Of a DNA stretch of 64,000 bases, positions 1 to 64,000 are shown in pieces. The notes below the pieces were generated by a model, which was given only the letters and a program-made list of their open reading frames with translations, searched no databases and had not been told where the DNA came from. How positions within the stretch are numbered: the stretch's first letter is position 1; every line of letters starts with the position of its first letter. Source of the DNA: Rugalucina vietnamica (lineage: Eukaryota; Mollusca; Bivalvia; Lucinida; Lucinidae); NCBI GenBank assembly GCA_964017185.1, contig OZ024869.1, forward strand, positions 2,192,501 to 2,256,500, in the 5' to 3' direction. Made by a program: the position numbers and the translations under genes.

Positions 1-278
1 CCATAATTGACCATTCAGTCACAATTAGAGCCAGAAAAATGACAAAATTACGCTTTCTTTAAAAGTCTCAGGGACAGATAACTCAATCAAAAACATCCAC
101 AATGATTTCCAGAGATTTATTCAAATGACCATCAGATCAGAAGTTCATTGAGAAGGCATTAACTTGTTTCTTGACAAAAATCTCTGAACAAATACTGACC
201 CAGATCAGAACAGTGCTGTACATGTTCTGCCCAAATTTTAAAGTCGTAACTCTCTTGTAGTTCAAGTTACTTTAATAC

Positions 279-480
279 GGAGCGCGGTGGCATAGCGTCG
301 GACTCCGAATTAAGAGGTCCTGAGTTCAATCCCCACATGCGTCACCGTGTTGTGTCCTTGAGCAAGACACATTAACTCCCTACAGTACTGGTTAAACCCA
401 GGAAGAGTTGGCTCCGTCCCGACAAGACTGAAAAATTGTTGACTGAGACGTTAAGCCTCAATACAAACAAACAAACAAAA
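279..480 (+). mobile_element. tRNA-derived SINE (type S1), full-length
   Basis: A tRNA-like head (GGAGCGCGGTGGCATAGCG, then a B-box-like GAGTTCAATCC) is followed by a body ending in an (ACAA)n tail near 465-480. Pol III-transcribed tRNA heads with short simple-repeat tails are the usual SINE layout. Reverse-strand relatives lie at 8564 and 10781, which supports a dispersed family. I saw no clear target duplication at this copy. Confidence 0.75.
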
Positions 481-1237
481 TATGTGGGGAAAACAACATA
501 GTTCTTCTATGTGGAAAACAAAGCTACAACAGTGAATCGTCTTGTGATCACCGTTTTTTTTGAAGCATGATAGTTGCCTGATCACCATACATTCCCAAGC
601 TGAAGGAAATTACATTCAGTCCATTTATTTGGCAGACGAATTAGACCAAAATAAATATTTCCATAATCAATCTGAGACAATTCGTACCAATTATGGCCAG
701 ACATGATTAAATTACCGGCCAGCCGTGATTGAGAGTACTTGCAGTTTTCTTGGACATGGCAAATTGCTTGGAAAATTGATCACTGCAGCAAAAAGATGTA
801 ACAGAATCCCGAAGAACCATACAAATTTTAGTAGGTATGAATAGTGTTTGGTGGACAAAAATCAGTGAAGTCTCCTTTGGTTAGGTGGCCCAATTAATTC
901 TGCTTAATATGTCCCGTCAAACAGCCTTTGGGATCATCACAAAGAAATCACACCTTTTATAAGAAAATTTATTTCACAAAACACCCAAGAAGGCAAAATA
1001 TTCTCCATGACACTGCAAAAATGTGAGACCTATTAAATTTGGTTTGTCAGAAAACCCAAAATTGACTCCAATCTAACCAATTATACCAAGAACTCTGGGG
1101 TTTGTCACAGAGCTCTAACCCAAATTGAAATTTATTACCTAACTCGTTAATTTTTTCAGAAAATTTTATTAGTGGTTGGGGTAATTTCATTAGAAAACAG
1201 CAATTCATTGGGTGGGTGGGGAATTCTTTTCAGGATT
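481..1237. other. Intergenic, nothing recognised
   Basis: AT-rich sequence without a long open frame or recognisable repeat. Short homopolymer runs only. Confidence 0.5.
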
Positions 1238-1474
1238 TGAGCCGCGACGCGAGAAAACCGGTCTTCGGGGTTTCCGAACAGGTCCGACACAAACCGGCCT
1301 GTACAAGCTCAGAAAAGAGCTAGAAGCTTGTAATTTCGGATTTAAGTAGAAGAGGAATTGTACTATCCGAGTAGCGAAAACAAAGGCGCTGATCAGCTTC
1401 GCGGTTACCGCGAAGCTGATCTGCGCCTTTGTTTTCGCCTAGGCAAAAATCCGGTTTTCTCACGATGTGGCTCA
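1238..1474 (-). mobile_element. Family A hairpin MITE, copy 1
   Basis: Reference copy for the family. The ends are TGAGCC...GGCTCA. Inside is a long near-perfect hairpin: arms begin GCGAAAACAAAGGCGC and continue GATCAGCTTCGCGG, with centre GGTTACC. The arms carry one conserved T:T mismatch next to GATC that marks orientation. About 110 bp outside the hairpin are asymmetric. The flanks are TT on both sides (2-bp duplication). No transposase is encoded; translated pieces are fragments of repeat, not genes. I call plus the orientation in which the hairpin comes first, so this copy is minus. Confidence 0.85.
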
Positions 1475-1782
1475 TTTGATGTCATTTTTTATCACTTTTT
1501 TACCAAGTTTGTCGAATCAATACCCCCTTGATGGTAACTTCACAGAATTACGGTTAATTATCGCAGCTCCGATTCGTGCTCAATCTAGAATTAATCAAGT
1601 AAGAATTAGGTATCATGGAGCCATAGAAATTGACAAAACAAAAGAACAAGCTTTTTATGGGCAGGAAATGATCAGCGAAGATGCGGTCAACATTATCTGA
1701 ACAATGATATTTCTTCTTGAAGTAAACTGAAGATGTTTGCAGTAAAGTGAGCCATATCAAGGGTTTCGGTGCTCCACTGAAA

Positions 1783-2010
1783 TCATCAGGATAACATGTC
1801 CGTGTATTATATACCCCACTATACCCCACTTTTATATAGTTAAACTGGGGTATGCAGGGGTATACCTATTTTTCTTATTTTTGCTCCAACACATGGGTAC
1901 TCGTTAGAACCACCTATGTTTTGAGCGAAAATAAGGAAAAATATCAAAATTTTTCAACTGAAAATTTTTATTTTTTACAGTTTTAAAAATGTTCATTGCA
2001 TGGGATGTCT
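1783..2010 (+). mobile_element. Family B MITE, copy 1, hairpin deleted
   Basis: The left end has ATCAGGATAACATGTCCGTG, followed by CCCCACTTTTATATAG and GGGGTATGCAGGGGTATAC. The GGTACTCGTTAGAACC arm is present but the second arm of the central palindrome is missing, so the sequence jumps to the GTTTTGAGC flank. The right end (TTGCATGGGATGTC) is degraded. Non-autonomous, no coding capacity. Confidence 0.7.
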
Positions 2011-2343
2011 TTAATATTTGTTGGACTAAGTGCTTTGCGTCCAAGGTCAACAGCTATGGCAATGTCAGGAACGAGCAGTTATCCTAGCCACACTATTCCT
2101 GGGCAAGCCTCCCAGAGGCAAGTTACCAGTACTAAGTGCACATATTTTCACTGCTAACTGACAAATGCTACTCTTGAATCAACAGAACATGCAGAATGGC
2201 CCTTGAAATAGTTGCATGACCAAATCTTCATCAAAGAAAATGTAAAACATGAGGATCGATTCCTGCCCGTTTAGTACGAATCAAACATGCTACCTTTAGA
2301 GCTATTACGCCCCCATTAGTGCAGTAGCCAATTCTCTACAAAA

Positions 2344-2578
2344 TGAGCCGCCTTGTGGGAAAACCAACAATGTGGTTTCCGAACAGGTCTGACACAAATC
2401 AGGCTGTACAGTCACAGAAGCAAGCTACAAGCTTGAAATTTCGGATTTAAGAAGAAGAGAAAGTGTACTATCCTTGTAGCGAAAACAAAGGCGTGATCAG
2501 CTTCGCGGTTACCGCGAAGCTGATCTGCGTCTTTGTTTTCCCATATGCAGATTGTTGGTTTTCCCATGCGGCGGCTCA
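2344..2578 (-). mobile_element. Family A hairpin MITE, copy 2
   Basis: Intact TGAGCC/GGCTCA ends with AA on both flanks. The core GATCAGCTTCGCGGT palindrome is perfect; the outer arms show GGCGTGATC against CTGCGTC, so one base is lost in one arm. Confidence 0.85.
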
Positions 2579-3359
2579 AATTATGACCATGATCAACCAA
2601 GAAAGGCATTATTTTTCCTTCCTAGACAAAAGCATGTTTTGAATACACCACAGACTGTCAGTCTTACAATTAAATGCTGAACAACAAAAACATCCATTTC
2701 ACTTTACCTTTCTTTTATTTTTCTTCATAACAAATCAAAGACATAATCCTCTTTTCTCATCAACAACTACAAGTCAATCAACTCATCAGACACTTGGTTA
2801 TCTATCATCACACAGTTGACCAAGACATGATATACCCCACCCCCTATAGATCCAGATAAAGATAGAAGCAGGTGGCTCTATGTTCCAGACCAAAAATGAT
2901 CTATACAGTCATTAGAGAAATGATAGGTTTCCAATATGCTACAGTTTGAGAATGTCTGTCTTCCAGGATTCCAACCAGGTGCCCTCCGACACAAACTGAG
3001 AATCATAGTTTTACCACAGAAGATGTAAGTTGAAGATTTATCCTGTGGACACTGAACATCCTGATCAGCTGTGTTTCGTTAGCTTCTGTAATGCAAGACA
3101 CTGTTTAGTTCTCTGAATCTTTATTTCCGCATCATGCAAAGCACAGGTTTCTTCATGATGCCGCTCCAATAAGAAAAAGTGGTTTGCTTGCATGTAAATC
3201 ATCAATAAGTTCTTAAGTAGCCGAAGCAATTGAAAAAGAATCAATTAGGATCTTTCCTACCAACAGGAAACAATCTTCCAGAAAAGAACAAATACTTACA
3301 TGCCTTAATGTCTCATTTCTAGCTGGGTAAAGAAATAAAAATAATCAACCAGTACCACA
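2579..3359. other. Intergenic, nothing recognised
   Basis: AT-rich sequence between a family A MITE and the 28-bp minisatellite. No coding or RNA signal was recognised. Confidence 0.5.
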
Positions 3360-4530
3360 AGCAGAAGTCAGCCACCCTTTAACCAGGCCCCAGGAATAGC
3401 AAGCCTTTAAACAGGTCTTAAAACTGACTTCTCTTTGACCAAGTCTCAAGAATATTCACCCCATAGCCAAGCATCATGGATAGCCAACATTTTTACAATT
3501 TGTCAAGTTTGGCCAACCTTAGACCAGGTCCTAAGAATAGCCAGCCTTTAAACAAGTCTTAAGAATAACCAGCCTTTAACAAAGTCCTAAGAATAGCCAG
3601 CCTTTAACAAGGTCTTAAGAATAACCAGCCTTTAACCAAGTCTTTAGAAAAGTCACCCTTTAATCAAGTCTTAAGAATAGCCACCCTTTAACAAAGTCTT
3701 AAAAAGTCAGCCTTTAACAAAGTCTTAAGAATAGCCAGCCATTAACAAAGTCTTCAGAATAGTCAGCCTTTAACAAAGTCCAAAGAATAGCCAGCCTTTA
3801 CCCAAGTCTTAAGAATATCCTGCCTTTAACCAAGTCTTAAGAATAGCCAGCCTTTAACAAAGTCTTAAGAATAGCCAGCCTTTAACCAAGTCATAAGAAA
3901 AGCCACCCTTTAACAAAGTCTTAAATAGTCAGCCTTAAACAAAGTCTTAAGAATAGCCAGCCATTGACCAATTCTTAAGAATAGCCAGCCTTTAACAGTC
4001 TTAAGAATAGCCAGCCTTTAACCAAGTCTTAAGAATTAGCCTTTAACAAAGTCTTCAGAATAGCCAACCTTTAACAAGGCCTTAAGAATAGCCAGCCTTT
4101 AACCAAGTCTTAAGAGTAGCTAGCCTTTAACAAAGTCTTAAGAATAGCCCGCCTTAAACCAAGTCTTCAGAGTAGCTAACCTTTAACCAAGTCTTAAGAA
4201 TAGCCAGCCTTTAACAAGGCCTTAAGAATAGCCAGCCTTTAACCAAGTCTTAAGAGTAGCTAGCCTTTAACATAGTCTTAAGAAAAGCCAGCCTTTAACC
4301 AAGTCTTAAGAATAGCCAGCCTTTAACCAAGTCTTAAGAGTAGCTAGCCTTTAACAGTCTTAAGAATAGCCAGCCTTTAACAAGGCCTTAAGAATAGTCA
4401 GCCTTTAACCAAGTCTTCAGAATAGCCAGCCTTTAACAAGGCCTAAAGAATAGCCAGCCTTTAACCAAGCACTGGCCACCCTTTCACTATACCTCAATAG
4501 CCATGCAGCCTTTTACAACTTGTCAAGAAA
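3360..4530. repeat. 28-bp minisatellite (about 38 units)
   Basis: Imperfect tandem array of a 28-bp unit containing AAGAATAGCCAGCCTTTAAC and CAAGTCTT. Units near both edges are most diverged (AGGCCCCAGGAATAGC at the left, CACTGGCCACCC at the right), while the middle is more uniform, as expected when arrays are homogenised internally. Several units have lost 3-6 bases (for example near 3998 and 4353). Confidence 0.9.
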
Positions 4531-5002
4531 GTCAACTCTACAGATCTGAACCTAAGAAATAGTAATAAAGTTCTAATAAGGTAATCAAAGACAGATTTAG
4601 CGAATAAAAAGCACCAAATCACACCAAATCCAACTTCTACAACCAAATATTATCGAGAAGCCTGATAATCAGAGAATACTGTTTGGTCTCTTGATACTCT
4701 TGAGGCGAATATAGTTACAAGTTCATTAAGTTAGGCTTATTGGCCGTTTCATGTATGCCAGAATGGTGCACGTCTGTGGGGAGACATAGAGAAGTCTTAA
4801 TCATATATAGACTCAATTTGTCTAGGAATTTCAAGAGAAGAGAATCAAATAGAGGGTCACAATCACAATCAGGCAGAATAATTATGCCTTAAAAAGGAAA
4901 TAATGCCATCAACTGGCCAGTGCAGTTATAGCACTGTGATTTTTTCAAAGAAAACAAGACTGAAAGTAGTGTTCCCGACTAACTAACATGAGATTTAGTA
5001 AA
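4531..5002. other. Intergenic, nothing recognised
   Basis: AT-rich, no open frame or repeat recognised. Confidence 0.45.
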
Positions 5003-5232
5003 TGAGCCGCCCCATGGGAAAACCAACAATCTGCATAGGCGAAAACAAAGGCGCAGATCAGCTTCGCGGTAACCGCGAAGCTGATCAGCGCCTTTGTTTT
5101 CGCTACTCGGATAGTACAATATTCCTCCTCTACTTAACTTCAAAATTTCAAGCTTCTAGCCTGCTTCTGTAGCTGTACAGGCCGGTTTGTGTCAGTCCTG
5201 TTCAGAAAGTGGTTTTTCCATGAGGTGGCTCA
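5003..5232 (+). mobile_element. Family A hairpin MITE, copy 3
   Basis: TGAGCC/GGCTCA ends and AA on both flanks. Perfect GATCAGCTTCGCGGT palindrome. Asymmetric segment (GGATAGTACAATATTCCTCC onward) follows the hairpin, so plus orientation. Confidence 0.85.
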
Positions 5233-6083
5233 AATATCTCAGAAATTGAATTCTATGACCACTAATCCACCACAGTTTCAGCTCCAGAAACCATGACATT
5301 AAATTTGTGGTTTAGTCTCTTTTTTAACATCACCATTTTAAACCTCATTTCGGTCAATTAGAGTCTGAAATTTCTAAAGATTTCCCAAAATTAACAGCTC
5401 AAACTTTTGTTGGCACAGAGTTTCGACATGAATGTCAACTATTCGACTGACATGACCGGCATAAATGCCCGAAGTAGTTAAGTCTGTTAAAACTAATTTA
5501 CAAATTGAAAGTGTGAGTGAGAATTTAATAGAACACTAATTTAACACGCCACAGTTGTATAAACTTCAATAAAAATCTCTCGCTGACAGCTGAATGCACG
5601 TTCATCAATACGATGATTTGCTCTTGTAGGGGTCCCAACATCAGTCGACAATGCGTAGCAAATATAGTAACAATACACTACCAATCAATAACTGGGGGCT
5701 CGATAAACACTAGGACATCTCAGAGGCATGACAACGCACGCACCGAGTTGAAATAAAAGATATTTCACTTAAAAGGCTAATGATAATTACCAAGCACACA
5801 TTCAAAATCTATCAATCGCCGATCACAAGGGATTTCTTTGTTACGGTGTTGACATTATTGTTTGCGGCATTAGCTCGGGAGATTTGGAAATTGCGTCACA
5901 CAAAGTTGCAATACATTCCTAAGGAGAAAGTGGTTTAACAGCCTCTTTGGAACACAAGTCACGTAAAGGTGAATGGAATTCAATTTCACTCACTGGTGCA
6001 GAAGTTGGTCGATGTTTTAACCAAATTGTATAAATCTAGCATCGCCAGCATCAGACAGCATCAGACACTGAGTCAACAGTGTA
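5233..6083. other. Intergenic, nothing recognised
   Basis: Slightly more CpG than the surroundings (GACATGACCGGC near 5450, AATACGATG near 5608), but no gene model is supported. Confidence 0.4.
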
Positions 6084-6325
6084 CATCAGGAAAGCATGTC
6101 CGTGTAATGTGCACCCCCTCAAACCCCACTTTTATATAGCAAAACTGGGGTATGCAGGGGTATACTTTTCTTATTTTTGCTCCAAAACTTAGATTGTGGG
6201 TACTCGTTAGAACTGCCTCGGTGAGGCAAAAATAAGAAAAATAGCAAAACTTTTCTACTGAAAATTTACATTTTTTAAAACTTTAAAAAAATCTCTGTAT
6301 ATTGCATGGGCATATTTTCGTGATG
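6084..6325 (+). mobile_element. Family B MITE, copy 2
   Basis: Terminal inverted repeats CATCAGGAAAGCATGTCCG and GCATATTTTCGTGATG. CCCCACTTTTATATAGC and GGGGTATGCAGGGGTATAC follow the left end. The central palindrome is shortened: after GCCTCGGTGAGGC the sequence goes straight to AAAAATAAG, so the outer part of the second arm is gone. Flanks GTA and AGA do not form a duplication. Confidence 0.8.
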
Positions 6326-8051
6326 AGATAGAAGCCTACAGTGAATGTATGAGTAAAGTTGGGTGCTTAGACAAGCCAGAATTGGCTCAAAATTTGGCTA
6401 AAATCGGACATGGCTCAAATGAGCTAACATTGGACTTTGCTCAAAATGGGCTTGCACCCAGATGAATCAGTGTCTGCTTCCATGATGAAGTTCAAAACTG
6501 AGCCCAATGCTGTAATGAGTTGGAAAATGTATGAAAAAAAAAATACTATCAAAACTCACTTATCCTCCAATTAACCAGTGCATAGCGAAATTTTAACAGT
6601 AGTGACAGTGAATTGTACATGGTCAAATTAGTTTAATTTTCAACAAATAAGAAAATAATGGCATTTGTGAGAAACCAAATTGGAGCAATTTCCCTAAAGT
6701 GTTTCTATAATTGAATTCAACTGACATGATTGGTTAATTAAGTCATGTGACCAATGAAAAAATCCATTGTTATATATATCAGATAGAGCATGGACCGGTC
6801 ATGTGAAGCCACATCTAGAACTTGAACAGGTCGGGCACAACCAGGTCAGAAGCTATATAAAACGGAAGTGGATATAATTTTGTTAATTTAGATCAATATT
6901 AAACTGATTTGATAGGAACACCCAACTATAATGCCAAAACACCAAATGAGCAGTGCTTTTGATGAATGTATATTGTATAAACAGTTTTCCTCATGATGTG
7001 ACACATTTTTTTTCCATACATGGAACTTATTGACAAGTCGTCATGATATGAATATCGATAAAACAGTAATTTGTTAAGGCAATCAGCAAAATTATGAGAT
7101 CATATTGTAGCACAGCGTAAAATTCTATGCTTGGGCTAATTATCTAGTGATTTTGAAAAGTGCAAACAATGAGTATTTAGATGTTCGTTATCAGAAACAT
7201 CAATAGTTGCTTTATAAAGCTGCAAATTGTTGTCTGTCAGGTCGCCCTGTGAGGTTTATACTGCTCAAACTTAACACGCCAATGCATTATACAACATTTT
7301 AGCAGAAAAATTTGACTGTTCGCTCAAAAAATGTTTGCTTTTTCTTATTTTTGAGCAAAACACTTGTTAGAACCCCCGTCAGTTTATATACCCCTAGTCC
7401 CTCTTCTGCTGATTTCCAATCTTCAAAGCCGACCTGTGCAATGCTACATATAGGCTCAAAAGATAACTATGCTAAAGAAACTTATGTCATAGTATCGGCT
7501 GTGCAAAAGTGATGCTTATATAGGCTGATTTGCTTAAATTTACATGTTACATAATATGTGTCTTGTTGCTGCTTATGTTATTATATATTATATAACCTGT
7601 GCTATATAAATTTGAAATTTCCTTACTTTAATTCTTATTAAAAATCTTAAAAGAAAACTTTATTGTGAAAATTATATTATTAAAAAGAGAAAATCTAAAG
7701 AAATTTCACTGAATGAATCAGAGAAACTTTTGATCGTAAAACGCGCGAACCGTAACACCATAAAATGGCCGATTAATGAGTATCTAGTAATAATTGCAAG
7801 CCATGAATAACTAAACACCTTCACATCATTGGCATGGATTTCGTGACTGTGCTGGGATGGCTTCAATATACCCAGGATCAGAAGACACTGAGCCTGACAG
7901 GTAATGATTAGGGAAAATTTATGGCCGATTCAGGGGCTCAAACCCCTCATTATTGGGCACGAAATCTTGATCAAATTTCGGGCATCAAAATTTAACAATG
8001 TTTGACTTGAACTTTCATTTTCACAGCAAATAAACACACTAATACACAAAT
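6326..8051. other. Intergenic, with a possible eroded family B piece
   Basis: AT-rich. Around 7276-7375 short stretches (GCTTTTTCTTATTTTTGAGC, ACACTTGTTAGAACCCC) resemble the middle of family B and may be a badly decayed copy. The rest shows nothing. The 66-residue frame at 7312-7512 overlaps this piece and is not a credible gene. Confidence 0.35.
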
Positions 8052-8286
8052 TGAGCCGCCTGTGGGAAAACCAACAATGTGGTTTACGAACAGGTCTGAC
8101 ACAAACCGGCCTGGGCAGTCATAGAAGCAGGCTAGAAGCTTCAAATTTTGGATTTAAGTAAAAGAGGGATTGCACTATCCGAGTAGCGAAAACAAAGGCG
8201 CTGATCAGCTTCGCGGTTACCGCGAAGCTGATCTGCGTCTTTGTTTTCGCCTATGCAGATTGTTTGTTTTCCCATGAGGCGGCTCA
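8052..8286 (-). mobile_element. Family A hairpin MITE, copy 4
   Basis: Ends TGAGCC/GGCTCA with AT on both flanks. Perfect core palindrome, minus orientation by the asymmetric segment and the T:T mismatch. Confidence 0.85.
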
Positions 8287-8374
8287 ATTGTTGCGCTGAA
8301 GCACCTATTCTAGAATGCTACATGCCCATGATGTGAAGGAGTTAACTGAATAATTTTTATTTGTTTTTTTTTTT

Positions 8375-8530
8375 TTTAAGAATGTCTGAGTCAGCAATTT
8401 TTCAGTAATGAAGAGACACAGCCATCAGTTTCTGGGTGTTAACCTTCAAGGACACCATCTAGCATCAGTGGGATCTTGATGTAGCCACTGCTAGCTGGGT
8501 CCTAACCAGTACTACGGGAAGCTAAAAGTG
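8375..8530 (-). mobile_element. Decayed S1 SINE fragment
   Basis: AATTTTTCAGTAATGAAGAG, ACAGCCATCAGTTTCTGGGTG and ACCAGTACTACGGGAAG line up loosely with the body of the intact minus-strand S1 SINE that follows at 8564. Head and tail are not recognisable. Confidence 0.4.
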
Positions 8531-8563
8531 TCTCAATGACATAAAACCGCTTCAGTAGGTTTT

Positions 8564-8771
8564 TTTGTTTGTTTGGATTGGGGTTTAACATCCAGCTCAA
8601 CAATGTTTCAGTCATGTTGCTACAGAGCCACCGCTTCCTGGGTATTAACCAGTACTCTGGGGAGATAATTTGCCTTGCTCAAAGGCACAACATGGTGCCG
8701 CCAGTGGGATCAAACCCAGGAGCTCTTGATTCGGAGTCCGATGCTCTACATTACGCCACCATAGTCCCCTA
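8564..8771 (-). mobile_element. tRNA-derived SINE S1 with target duplication
   Basis: Reverse complement of the 279-480 element: the poly(T)/TTTG tail is at the left and the tRNA-like head (complement of GATGCTCTACATTACGCC, GGGATCAAACCC) is at the right. It is flanked by AGTAGGTTTT at 8554-8563 and again at 8772-8781, a perfect 10-bp target duplication that fixes both ends and shows LINE-mediated insertion. The 67-residue open frame here is SINE sequence. Confidence 0.85.
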
Positions 8772-8781
8772 AGTAGGTTTT

Positions 8782-9179
8782 GAGCCCTTTGCCTCTTGCT
8801 ACAGTCTGATGCTCTACCACCCAGTCACCACACACTGTCAAATTTCCCAGATATTCAGCTATTACCAATGTACTACATTATAAACTTCAAACAATGCGGA
8901 AACTGTGGTGATGTTTGTAGCAGGAAGACTCTGTTTACATCAGTGATAGTAACATAATAGTTGTCAACTCAACTGTCAATTTCTATGTCTACTTTATAAA
9001 TGATTCATAAACTATAGTAAGACCTCAGTCTCTATGTTGGAATTATAATGAAATTATAATAACTTAATGAAATTAATTAAAAGGTTAGTCTAAATTGATT
9101 GTCAACATTCAGGGGATGATCATTTGTTTGATGGCTGCATTTACAATTATGTAAAACAGCAGTCACACTGTGGCATATA
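8782..9179. other. Intergenic, nothing recognised
   Basis: AT-rich, no signal recognised. Confidence 0.45.
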
Positions 9180-9740
9180 ACCCAAACACGCGCCGGGCGT
9201 ATGAAAAATCTCAACACACTGAAGATTTTGGACGTATAAAAATGAATTTGTTCCTTTAACTCGCTTTAGCAGTCACACAGTTAGCGCATGACTGAGGCGT
9301 GTGCTAGACGTATAAAAAAAAAAAGTTTTGGAGTACATTTATGTTACGTCCCAAACATGCAATGCATACTCTACAGGCACACAGCAAACGTTCAACGCCC
9401 GTCTTACACACGCTTGGGGCACGCTACTGAAGCAATATCTCAAAAATCAGAACGCGCATGTAGCATACACTGGCGTGCCTCAAACGTGCACCAAACGCCT
9501 TCAAAGTGTATTCAACAAGCCTGTAACGCGTGTGGAACTTATTTGAAACATATAAGACACAACCGAAGCCCGAGACACGCCGAGCTTCTAGAAAATTTTT
9601 AAGCATGTTTAAAAATTTTTTGAGCCCAAACGCGCCTGGAGTGCGCAGCGAGGTATATCAATGTGCACCAAGCATACACCAAGCGTACAAAACGCGTAAC
9701 ATGCTTCTAACATGTCTCTGACATGCTCCTGGCGTATGTT
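9180..9740. repeat. CpG/ACGC-rich block of degenerate short motifs
   Basis: Abrupt rise in CpG in an AT-rich setting, with many variants of a short motif around ACGC/GCGT (ACACGCGCCGGGCGTAT, GAGGCGTGTGCTAGACGTAT, CTGGCGTGCCTCAAACGTGC, AACGCGTGTGG). Copies occur roughly every 10-25 bp and in both orientations. Overlapping open frames (104, 72, 63 and 60 residues) share no recognisable domain and probably reflect the lack of stop codons in ACGC repeats. Nature unknown; perhaps an old short-period satellite or the inside of a DNA element. Confidence 0.5.
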
Positions 9741-10103
9741 GAATTTTATATCCTCACATCTTAAGAATTGTAATATTATGTGCTTTACAATATGACCAGG
9801 CTCAGGAGCTTATATCTCCTATCACACATGCTGCCAGGCTTTAACGGAAACGACCATTTTTTTAAATAAAGTATTTTGGTTCAAGAAAGTACAGAAACAA
9901 TTTTCGATATGAGAAAACCTCAAACCGTATGTGTCATCGAACAATTTTCACCTGGAGATCAAGATATTGGGTATGTAAAAATTCTTTACAATGGACCCGC
10001 AAATTGGCCTAATTATCCATAATAGAGCAGTAATTTGTTGAACTTGCCACATGCCGCATATGGTCATATTTCAATTTTTCATGATATGAGACAGACCTAT
10101 GCC

Positions 10104-10408
10104 TGCACCAGTCATTTGTAACCATGGCACCTACGAGGAAGGGCGGGGAAAAAGACTTTTCAGTTTTCAATGCCCAGCTATAGACACCAACACCAGGGGA
10201 CAAACTGGAAGTAAAAACTATGCTCTTTGCCCTGCCCTTTGAAATAGAAAATCTCCCTGGGGTAAGGATTTTTCATATCAAAACCCCTTCATATCCCCTG
10301 CACTGCTGGTACTATAAAAAGTAACTGCTCCACACTAGAGGCCAGCTAGCCCCCACCATTCCCCGTAGGTGTGTTTGTGGGGGGCTGTGGCTACAAATGA
10401 CTGGTGCA
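10104..10408. mobile_element. TIR element related to the 62456 element
   Basis: The ends are TGCACCAGTCATTTGTAACC at left and, inverted, GGCTACAAATGACTGGTGCA at right. The same terminal sequence with one change (TGCACTAGTCATTTG) bounds the 62456-62890 element. The right flank starts TTA, but the left flank is GCC, so the TTA duplication seen in the relative is not preserved here. No coding capacity. Confidence 0.65.
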
Positions 10409-10780
10409 TTAATGTGCCAGTGCCAGTCTAGATGTACAAAACTTCCCCATCTTCAATGTGGCGCCTTGAAAAATCAAATACCAAATGTCATATTTAAATA
10501 TGCCCATAAAAATATATATAAGACCATTCATAGTCTTTTTAATACTTAATTTTAATGATAACAAAAATATCAAAGCTGTAATTATTTAACATAGATGTAC
10601 AGTGAGAATGATTGACAGGCAATGTAAATTACTTATGGTAATCAAGATTGAATGATGCTACAATTTGTGAGAAATGACAGTCATATTACATCTAAAAGCA
10701 ACCATATTAACCAACACCATTCTTATGTTCAAATCATGAGTGAGTGCATGGGGGAGTAGCCTTTGTTGGAGTCTCCTGCA

Positions 10781-10923
10781 GTGTTTTGTTTGTTTGCATT
10801 GAGGTTTAACATCCGAGTCCACAATTTTTCAGTCATGTCGGGCACGGAGTCACCACTTCCTGTGTAAACTCAAGACCTCTCGATTCCGAGTCTGACAATC
10901 TACCACTAGGCCATCACATGCCC
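10781..10923 (-). mobile_element. tRNA-derived SINE S1, shortened
   Basis: Minus-strand S1 copy: TTTGTTTGCATTGAGGTTT tail side at left, head side (CGATTCCGAGTCTGACAATC) at right. The part between the tail and the head is shorter than in the 8564 copy. Flanks TCTCCTGCA (10772-10780) and TCTCCTACA (10924-10932) form a 9-bp target duplication with one mismatch. Confidence 0.75.
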
Positions 10924-10932
10924 TCTCCTACA

Positions 10933-13479
10933 ATTTAAGGTATTTATGTGAGTCCATGTGCTTTTTAGATGAAGAGTGAAACATTGATGCAAAAAGTCCT
11001 GAGAGTATACAAAGAGGCTTTACCACTGCCAGGAGCTACATGTACCGATACTGATCTCTGTAAATAGAGCTACATTTTCCTGATATAGATTTTTTTTTCT
11101 AAGTAAGTCAGGGTTTGTTTTTTTTGTTTTGTTTTTTTTTTTGGCTCTTTGGTGATGTTTTTTTCCTTATGTCAATATGATTCATTGATCATGTAACATG
11201 AAAATTCTCAGAGAAAACAGATACTTTCATACATTTATTAATGATACCATTGTTACCACACAATAGCTAATCATCTTGTTGGAAATGAACATAAAAATCT
11301 ATATACATGTACATGAGGTCTGTGGCGGTGTTAGACGATGGCGCCTTAGAGACCACACCTGACAAATTATTGATCCTTTCAACCTAAAGCTTGAAGCAAC
11401 AAATACACCAAATATGACAATATATGGTAGTTGAATAATGCAAATAAAATACCGTAGATGCGGATGTGGTACTGACAAAGTGGTTTTCACAGACTTTTCA
11501 TTTTCCATTTTAATTATTGTTTGTTTTTTTCTTGAAAACTAAATGAGCTGTCTACTTCGCTGGCTTTTTATGTCCTAATAAGGTATACCATATTGACTGT
11601 TATAATATGCCTTACCTTTTGTTGGGCAGTATACTGACAACATGCAATGTATCTACCTTCACACAGCAGGAATTTAATTGTAATTCTGAATTTGTTTTAG
11701 AACAGTTCTTGAAGAACTGTTCAATTAAGGAATTATGCATGATTTAAGTTCTGGCACAGAATCTGAAAAGGTTAAACAATGTCAACTTCATGAATCCCTC
11801 AACAAGTTTTAGATCTAGTTTTTGGAACATTTTGAAACCCTATTCTAAGCATCTCAAGACTGGCTCTAGGATTAAACAGATTTTATTGCAATAAACTAAC
11901 AAGACACAAGTTATACCAACATTATGAAGCTCAACTAGCTAGTACTAATGGTACAGTGGTGATACAGATCATTTTATATTAACATACATATTACAATGCA
12001 ACATACAGGTTTGTGGTCATGAGCGGTGGCGGCTACTTATAGCAAAGTATAAGTTTGGATTTTCTGGGAAACACAGTTCCAAAACCTAATACTTATTATT
12101 TTTTGGTATCCAATAAACAGTCTGTTTAGAGATATGATTGGAGAGTTGCATTGTTCATCAAAGGTTGAACAGCCATACAATAAAGTGTCAAGTGTTAACT
12201 ATACATTAGGAAAATGGTTCTACATTTTGAGACTGGCTCTACAAAATCTAAAGTCACCAGCTTCAATGGCATCTGTCATAAATGGGCTCCAGTTAAAAGT
12301 GCAAACTAAACCTAATAAGTACAAACTAAACCTAGACTCTAATGAAGCAATTTAATGCTGGCTAACATATTTTCTTGATAATTATAAAATCAATCTGACA
12401 ATTTTAGAATCTTTTTTCCTACACATGGGATAAGAATTGTGGAAAATAATACCAAGATCTATGACAAATCTGAAAATTAAAGCCATATTAGAAAGAAGAC
12501 ATAGTGAAATTCAGCGGTGGTCAAATTTCTATTTCCAGGAATCCATATTTCCACAATATTTTTCAATTATAATTTTCTGTATATGCATGCAGATCTACAA
12601 ATTTCAACCTCAGATGAGAACTTAAAAGTTTTAATGCAAATGGTGTTATGATCTTCATCTAAAATATTATGAAAATCTACCAAAAAAGTAAAGGCATATT
12701 CCTTATGATTTCGTTAAATATAAGTTTTAAGCTTTGTCTTTCATGTAAGCAAGTATGTGATTCTACAAATCTCCAGGTCCTGAGGTTATAAAACTTTTTT
12801 TCATGCTCATGCAATTTATCAACTCAGCTGAGACTAAAAACTATCATGCTCACATCTAGACCCCTATTTTCCACTGATTTTTGCTATTTCATTATATTTA
12901 TGCAGGATTGAAATTTTGTGCTATAAGCAGATTTGAGCATGAAAAATTTCTTATAACCTTAAGGCGAGGATACAAGGACCAGCAAGATAACAGCTGTGCA
13001 GCACTCACTCCTAGCCCTCTTCTGCATATTACATTACTCCATGTATACGGAAAAAAAATTCAAGACTTAATTTTCTCATCAATGTATTAAAATACCACAA
13101 TTTTCGATGCTTTGATGCTGTATTTTGCATCAAAATTTAGATAGAGATCTTGTGAATGATTATATTTCAATATTAAAAGTGTATAACATTTAGATAAGAA
13201 AGTTATTTCATTTAATTTCCCTCCTATTCTGTGTGATACTCTACAGGTGGCCACTTTGGGACTGGGAAATAATTTTTTCTAATGATTTTTTTTCTGTACA
13301 CATAACATGATTCTTGTCATTATGTGAGATCAGCTTGCAGTTTGATGATCATGCAGCATGTTTGTTTTTGATGCACATAGGGTATACAATGCCTCAACAA
13401 GATAAATTTGAAATTTCAAGCCTCTCCTATCATCTTCTCAAATCATATTCCCAAAGAGGGCACCACTCAAATACAGCCA
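10933..13479. other. Long AT-rich intergenic tract
   Basis: Poly(T)-rich runs near 11088-11165; short open frames of 60-73 residues without domain, start context or codon bias. Nothing supports a gene. Confidence 0.5.
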
Positions 13480-13692
13480 TGCATTGTGGTGCATGAGACT
13501 GGTGGGGTAGGGATCTGGTTCTCATAAGAAATTCAAAACAACTGTACTTGCAGTGGCCGGGTGTGCCCTTGAGCAGGGCAAAATGCACTCCCCACAGTAC
13601 TGGTACTACCAGGAAGTAAAGGCTCCAATCCATCTCCTCATGACTGAAACAGTGTTGACTGGGACGTTTTAAGCCTTAAACCCAAACAAATA
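13480..13692 (+). mobile_element. Decayed S1 SINE, plus strand
   Basis: The 3' part is clear: CCCTTGAGCAGGGC, CTCCCCACAGTACTGGT, CCAGGAAGTAAAGGCTCC, TTGACTGGGACG and an ACCCAAACAAAT tail match the 279 copy in order. The tRNA-like head (13480-13556) is only loosely recognisable. Confidence 0.65.
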
Positions 13693-16304
13693 ATTCTAAA
13701 TGTTCTTGTATCCGTATGTAACCAATAGTCTTTAACTCACCTAAATTTAATAGTATCCTTGCTCTAATATAATAAAATGAGATTTCATTGAACCAATATA
13801 ATCCAATATGTTTACAAAGTACAAAACACTGTCACAAAAAAAGTTTGTCACAAAAATATTAGAAATCAAAAATACTGCCAAAATTCTACACTTTCCGCTT
13901 TGATGAGAATGTGTGAAAACAAACTCCACCTTCAGCAGCAATTTTACTGTCAATCAACATCACATGACCACAGCTAACTTCATGTTCATTGGCTGTTCAC
14001 ATACTGCGTGCTGTGATGATCTTGTGCTCAATAATTGGTGCGAGAAAATAGTGCAGTAGTAAATACTGGCTGACTTGAAATAATTTGTATGTGGTTTTAA
14101 TATTAGTGATTACACTAGAAAAAGGTGAAAAATAAAAACAATAATCAAAGAGGTGGAAAAATTACAAAGAAAATAAACATTTAAATGGCTATAATTAAAA
14201 ACATGTTGATTAAAAGTTTATATAAGCTATACCTTATTCTGAAAGACATAAAACAACAAAACAAAATTATTGCAAGATCATATGGCAATGAAAACCATGA
14301 ACCAATAAACGTTGGTTCATCTGAGTATTGAGTTTCCAGAACATCTTTTGATTTCCTACCTTTTCTGATACAAACACATGCAAGTGATAATACAATAACT
14401 TGTTAAGGTCAAATAAATAGGTCAAGGTCACTGCATTCTCCTTTAGAGTAAGCCTTCGGCTAACTATCCTTGTAAGTTGCTGCCTGCCATGCCATATTCC
14501 AAAGCTAACAAAATGCATCATTTAGAGGCAGATCAAGTTCTATTTTGGTATTTATTGTATGCAGAATCAGCTGTAGCAATTGTTTACAATCAGCAGAGCA
14601 TGCTGTATTGTTGCCTGTATGTCAATGTGATTGACAGCCAATTAATTAAGCCTCTCAGACTAAAGAGTGCCATAAATATCTCAGTCTCTCAGACAACATC
14701 CATCCTCAGACTTGCCAAAGTAACTCAAAATATTGTAATAGGATAATATTTTTAGCAAGGATGCCAGTCTTCCATATGGTCCTCCTGAGAATAGAATGAT
14801 GTTTCTCATAATTGGACTTTTATATTATTCAAACTTTAATTTTTTGTTTGACATTTATTAGTGTTTCAATATTTTTGGACTTACCTAAAAGTGCTGGTCA
14901 CAGAGCAAGTTTTATGCCTTTAATATGGCACCATTGGAAAGCAAAATCAGGACCTATTGCTCCCGAAATGGACATTCTAACCACTGAGCTTCTGCTGCCA
15001 GTGAACAGTACAAGCCACTATAACCCATCTGTTTTTTTGTTGTTGTTTTTTCTTCTTTGTTTAAAATTTGGGCTATTTACCACTTTTATAATATTAACTG
15101 GAAGACAAACTGCCAGGAGGAGACAAACTTTACTAAATAATATTGACAGAAGTGACAATGATACGACCAGGCAATAGTTCAGTGAAATGGCCGCACAGGG
15201 AATAATGGCCGAAATATTGACCAATATCACGAGATGACCCCCGCTTTATACATCTTCTGCCCGCCTAATCCAGTAATGGAATCACTAGGGTATAAACTTT
15301 ATAAACGCTGTCAAATCCAACAATAGTCAACATCTCCGATAATGAAACATTTGATTAAGGCTTGAGCCTGCTCTGTCAGTCAAGATGGACCATTGTTGTA
15401 TGCAGTGGGCAAGACATGACCTCTGACCTTCAAATGTGAAATAATGACCTTGATAAGGGTCCTGCTGGGAAGGGGCTCTTAAACAGATGGTAAAAATCAA
15501 CATAAACAGTGATCATTATTCTTGAGGACTATATGAACATGTACTATGAAAATGGGAGCCTATTTTTATAATGTCATTTGATAGTATAATACAATCAATG
15601 TCCTAATTCTTACATGGGGGTCTAAGGAATGGGGAAATCCCAACTCTTTCAAAAGGTGTCATGGAACTGATCTTATAGCTGCAGGCAGAGACCATGTGCC
15701 ACCCATCACTATTTTCGTTCTCCAGAGAAAACCCTATTTTTTTTTTTTTTTTTTTAAAAAAAAAGAAAAAAATATATCACCCAGTATAACTAAATGAATA
15801 CATAATTTACAATAAATGGGAAAATTTTCTCCCATCACTCTACTATAGTCATTATTTCTAAACTGTTTTATTTGCATGCCAAATTTACCTGGTTCAAGTA
15901 ACCAACATCTGAAACCAAGACATCAACATTTTTACATCAAACATGAGGCAAAATTATGACAATTTATGACAATCTCAAATTGAGCAAGGAAACATATGGC
16001 TTTTACAAAAGTGACAGCTTGTTAAATGAGATAATTTTAGGCATAAAAATTAACTGAAAAAGAAAAAAAAAAAAAAAAAAAAAATCAGTAGTTTCATGTT
16101 TCTTTTTTTTTTTTCTGTTAAAAACTTTGCTAAAGTATTTATTGTGTTATACAGGCAATATATTTCAATTTTGTAATTTCATTCCAGGGGTATCTTTGAA
16201 ATTAGGTCAAGGTCACCAGATCAGAGATCAGTCATGCCTAACCATTCACTAAACCATACCTGTCCAATTTGTTCAATACAGTATCGGTTTTGCCTGATGA
16301 CATT
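13693..16304. other. Intergenic, with homopolymer tracts
   Basis: AT-rich sequence. A T-run followed directly by an A-run lies near 15738-15770 and an A-run near 16062-16083. The 121-residue frame at 14812-15177 has two hydrophobic stretches but no known domain and sits in low-complexity AT-rich DNA; I do not call it. Confidence 0.5.
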
Positions 16305-16540
16305 TGAGCCGCCTCATGGGAAAACCAACAATCTGCATAGGCAAAAACAAAGACACAGATCAGCTTCGCGGTAACTGCGAAGCTGATCAGCGCCTTTGTT
16401 TTCGCTACTCGGATAGTACAATTCCTCTTCTACTTAACTCCGAAATTTCAAGCTTCTAGCCTGCTTCTTTGACTGTGCAGTCTGATTTGTGTCGGACCTG
16501 GTCAAAAACCACATTGTTGGTTTTCCCACGAGGCGGCTCA
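16305..16540 (+). mobile_element. Family A hairpin MITE, copy 5
   Basis: TGAGCC/GGCTCA ends with TT on both flanks. One stem base has changed (GTAACTGCGAAG where others have GTAACCGCGAAG). Confidence 0.85.
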
Positions 16541-16616
16541 TTTGTTTTCAACAGTGGCCTTGCAATCTAGGTCAAGGTCATTATCCCATCAACTGCTCGC
16601 TGCTGTGATTACATGG

Positions 16617-16702
16617 AAATGTTAAACCCACTTTAGTATACGTCTCCACAGTCAATTTAAATGTTAAACCCACTTTAGTATATGTCTCCACAGTCAATTT
16701 AG
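16617..16702. repeat. 42-bp tandem duplication
   Basis: Two adjacent copies of a 42-bp unit starting AAATGTTAAACCCACTTTAG, differing at one base (TATACGTCTC versus TATATGTCTC). A recent local duplication. Confidence 0.85.
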
Positions 16703-16827
16703 TATAAACTAAAATTAGGGTATCTTTCCACCATTGACATTTCTTTTGTGTATGTGCATGTTTTGAACCACAACATTTATCATAAAACCTATATAAAATA
16801 CATGTAAGCCTCATCAAGCACAGCTAG

Positions 16828-17106
16828 CATCACGAAAACATGCCCGTGTAATGTTTACCCCCTTGAATCCCACTTTTATATAGCAAAACTGAGGTATGCA
16901 GGGGTATGCCTATTTTTCTTATTTTTGCTCCAAAACATAGATTGTGGGTACTCGTTAGAACCGCTTTGCTGAGGCAGTTCTAACGTGTACCCACAATCTA
17001 TGTTTTAAGCAAAAATAAGAAAAATATCAAAATTTTTCATCTAAAAATTTTCAATTTTTAAAGCTCAAAAAATATCTGTTTATTGCATGGGCAAGTTTTT
17101 GTAATG
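16828..17106 (+). mobile_element. Family B MITE, copy 3 (hairpin intact)
   Basis: Begins CATCACGAAAACATGCCCG and ends GGGCAAGTTTTTGTAATG. The full central palindrome is present: GTGGGTACTCGTTAGAACCG and, inverted, CGGTTCTAACGTGTACCCAC in its relatives; here the second arm reads GGCAGTTCTAACGTG. AAAAATAAGAAAAATA-type tracts flank both arms. TAG and GTC flanks give no duplication. Confidence 0.8.
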
Positions 17107-17927
17107 GTCTTTGGAAGAGCCTCTGGAAGATGGGTCTGTCCAGTTACAGGCTAGCTAAAATCAGTTTCCTGAGCTAAAGCTTTTCCAAACATATGTGCTC
17201 ATGGTAGTGTGTACAGGTATTTGTAGTTACATGTTGATCTGACCTATGTGCTGTTTTTTCTAGCTGTATTTTGCATTTAAACTACAGCAGTTTATCTGAT
17301 AACAAAGCTTAACTTTAGTGCACACAATTGCAACTTGATGTCTTTATTAAAGTCTCATCATCAGAAAACCTTACTCTTGGGTTGTTACCAAGATGTAAAA
17401 TCTAAAATGTTAGTTATGAAGCAGAGAAAAATCCAAATTCACCTTTAACCAATGAATGTAATGAAAAACAAAGACACAGGTGAGCCAACATGGTAGCACA
17501 GCTCATCTGCACCTTTGTTTTAAACATACATGTACATGCAAAAACAAGGTTAATAGAAAAAGGCCACTCATAAACCAGAAGCATGCTAGGGTCATAGGGT
17601 TAAAAGCAATATTTTCTTTATCAAAATCATAAAATTCAAATCTTTTGAAATTGCTCAAAATTTATTTCTACAATTTTGGTCATAATCTGTTATTGACTCA
17701 ACAATTTACTGAAATAAATCTTGTCATAAATGCTTTGCCTTCTCTTTAAGGTAGCCAGAAATATTAAATTCTAGTTTAATTTGACTTCTTCCTTTCATGT
17801 ATCAGACATAGGTCACAGGTTCAATCCATTGGCATGATAAATTTCATCTAAAATGGTATATAATTCTTCTGTCTTGGCTGTAACAGTCTGGCAATAATTA
17901 TACATACTCTCTAAGGTAATTGATAAA
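17107..17927. other. Intergenic with family A core relic
   Basis: At 17461-17522 AAACAAAGACACAGGTGAGC and CAGCTCATCTGCACCTTTG resemble the middle of a family A element with a degraded stem. No ends are recognisable. Otherwise nothing. Confidence 0.4.
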
Positions 17928-18347
17928 TAAAACAGGTATACCATGACCAAAGGAGAGCTTTCTCTCAAAGGATAAGACAGGTATACCATGACCAAATTTA
18001 AATGAGAGCTTACTATCAATGGATAAGACTGGTATACCAAGACAAAAGGAGCTTACTATCAATGGATAAGACAGGTATACCATGCCCAAGAAAAGCTTAC
18101 CTCCAATGGATAAGACAGGGCTGGTATACCATGACAAAAGGAGAACTTACTATCAGTGGATAAGACAGGTACAGGTATATCATGACCAAAGGAGAGCTTA
18201 CTCTCAATAGATAAGACTGGTATACCATGACCAAAGGGGCTTACTATCAATGGATAAGACTGGTATACCATGACCAAAGGAGAGCTTACTCTCAATAGAT
18301 AAGGCTGGTATACCATTACCAAAAGAGAGTTTACCATCAATGGATAA
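17928..18347. repeat. 45-bp minisatellite, left part
   Basis: About nine imperfect units of GGTATACCATGACCAAAGG plus AGAGCTTACTATCAATGG plus ATAAGACA. Some units have lost 4-10 bases. The array continues beyond the LINE at 21599, so the two parts were one array before insertion. Confidence 0.9.
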
Positions 18348-21300
18348 GACAATGACAATGACAATGACAATAGTTTATTCATTTTTGAAGGCCTCCGGCC
18401 CATAACATATATCAATATATATAAACAACTTGAATTATGTCCCACATTGTGTTGTTTTGTATTTTTAAATAAACAAGACGACGTTAGATACAAAATTAAA
18501 GCCAGTTAAATAGTTTATGAAACGACTAAAATATCTCATATGACACGAATGTGCTCCCTTATCTAAAACCATTTATTGTTGTTTTGCCATGCTTTGCACG
18601 TTTTTCCTTCAAATTTCAACAAAATGTCTAAAAACAGCGTGTTTCAATTTATGTAGATTTTATACGAATAAATGCGATCTTTTGAATTGAAGATGTGATC
18701 AAAAAGGAATAATATAGTGTCTGTGAGATATTCACTTCGTTCACAGTGATAGGAATTTCTCGATCGATATATTTGACGTGAATCTGCCAATTTTCACAGC
18801 TGTTTTACAGGTAAGCCAATGATAGAAATAGTTTTGACGTCACACTGAGCGCATTTGCTGTTGCATTTATTGAATCTATGGTGGCACATTGATAGTCATA
18901 AAGATTTACGTGTTATACATATTTTGCATATCCGCTCAGTGTTTCATCTTATTTCTTATCCGTCGTAGATCGAATTTCTTAGTTCAAATGCATCGACAAG
19001 AAACTTTGCAATAGAAAATATGCTTTCCACATCATTTGATTTCATGATTGAATAAAACTTATGTACAGATATTTGTCTTTGCCACATTGGTTTAAAGTGA
19101 ATATTTCTTAGATCTTGATACAGTGGACATACCATGAAAAAATGAAAAATGTCTTCAATGGTATAAACATTTCTGTCTAAACAAAATGGACAAAATCTAT
19201 ACTCCCTATCGATATCATTATGTCGCCCCTTTTCAATTTGCAATTTATGGCTAGAACATCTAAAATTTGCCAATGTTTTCCTACAAACAAAACTTAAATC
19301 AATGAATAAGTATTTCTCTACGTCGAGCTGCGTTTTAAAATATTTGTAATGGTCCGCTTTTGATGAATTATTTATGCTACTTCTCCAGTTTTGGAGAGAA
19401 ATGTCTTTAATGCGCTGCGTAAAATTTGACAAAAATGCGTTTATATCTCCAACTTCGTCTGCAATCCAGGCGTAACCAAAGCCATATTCGAACAATAATT
19501 TCTTAATATACGTTGCCCACGTTATTTTATCGGCTTCCGTTAACGATCTTAGCATTCGATAACACTGGCGGGGATATCGATAATTTGGCATTCGCGTTAG
19601 TTTTATCCAGTATTTGATGGGTTGAACCATATAAGAAACGGCTAAAGGGAGACGACCGCATTCGCCCAGTACGAAATTGTCAGCTGCATTTTGATGTAGT
19701 CCAACGTATCTTTTACAAAATTTGGTTTGAATTTTTTCTATTTCTTCGGAATATTCATAGCCCCAAATTTCCGCCCCGTACATCGCGATCGGTTTTACCA
19801 TTGAATCAAAAAGTTTGAATGCGTCTGACGGACTGAAAAAGCCGAATTGTTTCTGAAAACGGAAAATACTTGAAACTGCTTTTTGCGCTTGCATCGCGAG
19901 TAATTCTTTGGTTTTTGTCCAAATCAGCCTTGGTGTAAAATAGATTCCCAAATACTTGTACATCGAAACTATTTCAATTTCCGTTCTTTGATAATACCAT
20001 TTTTCTATATGCTTTGTTATTCCACCATTTCTGAAAACAATAATTTTAGTTTTTGCGAGGTTTAATGTCATTCCAACCGATTTGCAAAATTTTTCGACCA
20101 AATTAATTAACCTTTGTAATCTTATAACAGTGTCAGAAAAGCAAGAAATATCATCTGCAAACATAAACGCCATTACATCCTCAATTTCATTTGAAATAAA
20201 TACACCCCTGTCGGATTCTGATCTCAAATATGCTATTAAATCGTTGATGAACAGTGAAAAAATAATCGGTGAGCTCAAGCAGCCTTGTCTCGTTCCGATG
20301 CTGCATTCGAAAAACCGAGACAGCGAATTATTTGTTTTGACACATGATTTGAGCTGGCTATACATTGATTGAAAAATTTTGATAAATTTGCTATCTTCAT
20401 TTATACCTTTCCGTTGTAATGAATCCCATAACTTGTTGTGTGCAATACTGTCGAATGCTCGACGAAAGTCTATGAATATGCAGTAAAATCTGCCCTTCGA
20501 ATGACACAAGTATTTTTGAACTAACGCTTGTAGAGAGAAAATATTATCTGTAGTTGAATAACCCTTTCGGAACCCAGCTTGGGACTCGTCAACTACCCCA
20601 TTTTCCTCAGCCCAGTTTTGCAATCTTGATGTTAGGATACCCGTAAATATTTTGCTTATGCTATTAATGAGAGATATACCTCGATAATTTTCAGGATTTG
20701 TTTGTAAGCCGCTCCTATGCAAGGGACATATAATATTTTTGCACCAATCTTCTGGCAACACTCCGCTGTCGTATATTTGATTAAATAAAGCGTCAAGGAA
20801 AGGCAGTATATCATTTTGCATACTTTTAAACATTTCTATGCAAATTCCATCCGGTCCTGGTGATCGATTGGAATTGATAGATTTTATACTAGATAAGATT
20901 TCTGCATTACTTATAGGTCTGTCTAAATCGTTGCAATCGTGATCTTGCGTAATGTTTTGTAAAAGGTGCTCATTTTCAATGTCAACATCCATATTTAAGA
21001 GATTTTGAAAGTATCTGACCCAGTCGTCCGGGCTTATATGGTCCTTAAGTGGTGATTTACCATTGCAGTTTTGTTTTATTATTTTCCAGTAACTACGCGG
21101 ATTTCGACATGCAGTTAACAGTTCAGATCGTTTTTCTTTTTCATATTTAAGACGTTTCGATCGACATACATTTTTAAACCTTGCCCTAGCTGCCTTGTAA
21201 TTATGTAAATCTAGACCGCTGTTAGTACGGCGAAATTTTCGGATTAAATCTGTCTTTTTCAGTTTAGCTGTTTGACATTCGTTATCCCACCACGGTGGTT

Positions 21301-21598
21301 GTTTGTTTCGACTATTATTTGCCTTTTTGTACTTAACTTGCATACATTTGCCTGCTTCTTTAAATAACTTGATAAAATCTGTGAGATACGATAATGCGGG
21401 CTTATTTTCTCTTGTCATTTTATTTTGAAAGTGCGAAAATATTTCAGAAAAATGTTGCACAAAACTATTCTTTAAATTCTCGTTCCATTTAAATCGTGTC
21501 CATTTATTTTCATTTAAAATAAATTCGAAAGGGTCAGTGTTTTGTACTGTTTTGGACAATTCAAGTGTACAGTGTAATGGAAAATGGTCTGAGAAATC
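18348..21598 (-). mobile_element. 5'-truncated LINE inserted in a minisatellite
   Basis: Minus-strand non-LTR retrotransposon of about 3.25 kb. The 3' end is at 18348-18372 and consists of about four ATTGTC repeats, a short-tandem-repeat tail rather than poly(A). About 600 bp of 3' UTR separate this from the stop at 18956. The 5' end is cut just upstream of the endonuclease SDH motif at about 21598, the usual result of incomplete reverse transcription. On either side the 45-bp minisatellite resumes in phase (GGATAAGAC before, TGGTATACC after), so almost no target sequence was lost. I see no clear target duplication. Confidence 0.9.
18956..21598 (-). pseudogene. LINE endonuclease (end) + reverse transcriptase ORF2, truncated
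   Basis: The frame stays open for about 880 codons after the 5' break. It begins at the last endonuclease motif (SDHFPL), followed by an RT domain with SPGPDG, NYRGISLINSISKI, GFRKGYSTTDNIF, FIDFRRAFDS (motif A), GTRQGCLSSP and FADD (motif C, both catalytic aspartates kept). A C-terminal CPFC...EDIFHFF..C cluster is a likely zinc-binding domain. The reading frame runs on upstream to an ATG at 21922, but the first ~108 residues (15-residue repeats) come from the minisatellite and do not belong to the element. Intact RT suggests a fairly recent insertion. The layout (APE-type endonuclease, RT, Cys/His end, microsatellite tail) fits the CR1/Jockey/I side of the LINE tree; I cannot fix the clade. 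Confidence 0.88.
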
Positions 21599-22716
21599 TG
21601 GTATACCATGACCAAAGGAGAGCTTACTATCAATGGATAAGACTGGTATACCATGAGCAAAGGAGTGCTTACTCTCAATAGATGACAGGTATACCATGAC
21701 CAAAGGAGAGTGTACTCTCAATAGATAAGACAGGTATACCATGACCAAAGGAGAGCGCACTCTCAACAGATAGGACAGGTACACCATGACCAGAGGAGAA
21801 CTTACTCTAAATGGATAAGACATGCATATTGTGAACAAAGGAGAGCTTACTATCAATGGATAAGACTGGTTTACCATGACCAAAGGAGAGCTCATTCTCA
21901 ATAGATTAAGACAGGTACACAATGACCAATGGAGAACATACTCTGGTATATAGTGACCAAAGGAGAGCTTACTATCAATGGATAAGACAGGGCTGCTGTA
22001 CCATGACCAAAGGTGACCTTACTCTCAATAGATAAGACAGGTATACCATGACCAAAGGAGTGTTTATTATCAATATATAAGACAGGTATACCATGACCAA
22101 AGGAGAGCTTATTTTCAATGGATGACTGGTATACCATAACCAAGGGAGAACTTACTCTCAATAGATAAGTCAGGTATACCATGACCAAGGGAGAACATGC
22201 TCTCAATAGATAAGACAGGTATACCATGACCAAGGGAGAGCTTACTCTCAATAGATAAGACAGGTACACCATGACCAAAGGTGAGCTTACTCTCAATGGT
22301 TAAGACAGGTACACCATGACCAAAGGTGAGCTTACTCTCAATAGATAAGACAGGTATACCATGACCAAAGGAGTGTTTATTATCAATAGATAAGACAGGT
22401 ATACCATGACCAAAGGAGAGCTTATTCTCAATGGATAAGACTGGTATACCATGAATGAGGGAAAATTTATTATGAATAGATAACACAGGTATACCATGAC
22501 CAAAGAAGACCTTACTCTCAATAGATAAGACTGGTATACCACGACCAAAGGAGAGCTTTATCTCAATGGATAAGACAGGTATACCATGACCAAAGGAGAG
22601 CTTACTATCAATGGATAAGACAGGTACACCATGACCAAAGGAGAGCTTACTATCAATGGATAAGACAGGTATACCATGAACAAAGAGCTTACTCTCAATG
22701 GATAAGACTGGTGTAT
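21599..22716. repeat. 45-bp minisatellite, right part
   Basis: About 25 units of the array that starts at 17928. As 45 is a multiple of 3 and the unit lacks stops in several minus-strand frames, it produces open frames of up to 144 residues built on 15-residue repeats (SIESKLSFGHGIPVL-like, and a second frame with SSPLVMVYLSYLLRV-like). These are consequences of the period, not evidence of a gene. Confidence 0.9.
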
Positions 22717-23524
22717 TTTAATAGTGTACACAAATGAAGCTATATCCAAAGTGGTTAATTACTGTGGTGTTGCAACAACACAATTTAAGATGTGTCATAA
22801 AACCACTATCACCATTATAAAGGAGGCAATTTGGCGGCAATAAAATGCTTCAATGACAGATTTTACACCAACCATATCCTGTCATGCAAATGTTACTGCT
22901 GCTAAATGCATGAAATGGTCAGAGATTCAGTGTTCTAAGTGTCTTAATTAGTTAGCAAACAGTGTCTGTATCAAAACAAAGGGGTAAAAAATACATATGT
23001 AACTGTAATTTTGGAATTCATCTACATGTATAAAGCAAAACTCATTATTGATATTATGAATATGTTGCTTTTGAAAACTTCATCAATATGCTTACTGTAT
23101 CTGTCACTTGTCATGCCTTATCCATTTCTTCACCTTGGTTCTTTCATTAAATGGACAATAAAATCAGTTGTATTATTCCTAGCATATTCTCATTCTCATG
23201 TTACTACAGTAGAAACATCAGGAAATGAAACAAGCTGAGTTTGTTTGACTGGCATGACAAGGAATGACAACCTCGGCTGATGACAGGAAACACTTTAACA
23301 CAACATGCAATATGCAAATCTTAGCATCATGGAGAAAATTGAAGTCAATAAACAGACTGATTACCATGATGATCTAAGCAATCAAAGAGACTTAGGTCAT
23401 CTATAGCAGTAGTAAGAATTTACTAAGAAAGCTTTCTTGTGAGACATTTATCAGAATGACTTGATTCTTGGTTTCATGAACTGGTACTGAGTATCTTGAT
23501 CTAATCACTTTATTTCTTCAGTAG
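22717..23524. other. Intergenic, nothing recognised
   Basis: AT-rich; the 75-residue frame at 23011 has no recognisable feature. Confidence 0.45.
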
Positions 23525-23819
23525 CATTACAAATACATGCCCAAGTAATATATGGCTTTTTCTGAAGTTGTAAAAATTGAAAAATTTTAGTAGAAAACTT
23601 TTGATATTTTTCTTACTTTTTGCTCAAAACAAAGATTGTGGGTACTCGTTAGAACCGCCTCAACGAGGCGGTTCTAGCGTGTTTTGGAGCAAAAATAAGA
23701 AAAACAAACGTGTTTTGGAGCAAAAATAAGAAAAATATTTATACCCCTGCATACCCCAGTTTTACTATATAAAAGTGGGGTTTAAGGGGGTATTCATTGC
23801 AGAACATGTTTTCCTGATG
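23525..23819 (-). mobile_element. Family B MITE, copy 4, with an internal duplication
   Basis: Starts CATTACAAATACATGCCC and ends ACATGTTTTCCTGATG. Palindrome arms GGTACTCGTTAGAACCGCC and GGCGGTTCTAGCG meet at TCAACGA. Just right of the hairpin a ~29-bp piece (CGTGTTTTGGAGCAAAAATA) is present twice in tandem, which makes this the longest copy. Flanks TAG and AGA, no duplication. Confidence 0.8.
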
Positions 23820-24239
23820 AGAAATCCATATTGGGAAGTATAAGGAAAACAGCTAGGGTCATGGAATGGTCAGCTATCCAAAACACACTGTTCCTGGACA
23901 AGCATGAGACACAATGGCTGTTTACTAGTATTTAGTGTATATTCCCTCCTCTTTAGATTCACAAGTGGCTCTTATTAGTTTATCAGAAGACCAGAAAAGT
24001 ATTGGCTGATTATTATGTAGAAAAAAATGATACATGATTGTATATTGACCAAGCTTTGCATCTGGTAGTCTCTGTTCCTTATATTATCAAGTGGTGGCAT
24101 CAAATGGCAAACAGTTGTTACTTTACTTCTGGAGAGAACACATCAAACAGTATTTACAAACTATTCAAATATCATTTTGTGAATATAATTTCTTTGGATG
24201 ACACTTTAATACCCTTTCATCAAGACTAATTGAACCAGG
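23820..24239. other. Intergenic, nothing recognised
   Basis: AT-rich, no supported gene. Confidence 0.4.
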
Positions 24240-24430
24240 TTGCAAGAAAGTCTGCTTAGGCAGAATCGAAGACAAAGACACAGATGAATTGCCCTTGGCA
24301 GTGCCTCTTCTTCTCGTAGCACCAGCCAAGATGTTATATCCCTTTCTTTTCCCCAAAATTGCAAGTCTTTAGCCATCTTCTATGAGTTAACAGCCAGGTT
24401 TGTGTCTGATCTGATTGGAAAACCTGAAGA
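24240..24430 (+). mobile_element. Decayed family A MITE
   Basis: CTTAGGCAGAATCGAAGACAA, CAAGTCTTTAGCCATCTTCT and GGTTTGTGTCTGATCTGATT match successive parts of plus-oriented family A copies, but the palindrome and both TGAGCC ends are eroded. Confidence 0.5.
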
Positions 24431-26252
24431 CAATTTTTTTTTCTAGAAAAGGCTGAACATTTTCAAGTTCACACTTTAGCAAACCCTGAACATCAAAGAT
24501 CTAGGAGCTCTTCTATATAAATAGTTATCATAATTAGTAACCAAAATCCATAAAAAGGTTGACAAAATGTTTGAAAAAGAGATACAAATAGAAAGAAATG
24601 ATCAATAGATTCCTACAAAAGTGGTTTATTATTTGTCTGTGAAGTAGACCCACATCAGAGTCTGAGAGAAAAGAACAAACCATGAAAAAGCAAAAAACAA
24701 ATGAAAATATGAATTTCAGAATTGCTAAAAAAATCCAACAGGATTGGAGCATGAGACTCAAGCCCATTATAGTTTATTCAATAACGCTATGATGACCTTG
24801 ACCTATTGTCAGCAAGGCCAAGTTTGGAAACATAGGCTTTAATTTACAAATTGTGATAAAGTGAAGAAAATTGAATTTTCAACTATTGGAATAAAAGAAA
24901 ACAATCAATTTTTCAGGAAGTTTTGCAGCCAGTCTCCTGAAATTTGCTATCATTTAGTCAATGATGGTATGTCAGCTGAGTATTCTTGGGACCATATGGA
25001 GAATAACATCCAGATCTTCTGATTGCTATATGGACAAACTGTCTGTTCTTGCCTGCCCATGTTTGGTAAGACAAGAGTCATTTACCACTCTGACATCCTC
25101 TAAAATAACAAACACTGATGTAGCGGACATCCGATCTGTTACAAAGAAAACATGCGCCACAGCTCAGGTGTCTAAAGACAGAGTTTTGATAAATATTTGT
25201 ATTTTGTTTGTTTGTGTGAGCATTTATCCGACCAATCATTATCTTTATCAATCTTATTCCGGCTGACATGTGACAGTGTTTGCAGTAACCTGAGCACAAT
25301 GAATCCTTTGAGATGGATTCTGAAGACACAGCAACAAAGGCAGTGGGTGGGACGTTGTGGCCTTGCGATCACGGTGTTCCTTCATCTTTAGTTTGAGTTT
25401 TATACCATAGTTTCCTTAAGTTTTTGGTTATCCTTAAAATTTGCAGCGGTACTTAAAACAGAACACAGACGCTTTTGACTGCCAAAAGCCAACAGTATGT
25501 GATAGACCAGGGAAACAGTGATCAGCCTACAATGCAAGATGGTCAGCAATGTTTGCTAAAACCTAGCTTCCTTCTAAATATTAGGAAAGTTAGGGGTACA
25601 CATGTACTTAATTATGATGAATGCGGCACTGTTGTAGCACAACATTTAAATCTAATTTAACTTTTAAATTCATGAGATTTCAAAGCAAAAGTAAACCAAA
25701 CAATGGACTTCAACAATATGCATTATTTCTTTGTGCATTGATAATATTAATTGTTCAGATAAGTCTGATGGAGTGATGAAGGTTTAAGCGGCATTTTTCA
25801 CTTTTTGATCATTCATTTTATTCTCTCTCCCATTACAATACAGGTATGTAAAAATAAGAATATTGTAGTCAATTGTTTATTATTGTCATCAATGACTCAG
25901 AATCCTACAAACTTACTGTTGATGATTTTTTTTTTTTTCAAATGCCATGCTCCAACTAACATCACTGAATTTAAGCTACCATCACTGATTCTTGTTGAAA
26001 GAGGACCCTGTTAGGAGGGACATGTTTAAAATATCATTAAAATGCCATGATTTCATGGGAAGCTACAATTTTGGTGGTTAGTACTAATTTTGTGTCTGAA
26101 ATTTATTTTTTAGCTTCTTTCAATCTAAATTTTATTGCAAAGATATCAGTTTCTGTTCTCTTTTCTTTCCATTAATGTTTCTGAATGTTTCGTCTTTTGT
26201 ATCCTTGTGCTTTAATTAGTTTTCACTATCACTTTTTAATTATTTCATTATT
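24431..26252. other. Intergenic, nothing recognised
   Basis: AT-rich. The overlapping open frames around 24961-25391 (up to 101 residues) lie on both strands and show no domain or conserved motif. Confidence 0.45.
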
Positions 26253-26495
26253 TGAGCTGCCTCATGGGAAAACCAACAATCTGCATAGGCAAAAACAAAG
26301 ACGCAGATCAGCTTCGCGGTAACCGCGAAGCTGATAGCTGATCAGTGCCTTTGTTTTCGCTACACGGATAGTACACTTCCTTTTCTTCTTAAATCCGAAA
26401 TTTCAAGCATCTAGCTGTCTTCTGTGCTTCAACAGCCCGGTTTGTGTCCGACTTGTTCAGAAACCACATTGTTGGTTTTCTCACGAGGTGGCTCA
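26253..26495 (+). mobile_element. Family A hairpin MITE, copy 6, with stem slippage
   Basis: Ends TGAGCT/GGCTCA with TT on both flanks. The right stem carries a 7-bp repeat (AGCTGATAGCTGATCAG), which breaks the symmetry of the palindrome and accounts for the greater length. Likely replication slippage at the hairpin. Confidence 0.85.
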
Positions 26496-27464
26496 TTTCT
26501 AGCTGTTTAAAAGAAATTGCTCAAAGAAATGTTCTGAAAATCTCTTCTGAGACATCATTTGGCTACTTTGCCGCCAAATGATGCCAACCAGTGAACCAAG
26601 GAACAGATTTATCCATGGCGAAGTAGCTTATGAGTGGCTCTTGCCATGAACCAATTCCAAACAGGAAAGAAATACACTGTACACCTGTAATGGTGTACAT
26701 GATTTTCAATTAATTTTCATGATTTCTTTCCTCCCTGTTGCTATACATCACTGAGTGTGAAACTCAAGAGCCAGGCAGCTCCCCTGGACCAGACCATGAT
26801 AGGATATTATGTCTGGTTGGAGGTGTATTGAAATATTTTTCTTTCTTTGAAATCCCAGAATATTGTCACAGCTAATTACAGATTCATAGGTAGAGTATTT
26901 GTAGGTCCCTGCATGCTCCTCTAATCTCATTTCCATAGTTATTAACATCCTATTTAAATTTATAGACCATATTGAACACCATGATTAAAGCCTGTTCAAA
27001 AGTTGCAGATTAAATAAAAATGTGACTTGTCATGGAATTATCCTCATTATATGTGGTCATGGTCCATAATACACTGTATTCATATGGAAATCGGCTTGTG
27101 GATGCTTGAATGAATGGTATGCTGGTCGCTTCAGTGACATGTTAAAGCACAATTTGTTCAATTTCATATTACAGGTATTCATTATTGTCCATATCAAAGC
27201 CATTATGAGGCTGAATTAACTTTTTCCATGTTTATGTATGCAAAATAAAAACAGAGAACAATGGCCAACAATGCTTTGATTTTCATTCCCCCTATCCATG
27301 GATGGAGACTGCATATTTGGCTATTTCTCAACCAACTTGTTTCAGAGAAAAAGATCTTTGCATTTGTGGATGGACAACAACATACATGGAAGATAGCAAC
27401 AGACCGTATGGATTATGGTATTACTATAAGCTCAACTATTGAGCCTTTGCCTCATGCGAGCTAA
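26496..27464. other. Intergenic, nothing recognised
   Basis: AT-rich, no coding signal. Confidence 0.45.
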
Positions 27465-28996
27465 AACAAGAGGACCAATGGTCCTGTAAACGCTCACCTG
27501 AGATCTGCTGCATATACCAATAAACATGTTTGAATATTATGGTATTTAACCCCAGTGCAGAGGCAGATGAAGCCCTTGGGCCATTTTCTTCTCTTTTTTT
27601 CAGAATAATCAATATTCTGTCCATTTGCCAATTTCCTGCTGGCTTTTCCCTTCAAATGACATTTTAACAATTTTCCCCATTTAAATGCATGGTCAACCCA
27701 TGTTGACCTTGCAATAAACTGGGTCAAGGTCATCACAGGGTCATGATTTATGTATACATTGTAGTACTTAAGCCATAGATGCTTCACACCAAGTTTCTTT
27801 GAAATAGGTCCACCGGTTCCGGAGAAGAAGATTTTTGAAGCGTTTTTACCATATATGGGCATGGCGGCCATCTTCGTCATGTGACCTTGATTATTTATAT
27901 ATACATTGATTCCCCCATTCTATAGATGCTTCACATGAAATTTGGCTTTGATTGGCCAAGCGGTTTCAGAGAAGATGTTTGAATAGTATGGTAATATACA
28001 TGTATAATGCCCCGGGATTGGGGCAAATATGCCCCTGGGGTCCAATTTTTTTCAGAATCATTAATAGTCAGTCCTACTGCCCATTTTCTGCAAGACTTTC
28101 ACTTTAAATGACATTTTAAAGGTTTTCCCCATTCAAATGCATTGGCAACCTATGTTGACCTTGCCGTAAAATAGGTCAAGGTCATCCAAAGGTCATAATT
28201 TATAAACACAATGTAGTACTTCAGTCCCCGATGCTTCATGTGAAGTTTCATTGAAATCGGTCAATTGGTTCAGGAGAAGAAGATTTTTGAAGGGTTTTTA
28301 CCATATATGGGCATGGCGGCCATCTTGATCATGTGACCTGGATTATTTATAAACACATTGATTCCCCCTTCCCATAGATGCTTCCTATAAAATTTGGCTT
28401 TGATTGGCCAAGTGGTTTCAGAGAAGAAGATCTTTGAATATTTTTGTAATATACATGTATATTGCCCCGGGGTGGGGGCAGACCAACCCCTGTGGTCCAT
28501 TTTATTTTCAAAATTATCTACCTTCAGTCCATTTGCCCATTTCCTGCAAGTTTTGCCTTTCAAATAACATTTTAACAATTTTCCCCATTCAAATGCATGG
28601 GCGACCTATGTTGACCTTGCCGTAAGGTCATCCAAAGGTCATAATTTATAAATACATTGTAGTACTCTAGTCCCCGATGCTTCATGCCAAGTTTCGTTGA
28701 AATCGGTCCAGTGGTTCCGGAGAAGAAGAATTTTGAAGGGTTTTTACCATATATGGGCATGGCAGCCATCTTGGTCATGTGACCTGGATTATTTATAAAC
28801 ACATTGGTTCCCCCTTCCCATAGATGCTTCATATAAAATTTGGCTTTAATTGGCCAAGCGATTTCAGAGAAGAAGACCTTTGAAAATGGTGGACGACGAT
28901 GACGACGATGACGACGACGACGACGGACGGACGCCGGACACCGGATCATGGCCATCCTATAAGCTCAACTTGTGAGCCTAACGGCTCAGGTGAGCT
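27465..28996. repeat. ~445-bp-period repeat bounded by CTCACCTGAG / CTCAGGTGAG
   Basis: The left edge contains GCTCACCTGAG (27489) and the right edge GGCTCAGGTGAGCT (28985). Inside, a ~445-bp unit occurs about three times: GGAGAAGAAGATTTTTGAAG with CATATATGGGCATGGC recurs near 27820, 28270 and 28718, and TGACCTTG...GGTCAAGGTCATC recurs with the same spacing. The right end has a (GAC/GATGAC)n microsatellite (28890-28935). Open frames of 102-128 residues inside are translated repeat. A widespread molluscan repeat type in my judgement; class unsettled. Confidence 0.8.
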
Positions 28997-29387
28997 AAAA
29001 ATCAGTTGTGGATATACCATTAGGAGAGCCAGGGATGGATGCTCCAAGAGAGAATAAATTTGGTACTATCCAGAAACTCATAATGATTATCATGATATAT
29101 ATGCACATTTTTTTCTGCGGCAATGTAAAAACCTCTTGTAAAAGCAAGAAGTCAGAAGTCAAACCGATTTCCAGGTTTGAAAAACGTCATTATTGTGCAA
29201 TTATTGTAAATCATCTTTGATTGTTTTCTTTAATCTGACAAATTTATGTAATTTAAGTTTAAACATATAAGTCTTAGAATGATATTTTTAAACTAAACAT
29301 GTATATATATGAGCCGTATCATGAAAAACAGTCTGTTTAAATATTCAGTAAACCCTAAAACAGAGATAATTATGGGATCCACTCTTT

Positions 29388-29434
<47 letters not shown>

Positions 29435-30537
29435 ATAATAAAAAAATCACATTTTTATTTAAGACCATAGCTGGCAATAGTTACTACAAAGCTCTGCAGT
29501 GAAGATAGCGGAACTCTACAAGACAACAACAACAATGGCCAGGTATTGCTGAAAAACTTTATAACTTGTGTTTACATTGATATTTTTTGAGGAAATTAAA
29601 GATTTTAGAATCAATTATAAACCACTAATGGATAAAAGTAACTGGAGCTTTTACAGATGTTCTTTATTATACAGAATAATTGATATAATTAATATTTCAT
29701 TATTTTTTGCATTATCCACCATCTCGAAGTTAATCTTAAATTTTGGTCGGTCAAGGTAGGCATGCATGCATGGGCAAGAGTCATGGTGCAGCAAATAAGA
29801 CGAGTGGATACATCCTGGTCAGCTATATTCAACTCGCATCATAATGAGCTCACATAATAAGGCCTGTAATTTTAGCATTATCACAGTTATGAAAAAGTTG
29901 TCCATAATTTTAGAATACTTACAATAATTAACTCCCCTTTTTCAAAATGACCATCAGTCGGATGCCAACTTTTCCATGATGAGGTTTTAATTACGAAAAT
30001 GCCAATCCAACAAACCAGGGAACAACAGCTAATAAAATGGCAAAAATGGCAATTTTAGAATTTAAATTACGAAAACTGTGCGACTAATAATTTGACGAGT
30101 TTCCGTGTGTGATAACATTCATAAACAGGGTGGTAGGTGACAGTGAGAATAAAGGGTGAAAAATTACAACCCATTAATTATTGGTCATCGGCCTGATTGG
30201 ACTGGGTATGTATGTGGTATGGTCTGGTGTGGGACATTAGATGGGGTGTAATTATAGTCAGCGGGACCAAACTGATTGGGCAAGTGGCAGGATAGCACTA
30301 CAATCTTGTGACAACAGGTTATTAGCCAGACCATGAGCTAAAAATATTGTGGGGTACTTGGTACATTACACTGGGACAAAACATACCATACAATACACAG
30401 ACAGGAGCATCTAATACATGTACTTTCAAGACCCTTAAAATTTGAAAATGATTTGATAGAATTGTGTTTTTGAAAGTCGTAGAAAGATTCAATTCAAATG
30501 GAAGAAAGGGTTCAGCTGCTGCAGCAGATCTTGCAAC
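28997..30537. other. Intergenic; long poly(A) at 29389-29432
   Basis: AT-rich with an uninterrupted A-run of about 43 bases followed by ATAATAATA, and a CATGCATGCATG stretch at 29760. No gene supported; the A-run could be a retroposon tail, but I could not recognise the body. Confidence 0.45.
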
Positions 30538-31640
30538 AGAGCAATTGACTTTGGAGGGCAGATTAGGATTAATGCATGACTTGGTAGGGCAGATTAGGAT
30601 TAATGCATTACTTGGTAGGGCAGATTAGGATTACTGCATGACTTGGTAGGGCAGATTAGGATTACTGCATGACTTGGTAGGGCAGATTAGGATTAATGCA
30701 TGACTTGGTAGGGCAGATTAAGATTAATGCATGACTTGGGAGGGCAGATTAGGATTAATGCATGACTTGGTAAGGCAGATTAGGATTAATGCATGACTTG
30801 GTAGGGGTGATAAGGATTAATGCATGACTTGGTGGGGCAGATCAGAATTAATGCATCCTAATCCACACTACCAAGTCATGCATTAATCCTAATCTGCCCT
30901 ACCAAGTCATGCATTAATCCTAATCTGCCTTACCCAAGTCATGCATTAATCCTAATCTGCCCTCCCAAGTCATGCATTAATTCTAATCTGCATGACTTTT
31001 TAGAGCAGATTCTGAGGGTTAATGCATGACTTGGTAGGGTGGATTAGGATTAATGCACGACTTGGTAGGGTGGATTAGGATAAATGCATGACTTGGTAAG
31101 GCAGATTAATGCAAGACTTGTGAAGGCAGATTAGAAATAATGCATGACTTAGGAGGGCAGATTAGAATGCATGATTTGGGAGGGCAGATAAGATTAATGT
31201 ATGACTTGGGAGGGCAGATTAGGATTAATGCATTTCTTGGGAGGGCAGATTAGGATTAATACATTACTTGGGAGGGCAGATTATAATTATGCATTACTTT
31301 TTATGCAGATAAGGAGAAATGCAAGAATTGTGAGGACAGATTAGGATTAATGTATATCTTGGTAGGGCAAATTAGGACAATGCATGACTTGGAAGGGCAG
31401 ATCAGGATCAATGCATGACTTGGGAGGGCAAATCAGGATTAATGCATGACTTGGGAGGGCAAATCAGGATTAATGCATGACTTGGGAGGGCAAATCAGGA
31501 TTAATGCATGACTTGGTAGCAAAGATTTGGATTAATTTCGAGAAGGCAACATATGCAGAAGGGTAGATTACTGTTACTTTATGATCTGGGAGGGTAGATT
31601 ATGATTATTGCATGATTTGAGAGGACAGAATTTAAATAAG
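30538..31640. repeat. 31-bp minisatellite with internal inversion
   Basis: About 34 units of GCATGACTTGGTAGGGCAG plus ATTAGGATTAAT. Between 30857 and 30991 about four units run in the opposite orientation. Units become shorter and more diverged to the right (31100-31640). Confidence 0.92.
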
Positions 31641-31868
31641 AAATCTGAATTTCAGGGTGGTCTTGGCAACCTCATTTTCTCTGATTTTTTTTAACCTAAA
31701 TATAACATTAAAAATGACATATTCTTAAATCAGAAATTTACCAGGTCAAATGTCTGGCACATCTGTCATTGGCATGACTTTGTACCTCTATAGTCTGGGC
31801 AAGCATCCACATTGGCCCAAGGCTTGCTGGTCAATAAAGGTGAGATACTACTGCAGATAACTATCACC

Positions 31869-32697
31869 TGAGCCACAACGCAGGAAAACTGGTCTTTGGG
31901 GTATCCAACCATGTAAAGGGTGTTAAGAAAGTTCGTTCCGCGCAAAAATTGTTTTCCTGATTGCTTGATTTTAATGATTCAACACTGAAAAATGACATAA
32001 CCAGACTTTAATTTGGATGTATGTGAAAAGACAAAAGCAAATATGTTTTAAATCAGATACCTGATCATGAAAAAAGTGGCCCTCAAACACTGGCACCCAT
32101 TTTCTGACCCTTGAACTTTTACACAAAAATGGGGGTATACTAGTAAAAATCTTTGCCATGCCAAAACTGATGCGTAAAATTCTTCTATAATTTAATGAAT
32201 AAAGCCTTAATGAACTACTTATTCGCCATTTATCATAGTTCTGTGATATCTTCAATTATAAACCTGTAAAGAAGACTCAAATGTCAAAATTTTCACAATT
32301 TTTGCAGAAAATCGAATTACTCCAAAATTTGTGAAATACAGTTCCCTTAGAAAATATGCATCTGTGAAGCAACTCGACGTTAGACAGCATTTCCATTGCT
32401 AAATTGTATCTGAGAATGGAACAAATTCATGGAAAATGTATAATTTAATTAGTTTTTGTCTACAAAATGCTTTCAAATCATGTAGTAAAAGTGCGGAACG
32501 AACTTTCTTAACACCCTTTACGACACAAACCCACATAATACAGTCTAAGGAAAAGGCTAGAATCTTGAAATTTTGGATTTAAGAATAAGAGGAATTGTAC
32601 TATCCGTGTAGCAAAAACAAAGGTGCTATACTGCACAGCTGATCTGCGCCATTGTTTTTGCATAGGCAAAAATCTGGTTTTCTCATGACCCAGCTCA
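31869..32697 (-). mobile_element. Family A MITE, copy 13, split by a mariner-like MITE
   Basis: 31869-31915 matches the outer end of minus-oriented copies (TGAGCC, AAACTGGTCTTTGGGG, TATCCAACCATG) and 32519-32697 continues from CGACACAAACC through AGGAATTGTACTATCCG to the final CAGCTCA. Removing the 31916-32518 insert restores one colinear element. The remaining stem arm reads ACTGCACAGCTGATC, the older stem type, and the other arm is gone. Flanks CC and TC no longer match. Confidence 0.8.
31916..32518. mobile_element. Mariner-like MITE nested in a family A element
   Basis: Inverted termini AAGGGTGTTAAGAAAGTTCG at left and, inverted, CGAACTTTCTTAACACCCTT at right, continuing as TTCCGC on both sides. 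TA lies on each side, the Tc1/mariner target duplication; the terminal sequence GGGTGTTAAGAAAGTTCGTTCC also looks mariner-like. The 603-bp inside holds no transposase: the 94-residue minus-strand frame (31971-32255) lacks any catalytic DDD motif. Confidence 0.85.
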
Positions 32698-33217
32698 TCT
32701 AAAAGCAATTATACCACAGTCAAACCATCTTGTCTTGAAACTAATACCAAATCTTCAACAATACAAAATGTCTTTATTTTGTTCCTGTGACATGCTGTAT
32801 CTTATTATTAAACAGATAAAATATGAATCAAATACATAAATCTTTCACATAATTAATACTTAGTAAATGACCATGAAGGGGATAACCAAATAGTTTCATT
32901 TGACACCATGATGCTATCTGACAATGGAGAAAAATTAACAAGATTTAAACATTTTGACAAATTTTAATTTAATGGGTGTCAGACAGATAGGACTGTATCT
33001 TCATTACAAAATGAGTTGTGCCATGTGAAAACCTACTTTTGCATAAGCAAAAGCAAAGGCACATATTGTCATACCAGAGTGCAAAAGATTATGCATCTCA
33101 GGTTTAATATCTTATACAACCAGACTCAATATCTTCTGTGTGAAGAGCCCTAAGGATATTTACCAAAGAGTGAGAATAGAAAGACCAAGAATTTAAACAA
33201 CAAACAAAATGACCAGC
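32698..33217. other. Intergenic with family A end fragment
   Basis: At 33012-33070 GAGTTGTGCCATGTGAAAAC and GCATAAGCAAAAGCAAAGG look like the first ~55 bases of a plus-oriented family A copy; the rest is missing. Confidence 0.4.
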
Positions 33218-33486
33218 GGAGGCCCCCGTGGCCAAGTGGTTAAGAGCGCTGATATTTCATTACTGCACTTAACCATTCGATCATCTCACCGCTGTGTCTG
33301 GTGTGGGTTCGAGCCCCGCTCTGGCCACATGTGAGACAAGCAAAGTTCTGCTTGCGGGTGTGTCAGGTGGTTTTTCTCGGGGTTCGCCCGTTTTCGCCCC
33401 ACCTACTGATTGGCACCGTCTTATATGAGCAGAAATAATCTTGAAAGGGATGTTAAACTGAATAAAAAAAATAAATAAATAAATAA
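33218..33486 (+). mobile_element. tRNA-derived SINE S2, complete, with target duplication
   Basis: The head GGCCCCCGTGGCCAAGTGG (A box TGGCCAAGTGG) and GGTTCGAGCCCC (B box) are tRNA-like and resemble Ser/Leu-type heads. The body contains GCTTGCGGGTGTGTCAGGTG and CGCCCCACCTACTGATTGG and ends in (AAAT)n. Perfect 12-bp target duplication AAAATGACCAGC at 33206-33217 and 33487-33498. The A-to-B box interval is longer than in a tRNA, as ~40 extra bases lie between the boxes. Confidence 0.92.
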
Positions 33487-33498
33487 AAAATGACCAGC

Positions 33499-34391
33499 TC
33501 TTTCCCAGCAAGGTGGTTCAGTCAGCATCAATCATAAACCAAATGACCACATTTTTTTTTTCTGGGATATCACAAGCAGAAAAAGAATGGATAGCACTGT
33601 TCACTATGACTCAGAGTCACTTTTTGACTACTGGTACTTGAAAAATGATTTCCAGACACAAAATTGGCTCCTTCAGGAAGTAAACTATAAACATCAAGAA
33701 ATGCACATGTTATCCTCAGGCTTTCTGTTATAAACAAATCTTCAGATTTTAGTGATCTATTAAACCATATTTTATAACCAGTCTTTGATATATTTTATGC
33801 TTTCTACCCTGTGGCAACATCTTAAAATTCATCAGAAACAGTTTGTTAGTTTGGCAAAATGCAGACCCAGAAATTTATAACATATGAAATTTATAACCAT
33901 TTCTAATAAATGATGCCACATAAACACACTGTCAATCCAGGAAGAGAATTTCTTTATTTCATAGGAAGGAAATGCTTTCGTTTATTACACAACTGAAAGT
34001 AACTCACAGAGAGTAAACTTACTCTTACTTTTCATGGCATCTAATCAACCCACTGAACAATTTTTGAGTCATGTCAGCACAGAAGAATAGGTCTGTAGAC
34101 ACAAGCATTGGAAATGTCTATATGCCCCCACCCTTCATCCCCAATCTAGAATGGCCATTAATATTCCCAACTGAGAATGAACCGCTTGACTGACAGATAT
34201 TTTGGAATTATTTTCTGGACCTAAAAACTGTTGTTGTTGTTTTAAAACCCAGGTGTATCCAAGCATCAATAAAATTCAAACAGACCCAATAAAACAAATA
34301 CCAACCCACAAAATAACACTCATATGCTTTTATAATCCCTGCCAGATTTGAAAAATAATAATATTTTCAGTAACCAAAAACCAAAAGTATT
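33499..34391. other. Intergenic, nothing recognised
   Basis: AT-rich, no signal. Confidence 0.45.
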
Positions 34392-34627
34392 TGAGCCGCC
34401 TCATGGGAAAACCAACAATTTGCATATGCGAAAACAAAGGCGCAGATCAGCTTCGCGCTAACCGCGAAGCTGATCAGCGCCTTTGTTTTCGCTACAAGGA
34501 TAGTACACTTCCTCTTCTTCCTAAATCCGAAATTTCAAGCTTCTGGCCTGCTTCTGTGATTGTACAGCCTGATTTGTGTCAGACCCATTCGGAAACCACA
34601 TTGTTGGTTTTTCCGAGAGGCGGCTCA
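34392..34627 (+). mobile_element. Family A hairpin MITE, copy 7
   Basis: TGAGCC/GGCTCA ends and TT on both flanks. One stem base differs (CGCGCTAACCGCG), breaking a single pair next to the centre. The 82-residue frame across it is repeat-derived. Confidence 0.85.
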
Positions 34628-34944
34628 TTTGTATTTTAGTGCTCCCTCTTTGACAGTCAGTAGCAGCCATGAATCAATCTTCATTACATAAAAACTTTAT
34701 ATTTGTCAAAAGATTTTCAACTTCCATGCAGTACAAAACACAAAACAGCCCTCCTGGCTTGGTAACCTAAGTGACAGCTCAAGCCTGTCAATGCTTTACA
34801 GAATGTTTCGCAAATGGCAAAAGAGCAGTTTTTCTCCAAAAGGATCTAAAATTGGTTAAAGGAGCCTCTACTGTCACTTCCAATTATCTTTCTCAGAATT
34901 AAGTGATCACTTCAACATGTGAGTAGCATCTGAAATTGGGCCAT

Positions 34945-35165
34945 GGCCTGAGGAAACCTGCCTTTGGGTTACTCAGTCACCAGGTCCAGTGCAACATGAG
35001 CTGTGAAAGCACAGAAGATGGCCTGGCATTGAAATTTCAGATTAGGAGTAAAGGGACTGTACTATTGTTTCTATGAAGCAAAAATAAAGGTGCTGATCGG
35101 CTTGCACTAATGCAAACCAGCACCCTTACTTTTGTTTTTACATTTTTGTTTTAACAGGGCTCAAA
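34945..35165 (-). mobile_element. Decayed family A MITE
   Basis: In order: GGAAACCTGCCTTTGGGTT, CAGGTCCAGTGCAACATGAG, TTGAAATTTCAGATTAGGAG, GGGACTGTACTATTG, AATAAAGGTGCTGATCGGC. This is the minus-oriented family A plan with heavy decay; the stem is reduced to GATCGGCTTGCACTAATGC. Confidence 0.6.
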
Positions 35166-36213
35166 AAATCTAAAATTTCTTCTGGAATCTTTGAACAGTT
35201 TCAGCTCAATTGGCCTTTATTTTAGTCCAAACTGATTACACTGTAAATCAGACTAATACTTTAAGGTTCTTAATGCTTCACTAGAATTTATTCCAAAAAG
35301 AGTCATAAACACAAAATTTGATTTTAAAGTTATTCAATTTCAAACCTTTCTTTAAACTTTAATGTAACATGGTCAGCTGTTCTGGAGTCAAAGCCAGATG
35401 TCTTTTGGCCCGCGCCTCTGGTGAAAAAAGGGGTCTTAAAAGAGTCCTCTCATCCCTATGGTTCCCAAACTTTTTTATGCCGTTTTAATCAACACCTAAA
35501 TATAAAAGCAGACATAACAAAAAAGAAAGTGTTCACACACAACTCTCTGAAAGCTGTATTAATACAGGGTCCCCAAGGTCCCTAATTTTTTCTAGGATTA
35601 CAAGGCTCAGTTTCAGCACCCATATGTTAATTGATAGTCATGTCCCTTGGCCCCTATTGCATTTCCATTTAGTTTTAAAGACACAGGACAAATGGAATCA
35701 ACTTTCCCCTTACATGGGTCAATCTGCTGGACAAGCAAGTGGGAGGGGTAACTTGAGCCTTAAAAGGCAAGGGTTTTAGTGTTAAATACATTAAATGATT
35801 GTTAATAATTAATAGACTGATGTATCCTCTTACAAATATCAAACATCAATATAAAGCTCAATGTATCATTAACAAAAATCATGCATACATCCAATGAAAT
35901 AATATAAATTTCCATTTTATTCAAGAAATAATCAAAATGTTTTAATGAAGTTTTTTTTTTGCTATTGAAAATCATATGATTTTTATTTCAGGGAGCATTT
36001 ATGTGCGTCACAAACACCTGAGCAAGAAATTGCACACTGCATGGCTCATGTGTATAAATTTGATGTAAATCAATTTGCTGCAGCCCGTGGCCACCTATAA
36101 TATCTGGAAAATTGTACGTAAATCACAGTCCTAAAAGTTGTAAGAAGACTGGTGGTAAATGTAATCTACAATATAAAGTACAAGGATTTCCTGCATCTAT
36201 TTCCCAATACATA
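35166..36213. other. Intergenic, nothing recognised
   Basis: AT-rich sequence leading up to the 4.84-kb TIR element. No gene is supported. Confidence 0.45.
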
Positions 36214-36250
36214 CTGAATCAACCTATGGAAACGGTGTATTAGAAAAACG

Positions 36251-36315
36251 GTGAATCAACGGGGGTTAATCGGAAAAATGTGAACCATCGGGCGAGGTGT
36301 CGGTGACACATCGGG
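36251..36315 (+). promoter_or_regulatory. Subterminal iterons, left end
   Basis: Three copies of GTGANNCAWCGGG: 36251 (GTGAATCAACGGG), 36280 (GTGAACCATCGGG) and 36303 (GTGACACATCGGG), 29 and 23 bp apart, all in one orientation. A further cluster in the same orientation lies at 38507, 38528 and 38550. Repeated subterminal motifs of this kind usually bind a transposase; that role is inferred. Confidence 0.7.
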
Positions 36316-36490
36316 ATTTACAATGGCGACACGGTACGTAGTTTTAATTTTCTTTTTGTTTTGTTCCGACATGGCTGGGTGACGTTGTATGTCAAAATTC
36401 TGTTTGCTGCAGGAGCTGTAGAAATCATTATTGTTCTTTATTATGTAAACAGTCTGTAAACTAGAAATTGGCTGCAAGCAAGGCTTTCAG

Positions 36491-38286
36491 TATACCCCCC
36501 GCAAAATTATCTAAGGCTAATAACTTCCTTTAAGTCAAACATGCAAAACATTTGTCAAAAATATCTTTTCAGCATTATAATCCTTCATGAAAATCCTCCG
36601 TATGTCTGACTCATGTCTGTAAGGTATTAAATAATATACTGAAAGCTCAGGGAGTAAAATTATTGTTGATTTCACTGTACACTGTTGATCATTATTTATC
36701 ATGAGAAATGGTCAAAAACTGGCTATGCTAAAAAAAAGCTGTAAATTTGTCAAAAATAAATTATTCAGCATAAGAATTATTCATGCACATCTGAAATATA
36801 TCTGGAACAAGTGTGCAAAGAATTCAAATGAAACAATGAAAGCACTAGGAGGACTTGATTTCATAAAGTATGCTCTACCAGCCGTATTGTATATTAGCGA
36901 TGGTTGAAAAATGTCTAAGTTGAAAAATGCTGTAAATTTGTCAAAAAATATTTTTTCACCAATAAAATTCTTTATGCACATCTTCAACATGTCTGTAACA
37001 TGTCTGCAAAGTATTGAAAAGAATTACTGAAAGCCCCAGGAGGAGTTGGATTTCACAAAGTATGTACTATCAACCATAATTGAATATAAGCAGAAATGGT
37101 CAAAATTGGCTAAGTTTAAAAAGCTGTAAATTTGTCAAAACTAAAATTTTCAGCATAAAAATTCTTCATGCACATCTTCAATATATCTGGAACAAATCTG
37201 CAAAGAATTAAAAAGAAACAATGAAAGCCCTAGGAGGAGTTGATTTCACAAAGTATGCACTTCCATCCATTATTGTATGTAAGCAATAGTCGAAAAATGG
37301 CTAAGTTTAAAAATGCTGTAAATTTGTCAAAAACTATTTTTTCAGCATTATAATTCTTCATGCACATCTTCAATATGTCTGTAACATGTCTGCAAAGTAC
37401 TGAAAAGAAATACTGAAAGCCCTAGGAGGAGTTGATTTCACAAAGTATGTATGTAAGCAATAGTCGAAAAATGCCAAAGTTAAAAAATGCTGTAAATTTG
37501 TCAAAAAATATTTTTTCAGCATTATAATTCTTCATGCACATCTTCAATATGTCTATAACATGTCTGCAAAGTACTGAAAAGAAATACTGAAAGCCCTAGG
37601 AGGAGTTGATTTCACAACGTATGTATGTAAGCAATAGTCGAAAAATGGCAAAGTTAAAAAATGCTGTAAATTTGTCAAAAATTATTTTTTCAGCATTATA
37701 ATTCTTCATGCACATCTTCAATATGTCTGTAACATGTCTGCAAAGTACTGAAAAGAAACACTGAAAGCCCTAGGAGGAGTTGATTTCACAAAGTATGCAC
37801 TACCAACCATTATTGAATATAAGCAATTATAGAAAATTTGCTAAGTTAAAAATGCTGTAAATTTGTCAAAAATGATTTTTTCAGCATCACAATTGTTCAT
37901 GCACATCTGCAATATATCTGAAACATATCAGCAAAATATTAAAAGGAAACATTGAAAGCTGTAAGAGGAGTTGATTTCACAAAGTATGTACTTTCAGTAC
38001 TATGGCAAACATGTTATAGGAAGACTTAAAAAGTCCCATAACTCTTGCAATACTGACCCTTTGGCCCCTAAATTCATACCACACATGTATTGTCTGATGG
38101 TGCAAGTGTGGTGAAAATTTGAAACAGATCAGGCAAAAGCTACTCAAGTTATTCAGCAAAGATGTCCAAATGTTGACGGAATGACGGAATGACGGAATGA
38201 CGGAATCACGGAATGACGGAATCACGGAATCACGGACAGGCTGAAAACAGTATACCCCCCTAAAACTTCGTTTTGCGGGGGGTATA
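36491..38286. mobile_element. TATACCCCCC-ended element with ~190-bp satellite
   Basis: It starts TATACCCCCCGCAAAA and ends with the inverse TTTTGCGGGGGGTATA, which itself forms a terminal hairpin with TATACCCCCCTAAAAC at 38252. The inside is dominated by the 36530-37990 tandem satellite. The right part (38010-38235) contains AAAAAGTCCCATAACTC, a TTGCAATACTGACCC stretch and a 9-bp microsatellite (TGACGGAAT)n. Layout common in bivalve genomes; no coding capacity. It sits inside the 4.84-kb element. Confidence 0.75.
36530..37990. repeat. ~175-193-bp tandem satellite (about 8 units)
   Basis: GCTGTAAATTTGTCAAAAA recurs at about 36738, 36930, 37122, 37315, 37488, 37666 and 37854, with an earlier diverged unit near 36540. 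Each unit has TTTTTCAGCAT, TTCATGCACATCTTC, AACATGTCTGCAAAGTA, GCCCTAGGAGGAGTTGATTT. Three central units are shorter because they lack the TATGCACTACCAACCATTAT piece. Confidence 0.9.
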
Positions 38287-38506
38287 ATAAATATTCCAAG
38301 AAACGCGTGATTGTGCGCCCCATTTTAGAGGGCATGCCTTTCAAGGTCACGAAAACATTTTCGTTTGATTTTCTAGTAAAAGAAATGGACCAAGAAGGTC
38401 ACGTTGGTAATTGCAAATGAATAATAGTATACTGGAAAATTCCCACAAAAAATAAAATCTCGCCAAGCATTGCAAAGGGATTTAATGCTAGGTGCATTTA
38501 CATAAT

Positions 38507-38562
38507 GTGAGGCATCGGGCAAGTTGTGTGAGACAACGGGGCGAATTTTGTGAGTCATCGGG
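38507..38562 (+). promoter_or_regulatory. Internal iteron cluster, left half
   Basis: GTGAGGCATCGGG (38507), GTGAGACAACGGG (38528) and GTGAGTCATCGGG (38550), spaced 21-22 bp (two helical turns). Same orientation and consensus as the left-TIR iterons. Confidence 0.65.
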
Positions 38563-38914
38563 CAATCAAAACTTATTGCATTTATTTCCGATTATAAACA
38601 CTCTAGAGCTATTTTTGATCAAGGTAATTTCATATTCCGTGTCATCTTCGACCCGGTAATTTCATATTCCGCATCATCTTCGACCCTTTCTTGTTGGGAA
38701 ATTAAAGTGCTAGACCGACAAGTGTAAAACGCTAGCGTTCACCTGAATCATTGCCAGTGTCAGACGCACTTGTGTGAAAATCGTTCCCAAACGGATTGCG
38801 GTGTTGAGGATAATAAGCTTATGCGCATGTTTTTCAGAAACGACCAGGGTGTGCGCTTATTGGAGCATGTGCGCTAATTAGAACGAATACGGTATTTACA
38901 GTTAGAACGTGCTG

Positions 38915-39195
38915 AAAACGTAGTTCGCGCGTGGTATGAACTGCTTGGTCTTTGTGAGGACGTAGCAAGGACGTAGTAGAAACGGGATGAACTTGGTGAG
39001 CGCGTATTGAGGACGTAGTGGAAACGTGAAGGACGTAGTAAGGACGTGGTGCGGACGTTATAAGGACGTGGCGGGGACGTAGTTAGGACGTAGTGGGAAC
39101 TTAGAAATCCGAAATTGTTTCATTTTGACCCCGTCCTCGCCACGTTCTGGAATTTTTAGAACGTGGTAAGGACGTGGTGAGAACGTGGTCCAGTG
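38915..39195. repeat. Short GGACGTAGTA-type minisatellite
   Basis: Imperfect repeats of a 10-12-bp unit (AAGGACGTAGT, AGGACGTGGTG, GGGACGTAGTT) running from about 38920 to 39190 with one inverted stretch (CCCCGTCCTCGCCACGTTC) near 39128. CpG-rich. Confidence 0.75.
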
Positions 39196-39600
39196 TAGAC
39201 GTAACATAAGTGAGAGTTACAGTTATACGCAAGCACATGACGTAGATACGTATGCGCATTACTGTAACTCGTGCTGTTTGGCCTTGATACTCGAGTTACT
39301 TTTTGCGATCTCGCCACGGCGAGAGCGCATATATAATTGAACAGGGCTGGAATCTTGTTGTAAATCGACCACACTTCCGGTCGTACTTGATTGGACAAGG
39401 CAGCTTCGATTGGGTCACACTAAATAGCGCATGCCGGCTCGGGTATGAAAGCTCACGTTGAACCGAGCTGTCAGAGTCTTTTCGGTCTGTGGTTATCGCC
39501 GTGAATTTATACGTGGTCATACAGTGAAATTAGTGCTGAGAGATCGCAAGCGTTTTGGAAACGCTTATACTTGTGTTACTCGGATAGTCATGTCGAAAAT
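39196..39600 (+). other. CpG-rich stretch with TATATAA box
   Basis: High CpG in contrast to surroundings, GAGAGCGCATATATAATTG at 39325, then CGATTGGGTCACACTAAATA, GAACCGAGCTGTCAGAGTC and AGTGCTGAGAGATCGCAAGC. This could be a promoter or leader of a former autonomous element, or an LTR remnant. I see no coding sequence after it: the next open frame (39571-39768, 65 residues) is unrecognised. Confidence 0.35.
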
Positions 39601-39769
39601 CCTCATTTTTCCCATGAGAAAATAAATGTCCAGTCGTGTGAACTGAGCAACAAAAGGAGACCGAACCTAAAGTTAACATCAATTAATACCGTCAGGTATA
39701 TTGTAAAGCTAATCAAACTTGGAAACCTGTCGAAATGTCATGTTTTAAGAATCAGTAATTATTATTGAT

Positions 39770-40050
39770 ATTGTTATTATTATTATTATTATTATTATTG
39801 ATTAAGTTTTACGTGCCTTAAAAGCCAATTATTTCACTCATTAACAAATCAGTAGGTGGGGCGAAAATAGGAGTACTCCAGGAAAAAGCACCTGACACAC
39901 CTGCAAGCAGAACTTTACTTGTCCCACATGTGACCCGTGCGGGGCTCGAACCCTACACGGCGCTCGTGGGGATCGAACCCAGGACCTCTCGCTCCAGAGT
40001 GACAGTCCGACGCTCTACCGCTTCAGCTACCGCGCTCTACTAGCGGGGGC
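39770..40050 (-). mobile_element. Composite tRNA-derived SINE S3 with two B boxes
   Basis: Read on the minus strand it begins with a tRNA-like head (GCGGTAGAGCGTCGGACTG, then GGTCCTGGGTTCGATCCCC), followed by a second B-box unit (GGGTTCGAGCCCCGC) and then the S2 body (GTGTGTCAGGTG, CGCCCCACCTACTGATT). The tail is (ATT/AAT)n at 39771-39800. Thus a different tRNA head was joined onto the B box and body of S2. Confidence 0.85.
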
Positions 40051-40550
40051 TGTGACTGGTATCTTTGTCCCTAGATCTCACTAGAAACGTTAAGCAATCA
40101 TCTGGCACCTCAGCGGTAGACATCAGAGGGGGCATTTCAGGCCCTGATAATTTTAGGAAAGAAGCTATCCCAATAGATACTGTTCCATGTTATTTCTAAA
40201 GATTGGACCTGCGTTTACTGTTATAATTTTCCCAGTCTTCAAATCGGCAACGGAAGAAATTTAAGAATTGGAGACAGTATCTTTTCCAATTATTTCTTAC
40301 ACGTTTTCATTTGCTTCAGCTTCATTTAACCAGCGAAAAAAAAACTATATTTATGCGAACAGTGCGATATGACGGACGCTGCGGACGAGGAACGTCCGAG
40401 TTCTCATCACTGCCGGCGATTAACGTGTGTTTATAGCATCCGTAATTGGGATAGATATGATCCCACTCAAACTAAAAGTTAAAAAACAACAATCATGTAC
40501 TGTCTAAAATGAAGAAAATAAAGTTTTATTCCATCAACATTTGGTTGCTC

Positions 40551-40612
40551 CCCGGCGACACACACAACTTGCCCGGAGACTCACCAAATAATCAATCACC
40601 CGGCTGAATCTC
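40551..40612 (-). promoter_or_regulatory. Internal iteron cluster, right half
   Basis: CCCGGCGACACAC (40551), CCCGGAGACTCAC (40572) and CCCGGCTGAATCTC (40599) are diverged reverse complements of GTGANNCAWCGGG, 21 and 27 bp apart. They mirror the 38507 cluster. Confidence 0.5.
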
Positions 40613-40960
40613 GATTTTCCCAGTCTTTTTTACAAATTTTCTGAAGGTTGATAATCAGGAGCTTACTTTTCTATATTCACCAATCTGAATTAAGGTTGTT
40701 TACATTCGTAATTCGATGTAAGCATAAAAAATAAACAAAAAATACAACCGAAAGTCAACTGAAATGTTTGAGTAGTAAAATGGGGCGCACTGTGGCGATT
40801 AAACAAAATACATTTTCAACAATTTTAGGGTTTCCGGGGCTGCATCAAAGACCCTTACAGCTCCTGCAAGTGTTCGATTTGCTTTTATTTACTGCAGTAT
40901 TTTTAGCTTTCGCTTCAAAATAGAAGTAAACAAACAACATACCTTTTATTAAGTGCAAAT

Positions 40961-41025
40961 CCCGATGTGTCACCGACACCTCGCCCGATGGTTCACATTT
41001 TTCCGATTAACCCCCGTTGATTCAC
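40961..41025 (-). promoter_or_regulatory. Subterminal iterons, right end
   Basis: CCCGATGTGTCAC (40961), CCCGATGGTTCAC (40984) and CCCGTTGATTCAC (41013), the mirror of the left TIR set. Confidence 0.7.
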
Positions 41026-41221
41026 CGTTTTTCTAATACACCGTTTCCATAGGTTGCTGAATATCAGGCACAAATTTTGACTTTGTCATTAAGTAGGTCA
41101 AGGTCATGACTTTGTCACAAAGTAGGTCAAGGTCAATCTGAAATTTACATTTTAATGAACAAATTCCATTCACAGTTCACATGTCAAATCCATCAGCTTT
41201 TCAGACTCTTTCCACATTATT

Positions 41222-41458
41222 TGAGCCGCATCGTGAAAAAACGGGATTATTGCCTATGCGAAAACAAAGGCGCAGATCAGCTTCGCGGTAACCGCGAAGC
41301 TGATCAGCGCCTTTGTTTTCGCTACACGGATAGTATATTTCCTCTTCTTCTTATATCCGAAATTTCAAGCTTCTAGCCTGCTTCTGTGACTGTACAGGTC
41401 GGTTTGTGTCAGACCTGGTCGGAAACCCCGAAGACCGGTTTTCTCGCGCCGCGGCTCA
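41222..41458 (+). mobile_element. Family A hairpin MITE, copy 8
   Basis: TGAGCC/GGCTCA ends with TT on both flanks, perfect core palindrome. Its outer end sequence (GACCGGTTTTCTCGCG) is the variant shared with copies 1, 9, 10 and 11, in contrast to the ACCACATTGTTGGTTTTC variant of copies 2-7. Confidence 0.88.
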
Positions 41459-41557
41459 TTTTATTTCCAGCATTATGACCATACATAGGGGCTTCTCTAT
41501 CATCTCCATTTATTTTGTTCTATTAACCTACAGGACAAACTGTGTATAAGCACCATA

Positions 41558-41794
41558 TGAGCCTCGATGCGAGAAAACCGGTCTTCGGGGTTTCCGACCA
41601 GGTCCGACACAAACCGGCCTGTACAAGCTCAGAAAAGAGCTAGAAGCTTGAAATTTCGGATTTAAGTAGAAGAGGAAATATACTATCCGTATAGCGAAAA
41701 CAAAGGCGCTGATCAGCTTCGCGGTTACCGCGAAGCTGATCTGCGCCTTTGTTTTCGCCTAGGCAAAAATCCGGTTTTCTCACGATGCGGCTCA
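41558..41794 (-). mobile_element. Family A hairpin MITE, copy 9
   Basis: TGAGCC/GGCTCA ends with TA on both flanks. Nearly identical to copy 1 over its whole length, and inverted relative to copy 8, 99 bp away. Confidence 0.88.
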
Positions 41795-42371
41795 TATAGA
41801 GTTGCCCCTGGCCTGGGAAGAAATAGTTTGACATTTTGACCATCATTTGTGATCTGAAATAGGATTCTGCTGCAGAGTCCCCCTCAAGTATCAAAGTAAA
41901 AATGAGCAGAAAATGGACAAACCATAAAACTGTAAGACATATTCCCAGTATAGACATTGCTCTTTTCATGGATACACAAGACTGCACCAGATTGATCAAG
42001 TAACATTGACAAGGCAAGAATAATCATTTGTAGAAATCATGGTCACTCCCCATTTTCGGTGAGCTTACAGGTCTAAAGTGATCTTCGGTTTTGCCTTGTC
42101 CCAATTATTACTATTCCTGCAATAGGAAACTCAATAAAAGACCGGCCAGTGCGGTCTTAATTTGGACTTGTAGTAGAATATGATTACAAAAATATTTGTG
42201 ATCGCCCAAAGGATGTAATGAAGAGAAACATTGATTAAATTAAGGCCATCAAAACTCTCATTAGTAAAACTGATCAAATGATGTTTCGTAAAAAAAAATG
42301 GTGCTTCTCATCTATGTATGGACATGACTTGAGCAAATCTGCACAGAATTTTTACTGAGAACGAGGATCAT
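41795..42371. other. Intergenic, nothing recognised
   Basis: AT-rich. The 125-residue minus frame ending at 42017 draws its recognisable part from the family A copy 9 and is not a gene. Confidence 0.45.
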
Positions 42372-42812
42372 CACATTATCCATTGTCTGACCTTGCCAGA
42401 AAACAGGCCAAGGTCATCACAGGGTCATGATTTACATATACATTGTAGTACTTTAGTCACAAGTGGCATATAAGCTTATATGCCACTTGTTTAGTCATCA
42501 ATGGTACATGCCAAGTTTCGTTGAAATCGGTCAATCAGTTCCAGAGAAGATTTTTAAGGGCTTTAACCATAAATGGGCATGCTGGCCATCTTAATCATGT
42601 GACCTGGATTATTTCTAAAAACAATGGTTCCCCCTCCCTATACCATGCTTTATATAAAATTTGGCTTTGATTGGCCTAGTGATTTCAGAGAAAAATATCT
42701 TTGAAAATGTGGATGCACAGACAGACAAACAGATGGACGCATGCATGGATACCGGCTTGAGTTCTATCCTTGAAGCTAACAAGTGTGAGCCTTTGGCTCA
42801 GGTGAGCTAACA
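42372..42812. repeat. Single unit of the CTCAGGTGAG-ended repeat
   Basis: Matches one ~445-bp unit of 27465-28996 in the same order: TGACCTTGCC...CAAGGTCATC, CATTGTAGTACTT, GAAATCGGTCAATCAGTTCC, AAATGGGCATG, GTGACCTGGATTATTT, then GGCTCAGGTGAGCT at the end. A 32-bp palindrome is inserted at 42459. Confidence 0.75.
42459..42490. repeat. 32-bp perfect palindrome with TTAGTC duplication
   Basis: ACAAGTGGCATATAAG followed directly by its reverse complement. TTAGTC precedes it (42453-42458) and follows it (42491-42496). Sister copies of the host repeat at 27756 and 28215 lack the insert and have a single continuous sequence there. Confidence 0.85.
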
Positions 42813-43271
42813 AGGAAGGGGTACGATGGTAAATATCTGCTGTTTACATGTTAATCCTGTTGCTGAACATGCATGTTTTCACACTAAATCTCTTTCAAAA
42901 AAAAAATAAATAAAAAACATTTTCTTTTTTTTCCAAATCATTATCACAAGCATTATAAGCTATAGATGTGTATGAGTAGTTAACCCCAGGGTAAGGGGGT
43001 GAATCCAGGAGGTAATTGCTGTGAAGATGCGAACAGATAACTTCATACTCTTACATCTTGATATGCCAACAACTTATGTCTCAATTTGTCAAACTTAATT
43101 TCATTCTGCTAATGTTTTTTTCCAAAGGCTGAAAAAGGAACATGTTCTATATTCTTATAAGCTGGAAAAAAGAATATTAAGCCCTGTCCGGGCCTGAACT
43201 CAATGACTCCCAACATCCCAAACCACCTCATATATGGACAAAGAAGTTAAGACTGATTGTACATTTTAATA
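42813..43271. other. Intergenic, nothing recognised
   Basis: AT-rich, no signal. Confidence 0.45.
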
Positions 43272-43538
43272 CATTACGAAAACATGCCCATGCAATAAAT
43301 AGATATTATTAAAAATTTTCAGCTGAAAAGATTTGATGTTTTTCTTTCTTTTTTTGCTCAAAACATAGATTGTGGGTACACGTTAGGACCGCCTCGCTGA
43401 GGCGGTTCTAACGAGTACCCACAATCTATGTTTTGGAGTAAAAATAATAAAAATAGGTATACCCCTACATACCCCAGTTTTGCTGTATAAAAGTGGGGTT
43501 CAAGGGGGTATACATATCATGGATATGTTTTCCTAATG
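43272..43538 (-). mobile_element. Family B MITE, copy 5 (best hairpin)
   Basis: Starts CATTACGAAAACATGCCC and ends ATATGTTTTCCTAATG. Palindrome arms GTGGGTACACGTTAGGACCG and CGGTTCTAACGAGTACCCAC meet at CCTCGCTGAGG. Flanks ATA and AAC. Confidence 0.85.
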
Positions 43539-44447
43539 AACAAGCTGAGTTTTGATTGTTACTAATTTTTCTCATGAGTGTTATGAGTGTAACATCCAGT
43601 TGAGTCTGAAACCCATCTACACATTTTTTTTTTTTGTTTGTTTCTTCTTTAATTACCAAGTACATCCTATATGTAGGACTTGAGGTAAAATACACAACTT
43701 TTCATGTGTTTCACAGGAAACTTATTTTCTAAAAGTTATCAATTAAATCTCTTTGGGAATAAGAAGTTATTTTCAGTAGGGAAATGGAAAATTCATCATT
43801 TATTATAATGTTACATCTTGTTATTTGTTAATTAAGATTGCAGATCTTTAAACTCTGGAAGCTGCTAATGATGAAAGAAATTTCTCACACTCCAAACAAA
43901 CATTTAGATACCTACAAAATATGAATTCAAGGCACCATATTTTGTAATGGTACAGGTTCTATACTTTGATTTTGGCAAATCTATAGAATATATGTATATA
44001 TATCGTAAATTAATTTAAGTTGGTGTAGAGAAATATCAGGTGGGCTCAAGACTCTAGATTGAGATGGCACTAGGGTTCTAATCCTGCAGTTTTGTGTCCT
44101 TGGACAGCTTGCAAATGTGAATGAATGAAAAATCATGTTTGATTCTTCTTATAATGAGAAATTTCATTTCATTTAAATAAGAACTAATTTCTCATGTAAG
44201 CTGACTATAGATCACTGCTAACAGACCTCACATTAATATAAATATACCACTGCTAAAAACAACAACTCAATTACTCTCAAACAGCTTCCACTTGAGTTTA
44301 TAGCTGGAAAAGTGGCTTTATCCTAAAATTTAAAGAAAAAATACCTCCCTCTTTTTTTAAATTTTTAAACATTTGAATTTTCAAGATTATTTCCCAAGAA
44401 TTTTGATATAAGCATAATAACCTGCTTCTTGCTTTATAGTACTTGTT

Positions 44448-44486
<39 letters not shown>

Positions 44487-45083
44487 AAAGACAAATCAGA
44501 ATGAGAAAATGAGAATATTTGTTTGGGCTAATACAACCAGGAAGCAGATATTCCAGAATAAAACAGAATCTTTAAAAGCCTCTCATGAAAATCTAGCCTT
44601 GCCCAAGGCTTAGAAATAAAGAAAAACGCCTTTCGTAATTTTCATTTTTTTTTTTAAATCTCTGCGGCTAGTCTAGTCTATAGATGGGGCTCGATTTCTA
44701 ACTAGTCTGTAAAACTCAGCCAAGATGATTGAAGAAAAATTCATTGATAGACTAGCTTAGAGACTCGAGAAATTTCAATATAAAGAAAATAATAAAAATG
44801 AAAACAATAATCATATGACATTAATATGTTTTACAGACTAGTAGCTAGTCTAATGAAAATCATATGGTTAAAATTACATTTCAAGTGCCAAACCATGCTT
44901 ATGTAATTAATTCTTCAGGAAATACCAAAAGTAAATGTCTTCATTCAATATTATGAAATTTCTGATCCAAAATAAATTCACATTTTTTCCACTGCCTCTC
45001 TTCACAATGCCTATAATCATTATAGGCTCCTGTCTGAGGAACAGATGCAAATAGTTGAAGCCAGTTTCAATAAGGGCACATAA
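43539..45083. other. Intergenic; T-run at 44452-44485
   Basis: AT-rich. GACTAGT/ACTAGTC-type motifs recur at 44668-44710 and 44745-44855 (GGCTAGTCTAGTC, CAGACTAGTAGCTAGTC), possibly the ends of a small unknown element, too weak to call. Confidence 0.4.
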
Positions 45084-45359
45084 TATCAGGAAAACATATC
45101 TTGAAATGTATACCCCCTTAAACCCGACTTTTATACAGAAAAACTGTGGTTTGCAGGGGCATACCTGTTTTTCTTATTTTTGATCCAAAACATAAATTGT
45201 GGGTACTCATTAGAACCGCCTTGCCGAGGCGGTTCTAACATGTGCCCATAATCATTTTTTAGCAGAAAAATTAAAAATATCAAAAATTTTCTAATGAAAT
45301 CTTCAATATTTGTTTCTGAAAAAAATCTCTATATATTGCATGGGCACGTTTTTGTAATG
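45084..45359 (+). mobile_element. Family B MITE, copy 6
   Basis: ATATCAGGAAAACATATC at left, GGGCACGTTTTTGTAATG at right. Arms GTGGGTACTCATTAGAACCG and CGGTTCTAACATGTGCCC. More diverged than copy 5. Confidence 0.8.
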
Positions 45360-45661
45360 ATATGCATAAAAGAAAACATGCTTTTTACATGTATGCAAAC
45401 ATTATGCATTTTGTCTTGTACTTAATTATTCAAAACATAAACTGTTCCTCCGCAGTTGATCATTAAGAAGTGATTATGCAAGACAAATGACTATGTCACT
45501 TCAGATGCATCAAAATATAACAAGCATCCATCAACAATCTCAACCTGTGTTTGTTAAATGTTTGGTGCCAGAAAATACTATTCCTGTGCTTGCAACATTG
45601 AGCTACTATAAATCATATCTTTAAAATGCATGTTTGGAGTTGCCAATTTCGTGCAAAATAT
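45360..45661. other. Intergenic, nothing recognised
   Basis: AT-rich. Confidence 0.4.
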
Positions 45662-45955
45662 TTTAGCTCACCTGGACTGACAGGCTCACCACTCCAGCTT
45701 ACAAAACAGTTCCATAAATACATTCTCCAAAATGTCTTGGCCAATCAAAGTTTACGTTATGCATGAAGATCATAGGGCAAGGTGGTCACATGACCTGCAT
45801 GGCGACTATGCTCTTATTATTAATATCCCTTAAAATATCATCCATACATTTCACTTTGTTTTCTGGAAAATATGTTTTTGGAAAAAAAAAATAATCTGCA
45901 CATTCTTATGATATGACCCAGATATCAGGTGAGCATTGATAGGACCATTTGTTCT
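45662..45955. repeat. Decayed copy of the CTCACCTG/CAGGTGAG-ended repeat
   Basis: TTTAGCTCACCTGGACTG at left and CAGGTGAGCATTGATAGGAC at right correspond to the ends of the 27465 repeat. CATGCCTGACC-type spacing and GGTCACATGACC lie inside. Confidence 0.55.
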
Positions 45956-46513
45956 CTGGTTGTTTAGTCTTTTCAAAACTGGATTCAAATTCACAGAATC
46001 CTTTCCAGGAATGAAGATATTTGGGAGGATTTACTATCAAGTTGTTGTTATGACTTGTCAATGACAACAAATGCTGTATGATTTATGGAGGTTGCTGTGT
46101 ACCCAAGAACTGGCATTCTAGTCAACATGCCTGCAATAACTGATCATGCTGATCTTTCACTCACTGAAGAAAAAGAAAACATTGTCAAGGGAGTTGCGCA
46201 CAACAACAATAACAAAATATTAATCATTCTTGTTACTGAAGTGCTTATAAAATATTAACTGATGATATAAAATTATTACAGCACAGAATGGTGGCTCCTA
46301 AGACCATGTCAGGCAGGTGCTTGTATATTACAGTATCAGGTACATTTACCTGCAAATTACATGCAATTGGGAGGACATGAAAATCCTTAAGCTAGGTAGT
46401 TGTTCAGTAGAGGTGACTACATAAACAGGTTTGACTGTACATGCAAAGAAACAGTGCAGTTCAACCTCATTAAAACGCCGCTCACCATAGTGTGGTATTC
46501 AATATAACACGAA
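45956..46513. other. Intergenic, nothing recognised
   Basis: AT-rich, with no supported gene. Confidence 0.4.
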
Positions 46514-46540
46514 GGCGGCCCCCGTGGTCGCGCGGTTAAG
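46514..46540 (+). mobile_element. S2 SINE head fused to minisatellite
   Basis: GGCGGCCCCCGTGGTCGCGC and GGTTAAG match only the first 27 bases of S2; the next base begins the 46-bp minisatellite unit (GAACTCATGCTGTC). The rest of the SINE is absent. Confidence 0.65.
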
Positions 46541-47788
46541 GAACTCATGCTGTCTACACTGTCCTGATTATGAACTCATGCTGTCTACACTGTCCTGATT
46601 ACCTATTACAATATTAGGAACTCATGTCACTTACACTGTCCTGATTACCTATTACAGTATTAGAACTAATGCTGTCTACTGTCTACACTGTCCTGATTAC
46701 CTATTACAGTATTAGAACTCATGCTTTCTACTGTCTACACTGTCCTGATTACCTATTACAGTATTAGAACTCATGCTGTCTACTGCCTATACTGTCCTGA
46801 TTACCTATTACAGTATTAGGGAATCATGCTGTCTACACTGTCCTGATTACATGCTATAGAATTAGGAATGCATCCTGATTACATATTGCAGTATAAGGAA
46901 CTCATGTCTCTTACACTGTCCTGATTACCTATTACAGTATTAGAACTCATGCTGTCTACTGCCTACACTGTCCTGATTACCTATTACAGTATTAGGAACT
47001 CATGCTGTCTACACTGTCCTGATTATCTATTGCAGTATTAGGAACTCATGTCACTTTCACTGCCCTGATTACCTATTACAGTATTAGGGAATCATGCTGT
47101 CTACACTGTCCTGATTACCTATTACAGTATTAGAACTCATGCTGTCTACACTGTCCTGATTACGGAACTCATGCTGTCTACACTGTCCTGATTACCTATT
47201 ACAGTATTATAACTCATGCTGTCTACACTGTCCTGATTACCTATTACAGTATTATAACTCATGCTGTCTACACTGTCCTGATTACATATTACAGTATCAG
47301 GAACTCATGCTGTCTACACTGTCCTGATTACCTATTACAGTATTAGGAAATCATGCTGTCTACAAATTACCTATTACAGTATTAGGAAATCATGCTGTCT
47401 ACACTGTCCTGATTACCTATTACAGTATTAGAACTCATGCTGTCTACACTGTCCTGATTACCTATTACAGTATTAGGAACTCATGCTGTCTACACTTTTC
47501 TGATTACATATTACAGTATCAGGAACTCATGCTGTCTACACTGTCCTGATTACCAATTACAGTATTAAGAAATCATGCTGTCTACACTGTCCTGATAACC
47601 TATTACAGTATTAGGAAATCATGCTGTCTACACTGTCCTGATTACCTATTACAGTATTAGGAACTCATGCTGTCTACACTTTTCTGATTACCTATTACAG
47701 TATCAGGAACTCATGCTGTCTACACTGTCCTGATTACCTATTACAGTATTAGGAAATCATGCTGTCTACACTGTCCTGATTACCTATT
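46541..47788. repeat. 46-bp minisatellite, block 1
   Basis: About 27 units of GGAACTCATGCTGTCTACAC plus TGTCCTGATTACCTATTACA plus GTATTA. Some units are short: GTCCTGATTATGAACTC (46560) joins two units with 16 bases lost. Confidence 0.93.
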
Positions 47789-48004
47789 CTTACGAATATG
47801 AAAATTCGTAACTAAGAGATGATGCATAGTTTGAAAAAATTCCACGTCACTGATGGGATTTGAACCCTGTCCGCTGGGGTAGAAATCCAATGCTCTAACC
47901 ACTGATCCAAAGAGTCGACTCCCTGACACTGTATGTCAGAGATTGTACTTATATGATACATTGTATCGAATAGCTGTACTATTTATAGAAGCTATGCATC
48001 ATGT
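47789..48004 (-). mobile_element. tRNA-derived SINE S4, copy 1 (5' truncated)
   Basis: On the minus strand TCAGTGGTTAGAGCATTGG (A-box side) and GGGTTCAAATCCCATCAG (B box) form a tRNA-like core. About 70 bases follow the core (TTTTTTCAAACTATGCATC) to the end at TACGAATTTTCATATTCG. It abuts the minisatellite at ATTACCTATT. The far end is missing relative to copy 3. Confidence 0.75.
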
Positions 48005-49329
48005 GTCCATGGACCCCAAAGATAATGTTTTAATGAGGTTTACCTGTACTTGATCAGTTTGGCCTGGCTGCATGGCCTTGTCTATCTATACCTTCAATCA
48101 AACACTAGGTGTCATAAAGTTGCCAAGATAAAGGCAAAACTTGCAATAATTTTGTTTAGTCTGAGACCTTTTAATTAAACTTTCTGTTTTATTCCAGCAC
48201 AGCTTTGGTCCAAATTGCAAGGAGGAGAAATGCCTGGCACCAGGATCATCACAATAAAATGTTTGTTTAGTAGGATAGTAAAAGAGTTTTATTGATGTAA
48301 GATGGTGCAGTTTTAATTCATAACTTCCTCATATTCTGAATACAGCACCTCCCACAGTAAATCAATCCATGCTGTTTTAATTAACCTTTTTTTTCATCTT
48401 CAAAACAAGGAAACAAAAAAATAAGAACTTCTGTTTGGCTGCACCATAAAGTTTATCACTGCACACTAAACAATTATGGATTCTGGATTGATTTGGTTAT
48501 AGCTTAAAGTCAGAGACAACAATTTTTCAGTCAAGTTTGGATGGCGCCACTACTTCCTGGGTGTCAACCTGTACAAACTACATGGAGCTTACGGAGTCTT
48601 GTTCCAAAAAACTACATGGAAAGGAACCCAGGACCTCTCACTTCGAGGTCAGGCTGTACTCCACCACTAGGCCACCTTATTGTATCTTTGAAAACTTGGG
48701 AGGTTTTACACAAATTGTAGACTTTTAATGCAGACTAGAGCCAATCTATTCTGGAATGCCATTTATCCACCATGCCTCATTTGCAACCAGAGGTATGGGC
48801 ACCTGACGCTGATGCATCTCAAACATACAGCCATGCCTCCAGACAAACTTAAATCATTATATTAATGAAATAAATTTTTGATGCTCATTTACTGCATGTG
48901 TTAAAAGTTTGATCCAGACAGTTATTCTGAAAGAATTTAATGCAATACATGAGAAGTGAGAATTAGTGCTCCTCCCCCTACTTTCATGTATAATCCCCAG
49001 CAGATCTCGCCTAGCAGGATGTTTATGGTTCATCTAAATCCATGGAATCATAAAAACAACTTTATAATCAGACTCAAATGCTCCAAGGGATTTTGTGCTT
49101 TACTAATTACCTCAAAGCAAAACACCAGAAAAAGTATATATGTTTACCTAAATAATGTTAAAGAAACAGAAAAAATTCCAGGCTAAGGGTTCTGCTGGTC
49201 CCAAAGCATGGACACTACCAAAGTATATCTGAATACTTTTGTGAACCTTTGCTTTCGTCAACACACCTGAGCAATCAGTTTATAAGTTCTTGGTGCAGAT
49301 TTATTTGTCAGTGACAGACAACTTTACTA
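48005..49329. other. Intergenic with decayed S1 SINE
   Basis: At 48505-48683 CAACAATTTTTCAGTCAAG, CTACTTCCTGGGTGTCAACC and CACCACTAGGCCACC identify a decayed minus-strand S1. The remaining sequence shows nothing. Confidence 0.5.
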
Positions 49330-49548
49330 CTTTCTGGACACTGGAGGGCCTGATTTTTGCATAGGTGAAAACAGGGGTGCAGATCAGCTTTTGCAGTAAC
49401 TGCTCAGCTGATCGGCATCTTTGTTTTCGCAACATGGATTGTACAATCTCTCTACTTGCTAAATACAAAGTTTTGAGCCTCTGGCTATGTTCTGTGGCTG
49501 TACAGCCCAGTTTGTATCTGGCCTGATCTGAGACCCGGAAGATGAACA
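49330..49548 (+). mobile_element. Decayed family A MITE
   Basis: TTTTTGCATAGGTGAAAACA, GCAGATCAGCTTTTGCAG, TAACTGCTCAGCTGATCG, GGATTGTACAATC, GGCTGTACAGCCC in family order, plus orientation. The stem is of the older CTG..CAG type. Confidence 0.65.
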
Positions 49549-50280
49549 TTCTTTATACCATTTTAATTGATTTTATTATATTCTGCTCATGCAGATTATG
49601 GTGAATTCACTATCTATTGCTAGGGATATTTGTATTTGTATGTATGGTGATAATCCTGTCCTTGGATTCTATGCCAATAAATTATTTGATTTGATTATTT
49701 GATCTTGTGTCACATGTTGCAAAGTGAGAATGATGCTCTCTTTGTGAATGGAAATGCTGATAACATTGTTTTCTATTCCCAACAGTTACTATTTTCTCAT
49801 GTTAATAGAAGACCCCAGGTACACTGATGCCAAAACTGCCACAGCATGATCATAATGAAAAGTCTTATTATCTCATTACAAACTACAGTGGCAGTCCTAC
49901 AATAGTTTGTGTTGTAAGCAGCCATTAAACCCTACATTCCATGTGTGTCTGTCCATTAATAGTGCATTCTATACAAATAATGGGCCCACAAAATATGACA
50001 AAAATCCCAGAAAACACTGAGCTGAAAATCTGAGTAAATCAAGAACACATGAAAAGTAGAATTCAAGACAATGATATAATAATATCTGGAAATTCCATAT
50101 TCAAAGGAGGCAACAGTAAACAGTGGCAAATTTAATTGAAAGAGACATATTACTAAACAGGCGCTGCTTCTTGTTTTCTTGTGAGGTAACACACCAAAAA
50201 GAACCACTACTGGCCCTGTAAGACAGTTAGTGCCAACCTTATGCATGGTCCAGTTAGAAGCACAAAATACACTTGACCAT
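49549..50280. other. Intergenic, nothing recognised
   Basis: AT-rich. Confidence 0.4.
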
Positions 50281-50472
50281 TGATTACCTGTTACTATATT
50301 AGGAACTCATGCTACCTACACTACCCTAATTACCTGTTAAAGTCTAAGAAACACATATGACATAGATTACCTGTTACAGCATTTGGAACTCATGTAATCT
50401 ACACTGTCTTGATTCCCTGTACAGTATTAGGAACTCATGCTGTCTACACTGCCCCGATAGCCTGTTACAGGA
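50281..50472. repeat. 46-bp minisatellite, block 2 (diverged)
   Basis: Degenerate units such as TTAGGAACTCATGCTACCTA and GGAACTCATGTAATCTACAC. This is an edge block. It ends in CCTGTTACAGGA, the left copy of the target duplication of the next SINE. Confidence 0.75.
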
Positions 50473-50724
50473 TTTTTTTTTTTTTTTGATTCAGTTTTAT
50501 GTCCCTTTCAAGCTTTTTCACTCATATCGAGATGAATCAATGGGTAGGTAGGGCGAAAACCGGAGTACCCGGGGAAAAACCACCTGACACACCCGCAAGC
50601 AGAACATGGCTTGTCTCACATATGAATTCGTGCCCCGTGCGAGGCGCGAACCCACATCGGTGAGATGATCGAATGATCAAGAGCACTGAAGTCAGCGACC
50701 TTAACCACTCGGCCACGGGGGCCG
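50473..50724 (-). mobile_element. tRNA-derived SINE S2 inserted in minisatellite
   Basis: Minus-strand S2: T-run tail at left, head (complement of CACTCGGCCACGGGGGCC) at right. Target duplication CCTGTTACAGGA (50461-50472) and CCTGTTACATGA (50725-50736), one mismatch, both minisatellite sequence. Confidence 0.9.
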
Positions 50725-50736
50725 CCTGTTACATGA

Positions 50737-51400
50737 TTAGGAACTCATGTCATCTACACTGTCTTCATTACTTATAATCACAGTGTTAGGGACTTATGCT
50801 GTCTACACTGTCCTGATTACCTATTACAGTATTAGGAACTCATGTCACTTTCACTGCCCTGATTACCTATTATAGTATAAGGAACTCATGCTGTCTACAC
50901 TGTCCTGATTACCTATTACAGTATTAGGAACTCATGCTGTCTACAATATCCTAATTACCTATTACAATATTAGGAACTCATGCTGTCTACACTGTCCTGA
51001 TTACCCATTACAATATTAGGAACTCATGCTGTCTACACTGTCCTTATTACCTATTACAGTATTAGGAACTCATGTCACTTTCACTGCCCTGATTACCTAT
51101 TATAGTATAAGGAACTCATGCTGTCTACACTGTCCTGATTACCTATTACAGTATTAGGAACTCATGCTGTCTACAATATCCTAATTACCTATTACAATAT
51201 TAGGAACTCATGCTGTCTACACTGTCCTTATTACCTATTACAGTATTAGGAACTCATGTCACTTTCACTGCCCTGATTACCTATTATAGTATAAGGAACT
51301 TGTGCTGTCTACACTGTCCTGATCACCTATTACAGTATTAGGAAATCATGCTGTCTACACTGTCCTGATTACCTATTACAGTATTAGGAACTCATGTCAC
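50737..51400. repeat. 46-bp minisatellite, block 3 with higher-order repeat
   Basis: About 14 units. A five-unit block is repeated: the series CTCATGTCACTTTCACTGCC, TTATAGTATAAGG, ACAATATCCTAATTACC occurs at about 50836-50960 and again at 51067-51195, with a further partial set from 51248. Confidence 0.9.
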
Positions 51401-51403
51401 TTA

Positions 51404-52146
51404 AGTCGTATCACATGCGCCAAAAATACACGTGTGTAAATATACTCCGGTGTGCAAATTTTACTCGGGGGTAAGCAAATGGCGCATGCGAACGCAAATA
51501 CACACCAGAGTATATTTACATATGGGTAAATTTACTCCTGGGTCTGACCAGATGCAAATTTTATTTTTACAAATACACACGTGTAAATTTACTATTTTAT
51601 CCCATGTGAACGCAAAGTAAAATTTACCCATGAGTATTTTTATTTCAAGTCAATATTCTGCTTTTAGATAAATTTTCACATTTTTGTTTCATAACTGATT
51701 ATATGACAGTTCCTGAAACTGTGTAAATTGTTGCTAAATAAGAGTTTATTGCCATTCATCACATTTTAGATCATATTGAGTGCAAACAGCCACACTATTT
51801 CTTCATCATTCTTGGGGCATTTTAACAGTAATTCCTTGTGAAAGGATGATAAAAGGGAACTGTATTACTACTAAGATTATGCCTGACCATAACAGGATTC
51901 TCCTCTGCTGCCAAAGTCTACAAGAACACCTTGAAGCAGCCTCTTCTTGTTTTGCAAATACAGAAAACTTAAATGAATATGTTTTAATCCAGAAATGATA
52001 AATTTGCATACAAAAATACTCCTGGTGATAAAACCCATATGCGAACGCAATTTAAATTTACTCACAGGTTGATTTACACACCGGAGTATATTTACACACC
52101 GGAGTATATTTACACGCGTGTATTTTTTGTGCATGCGAATTGGACT
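51404..52146. mobile_element. 743-bp Harbinger-like element, TTA duplication
   Basis: Left end AGTCGTATCACATGCGCC followed by AAAATACACGTGTGTAAATA; right end, inverted, AGTCCAATTCGCATGCAC then AAAATACACGCGTGTAAATA. These ~47-bp imperfect TIRs are flanked by TTA at 51401-51403 and 52147-52149. PIF/Harbinger elements duplicate TWA, so TTA fits. Further CCGGAGTATATTTACAC motifs repeat next to both ends. It sits in the minisatellite (GTCACTTA before, TTACACTTTTCTG after). The 72-residue internal frame is not a transposase. Confidence 0.82.
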
Positions 52147-52169
52147 TTACACTTTTCTGATTACCTATT

Positions 52170-52771
52170 CTTATGAATATAAAAATTTGTAACTAAGAGA
52201 TGATGCATAGTTTGAAAAAATCCCACGTCCCAGATGGAATTTGAACCCAGTCTGCCGGGGTAGAAATCCAATGCTCTAACCACTGAGCCAAAGAGTCGAC
52301 TCCCTGACGCAGTATGTCAGAGATTGTACCTAAAGGATACATTGTATCGAATAGCTGTGCTATTTATAGAAGCTATGCACCATGTGATCTCGAATGAATG
52401 AGTGGTGGGATGGGACATAACACACCCCCATTTTGAGAAAGTAATCATTTATTATGATAACGAGAAAGTCATTTTTATGACTAAATGACTCAAATGGTCC
52501 ATCCAGGACAAGCCCCCATCTTACAAATATGAATATTCATAACTAAGAGATGATCTATAGTTTGAAAAAATCTCACGTCCCTGATGGGATTCAAACCCGG
52601 TCCACCAGGATAGAAATCCAGTGCTCTAACCACTGAGCCAAAGAGTCGACTCCCTGACGCAGCATGTCAGAGATTGTACTTATAGGATACATTGTATCAA
52701 ATAACTGCTATTTATAGAAGCTGTGTATCATGATATAAATCTCGAATGAATGGGTAGTGCGATGGGACATA
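52170..52771 (-). mobile_element. tandem pair of S4 SINEs
   Basis: Copy 2 (52170 to about 52425) and copy 3 (52520-52771) lie in the same orientation, joined by ~95 bp (TAATCATTTATTATGATAAC). Both have the tRNA-like core (AACCACTGAGCCAAAGAGTC complement; TTTGAACCCAGTC or TTCAAACCCGGTC complement). Both extend ~130 bp upstream of the tRNA-like core (to GATGGGACATAA), so the promoter core is internal. CTATT on both sides (left ATTACCTATT, right AACTATTACAG) marks insertion in the minisatellite. Confidence 0.7.
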
Positions 52772-53240
52772 AAACTATTACAGTATTAGGAACTCATGCT
52801 GTCCACACTGTCCTGATTACCTATTACAGTATTAGGAACTCATGCTGTCTACACTGTCCTAATTACCTATTACAATATTAGGAACTCATGCTGTCTACAC
52901 TGTCCTAATTACCTATTACAGTATTAGGAACTCATGCTGTCTACACTGTCCTAATTACCTATTACAATATTAGGAACTCATGCTGTCTACACTGTCCTAA
53001 TTACCTATTACAGTATTAGGAACTCATGCTGTCTACACTGTCCTAATTACCTATTACAGTATTAGGAACTCATGCTGTCTACACTGTCCTGATTACCTAT
53101 TACAGTATTAGGAACTCATGCTGTCTACACTGTCCTTATTACCTATTATAGTGTAAGGAACTTATGCTGTCTACACTCTCTTGATTACCTATTACAGTAT
53201 TAGGAACTCATTGCTGTCTACACTGTCCTAATTACCTATT
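52772..53240. repeat. 46-bp minisatellite, block 4
   Basis: About 10 very uniform units alternating CCTGATTACC and CCTAATTACC variants. Ends in AATTACCTATT, the left target duplication of the LINE. Confidence 0.92.
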
Positions 53241-56200
53241 TCAGGTCAGGTCAGTTTAACTGCTACTGTAACATGTAATCAGTACTACCTGTTGTCATGC
53301 GGTGCAGATGGGGCTCGTTAGCCTTGGAAGGCAACTCATCTAGGAGTTAAGCTAGTTCTCTACACAAAAATCTAGCTGGGCAGGGGGAACTCATTAGTCT
53401 TGGTTGACAGTCCTCCTAGGAGTTTACAGGTCTCTAAACAAAACCTAAGGAAGGGTAGATGGAGCTCTTCAGCTGTGGCCAGCAATTCATCTGGGAGAAG
53501 GAAACTCCAAAATCAAACCTGTGTGTCTGGATATGCCTAGTCCAGATATGCAAAGACTGTTTCGGTAGATGGAGCGGAAGAAATCACCTGATTCAACGGT
53601 TCAGAAAGCGATACAGCAACATGTTGTGGAACATGCAAAGCGTGACAAGGCACTAAAGATGTTACGGTCATCCACTGCATCCAAACCCAACTCCAGACGT
53701 CTTGACCTGTGTCTTGCCTCTGGGCGCAGCTGGGCGAGGACTAGAGAGTGAGGTTGACGTTGCGCACCTCTTCCTCACTATAATCCAATTTCATAGCGCA
53801 TGTCATCTTATTTCTCAACACACAAGCACTTGCACACACAACAATTTCATCACACTTGCACCCACATACCTACAAAGTCCTGTGGCGATGGGCGAGTGGT
53901 GAAGCAGCAGGTGTAGGACACACTGGGAGCTGTAGTTGCAGACCTGCACACAGGCGGCTCAGTTCTAATGGTCGCTTTCTGTGAGGAGAAGCAGTAAGCA
54001 GAATTCGGCAGTCGGCTGAGCGACTGAGCAGACCTATTTAGGACCGCACTGCTCACCCCCGTAGCATGGGGAAGGGGCTAGAAAAGGTGCCCTAAACAAT
54101 TGCCTGCTTCAAACCCCCTGGCTGGTTAACCGCGATCAGCGGGGATCCCCTTAAGCGGTCGAAATACAAAGAAAAAAGCTAGAGTAATTCCCTTACGGAT
54201 TGGCGCATGGAATGTGCGTACTTTAATGGACAATGCTGAGTCAGATAGACCACAGCGTAGAACGGCCCTTGTGGGCAGAGAACTTGGGAGGTATGATATA
54301 CAGATAGCTGCATTGAGTGAGACTCGGTTCGCAGATGTTGGGGAGATCAAAGAAGTTGGTGCTGGATACACCTTCTTCTGGAGTGGACGCAAAAGTGAAG
54401 AGAGGCGTGAAGCAGGAGTTGGCTTTGCCATCAAAACAGAACTTGTTGGTAAGCTGTCAGGATTGCCAAAAGGCATTAATGACCGTCTAATGACATTGAG
54501 ACTTCCTCTGTCAGGCAATAAACATGCAACTATTGTCAGTGCATGCTTATGCACCCACAATGACCAATCCAGATGAGGTCAAGGACAAGTTCTATGATGA
54601 CCTAGACAATGTTATTTCTGCAACACCCCGCACAGACAAGCTTATCCTTCTTGGCGACTTTAATGCCAGAGTGGGTACAGACCACCAGACCTGGGAAGGA
54701 GTTATAGGTCCAGAAGGGGTTGGAAAGTGCAACAGCAATGGTCTCTTGCTTCTCAGGAAGTGTGCTGAACATGACCTTCTAATCACCAACACAGTCTTCC
54801 GTCTACCTAATAGGAACAAAACATCCTGGATGCATCCCCGTTCCAAACACTGGCATCTCATAGACTATGTCATAGTGCGGAGAACAGACAGGCAGGATGT
54901 TAAAGTGACAAAGACTATGTGTGGTGCAGACTGCTGGACAGATCATAGACTGGTTGTCAGCAAACTCAACCTAAGAATACAGCCTGCGAGGCGACCTCAA
55001 GGCAAGAAAGCTCCTAAGAGACTGGATGTCTCAAAGCTGAATAAAGACAGCATGAGACAAGATTTCTTAACAGACATTTGCAACCAACTGGATGCAATGA
55101 ATCTCAGTTCAGAGGACCCCGAAGAAAACTGGACAGTCTTCCATAAAACAGTTCTTTCTTCAGCTGCAAGCACCTTAGGCCATCCATCTCGCAAACATCA
55201 AGACTGGTTTGATGAGAATGATGACGAAATTCAGAGGCTTCTTGAAGAAAAGCACCGATTGCACAAGGCACATCAAGATGATACTAGCTCAGTATCAAAG
55301 AAAGCAGCCTACAGCAACATTTGTAAGACAGTCCAGACCAAGCTTAGGGACATGCAAGATTCCTGGCTGAGGAAGAAAACAGAAGAAATTCAGTCTTTTG
55401 CGGATAGAAAGGACATGAAGAAATTTCATGATGCACTGAAAACCATTTATGGTCCAAAGAGTTCTGGAGCCACCACATTGCTCAGTGCAGATGGAAACAC
55501 TCTTCTCACAGATAAAGAAGCTATCTTGGAAAGGTGGGCAGAACACTTCAGTAGTGTGCTTAATCGACCATCAAGCATCAATGAGGATGCAATCGACAGA
55601 CTTCCACAGATAGAGTGCAATGTTCTGTTAGATGAATTTCCTACCGTTACGGAAACAAGAAAAGCAGTTCAACAACTATCATCTGGCAAAGCCCCAGGTG
55701 CAGATGCAATTCCTGCCGAAGTTTACAAGGCTGGGGGGCTACCCATGGCAGAGAAACTGACAGAGTTGTTTAACTGTATGTGGAGAAAGGAGGCTATCCC
55801 ACAAGAATTTAAGGATGCCTCCATAATCCACCTATACAAGCAGAAAGGAAATCCTCAAGTCTGTGACAATCACAGAGGCATCTCCCTCCTATCAATTGCT
55901 GGGAAGATACTTGCAAAAATTCTGTTGAATCGTCTGAATGTTCATCTTGATCAGACGGGACTTATCCCAGAAAGTCAATGTGGATTCAGAAAAGACAGAG
56001 GGACAATAGACATGATATTCACAGCAAGACAGCTTCAGGAGAAATGCCAAGAACAGAATGTAGATCTATACATGACGTTTGTTGACCTCACCAAAGCTTT
56101 TGACACTGTTAGTCGTGATGGACTCTGGAAAATCATGGCCAAGTTTGGCTGTCCAATGGTGCGGCAGTTTCATGATGGCATGCAGGCACGTGTGCAAAAT

Positions 56201-57431
56201 GATGGAGAGTTCTCTGAACCATTTGAAGTAACAAATGGGGTCAAACAAGGCTGTGTTCTGGCACCAACACTGTTCAGCATGATGTTTTCTGCCATGCTTA
56301 TGGATGCTTTTCAGGACAGTGACACTGGTTTTCCAATCAGGTACCGTTTTGATGGCAACATATTCAACCTCAGAAGGTTGCAAGCCAAAACTAAGGTCCA
56401 GACTGATGTGCTAGATGAGCTCCTCTATGCAGATGATATGGATAAGAATGCCAGCACAGAGGCAAAAATGCAAAGAGCCATGGATCAAGTCTCACAGTCA
56501 TGTGATAACTATGATCTCACAATCAGCACAATCAGCACAAAAAAGACAGAGGTTGTACACCAACCAGCGCCCGGAAAGCCATATAATGAACCAACCATCA
56601 CTGTGAATGGGCAAAAACTGAAAGTTGTTGACAAGTTCACCTACCTGGGAAGCACTCTCTCCAGAGCAGTGCATATTGATGATGAGATCACTGCCAGAAT
56701 TGCAATGGCTAGTGTGGCATTCGGACGACTCCGTGCAAATGTCTGGGAGCGAAATGGAATCAAGCTTGACACCAAGCTGAAAGTCTACCAGGCTGTGGTA
56801 CTGCCAACCCTCTTGTATGCATGTGAGACCTGGACAGTATACCAACGCCATGCAAAGAGACTTAACCATTTCCACTTAAGCTGTTTGAGAAAGTTGTTAA
56901 AAATCAAGTGGCAGGACAAGATTCCAGACACAGAGGTCCTGACGAAAGCAGGGATGCAAAGCATGCATACAGTCTTAAAGCTAGCACAGCTAAGATGGAC
57001 TGGCCATGTTATAAGAATGCCTGATGCGCGACTTCCAAAGAAAGTGGAGAACTACAGGAGGGAAAGCGCTCTCAAGGTGGCCAGAAGAAACGCTACAAAG
57101 ACACCCTCAAAGCCTCTCTGAAGGATTTCGAAATACCAATGGGGTCCTGGGAACAGACTGCACAGGAGCGATCAAAGTGGCGAGGTCTCATCAACAAAGG
57201 AGCAGCTCTTTATGAAAAGAAGAGAATCTGTGAAGCTGAAAGAAAGCGAAGAGAGCGCAAAGCCAAAACAAATGTGCCACCATCAGACTCTATGACATTG
57301 ACTTGCTCTACTTGCAACCGACAGTTTAGAGCCAGAATTGGCCTAGTCAGCCATCAAAGAACTCACCAACACACATCAGCGCTATTCAAGAAATAATGAT
57401 GGTCTTTCTCATTAGTGAGAGACGAACTATC
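53241..57431 (+). mobile_element. RTE-like LINE, nearly complete, 11-bp TSD
   Basis: A 4.19-kb insertion in the 46-bp minisatellite, flanked by AATTACCTATT at 53230-53240 and 57432-57442. The first ~900 bases are a GC-richer leader with two TCAGG repeats at the start and no recognised ORF1; small frames at 53459-53902 have no domain. The coding part follows (54130-57396). The 3' end is CGAACTATC, without poly(A). Defined ends and target duplication indicate a full-length or nearly full-length copy. Confidence 0.92.
54130..57396 (+). pseudogene. LINE endonuclease-reverse transcriptase with C2H2 finger, two frameshifts
   Basis: Piece 1 (54130-54543): start of the APE endonuclease, GAWNVRTL, LSETRFADVGEI, AGVGFAIK; the stop upstream is at 54127 and no in-frame ATG precedes WNVRTL. 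A net +1 shift at 54541-54544 (extra GCAT) moves the frame. Piece 2 (to about 57050): endonuclease GDFNARVG and WTDHRLV, then RT with GKAPGADAIPAEVY, GFRKDRGTIDMIF, FVDLTKAFDT (motif A), GVKQGCVLAPTLF, YADD (motif C). A 9-bp tandem duplication (AATCAGCAC) follows YADD. A second shift near 57030-57045, probably a small deletion, moves the frame again. Piece 3 (about 57050-57396) has the basic end with CSTCNRQF...SHQRTH, a C2H2 finger. Catalytic residues are kept; the frameshifts make it a dead copy. RTE-like by motif order; clade not certain. Confidence 0.88.
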
Positions 57432-58270
57432 AATTACCTATTACAGCATTAGGAACTTATGCTGTCTACACTGTCCTGATTACCTATTACAGTATTAGGA
57501 ACTTATTGCTGTCTACACTGTCCTGATTACCTATTACAGTTTTTGGAACTTGTGTCACTTACACTGTCCTGATTACCTATTACAGTATTAGGAACTAATA
57601 GCTGCCTACACTGTCCTGATAACCTATTACAGAATTAGGAATTCATGTCACTTACACTTTCTTGATTAGCTATTACAGTATTAGGAACTCATGCTGTCTA
57701 CACTGTCCTGATTACCTATTACAGTATTAGGAACTCATGTTGTCTACACTGTCCTTATTACCTATTATAGTATAAGGAACTTATGCTGTCTCCACTGTCC
57801 TGATTATCTATTACAGTATTAGGAACTCATTGCTGTCTACACTGCCCTGATTACCTATTACAGTATTAGGAACTCATGCTGTCTACACTGTCCTTATTAC
57901 CTATTATAGTATAAGGAACTTATGCTGTCTACGCTGTCCTGATTACCTATTACAGTATTAGAAACTGATTGCTGTCTACACTGTCCTTATTACCTATTAC
58001 AGTATTAGGAACTCATGTTCTCTACACTGTCCTTATTACCTATTATAGTATAAGGAACTTATGCTGTCTACACTGTCCTGATTACCTACTACAGTATTAG
58101 GAACTCATTGCTGTCTACACTGTCCTTATTACCTATTATAGTATAAGGAACTTATGCTGTCTACACTGTCTTGATTACCTATTACAGTATTAGGAACTCA
58201 TGCTGTTTACACTGTCCTTATTATCTATTACAGTATTAGGAACTCATGCTGTCTTAACACTATCCTGATT
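57432..58270. repeat. 46-bp minisatellite, block 5
   Basis: About 18 units, with TTATAGTATAAGGAACTTAT and ACTCATTGCTGTC variants that are rare in blocks 1 and 4. The array fades out at CTATCCTGATTACATGTACA. Confidence 0.92.
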
Positions 58271-59169
58271 ACATGTACATGTACCTCTAATATTGATGAA
58301 CTTATATGATCTTCCATATCCCATTACCTGTACTAGAACAAAAACCTGTCTCTTGAGACCCAACCTTCTACCTTATGGCCCAGCTTCTACATCTACATTA
58401 TCACAATACTATAAAAGAATGTTAAGGTAGACTTATTTTAATGTATGTATTCAGTAGCTGTGACTTGATGACTTCATCATCAGTGACTTTATGAGCCTAA
58501 CAACCCTAACAGTACTGTCAAACTATTTCTTTGATACCAGCTAGGGCTACATCATAAATGGTAAGGTGATACCATGACAGTGTGGGTGATACCTAGTTAT
58601 ACAGGATTTATACCTGGGTGGGGTCAGGGGTCAGAGTCTAACCAGGTGTGCCTGTCCCAGGTAGCACTCCATCATGTCAAAAGGTTACTTAATTATTGCC
58701 TACTGAATACCTGGCATAAGTAACTATAAATTCCCTAAATAGTTATAGTGAAAAAAGTGAATTGAAAACTTTCCAGTAAGTTCAATGGATAGAAAATTAC
58801 GGAATCCCAGGATGTTCATTCGCCTTTGGTGTTCAGATCATTTAGACATGTACTGTATTTTTTACCATAATGTAAAAACTTTTAGCAGCATTAAGCTGTC
58901 AAAGGATGCACTGTTACATGACCTTATAGGAAAAATGCAAATTCAGACTGGTTATCTAAAAGGTCTGAAAAAAAGAAAAATGGTTGTCATTCTGATGAAA
59001 AAGCACAAGTGCATTACACAATCCTTGAACATGACTGCATCATATCATTTATCATGCATTTTGAAATTATTCAACATTTCGCATTTACAGCTGATTAGCC
59101 AGCACAGGTCCCTGAACAGCTAGCTAATGGTATTACCCTTAAAATAGCAGAACCTACTGTCTCTGAATA
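58271..59169. other. Intergenic, nothing recognised
   Basis: The 112-residue frame at 58785-59123 has no recognisable domain or bias and is not called. Confidence 0.45.
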
Positions 59170-59406
59170 TGAGCCGCATCGTGAGAAAACCGGATTTTTG
59201 CCTATGCGAAAACAAAGGCGCAGATCAGCTTCGCGGTAACCGCGAAGCTGATCAGCGCCTTTGTTTTCGCTACACGGATAGTACATTCCCTCTTCTTCTT
59301 ATATCCGAAATTTCAAGCTTCTAACCATTTTCTGAGACTGCATAGACCGGTTTATGTCGGACCTGGTCGGAAACCCCGAAGACCGGTTTTCTCGCGTCAC
59401 GGCTCA
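59170..59406 (+). mobile_element. Family A hairpin MITE, copy 10
   Basis: TGAGCC/GGCTCA ends, TA on both flanks, perfect core palindrome, CGGTTTTCTCGCG end variant. Confidence 0.88.
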
Positions 59407-59670
59407 TATAAAAGAGAAATTTTCAGTTCCTTGAACATCAAAGTTTTTCTTTGAAATTTCCTGCTGTCTCGTTAGTGATTCATAGCACAATCACAATCAA
59501 AAGTCGTTAGGGCACTTTATGCAAATTCAATTCCAGCTAGTTCTATCAGAGTAAAATGGAGAAATGAAAATCTGCATAAAAATAAATGAGCTTACAGAAC
59601 AATTTACAGTCTTGTTAAAAAGCTAATGCTTTAGATGTGATTACAAATGCTCAGGAATTTCGCAGTTGCT
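59407..59670. other. Intergenic, nothing recognised
   Basis: Short AT-rich spacer between two family A copies. Confidence 0.4.
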
Positions 59671-59895
59671 TCAAGAGCGCTGCGCCATGAGAAAACCGGG
59701 TTTAAGGGTTTCTAATCAGGTCCAACACAAATCGGCCTGTACATTCATAGAAGAGGGCTATAAGCTGGAAATTCTGGATTGAAGTAGAAGAGGAATTGTA
59801 CTATATGTTTAACGAAAACAAAGGTGCTGATCAGCTGTGCAATTACTGCATAGCTGATCTGCGTCTATGCTTTCACATATGCAAATATCCTGTTC
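59671..59895 (-). mobile_element. Decayed family A MITE, older stem type
   Basis: GCGCCATGAGAAAACCGGGT, CAGGTCCAACACAAATCGGC, AGAGGAATTGTACTATATG. The stem reads AGCTGTGCAATTACTGCATAGCT split by one changed pair, unlike the common CTTCGCGG stem. Both terminal hexamers are lost. Confidence 0.7.
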
Positions 59896-60376
59896 AAGTA
59901 ATTCTTCACCGGTGATTGATTTTCCTGCATTCTCTGATTGCCACTAACAGCTGCAATATAATTACTGTCAAGTTCCAAAACATATAATGATTTTTGTTCA
60001 TGTCTGAACCATAACCCAGGGCAGTGAAAAAATGGCAAAGTAGTGGCATGGTACCAAATATGTACAAATGATCCTGAATGAATACATAAACCATGAACTA
60101 CTCAAAATATATGCTTTATGACATAAATGAAATGCTTTTTTGGTTGATAATAGTCAATAGCCCCACCCTCAACAACACAAATGCAACCTCCACCCTAAAT
60201 CACACACACTCAAACGCTTTGCCATTTCATTTTATTGTGGCACTCCCTGGGCCAATTGCAATGATTACCAATCTAGACTAAACTGACTGGTCTGAAAACA
60301 CAACTTTGCATCATAAAAAAAGAAAATCAGTTTATATCTGGTGGGAATTTCTGCAAGAAAAACATAGCAGATTATC
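59896..60376. other. Intergenic, nothing recognised
   Basis: AT-rich. Confidence 0.4.
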
Positions 60377-60613
60377 TGAGCCGCGACGTGAGAAAACCGG
60401 TCTTCGGGGTTTCCGACCAGGTGCGACACAAATCGGTCTGTACAGTCACAGGAGCAAGTTAGATACTTGAAATTTTGGCTATGAGTAGAAGAGGAATTAT
60501 ACTATCCGTGTAGCGAAAACAAAGGCGCTGATCAGCTTCGCGGTTACCGCGAAGCTGATCTGCGCCTTTGTTTTCGCCTAGGCAAAAATCCGGTTTTCTC
60601 ACGATGCGGCTCA
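60377..60613 (-). mobile_element. Family A hairpin MITE, copy 11
   Basis: TGAGCC/GGCTCA ends with TC on both flanks: the one non-A/T duplication in the set, which shows that the target is not simply TA. Perfect palindrome. Confidence 0.88.
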
Positions 60614-62330
60614 TCTGATGGATAACATTATATCCCCAAAGAAGCTGCCTGAACTTGCTAATTACTTTATTTGCCAAGTTTTTGTCATGCTTTGCACGCA
60701 CAATATGCCAAACATCCCACTTTGGGATCATACAACAGCCATCAATAAATCCCTAGTACCCATTGCTAAATATGTTATAACAAAATTACCAAATTCTGAT
60801 TCCCCAAAGAAACATTAATGATAAGTAAAAAGCATAGTTAGCATGGAATTTAAATCATAACCAGTCCACTTTAATTATGAAATCACATGGTACGTCCTGC
60901 CATAAATCAGCCAATCAGAATCCAAAGTTTTTAGACTGCTTCTGAAATAATTAAACCATAAGCCAACCTAGAAAACAGAAGGTTGCCAAATGCCTGACTG
61001 GAACCAAAAGACAAAGAATAATGACTGAGCAGATGAAAAAAGTTAACAGAAATATTTGTGTCTGGGCAGAAAGAAATTTATAAAACAGGAAATGAAGTGA
61101 GTTTCCAGATCTTTGGCATCTTGCAGTAGAAATTGAATTGTCAGTCAAAACTGAGGTTTGATTTACTGCAGACGGCTTACAAAATTTTACCATTTTTCAT
61201 AATTTACACAGAATCCAAGTCAGACTTTTACTTCTGTTCAAAGTAATCAGAATTCAACCCAACCTGAACGCTGTGCAATGTTCCCTCCTTCAAGCATGGG
61301 ATTCTGTCATTTAATTTGGCCAGACTTTTCGGAGAGTTTGTCTTGAAAGTTTGCATTAAAATAATTTTCAGGCTTAATCATCATTGAAATAACGATTTAT
61401 CTGTTTAATTCTAAACCAATATTTTTATCAAACAATTTCTGGTTGTTTGTAGGGACTCAATTTACAACCCTATCATGCTTCTAAAAATTGAAACCAAATT
61501 TGTCTAAGGGTCTATATTACAGGCCTATACTTTAACTGGTTATAAACTGGCTTAAAACTAATCCCCCCTGATATCCATGTCCCTATTATCAAATGTTTCT
61601 GTGAGTTTCAGTGTCTTAATTACAAAATTGATTCACATAAAATATAAAATATCATTTAATTTGACTACATAAATTCTTTTTATCAATTTTACAGAGCCTC
61701 CAAAGTCTCTGATAGCTTTGAACAGGCAATGGGGAGTATCAAGAAGCTTAGGATCATCTTAAGAGACAAATCACGTGTAAGCCCAATTAGCAAGATAACG
61801 CTTTAAAATAAAATTAACTACAAAAAGTAAGAAACATCATAAATTGGCGACAATTGCCATATAAAGGTACTGAGCAAACCTTGAATGCATTTTAAACAGT
61901 CTGTTAATTGTCTAATCAGTGCCAGAAAAAGCTCACTCATCAAACTGTAGCAAATAATTTTCAAGGAACAAAAATTGACACAATAATTAAAGCAATCATG
62001 CCATGATATTACCAGGGCTGCCCCGAGAGACAAAGTTGCATGCTTGCGACACAATGACCATGATGTGTCATTAGGGTTTGACAGGCAATGACACCCAGGT
62101 CTGTGAAACGAACAGTGTGACAACCATAGGACAGTGGTCAAAGATGAGGGTCTTCAAATTAGTTTTTTTCTCATGTGCTAATAGTTCATGACATTCATTA
62201 GTTGAAACTGTAGCTATTACTGTCACAGTTTTATTCTTAGAAATAAGCAAGATCATGGGAAAATCCACTTAAGCAGTGTAGGGACTCATCAGAGGTTAAA
62301 TCCAGGCACATAAGCTATGGGACAACGGAT
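60614..62330. other. Intergenic, nothing recognised
   Basis: AT-rich; open frames up to 107 residues (61818-62141, minus) lack recognisable features. Confidence 0.45.
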
Positions 62331-62349
62331 ACAAATGGCTGGTGCATTA
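62331..62349. mobile_element. Lone end of the TGCACTAGTCATTTG family
   Basis: TACAAATGGCTGGTGCATTA matches the right end of the 10104 element, ending in TTA. No partner end was found upstream, so this is a fragment. Confidence 0.4.
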
Positions 62350-62455
62350 TTTTTCATCCTTTTTAATCTTGAGGTGCAGACATACCATCAAGATGTGTAA
62401 TATGCAATACCAGAGCTATGATACCTCCATAATACCTGTCAATTATGCACTAGTC

Positions 62456-62890
62456 ATTTGTAACCACGGCCCCCCCAGACCCGGGGAACAGCGGGGACTT
62501 CGACTTTTCTGAAATCAAAGCCCTGCTAAACCCGCTGCACTGCGGGGTCAAAAATACACTGAAAGCTCGGCTAAAAGCCCCCGCCCTACGGGGACCCTTA
62601 AAGTCAAAAGCCATCTTTGGCTCGGTTTGTTTACCTCTCGCGAGATCTCGTCAAAGTCCAGGAAAATCTCCGATAAAACCCGGACTTAGTGGCAGTAAAA
62701 TACTCTACTACCACGGGTCTTCCACCGGTAATACAACGGCTGTACACCCCGCTATTTTGGAGCGAAAACGAAACCACCGCATTACCCGTCACTGCGGGGG
62801 AATGTTAGAGGTAAAATCCCGGCCCTTTTCCCCCACTACCCCCACCCTCCCCCGGGTCTGGGGGGGCCGTGGTTACAAATGACTAGTGCA
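62456..62890. mobile_element. GC-rich TIR element with TTA duplication
   Basis: Inverted termini TGCACTAGTCATTTGTAACC and onward through ACGGCCCCCCCAGACCCGGG, about 40 bp without mismatch. TTA at 62453-62455 and 62891-62893 is a 3-bp target duplication (PIF/Harbinger pattern). The 435-bp element is strikingly GC- and CpG-rich for this window and rich in GCGGGG/CCCCGC steps. No open frame of note. Confidence 0.85.
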
Positions 62891-63031
62891 TTACCAACAT
62901 TATTATTCATATAATCAATTAATAGATGAGCAAAAAACAATAAGCTCATTTATCCTGACAAATTAGAAATTCAAACAAAGCTGTTTTATGAAAACATGCT
63001 ATTTAATGTCAGAAATATTAATAATAACAAT

Positions 63032-63264
63032 TGAGCAGCATCATGAGAAAACCAGATTTTTGCCTATACGTAAACAAAGGCGCAGATCAGCTGTGCAGTA
63101 ACTGCACAGCTGATCAGGCCTCTGTTTCCACTACAGGGATAGTACAAATTGTCTTCTTAAATCTGAAAATTCGAGCTTCTAGCCCTACTCTATGACTGCA
63201 CAGACGCGAATGTGTCGGACCAAGTCGGAAACCCCGAAGACCAGTTTTCTCACACTGCGGCTCA
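63032..63264 (+). mobile_element. Family A MITE, copy 12, older stem type
   Basis: Ends TGAGCA/GGCTCA with AT on both flanks. The stem is GATCAGCTGTGCAGT and its complement, with every change relative to the common stem matched on the other arm. Confidence 0.85.
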
Positions 63265-64000
63265 ATTATTGTTCTCCAACCAAATCCCAAATTATGGCAA
63301 GGATAATAATGATAAATGAAAAAGTGAGAGAAAATCTCTGTTATTTTTCATATTTATTTGATTTTGTGACAAACTAATCGTCTGGCTCTCCTTGTACAAA
63401 GCATCACAGCATAATGTCAGGTTATAATTGACCAAGATAAATGTGGGCCTAGTGGCTGCCCTTTAAGGGATCAGAGCCAATCAAAAGATGCCTAAAATGG
63501 GATATGATCCGTTGACAAAATTATGAAGAATGATGATACTGGTTTAACCTTTGAAATGATGAACACTTTGCAAGCCTTAGCTGACCTTTTCTGGAAATGG
63601 AACATGGAAAAATTCTGCATCCAAAATCACTCCACTTTCTTGAACTCTAGAATAACATTAAAGCAGGAGCTAGCATCCCTCCCATATTAGATTGGCAATT
63701 GAAAATGAAAGCACATCAGAAACAGAATTTTCATACATGTAAATGTTATTAATTGGAAACCATTTACATGAAGAGCTTGTATTAAGTGGATTCTGTCTGT
63801 ACTCAAAATTTCACTGCTTCTGATCTAGTCTACTTGGCTACTTTTCACATTTACTTCTGATCACTTAAATTTAACCATTTCACGACTTGTCTATCAAACA
63901 AATATATTTGTAAACAGTACAAAACCTGATCAGATACCCTTTTTGCAATTGTGGAATCTGATTTTGGTCCTGCCAATATTTTTTTGTTTTGTAATTTTTT
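63265..64000. other. Intergenic, nothing recognised
   Basis: AT-rich to the end of the window; no supported feature. Confidence 0.45.

Follow-up and report, generated by a model that had tools for sequence, protein, structure and literature searches.

The inverted-repeat element described here lies in a window of 64,000 nucleotides of Rugalucina vietnamica DNA, the whole stretch that was analyzed, and belongs, with a probability of roughly 0.85, to a young DNA transposon family of the cut-and-paste type that is non-autonomous and high in copy number. The family is mobile DNA of an ordinary sort, a "hitchhiker" present in a few hundred copies and recently active; it adds one more recently active non-autonomous family to those known and is usable as a polymorphism marker. 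"Non-autonomous" holds for the copies that we read and not for every member, since 15 of the 41 mapped pairs of ends span more than 5.5 kb. Among the candidate enzymes, a hAT5-like one would best fit the ends and the length of the target duplication, with a RAG/Transib-like one second.

Terminal repeats and copies in the host genome

The left terminal inverted repeat and the reverse complement of the right one are equal at 100 of 100 bases, as the first-pass annotation had stated, and the first mismatch is base 101. The flanking CTGAAT that it described likewise adjoins both ends directly; a 5-bp or 7-bp reading fails. The termini of the element are CAACC..GGTTG, i.e., CA..TG. A terminal repeat longer than 100 bp was considered and rejected, as the match past base 100 is confined to islands (13 bp at an equal offset in both ends, 15 bp, and 35 bp at 80%). 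In a narrow band, the two ends have 13 11-mers in common, whereas 100 letter shuffles gave 0.08 on average and never more than 4. Given this excess, an older and decayed longer repeat is likely to lie beyond the 100 bp, an assumption that is not needed.

Table 1. Features of the element and its flanks, in window positions
Feature	Position	Strand	Description
Whole element	36220-41056		4837 bp
Left target duplication	36214..36219	.	CTGAAT, 6 bp, atypical for the family
Left terminal inverted repeat	36220..36319	+	100 bp, starts CAACCTATGG; three GTGANNCANCGGG at 36251, 36280, 36303
Private nested insertion	36461..38285	.	~1825 bp: 174-194-bp tandem array, TGACGGAA microsatellite, TATACCCCCCGCAAAA close to both its ends
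Left subterminal cluster	38507..38562	+	GTGAGGCATCGGG, GTGAGACAACGGG, GTGAGTCATCGGG
Internal deletion junction	38798..38816	.	19 bp; ~1.95 kb of copy L039 missing in window copy
Imperfect GGACGTAGTAA/GGACGTGG repeats	38950..39189	.	11-bp based
tRNA-like (SINE-type) segment	39786..40037	-	
Right subterminal cluster	40550..40584	-	Inverted match to 38507-38541, 80% over 35 nt
Right terminal inverted repeat	40957..41056	-	100 bp, same as left
Right target duplication	41057..41062	.	CTGAAT

The terminal 24-mer occurs at 468 places genome-wide (235 forward and 233 reverse). Mapped ends are the first 100 listed of these places, all on contigs C1 to C3, and 82 of the 100 are paired, forming 41 facing pairs. 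The same pair of ends is present in all 20 of the other ten-kb stretches in which we read further copies. This bears out the initial reading of a real terminal-inverted-repeat element and rules out the refutation named alongside it, that two solo repeats face each other by chance. Among 21 copies (two duplicates included), the left 241 bp differ by a mean of 0.45% and a maximum of 1.2%, and the right ~980 bp by a mean of 1.05%. Such near-identity of the ends between copies supports the recent activity that had been proposed, as far as sequence comparison can indicate it.

Two mapped pairs measure 14.3 and 14.5 kb, and among the copies read one is longer than 5.5 kb (L045, 8.9 kb). An autonomous partner could lie within the mapped pairs above that length, for example in those of 6.1 to 14.5 kb, which include three of 6566 to 6599 bp (C1:23962790-23969359, C1:78586690-78593255, and C2:12350028-12356626) and the pair at C2:20995332-21009840. 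Autonomous copies with other subterminal sequence were also sought through end variants: the last 24 repeat bases followed by C or T occur at no place in the genome, while two places carry the first 16 bases and then a break at bases 30 to 32. Both of the latter were rejected as autonomous copies, being older left ends of the same family at ~4 to 7% divergence. The first 20 bases of the element had no matches in viral contigs.

Internal structure and coding content

Both ends are common to the copies at 95 to 99%, their middles differ, and some junctions are shared. Because of this combination, the copies appear to be derived by internal deletion from a longer parent and to have gone on moving. 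Six of them (L032, L037, L038, L043, L046, and L049) measure 3.74 to 3.77 kb and have a single internal layout. The deletion junction of the window copy is also found in L031, with one base different. The 19-bp filler in the window copy is probably family sequence, since 12 of these bases (TTGAGGATAATA) recur around base 1171 of L032. The nested insertion is missing from all 20 other copies read; when it is discounted, the left subterminal cluster lies ~460 to 520 bp from the left end. A scan for the GTGANNCANCGGG motif was made on L032 (motif positions in the window were taken from the window letters) and placed it at positions 32, 61, and 84 and then at 463, 484, and 506. This array, in the 100-bp end and again 460 to 520 bp in, is likely a transposase-binding array. 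Repeats like the 11-bp-based ones in Table 1 also occur mid-element in other copies. Within the tRNA-like segment, 39786-39958 matches 33301-33474 and 50474-50653 of the window, and 39959-40037 was scored as tRNA-Asp by ARAGORN, though Rfam gave nothing there at gathering score. All other copies compared contain the overlapping stretch 39913-40070.

None of the 17 stop-to-stop frames of at least 60 amino acids in the window copy has a Pfam match over the curated cutoff. In the other copies, 31 frames of at least 90 amino acids were found in 19 copies; 19 of the frames were scanned, and the other 12 repeat scanned frames. The sole match over the cutoff was a reverse transcriptase inserted in L031. 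Matches below the cutoff, three in window frames (E values of 0.066 to 0.23) and three in frames of other copies (0.078 to 0.082), were taken as chance. A frame of 90 to 95 amino acids recurs in 11 of 19 copies (39505-39768 in the window); its window and L032 versions have no Pfam match, and a small gene there is conceivable. No transposase was recognized in the window copy or in the 20 other copies read, in keeping with the earlier description of a non-autonomous derivative without a recognizable Polinton gene.

We propose that a transposase supplied elsewhere would bind the GTGANNCANCGGG repeats in the end and the subterminal cluster, pair both ends, and cut at CA..TG, after which the ends would be joined to the target with a stagger of 5 bp between its strands, occasionally of 4 or 6. 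Incomplete gap repair after excision might then shrink and reshuffle the middles, and single deletion forms may subsequently have multiplied.

Target duplications across insertions

Among 19 independent insertions, the target duplication is 5 bp at 14, 4 bp at 1, 6 bp at 1 (the window copy), and lacking at 3; a duplication of 4 to 6 bp therefore accompanies 16 of the 19. Counted by copy, 5 of 21 are without a clear duplication: L033 and its duplicate L034, L036, L043, and L041, which has 2 bp only and just one flank in common with L039. The duplicated sequences vary over the 16 insertions and the sites are AT-rich, with 83% A+T in the 14 five-bp duplications versus 63% in the window. The first-pass annotation, which left the class unclear, had pointed to a 6-bp duplication with long inverted repeats as typical of Polinton/Maverick and Dada, and had named other copies lacking 6 bp as an observation that would overturn its reading. 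Only the window copy has 6 bp, and since 14 of 19 insertions have 5 bp, the case for these two groups is gone. This is a case of a single copy's duplication length misleading classification.

Candidate enzymes and known systems

Groups were compared by description, using the portions available of PMC10045372, PMC3706591, PMC9587614, PMC12730594, PMC7204232, and PMC2836005. Among the groups whose ends could be checked there, none combines CAACC ends with a 100-bp repeat and duplications of 5 bp, and the CMCT groups, described in the available text of PMC12730594 as mostly CA..TG with 2 to 5 bp, also count for a transposase of no described superfamily, or one of MuDR, P, KDZ, or EnSpm/Chapaev type. 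We put this reading at somewhat short of even odds; no such protein was seen, and the lack of a matching group is judged from partial published descriptions.

A hAT transposase of hAT5/hAT6 type is a possible, if rather doubtful, mobilizing enzyme. Elements of the hAT group commonly have CA..TG ends together with subterminal motifs in several copies, but a 100-bp repeat is long for them, and the fifth base of CAACC departs from the hAT start YARNG. The 5-bp and 6-bp duplications of the family agree with the lengths of the Repbase groups hAT5 and hAT6; hAT families with each length are recorded in the accessible part of PMC12730594. Matches to the hAT dimerization domain number at least 116 in the genome (150 of 199 candidates scored), but 0 of the 21 on C1 to C3 are 30 kb or less from any of the 100 ends that were mapped.

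A RAG1-like or Transib-like transposase is distinctly improbable as the mobilizing enzyme. RAG and Transib targets are GC-leaning, in contrast to the AT-rich duplications of this family. Nevertheless, the genome contains a RAG1-core match with a 782-amino-acid open frame (C9:34097107-34099008) and two more on C11 (all 4 RAG1 candidates scored; these places are on C9 and C11, the mapped ends on C1 to C3). Protostome RAG-like elements and Transib share with the family 5-bp duplications, a CA start, and known non-autonomous derivatives; in the text available of PMC7204232, duplications of the protostome elements are invariably 5 bp, and non-autonomous ones are reported in the oyster P. imbricata. 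The third base of the family is A rather than C, however, and no CAC heptamer-like terminus is present (CAACCTATGG versus the consensus CACTWMCAAACKTYKBB given in that same portion). It is unlikely that the ends represent a group whose transposase falls outside every described superfamily, or that the intact-looking RAG1-like gene moves them in trans despite the missing CAC heptamer. A partner enzyme of RAG1-like or new type would make this an active system open to direct testing, given the hundreds of near-identical copies that a single animal genome contains.

A non-autonomous Polinton/Maverick, the candidate of the first-pass annotation, is very improbable: CAACC..GGTTG does not fit the usual Polinton start, and although the inverted ends are long, two mapped pairs measure near 14 kb, and long open frames accompany Polinton-type polymerase B matches in the genome (86 of 155 candidates scored), no Polinton gene was found with the family. 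On C1 to C3, 0 of 10 distinct polymerase B loci (parts of one locus counted once) fall in the 30 kb on either side of any of the 100 ends mapped, and the 6-bp duplication given for Polintons in the available part of PMC10045372 is seen at the window copy alone. Dada resembles the family only in those 6 bp. In the portion available of PMC3706591, Dada generally sits inside small-RNA genes and Dada-U6 families are without terminal inverted repeats, whereas this family has 100-bp repeats and varied AT-rich sites; insertion into specific small-RNA genes was not seen, and Rfam gave no match at gathering score for the window or for 14 of the 20 ten-kb stretches. IS3EU/GingerRoot and Ginger1/2 are alike in duplications of ~4 to 6 bp, and Ginger also in inverted ends of similar length. 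IS3EU was rejected on its TA..TA termini (available text of PMC10045372), and the ends of these groups as a whole, TA..TA (occasionally TG..CA) or TGTNR, differ from the CA..TG of the family.

A young family of nonautonomous elements

The element in the window is of an ordinary kind and is confirmed as a member of a young nonautonomous terminal inverted repeat (TIR) transposon family. Its inverted ends are identical over exactly 100 bases, with a sharp drop beyond, and CTGAAT abuts it on both outer sides; the first-pass annotation was correct on this structure. Six matching bases at two borders fixed beforehand would arise by chance about once in 4096 cases (simple arithmetic), and the same end pair recurs in the genome, so this is a real element. 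The host genome, probably that of an invertebrate animal, comprises 1.09 Gb in 47 contigs. A search of it with the first 125 bases of the element returned 523 candidate places. Scoring 40 of these yielded 42 matches, of which 40 are at 100% and 2, of right-end type, at 93%; the terminal 24-mer occurs 468 times. Among the first 100 listed places of this 24-mer, running from contig C1 to C3:60.5 Mb, 82 ends form 41 facing pairs and 18 are unpaired. Pair spacing is 2136 to 14509 bp (median, 4193), with 15 of 41 above 5.5 kb and three at 6566 to 6599 bp.

Both ends were present in all 20 other copies that we compared (labeled here by the ten-kb stretches holding them, such as L031), at spacings of 2.8 to 8.9 kb. 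The copies have in common 540 to 850 bp on the left and 1.0 to 2.2 kb on the right, at ~95 to 99% identity to the window copy, and the left 241 bp differ by a mean of 0.45% across all 21. The recency proposed in the first pass was likewise borne out. Older left ends, ~4 to 7% diverged, are also present, and the family has thus been mobile for some time.

Features of the window and of contigs C9 and C11
Feature	Location	Strand	Remarks
Element	window 36220-41056		4837 bp
Private nested insertion	window 36461-38285		~1825 bp; TATACCCCCCGCAAAA near both ends, 174-194-bp tandem array, TGACGGAA microsatellite
Recurring 87-95-aa frame, window version	window 39505-39768		
tRNA-like segment	window 39786-40037		
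RAG1-core match	C9:34097107-34099008	-	782-aa open frame
RAG1-core matches	C11:21950802-21951692, 21957960-21958850	+	one of two with stop
Long LINE-type reverse transcriptase frame	window 18956-22018	-	
45-bp tandem repeat	window 17923-18351, 21600-22712		flanks, partly inside, the LINE-type frame
46-bp tandem unit, separate arrays	window 46541-47788, 50281-51403, 52775-53244, 57433-58272		all within 12 kb
240-bp dispersed repeat	window 1235-1475		~14 further places, both strands

Target duplications and internal variation

The first pass had wrongly taken the 6 bp as characteristic of the family. We counted 19 independent insertions among the 21 copies, leaving out L034 (a duplicate of L033) and L041, whose one flank in common with L039 suggests recombination via the element. 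Duplications are 5 bp in 14 of the 19 (A+T, 83% across the 14), 4 bp in L049, and 6 bp only in the window; L033, L036, and L043 are without one. The window copy is thus an exception, and its 6 bp is unfit for classifying the family. In L039, two family copies in one orientation are separated by only 63 bp (4551-4813).

The middles vary, with one layout in six copies (3.74 to 3.77 kb), another in L039 and L040, and another in L035 and L047. At a deletion junction common to the window copy and L031, the two differ in one of 19 bases, and 12 of the 19 are also found within L032. Differing middles with common junctions are what repeated internal deletion, then amplification of single forms, would give. 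Short words repeated at some junctions, such as CTTG in L044, may fit incomplete gap repair. The nested insertion is absent from all 20 other copies, and its borders have 2 bases (AA) in common with the empty site in another copy; L045 carries a ~5.2-kb insert (positions 1476-6641 from its left end) with a tandem array of ~150-bp units. The tRNA-like segment, below the Rfam gathering score, was probably gained before the family spread, since part of it falls in sequence that every other copy compared also has.

Coding potential and candidate transposases

None of the 17 stop-to-stop frames of ≥60 aa inside the window copy had a Pfam match above cut-off. Across 19 copies, 31 frames reach ≥90 aa (19 scanned, the remaining 12 being repeats of these), and only one match passed its cut-off, to a reverse transcriptase carried by L031 (E 1.8e-11). 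An 87-95-aa frame without a Pfam match, beginning IYTWSYSEISAERSQAF in the copies, is open at 90-95 aa in 11 of 19 (e.g., L032:2460-2735). Elsewhere in the window, long frames include LINE-type reverse transcriptases, judged from frame sequences, and frames across two copies of the 240-bp repeat encode a recurring peptide with CENKGADQLRGNREADQRLCFRYTDS or a near variant.

Spaced motif arrays commonly serve as transposase binding sites. Counted from the left end of L032, GTGANNCANCGGG lies at positions 32, 61, 84, 463, 484, and 506, and on the opposite strand at 61 and 84 only; we infer that this array represents putative transposase binding sites. The right subterminal cluster (window 40550-40584) matches the left (38507-38562) at 80% over 35 nt, and the full motif was not found in the right one.

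A hAT5-like transposase is our first-ranked candidate for moving the family, with a chance of roughly one in three, and we assign no superfamily. hAT5 ends are CA..TG, which favors this candidate. The hAT dimerization domain has at least 116 genome matches, from part of the candidates scored, and its 21 matches on C1 to C3 all lie more than 30 kb from each of the 100 ends mapped there. The same holds for the 10 distinct polymerase B loci on these contigs (at least 111 matches in the genome, again from part of the candidates). The RAG1 core model PF12940 has matches on C9 and C11 (best E, 5e-79), and the mapped ends cover C1 to C3 only.

In the literature consulted, 5-bp duplications are on record for hAT5 (PMC12730594), also in its favor, and among the CMCT groups the Transib/RAG side combines them with CA..TG ends (PMC12730594, PMC7204232). 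These accounts give TA..TA termini for IS3EU (PMC10045372), TGTNR for Ginger, and a CAC start for protostome RAG-like elements (PMC7204232), and describe Dada-U6 as without TIRs (PMC3706591). Among the groups considered here, a 5-bp duplication together with CA..TG occurs only in hAT5 and on the Transib/RAG side of CMCT.
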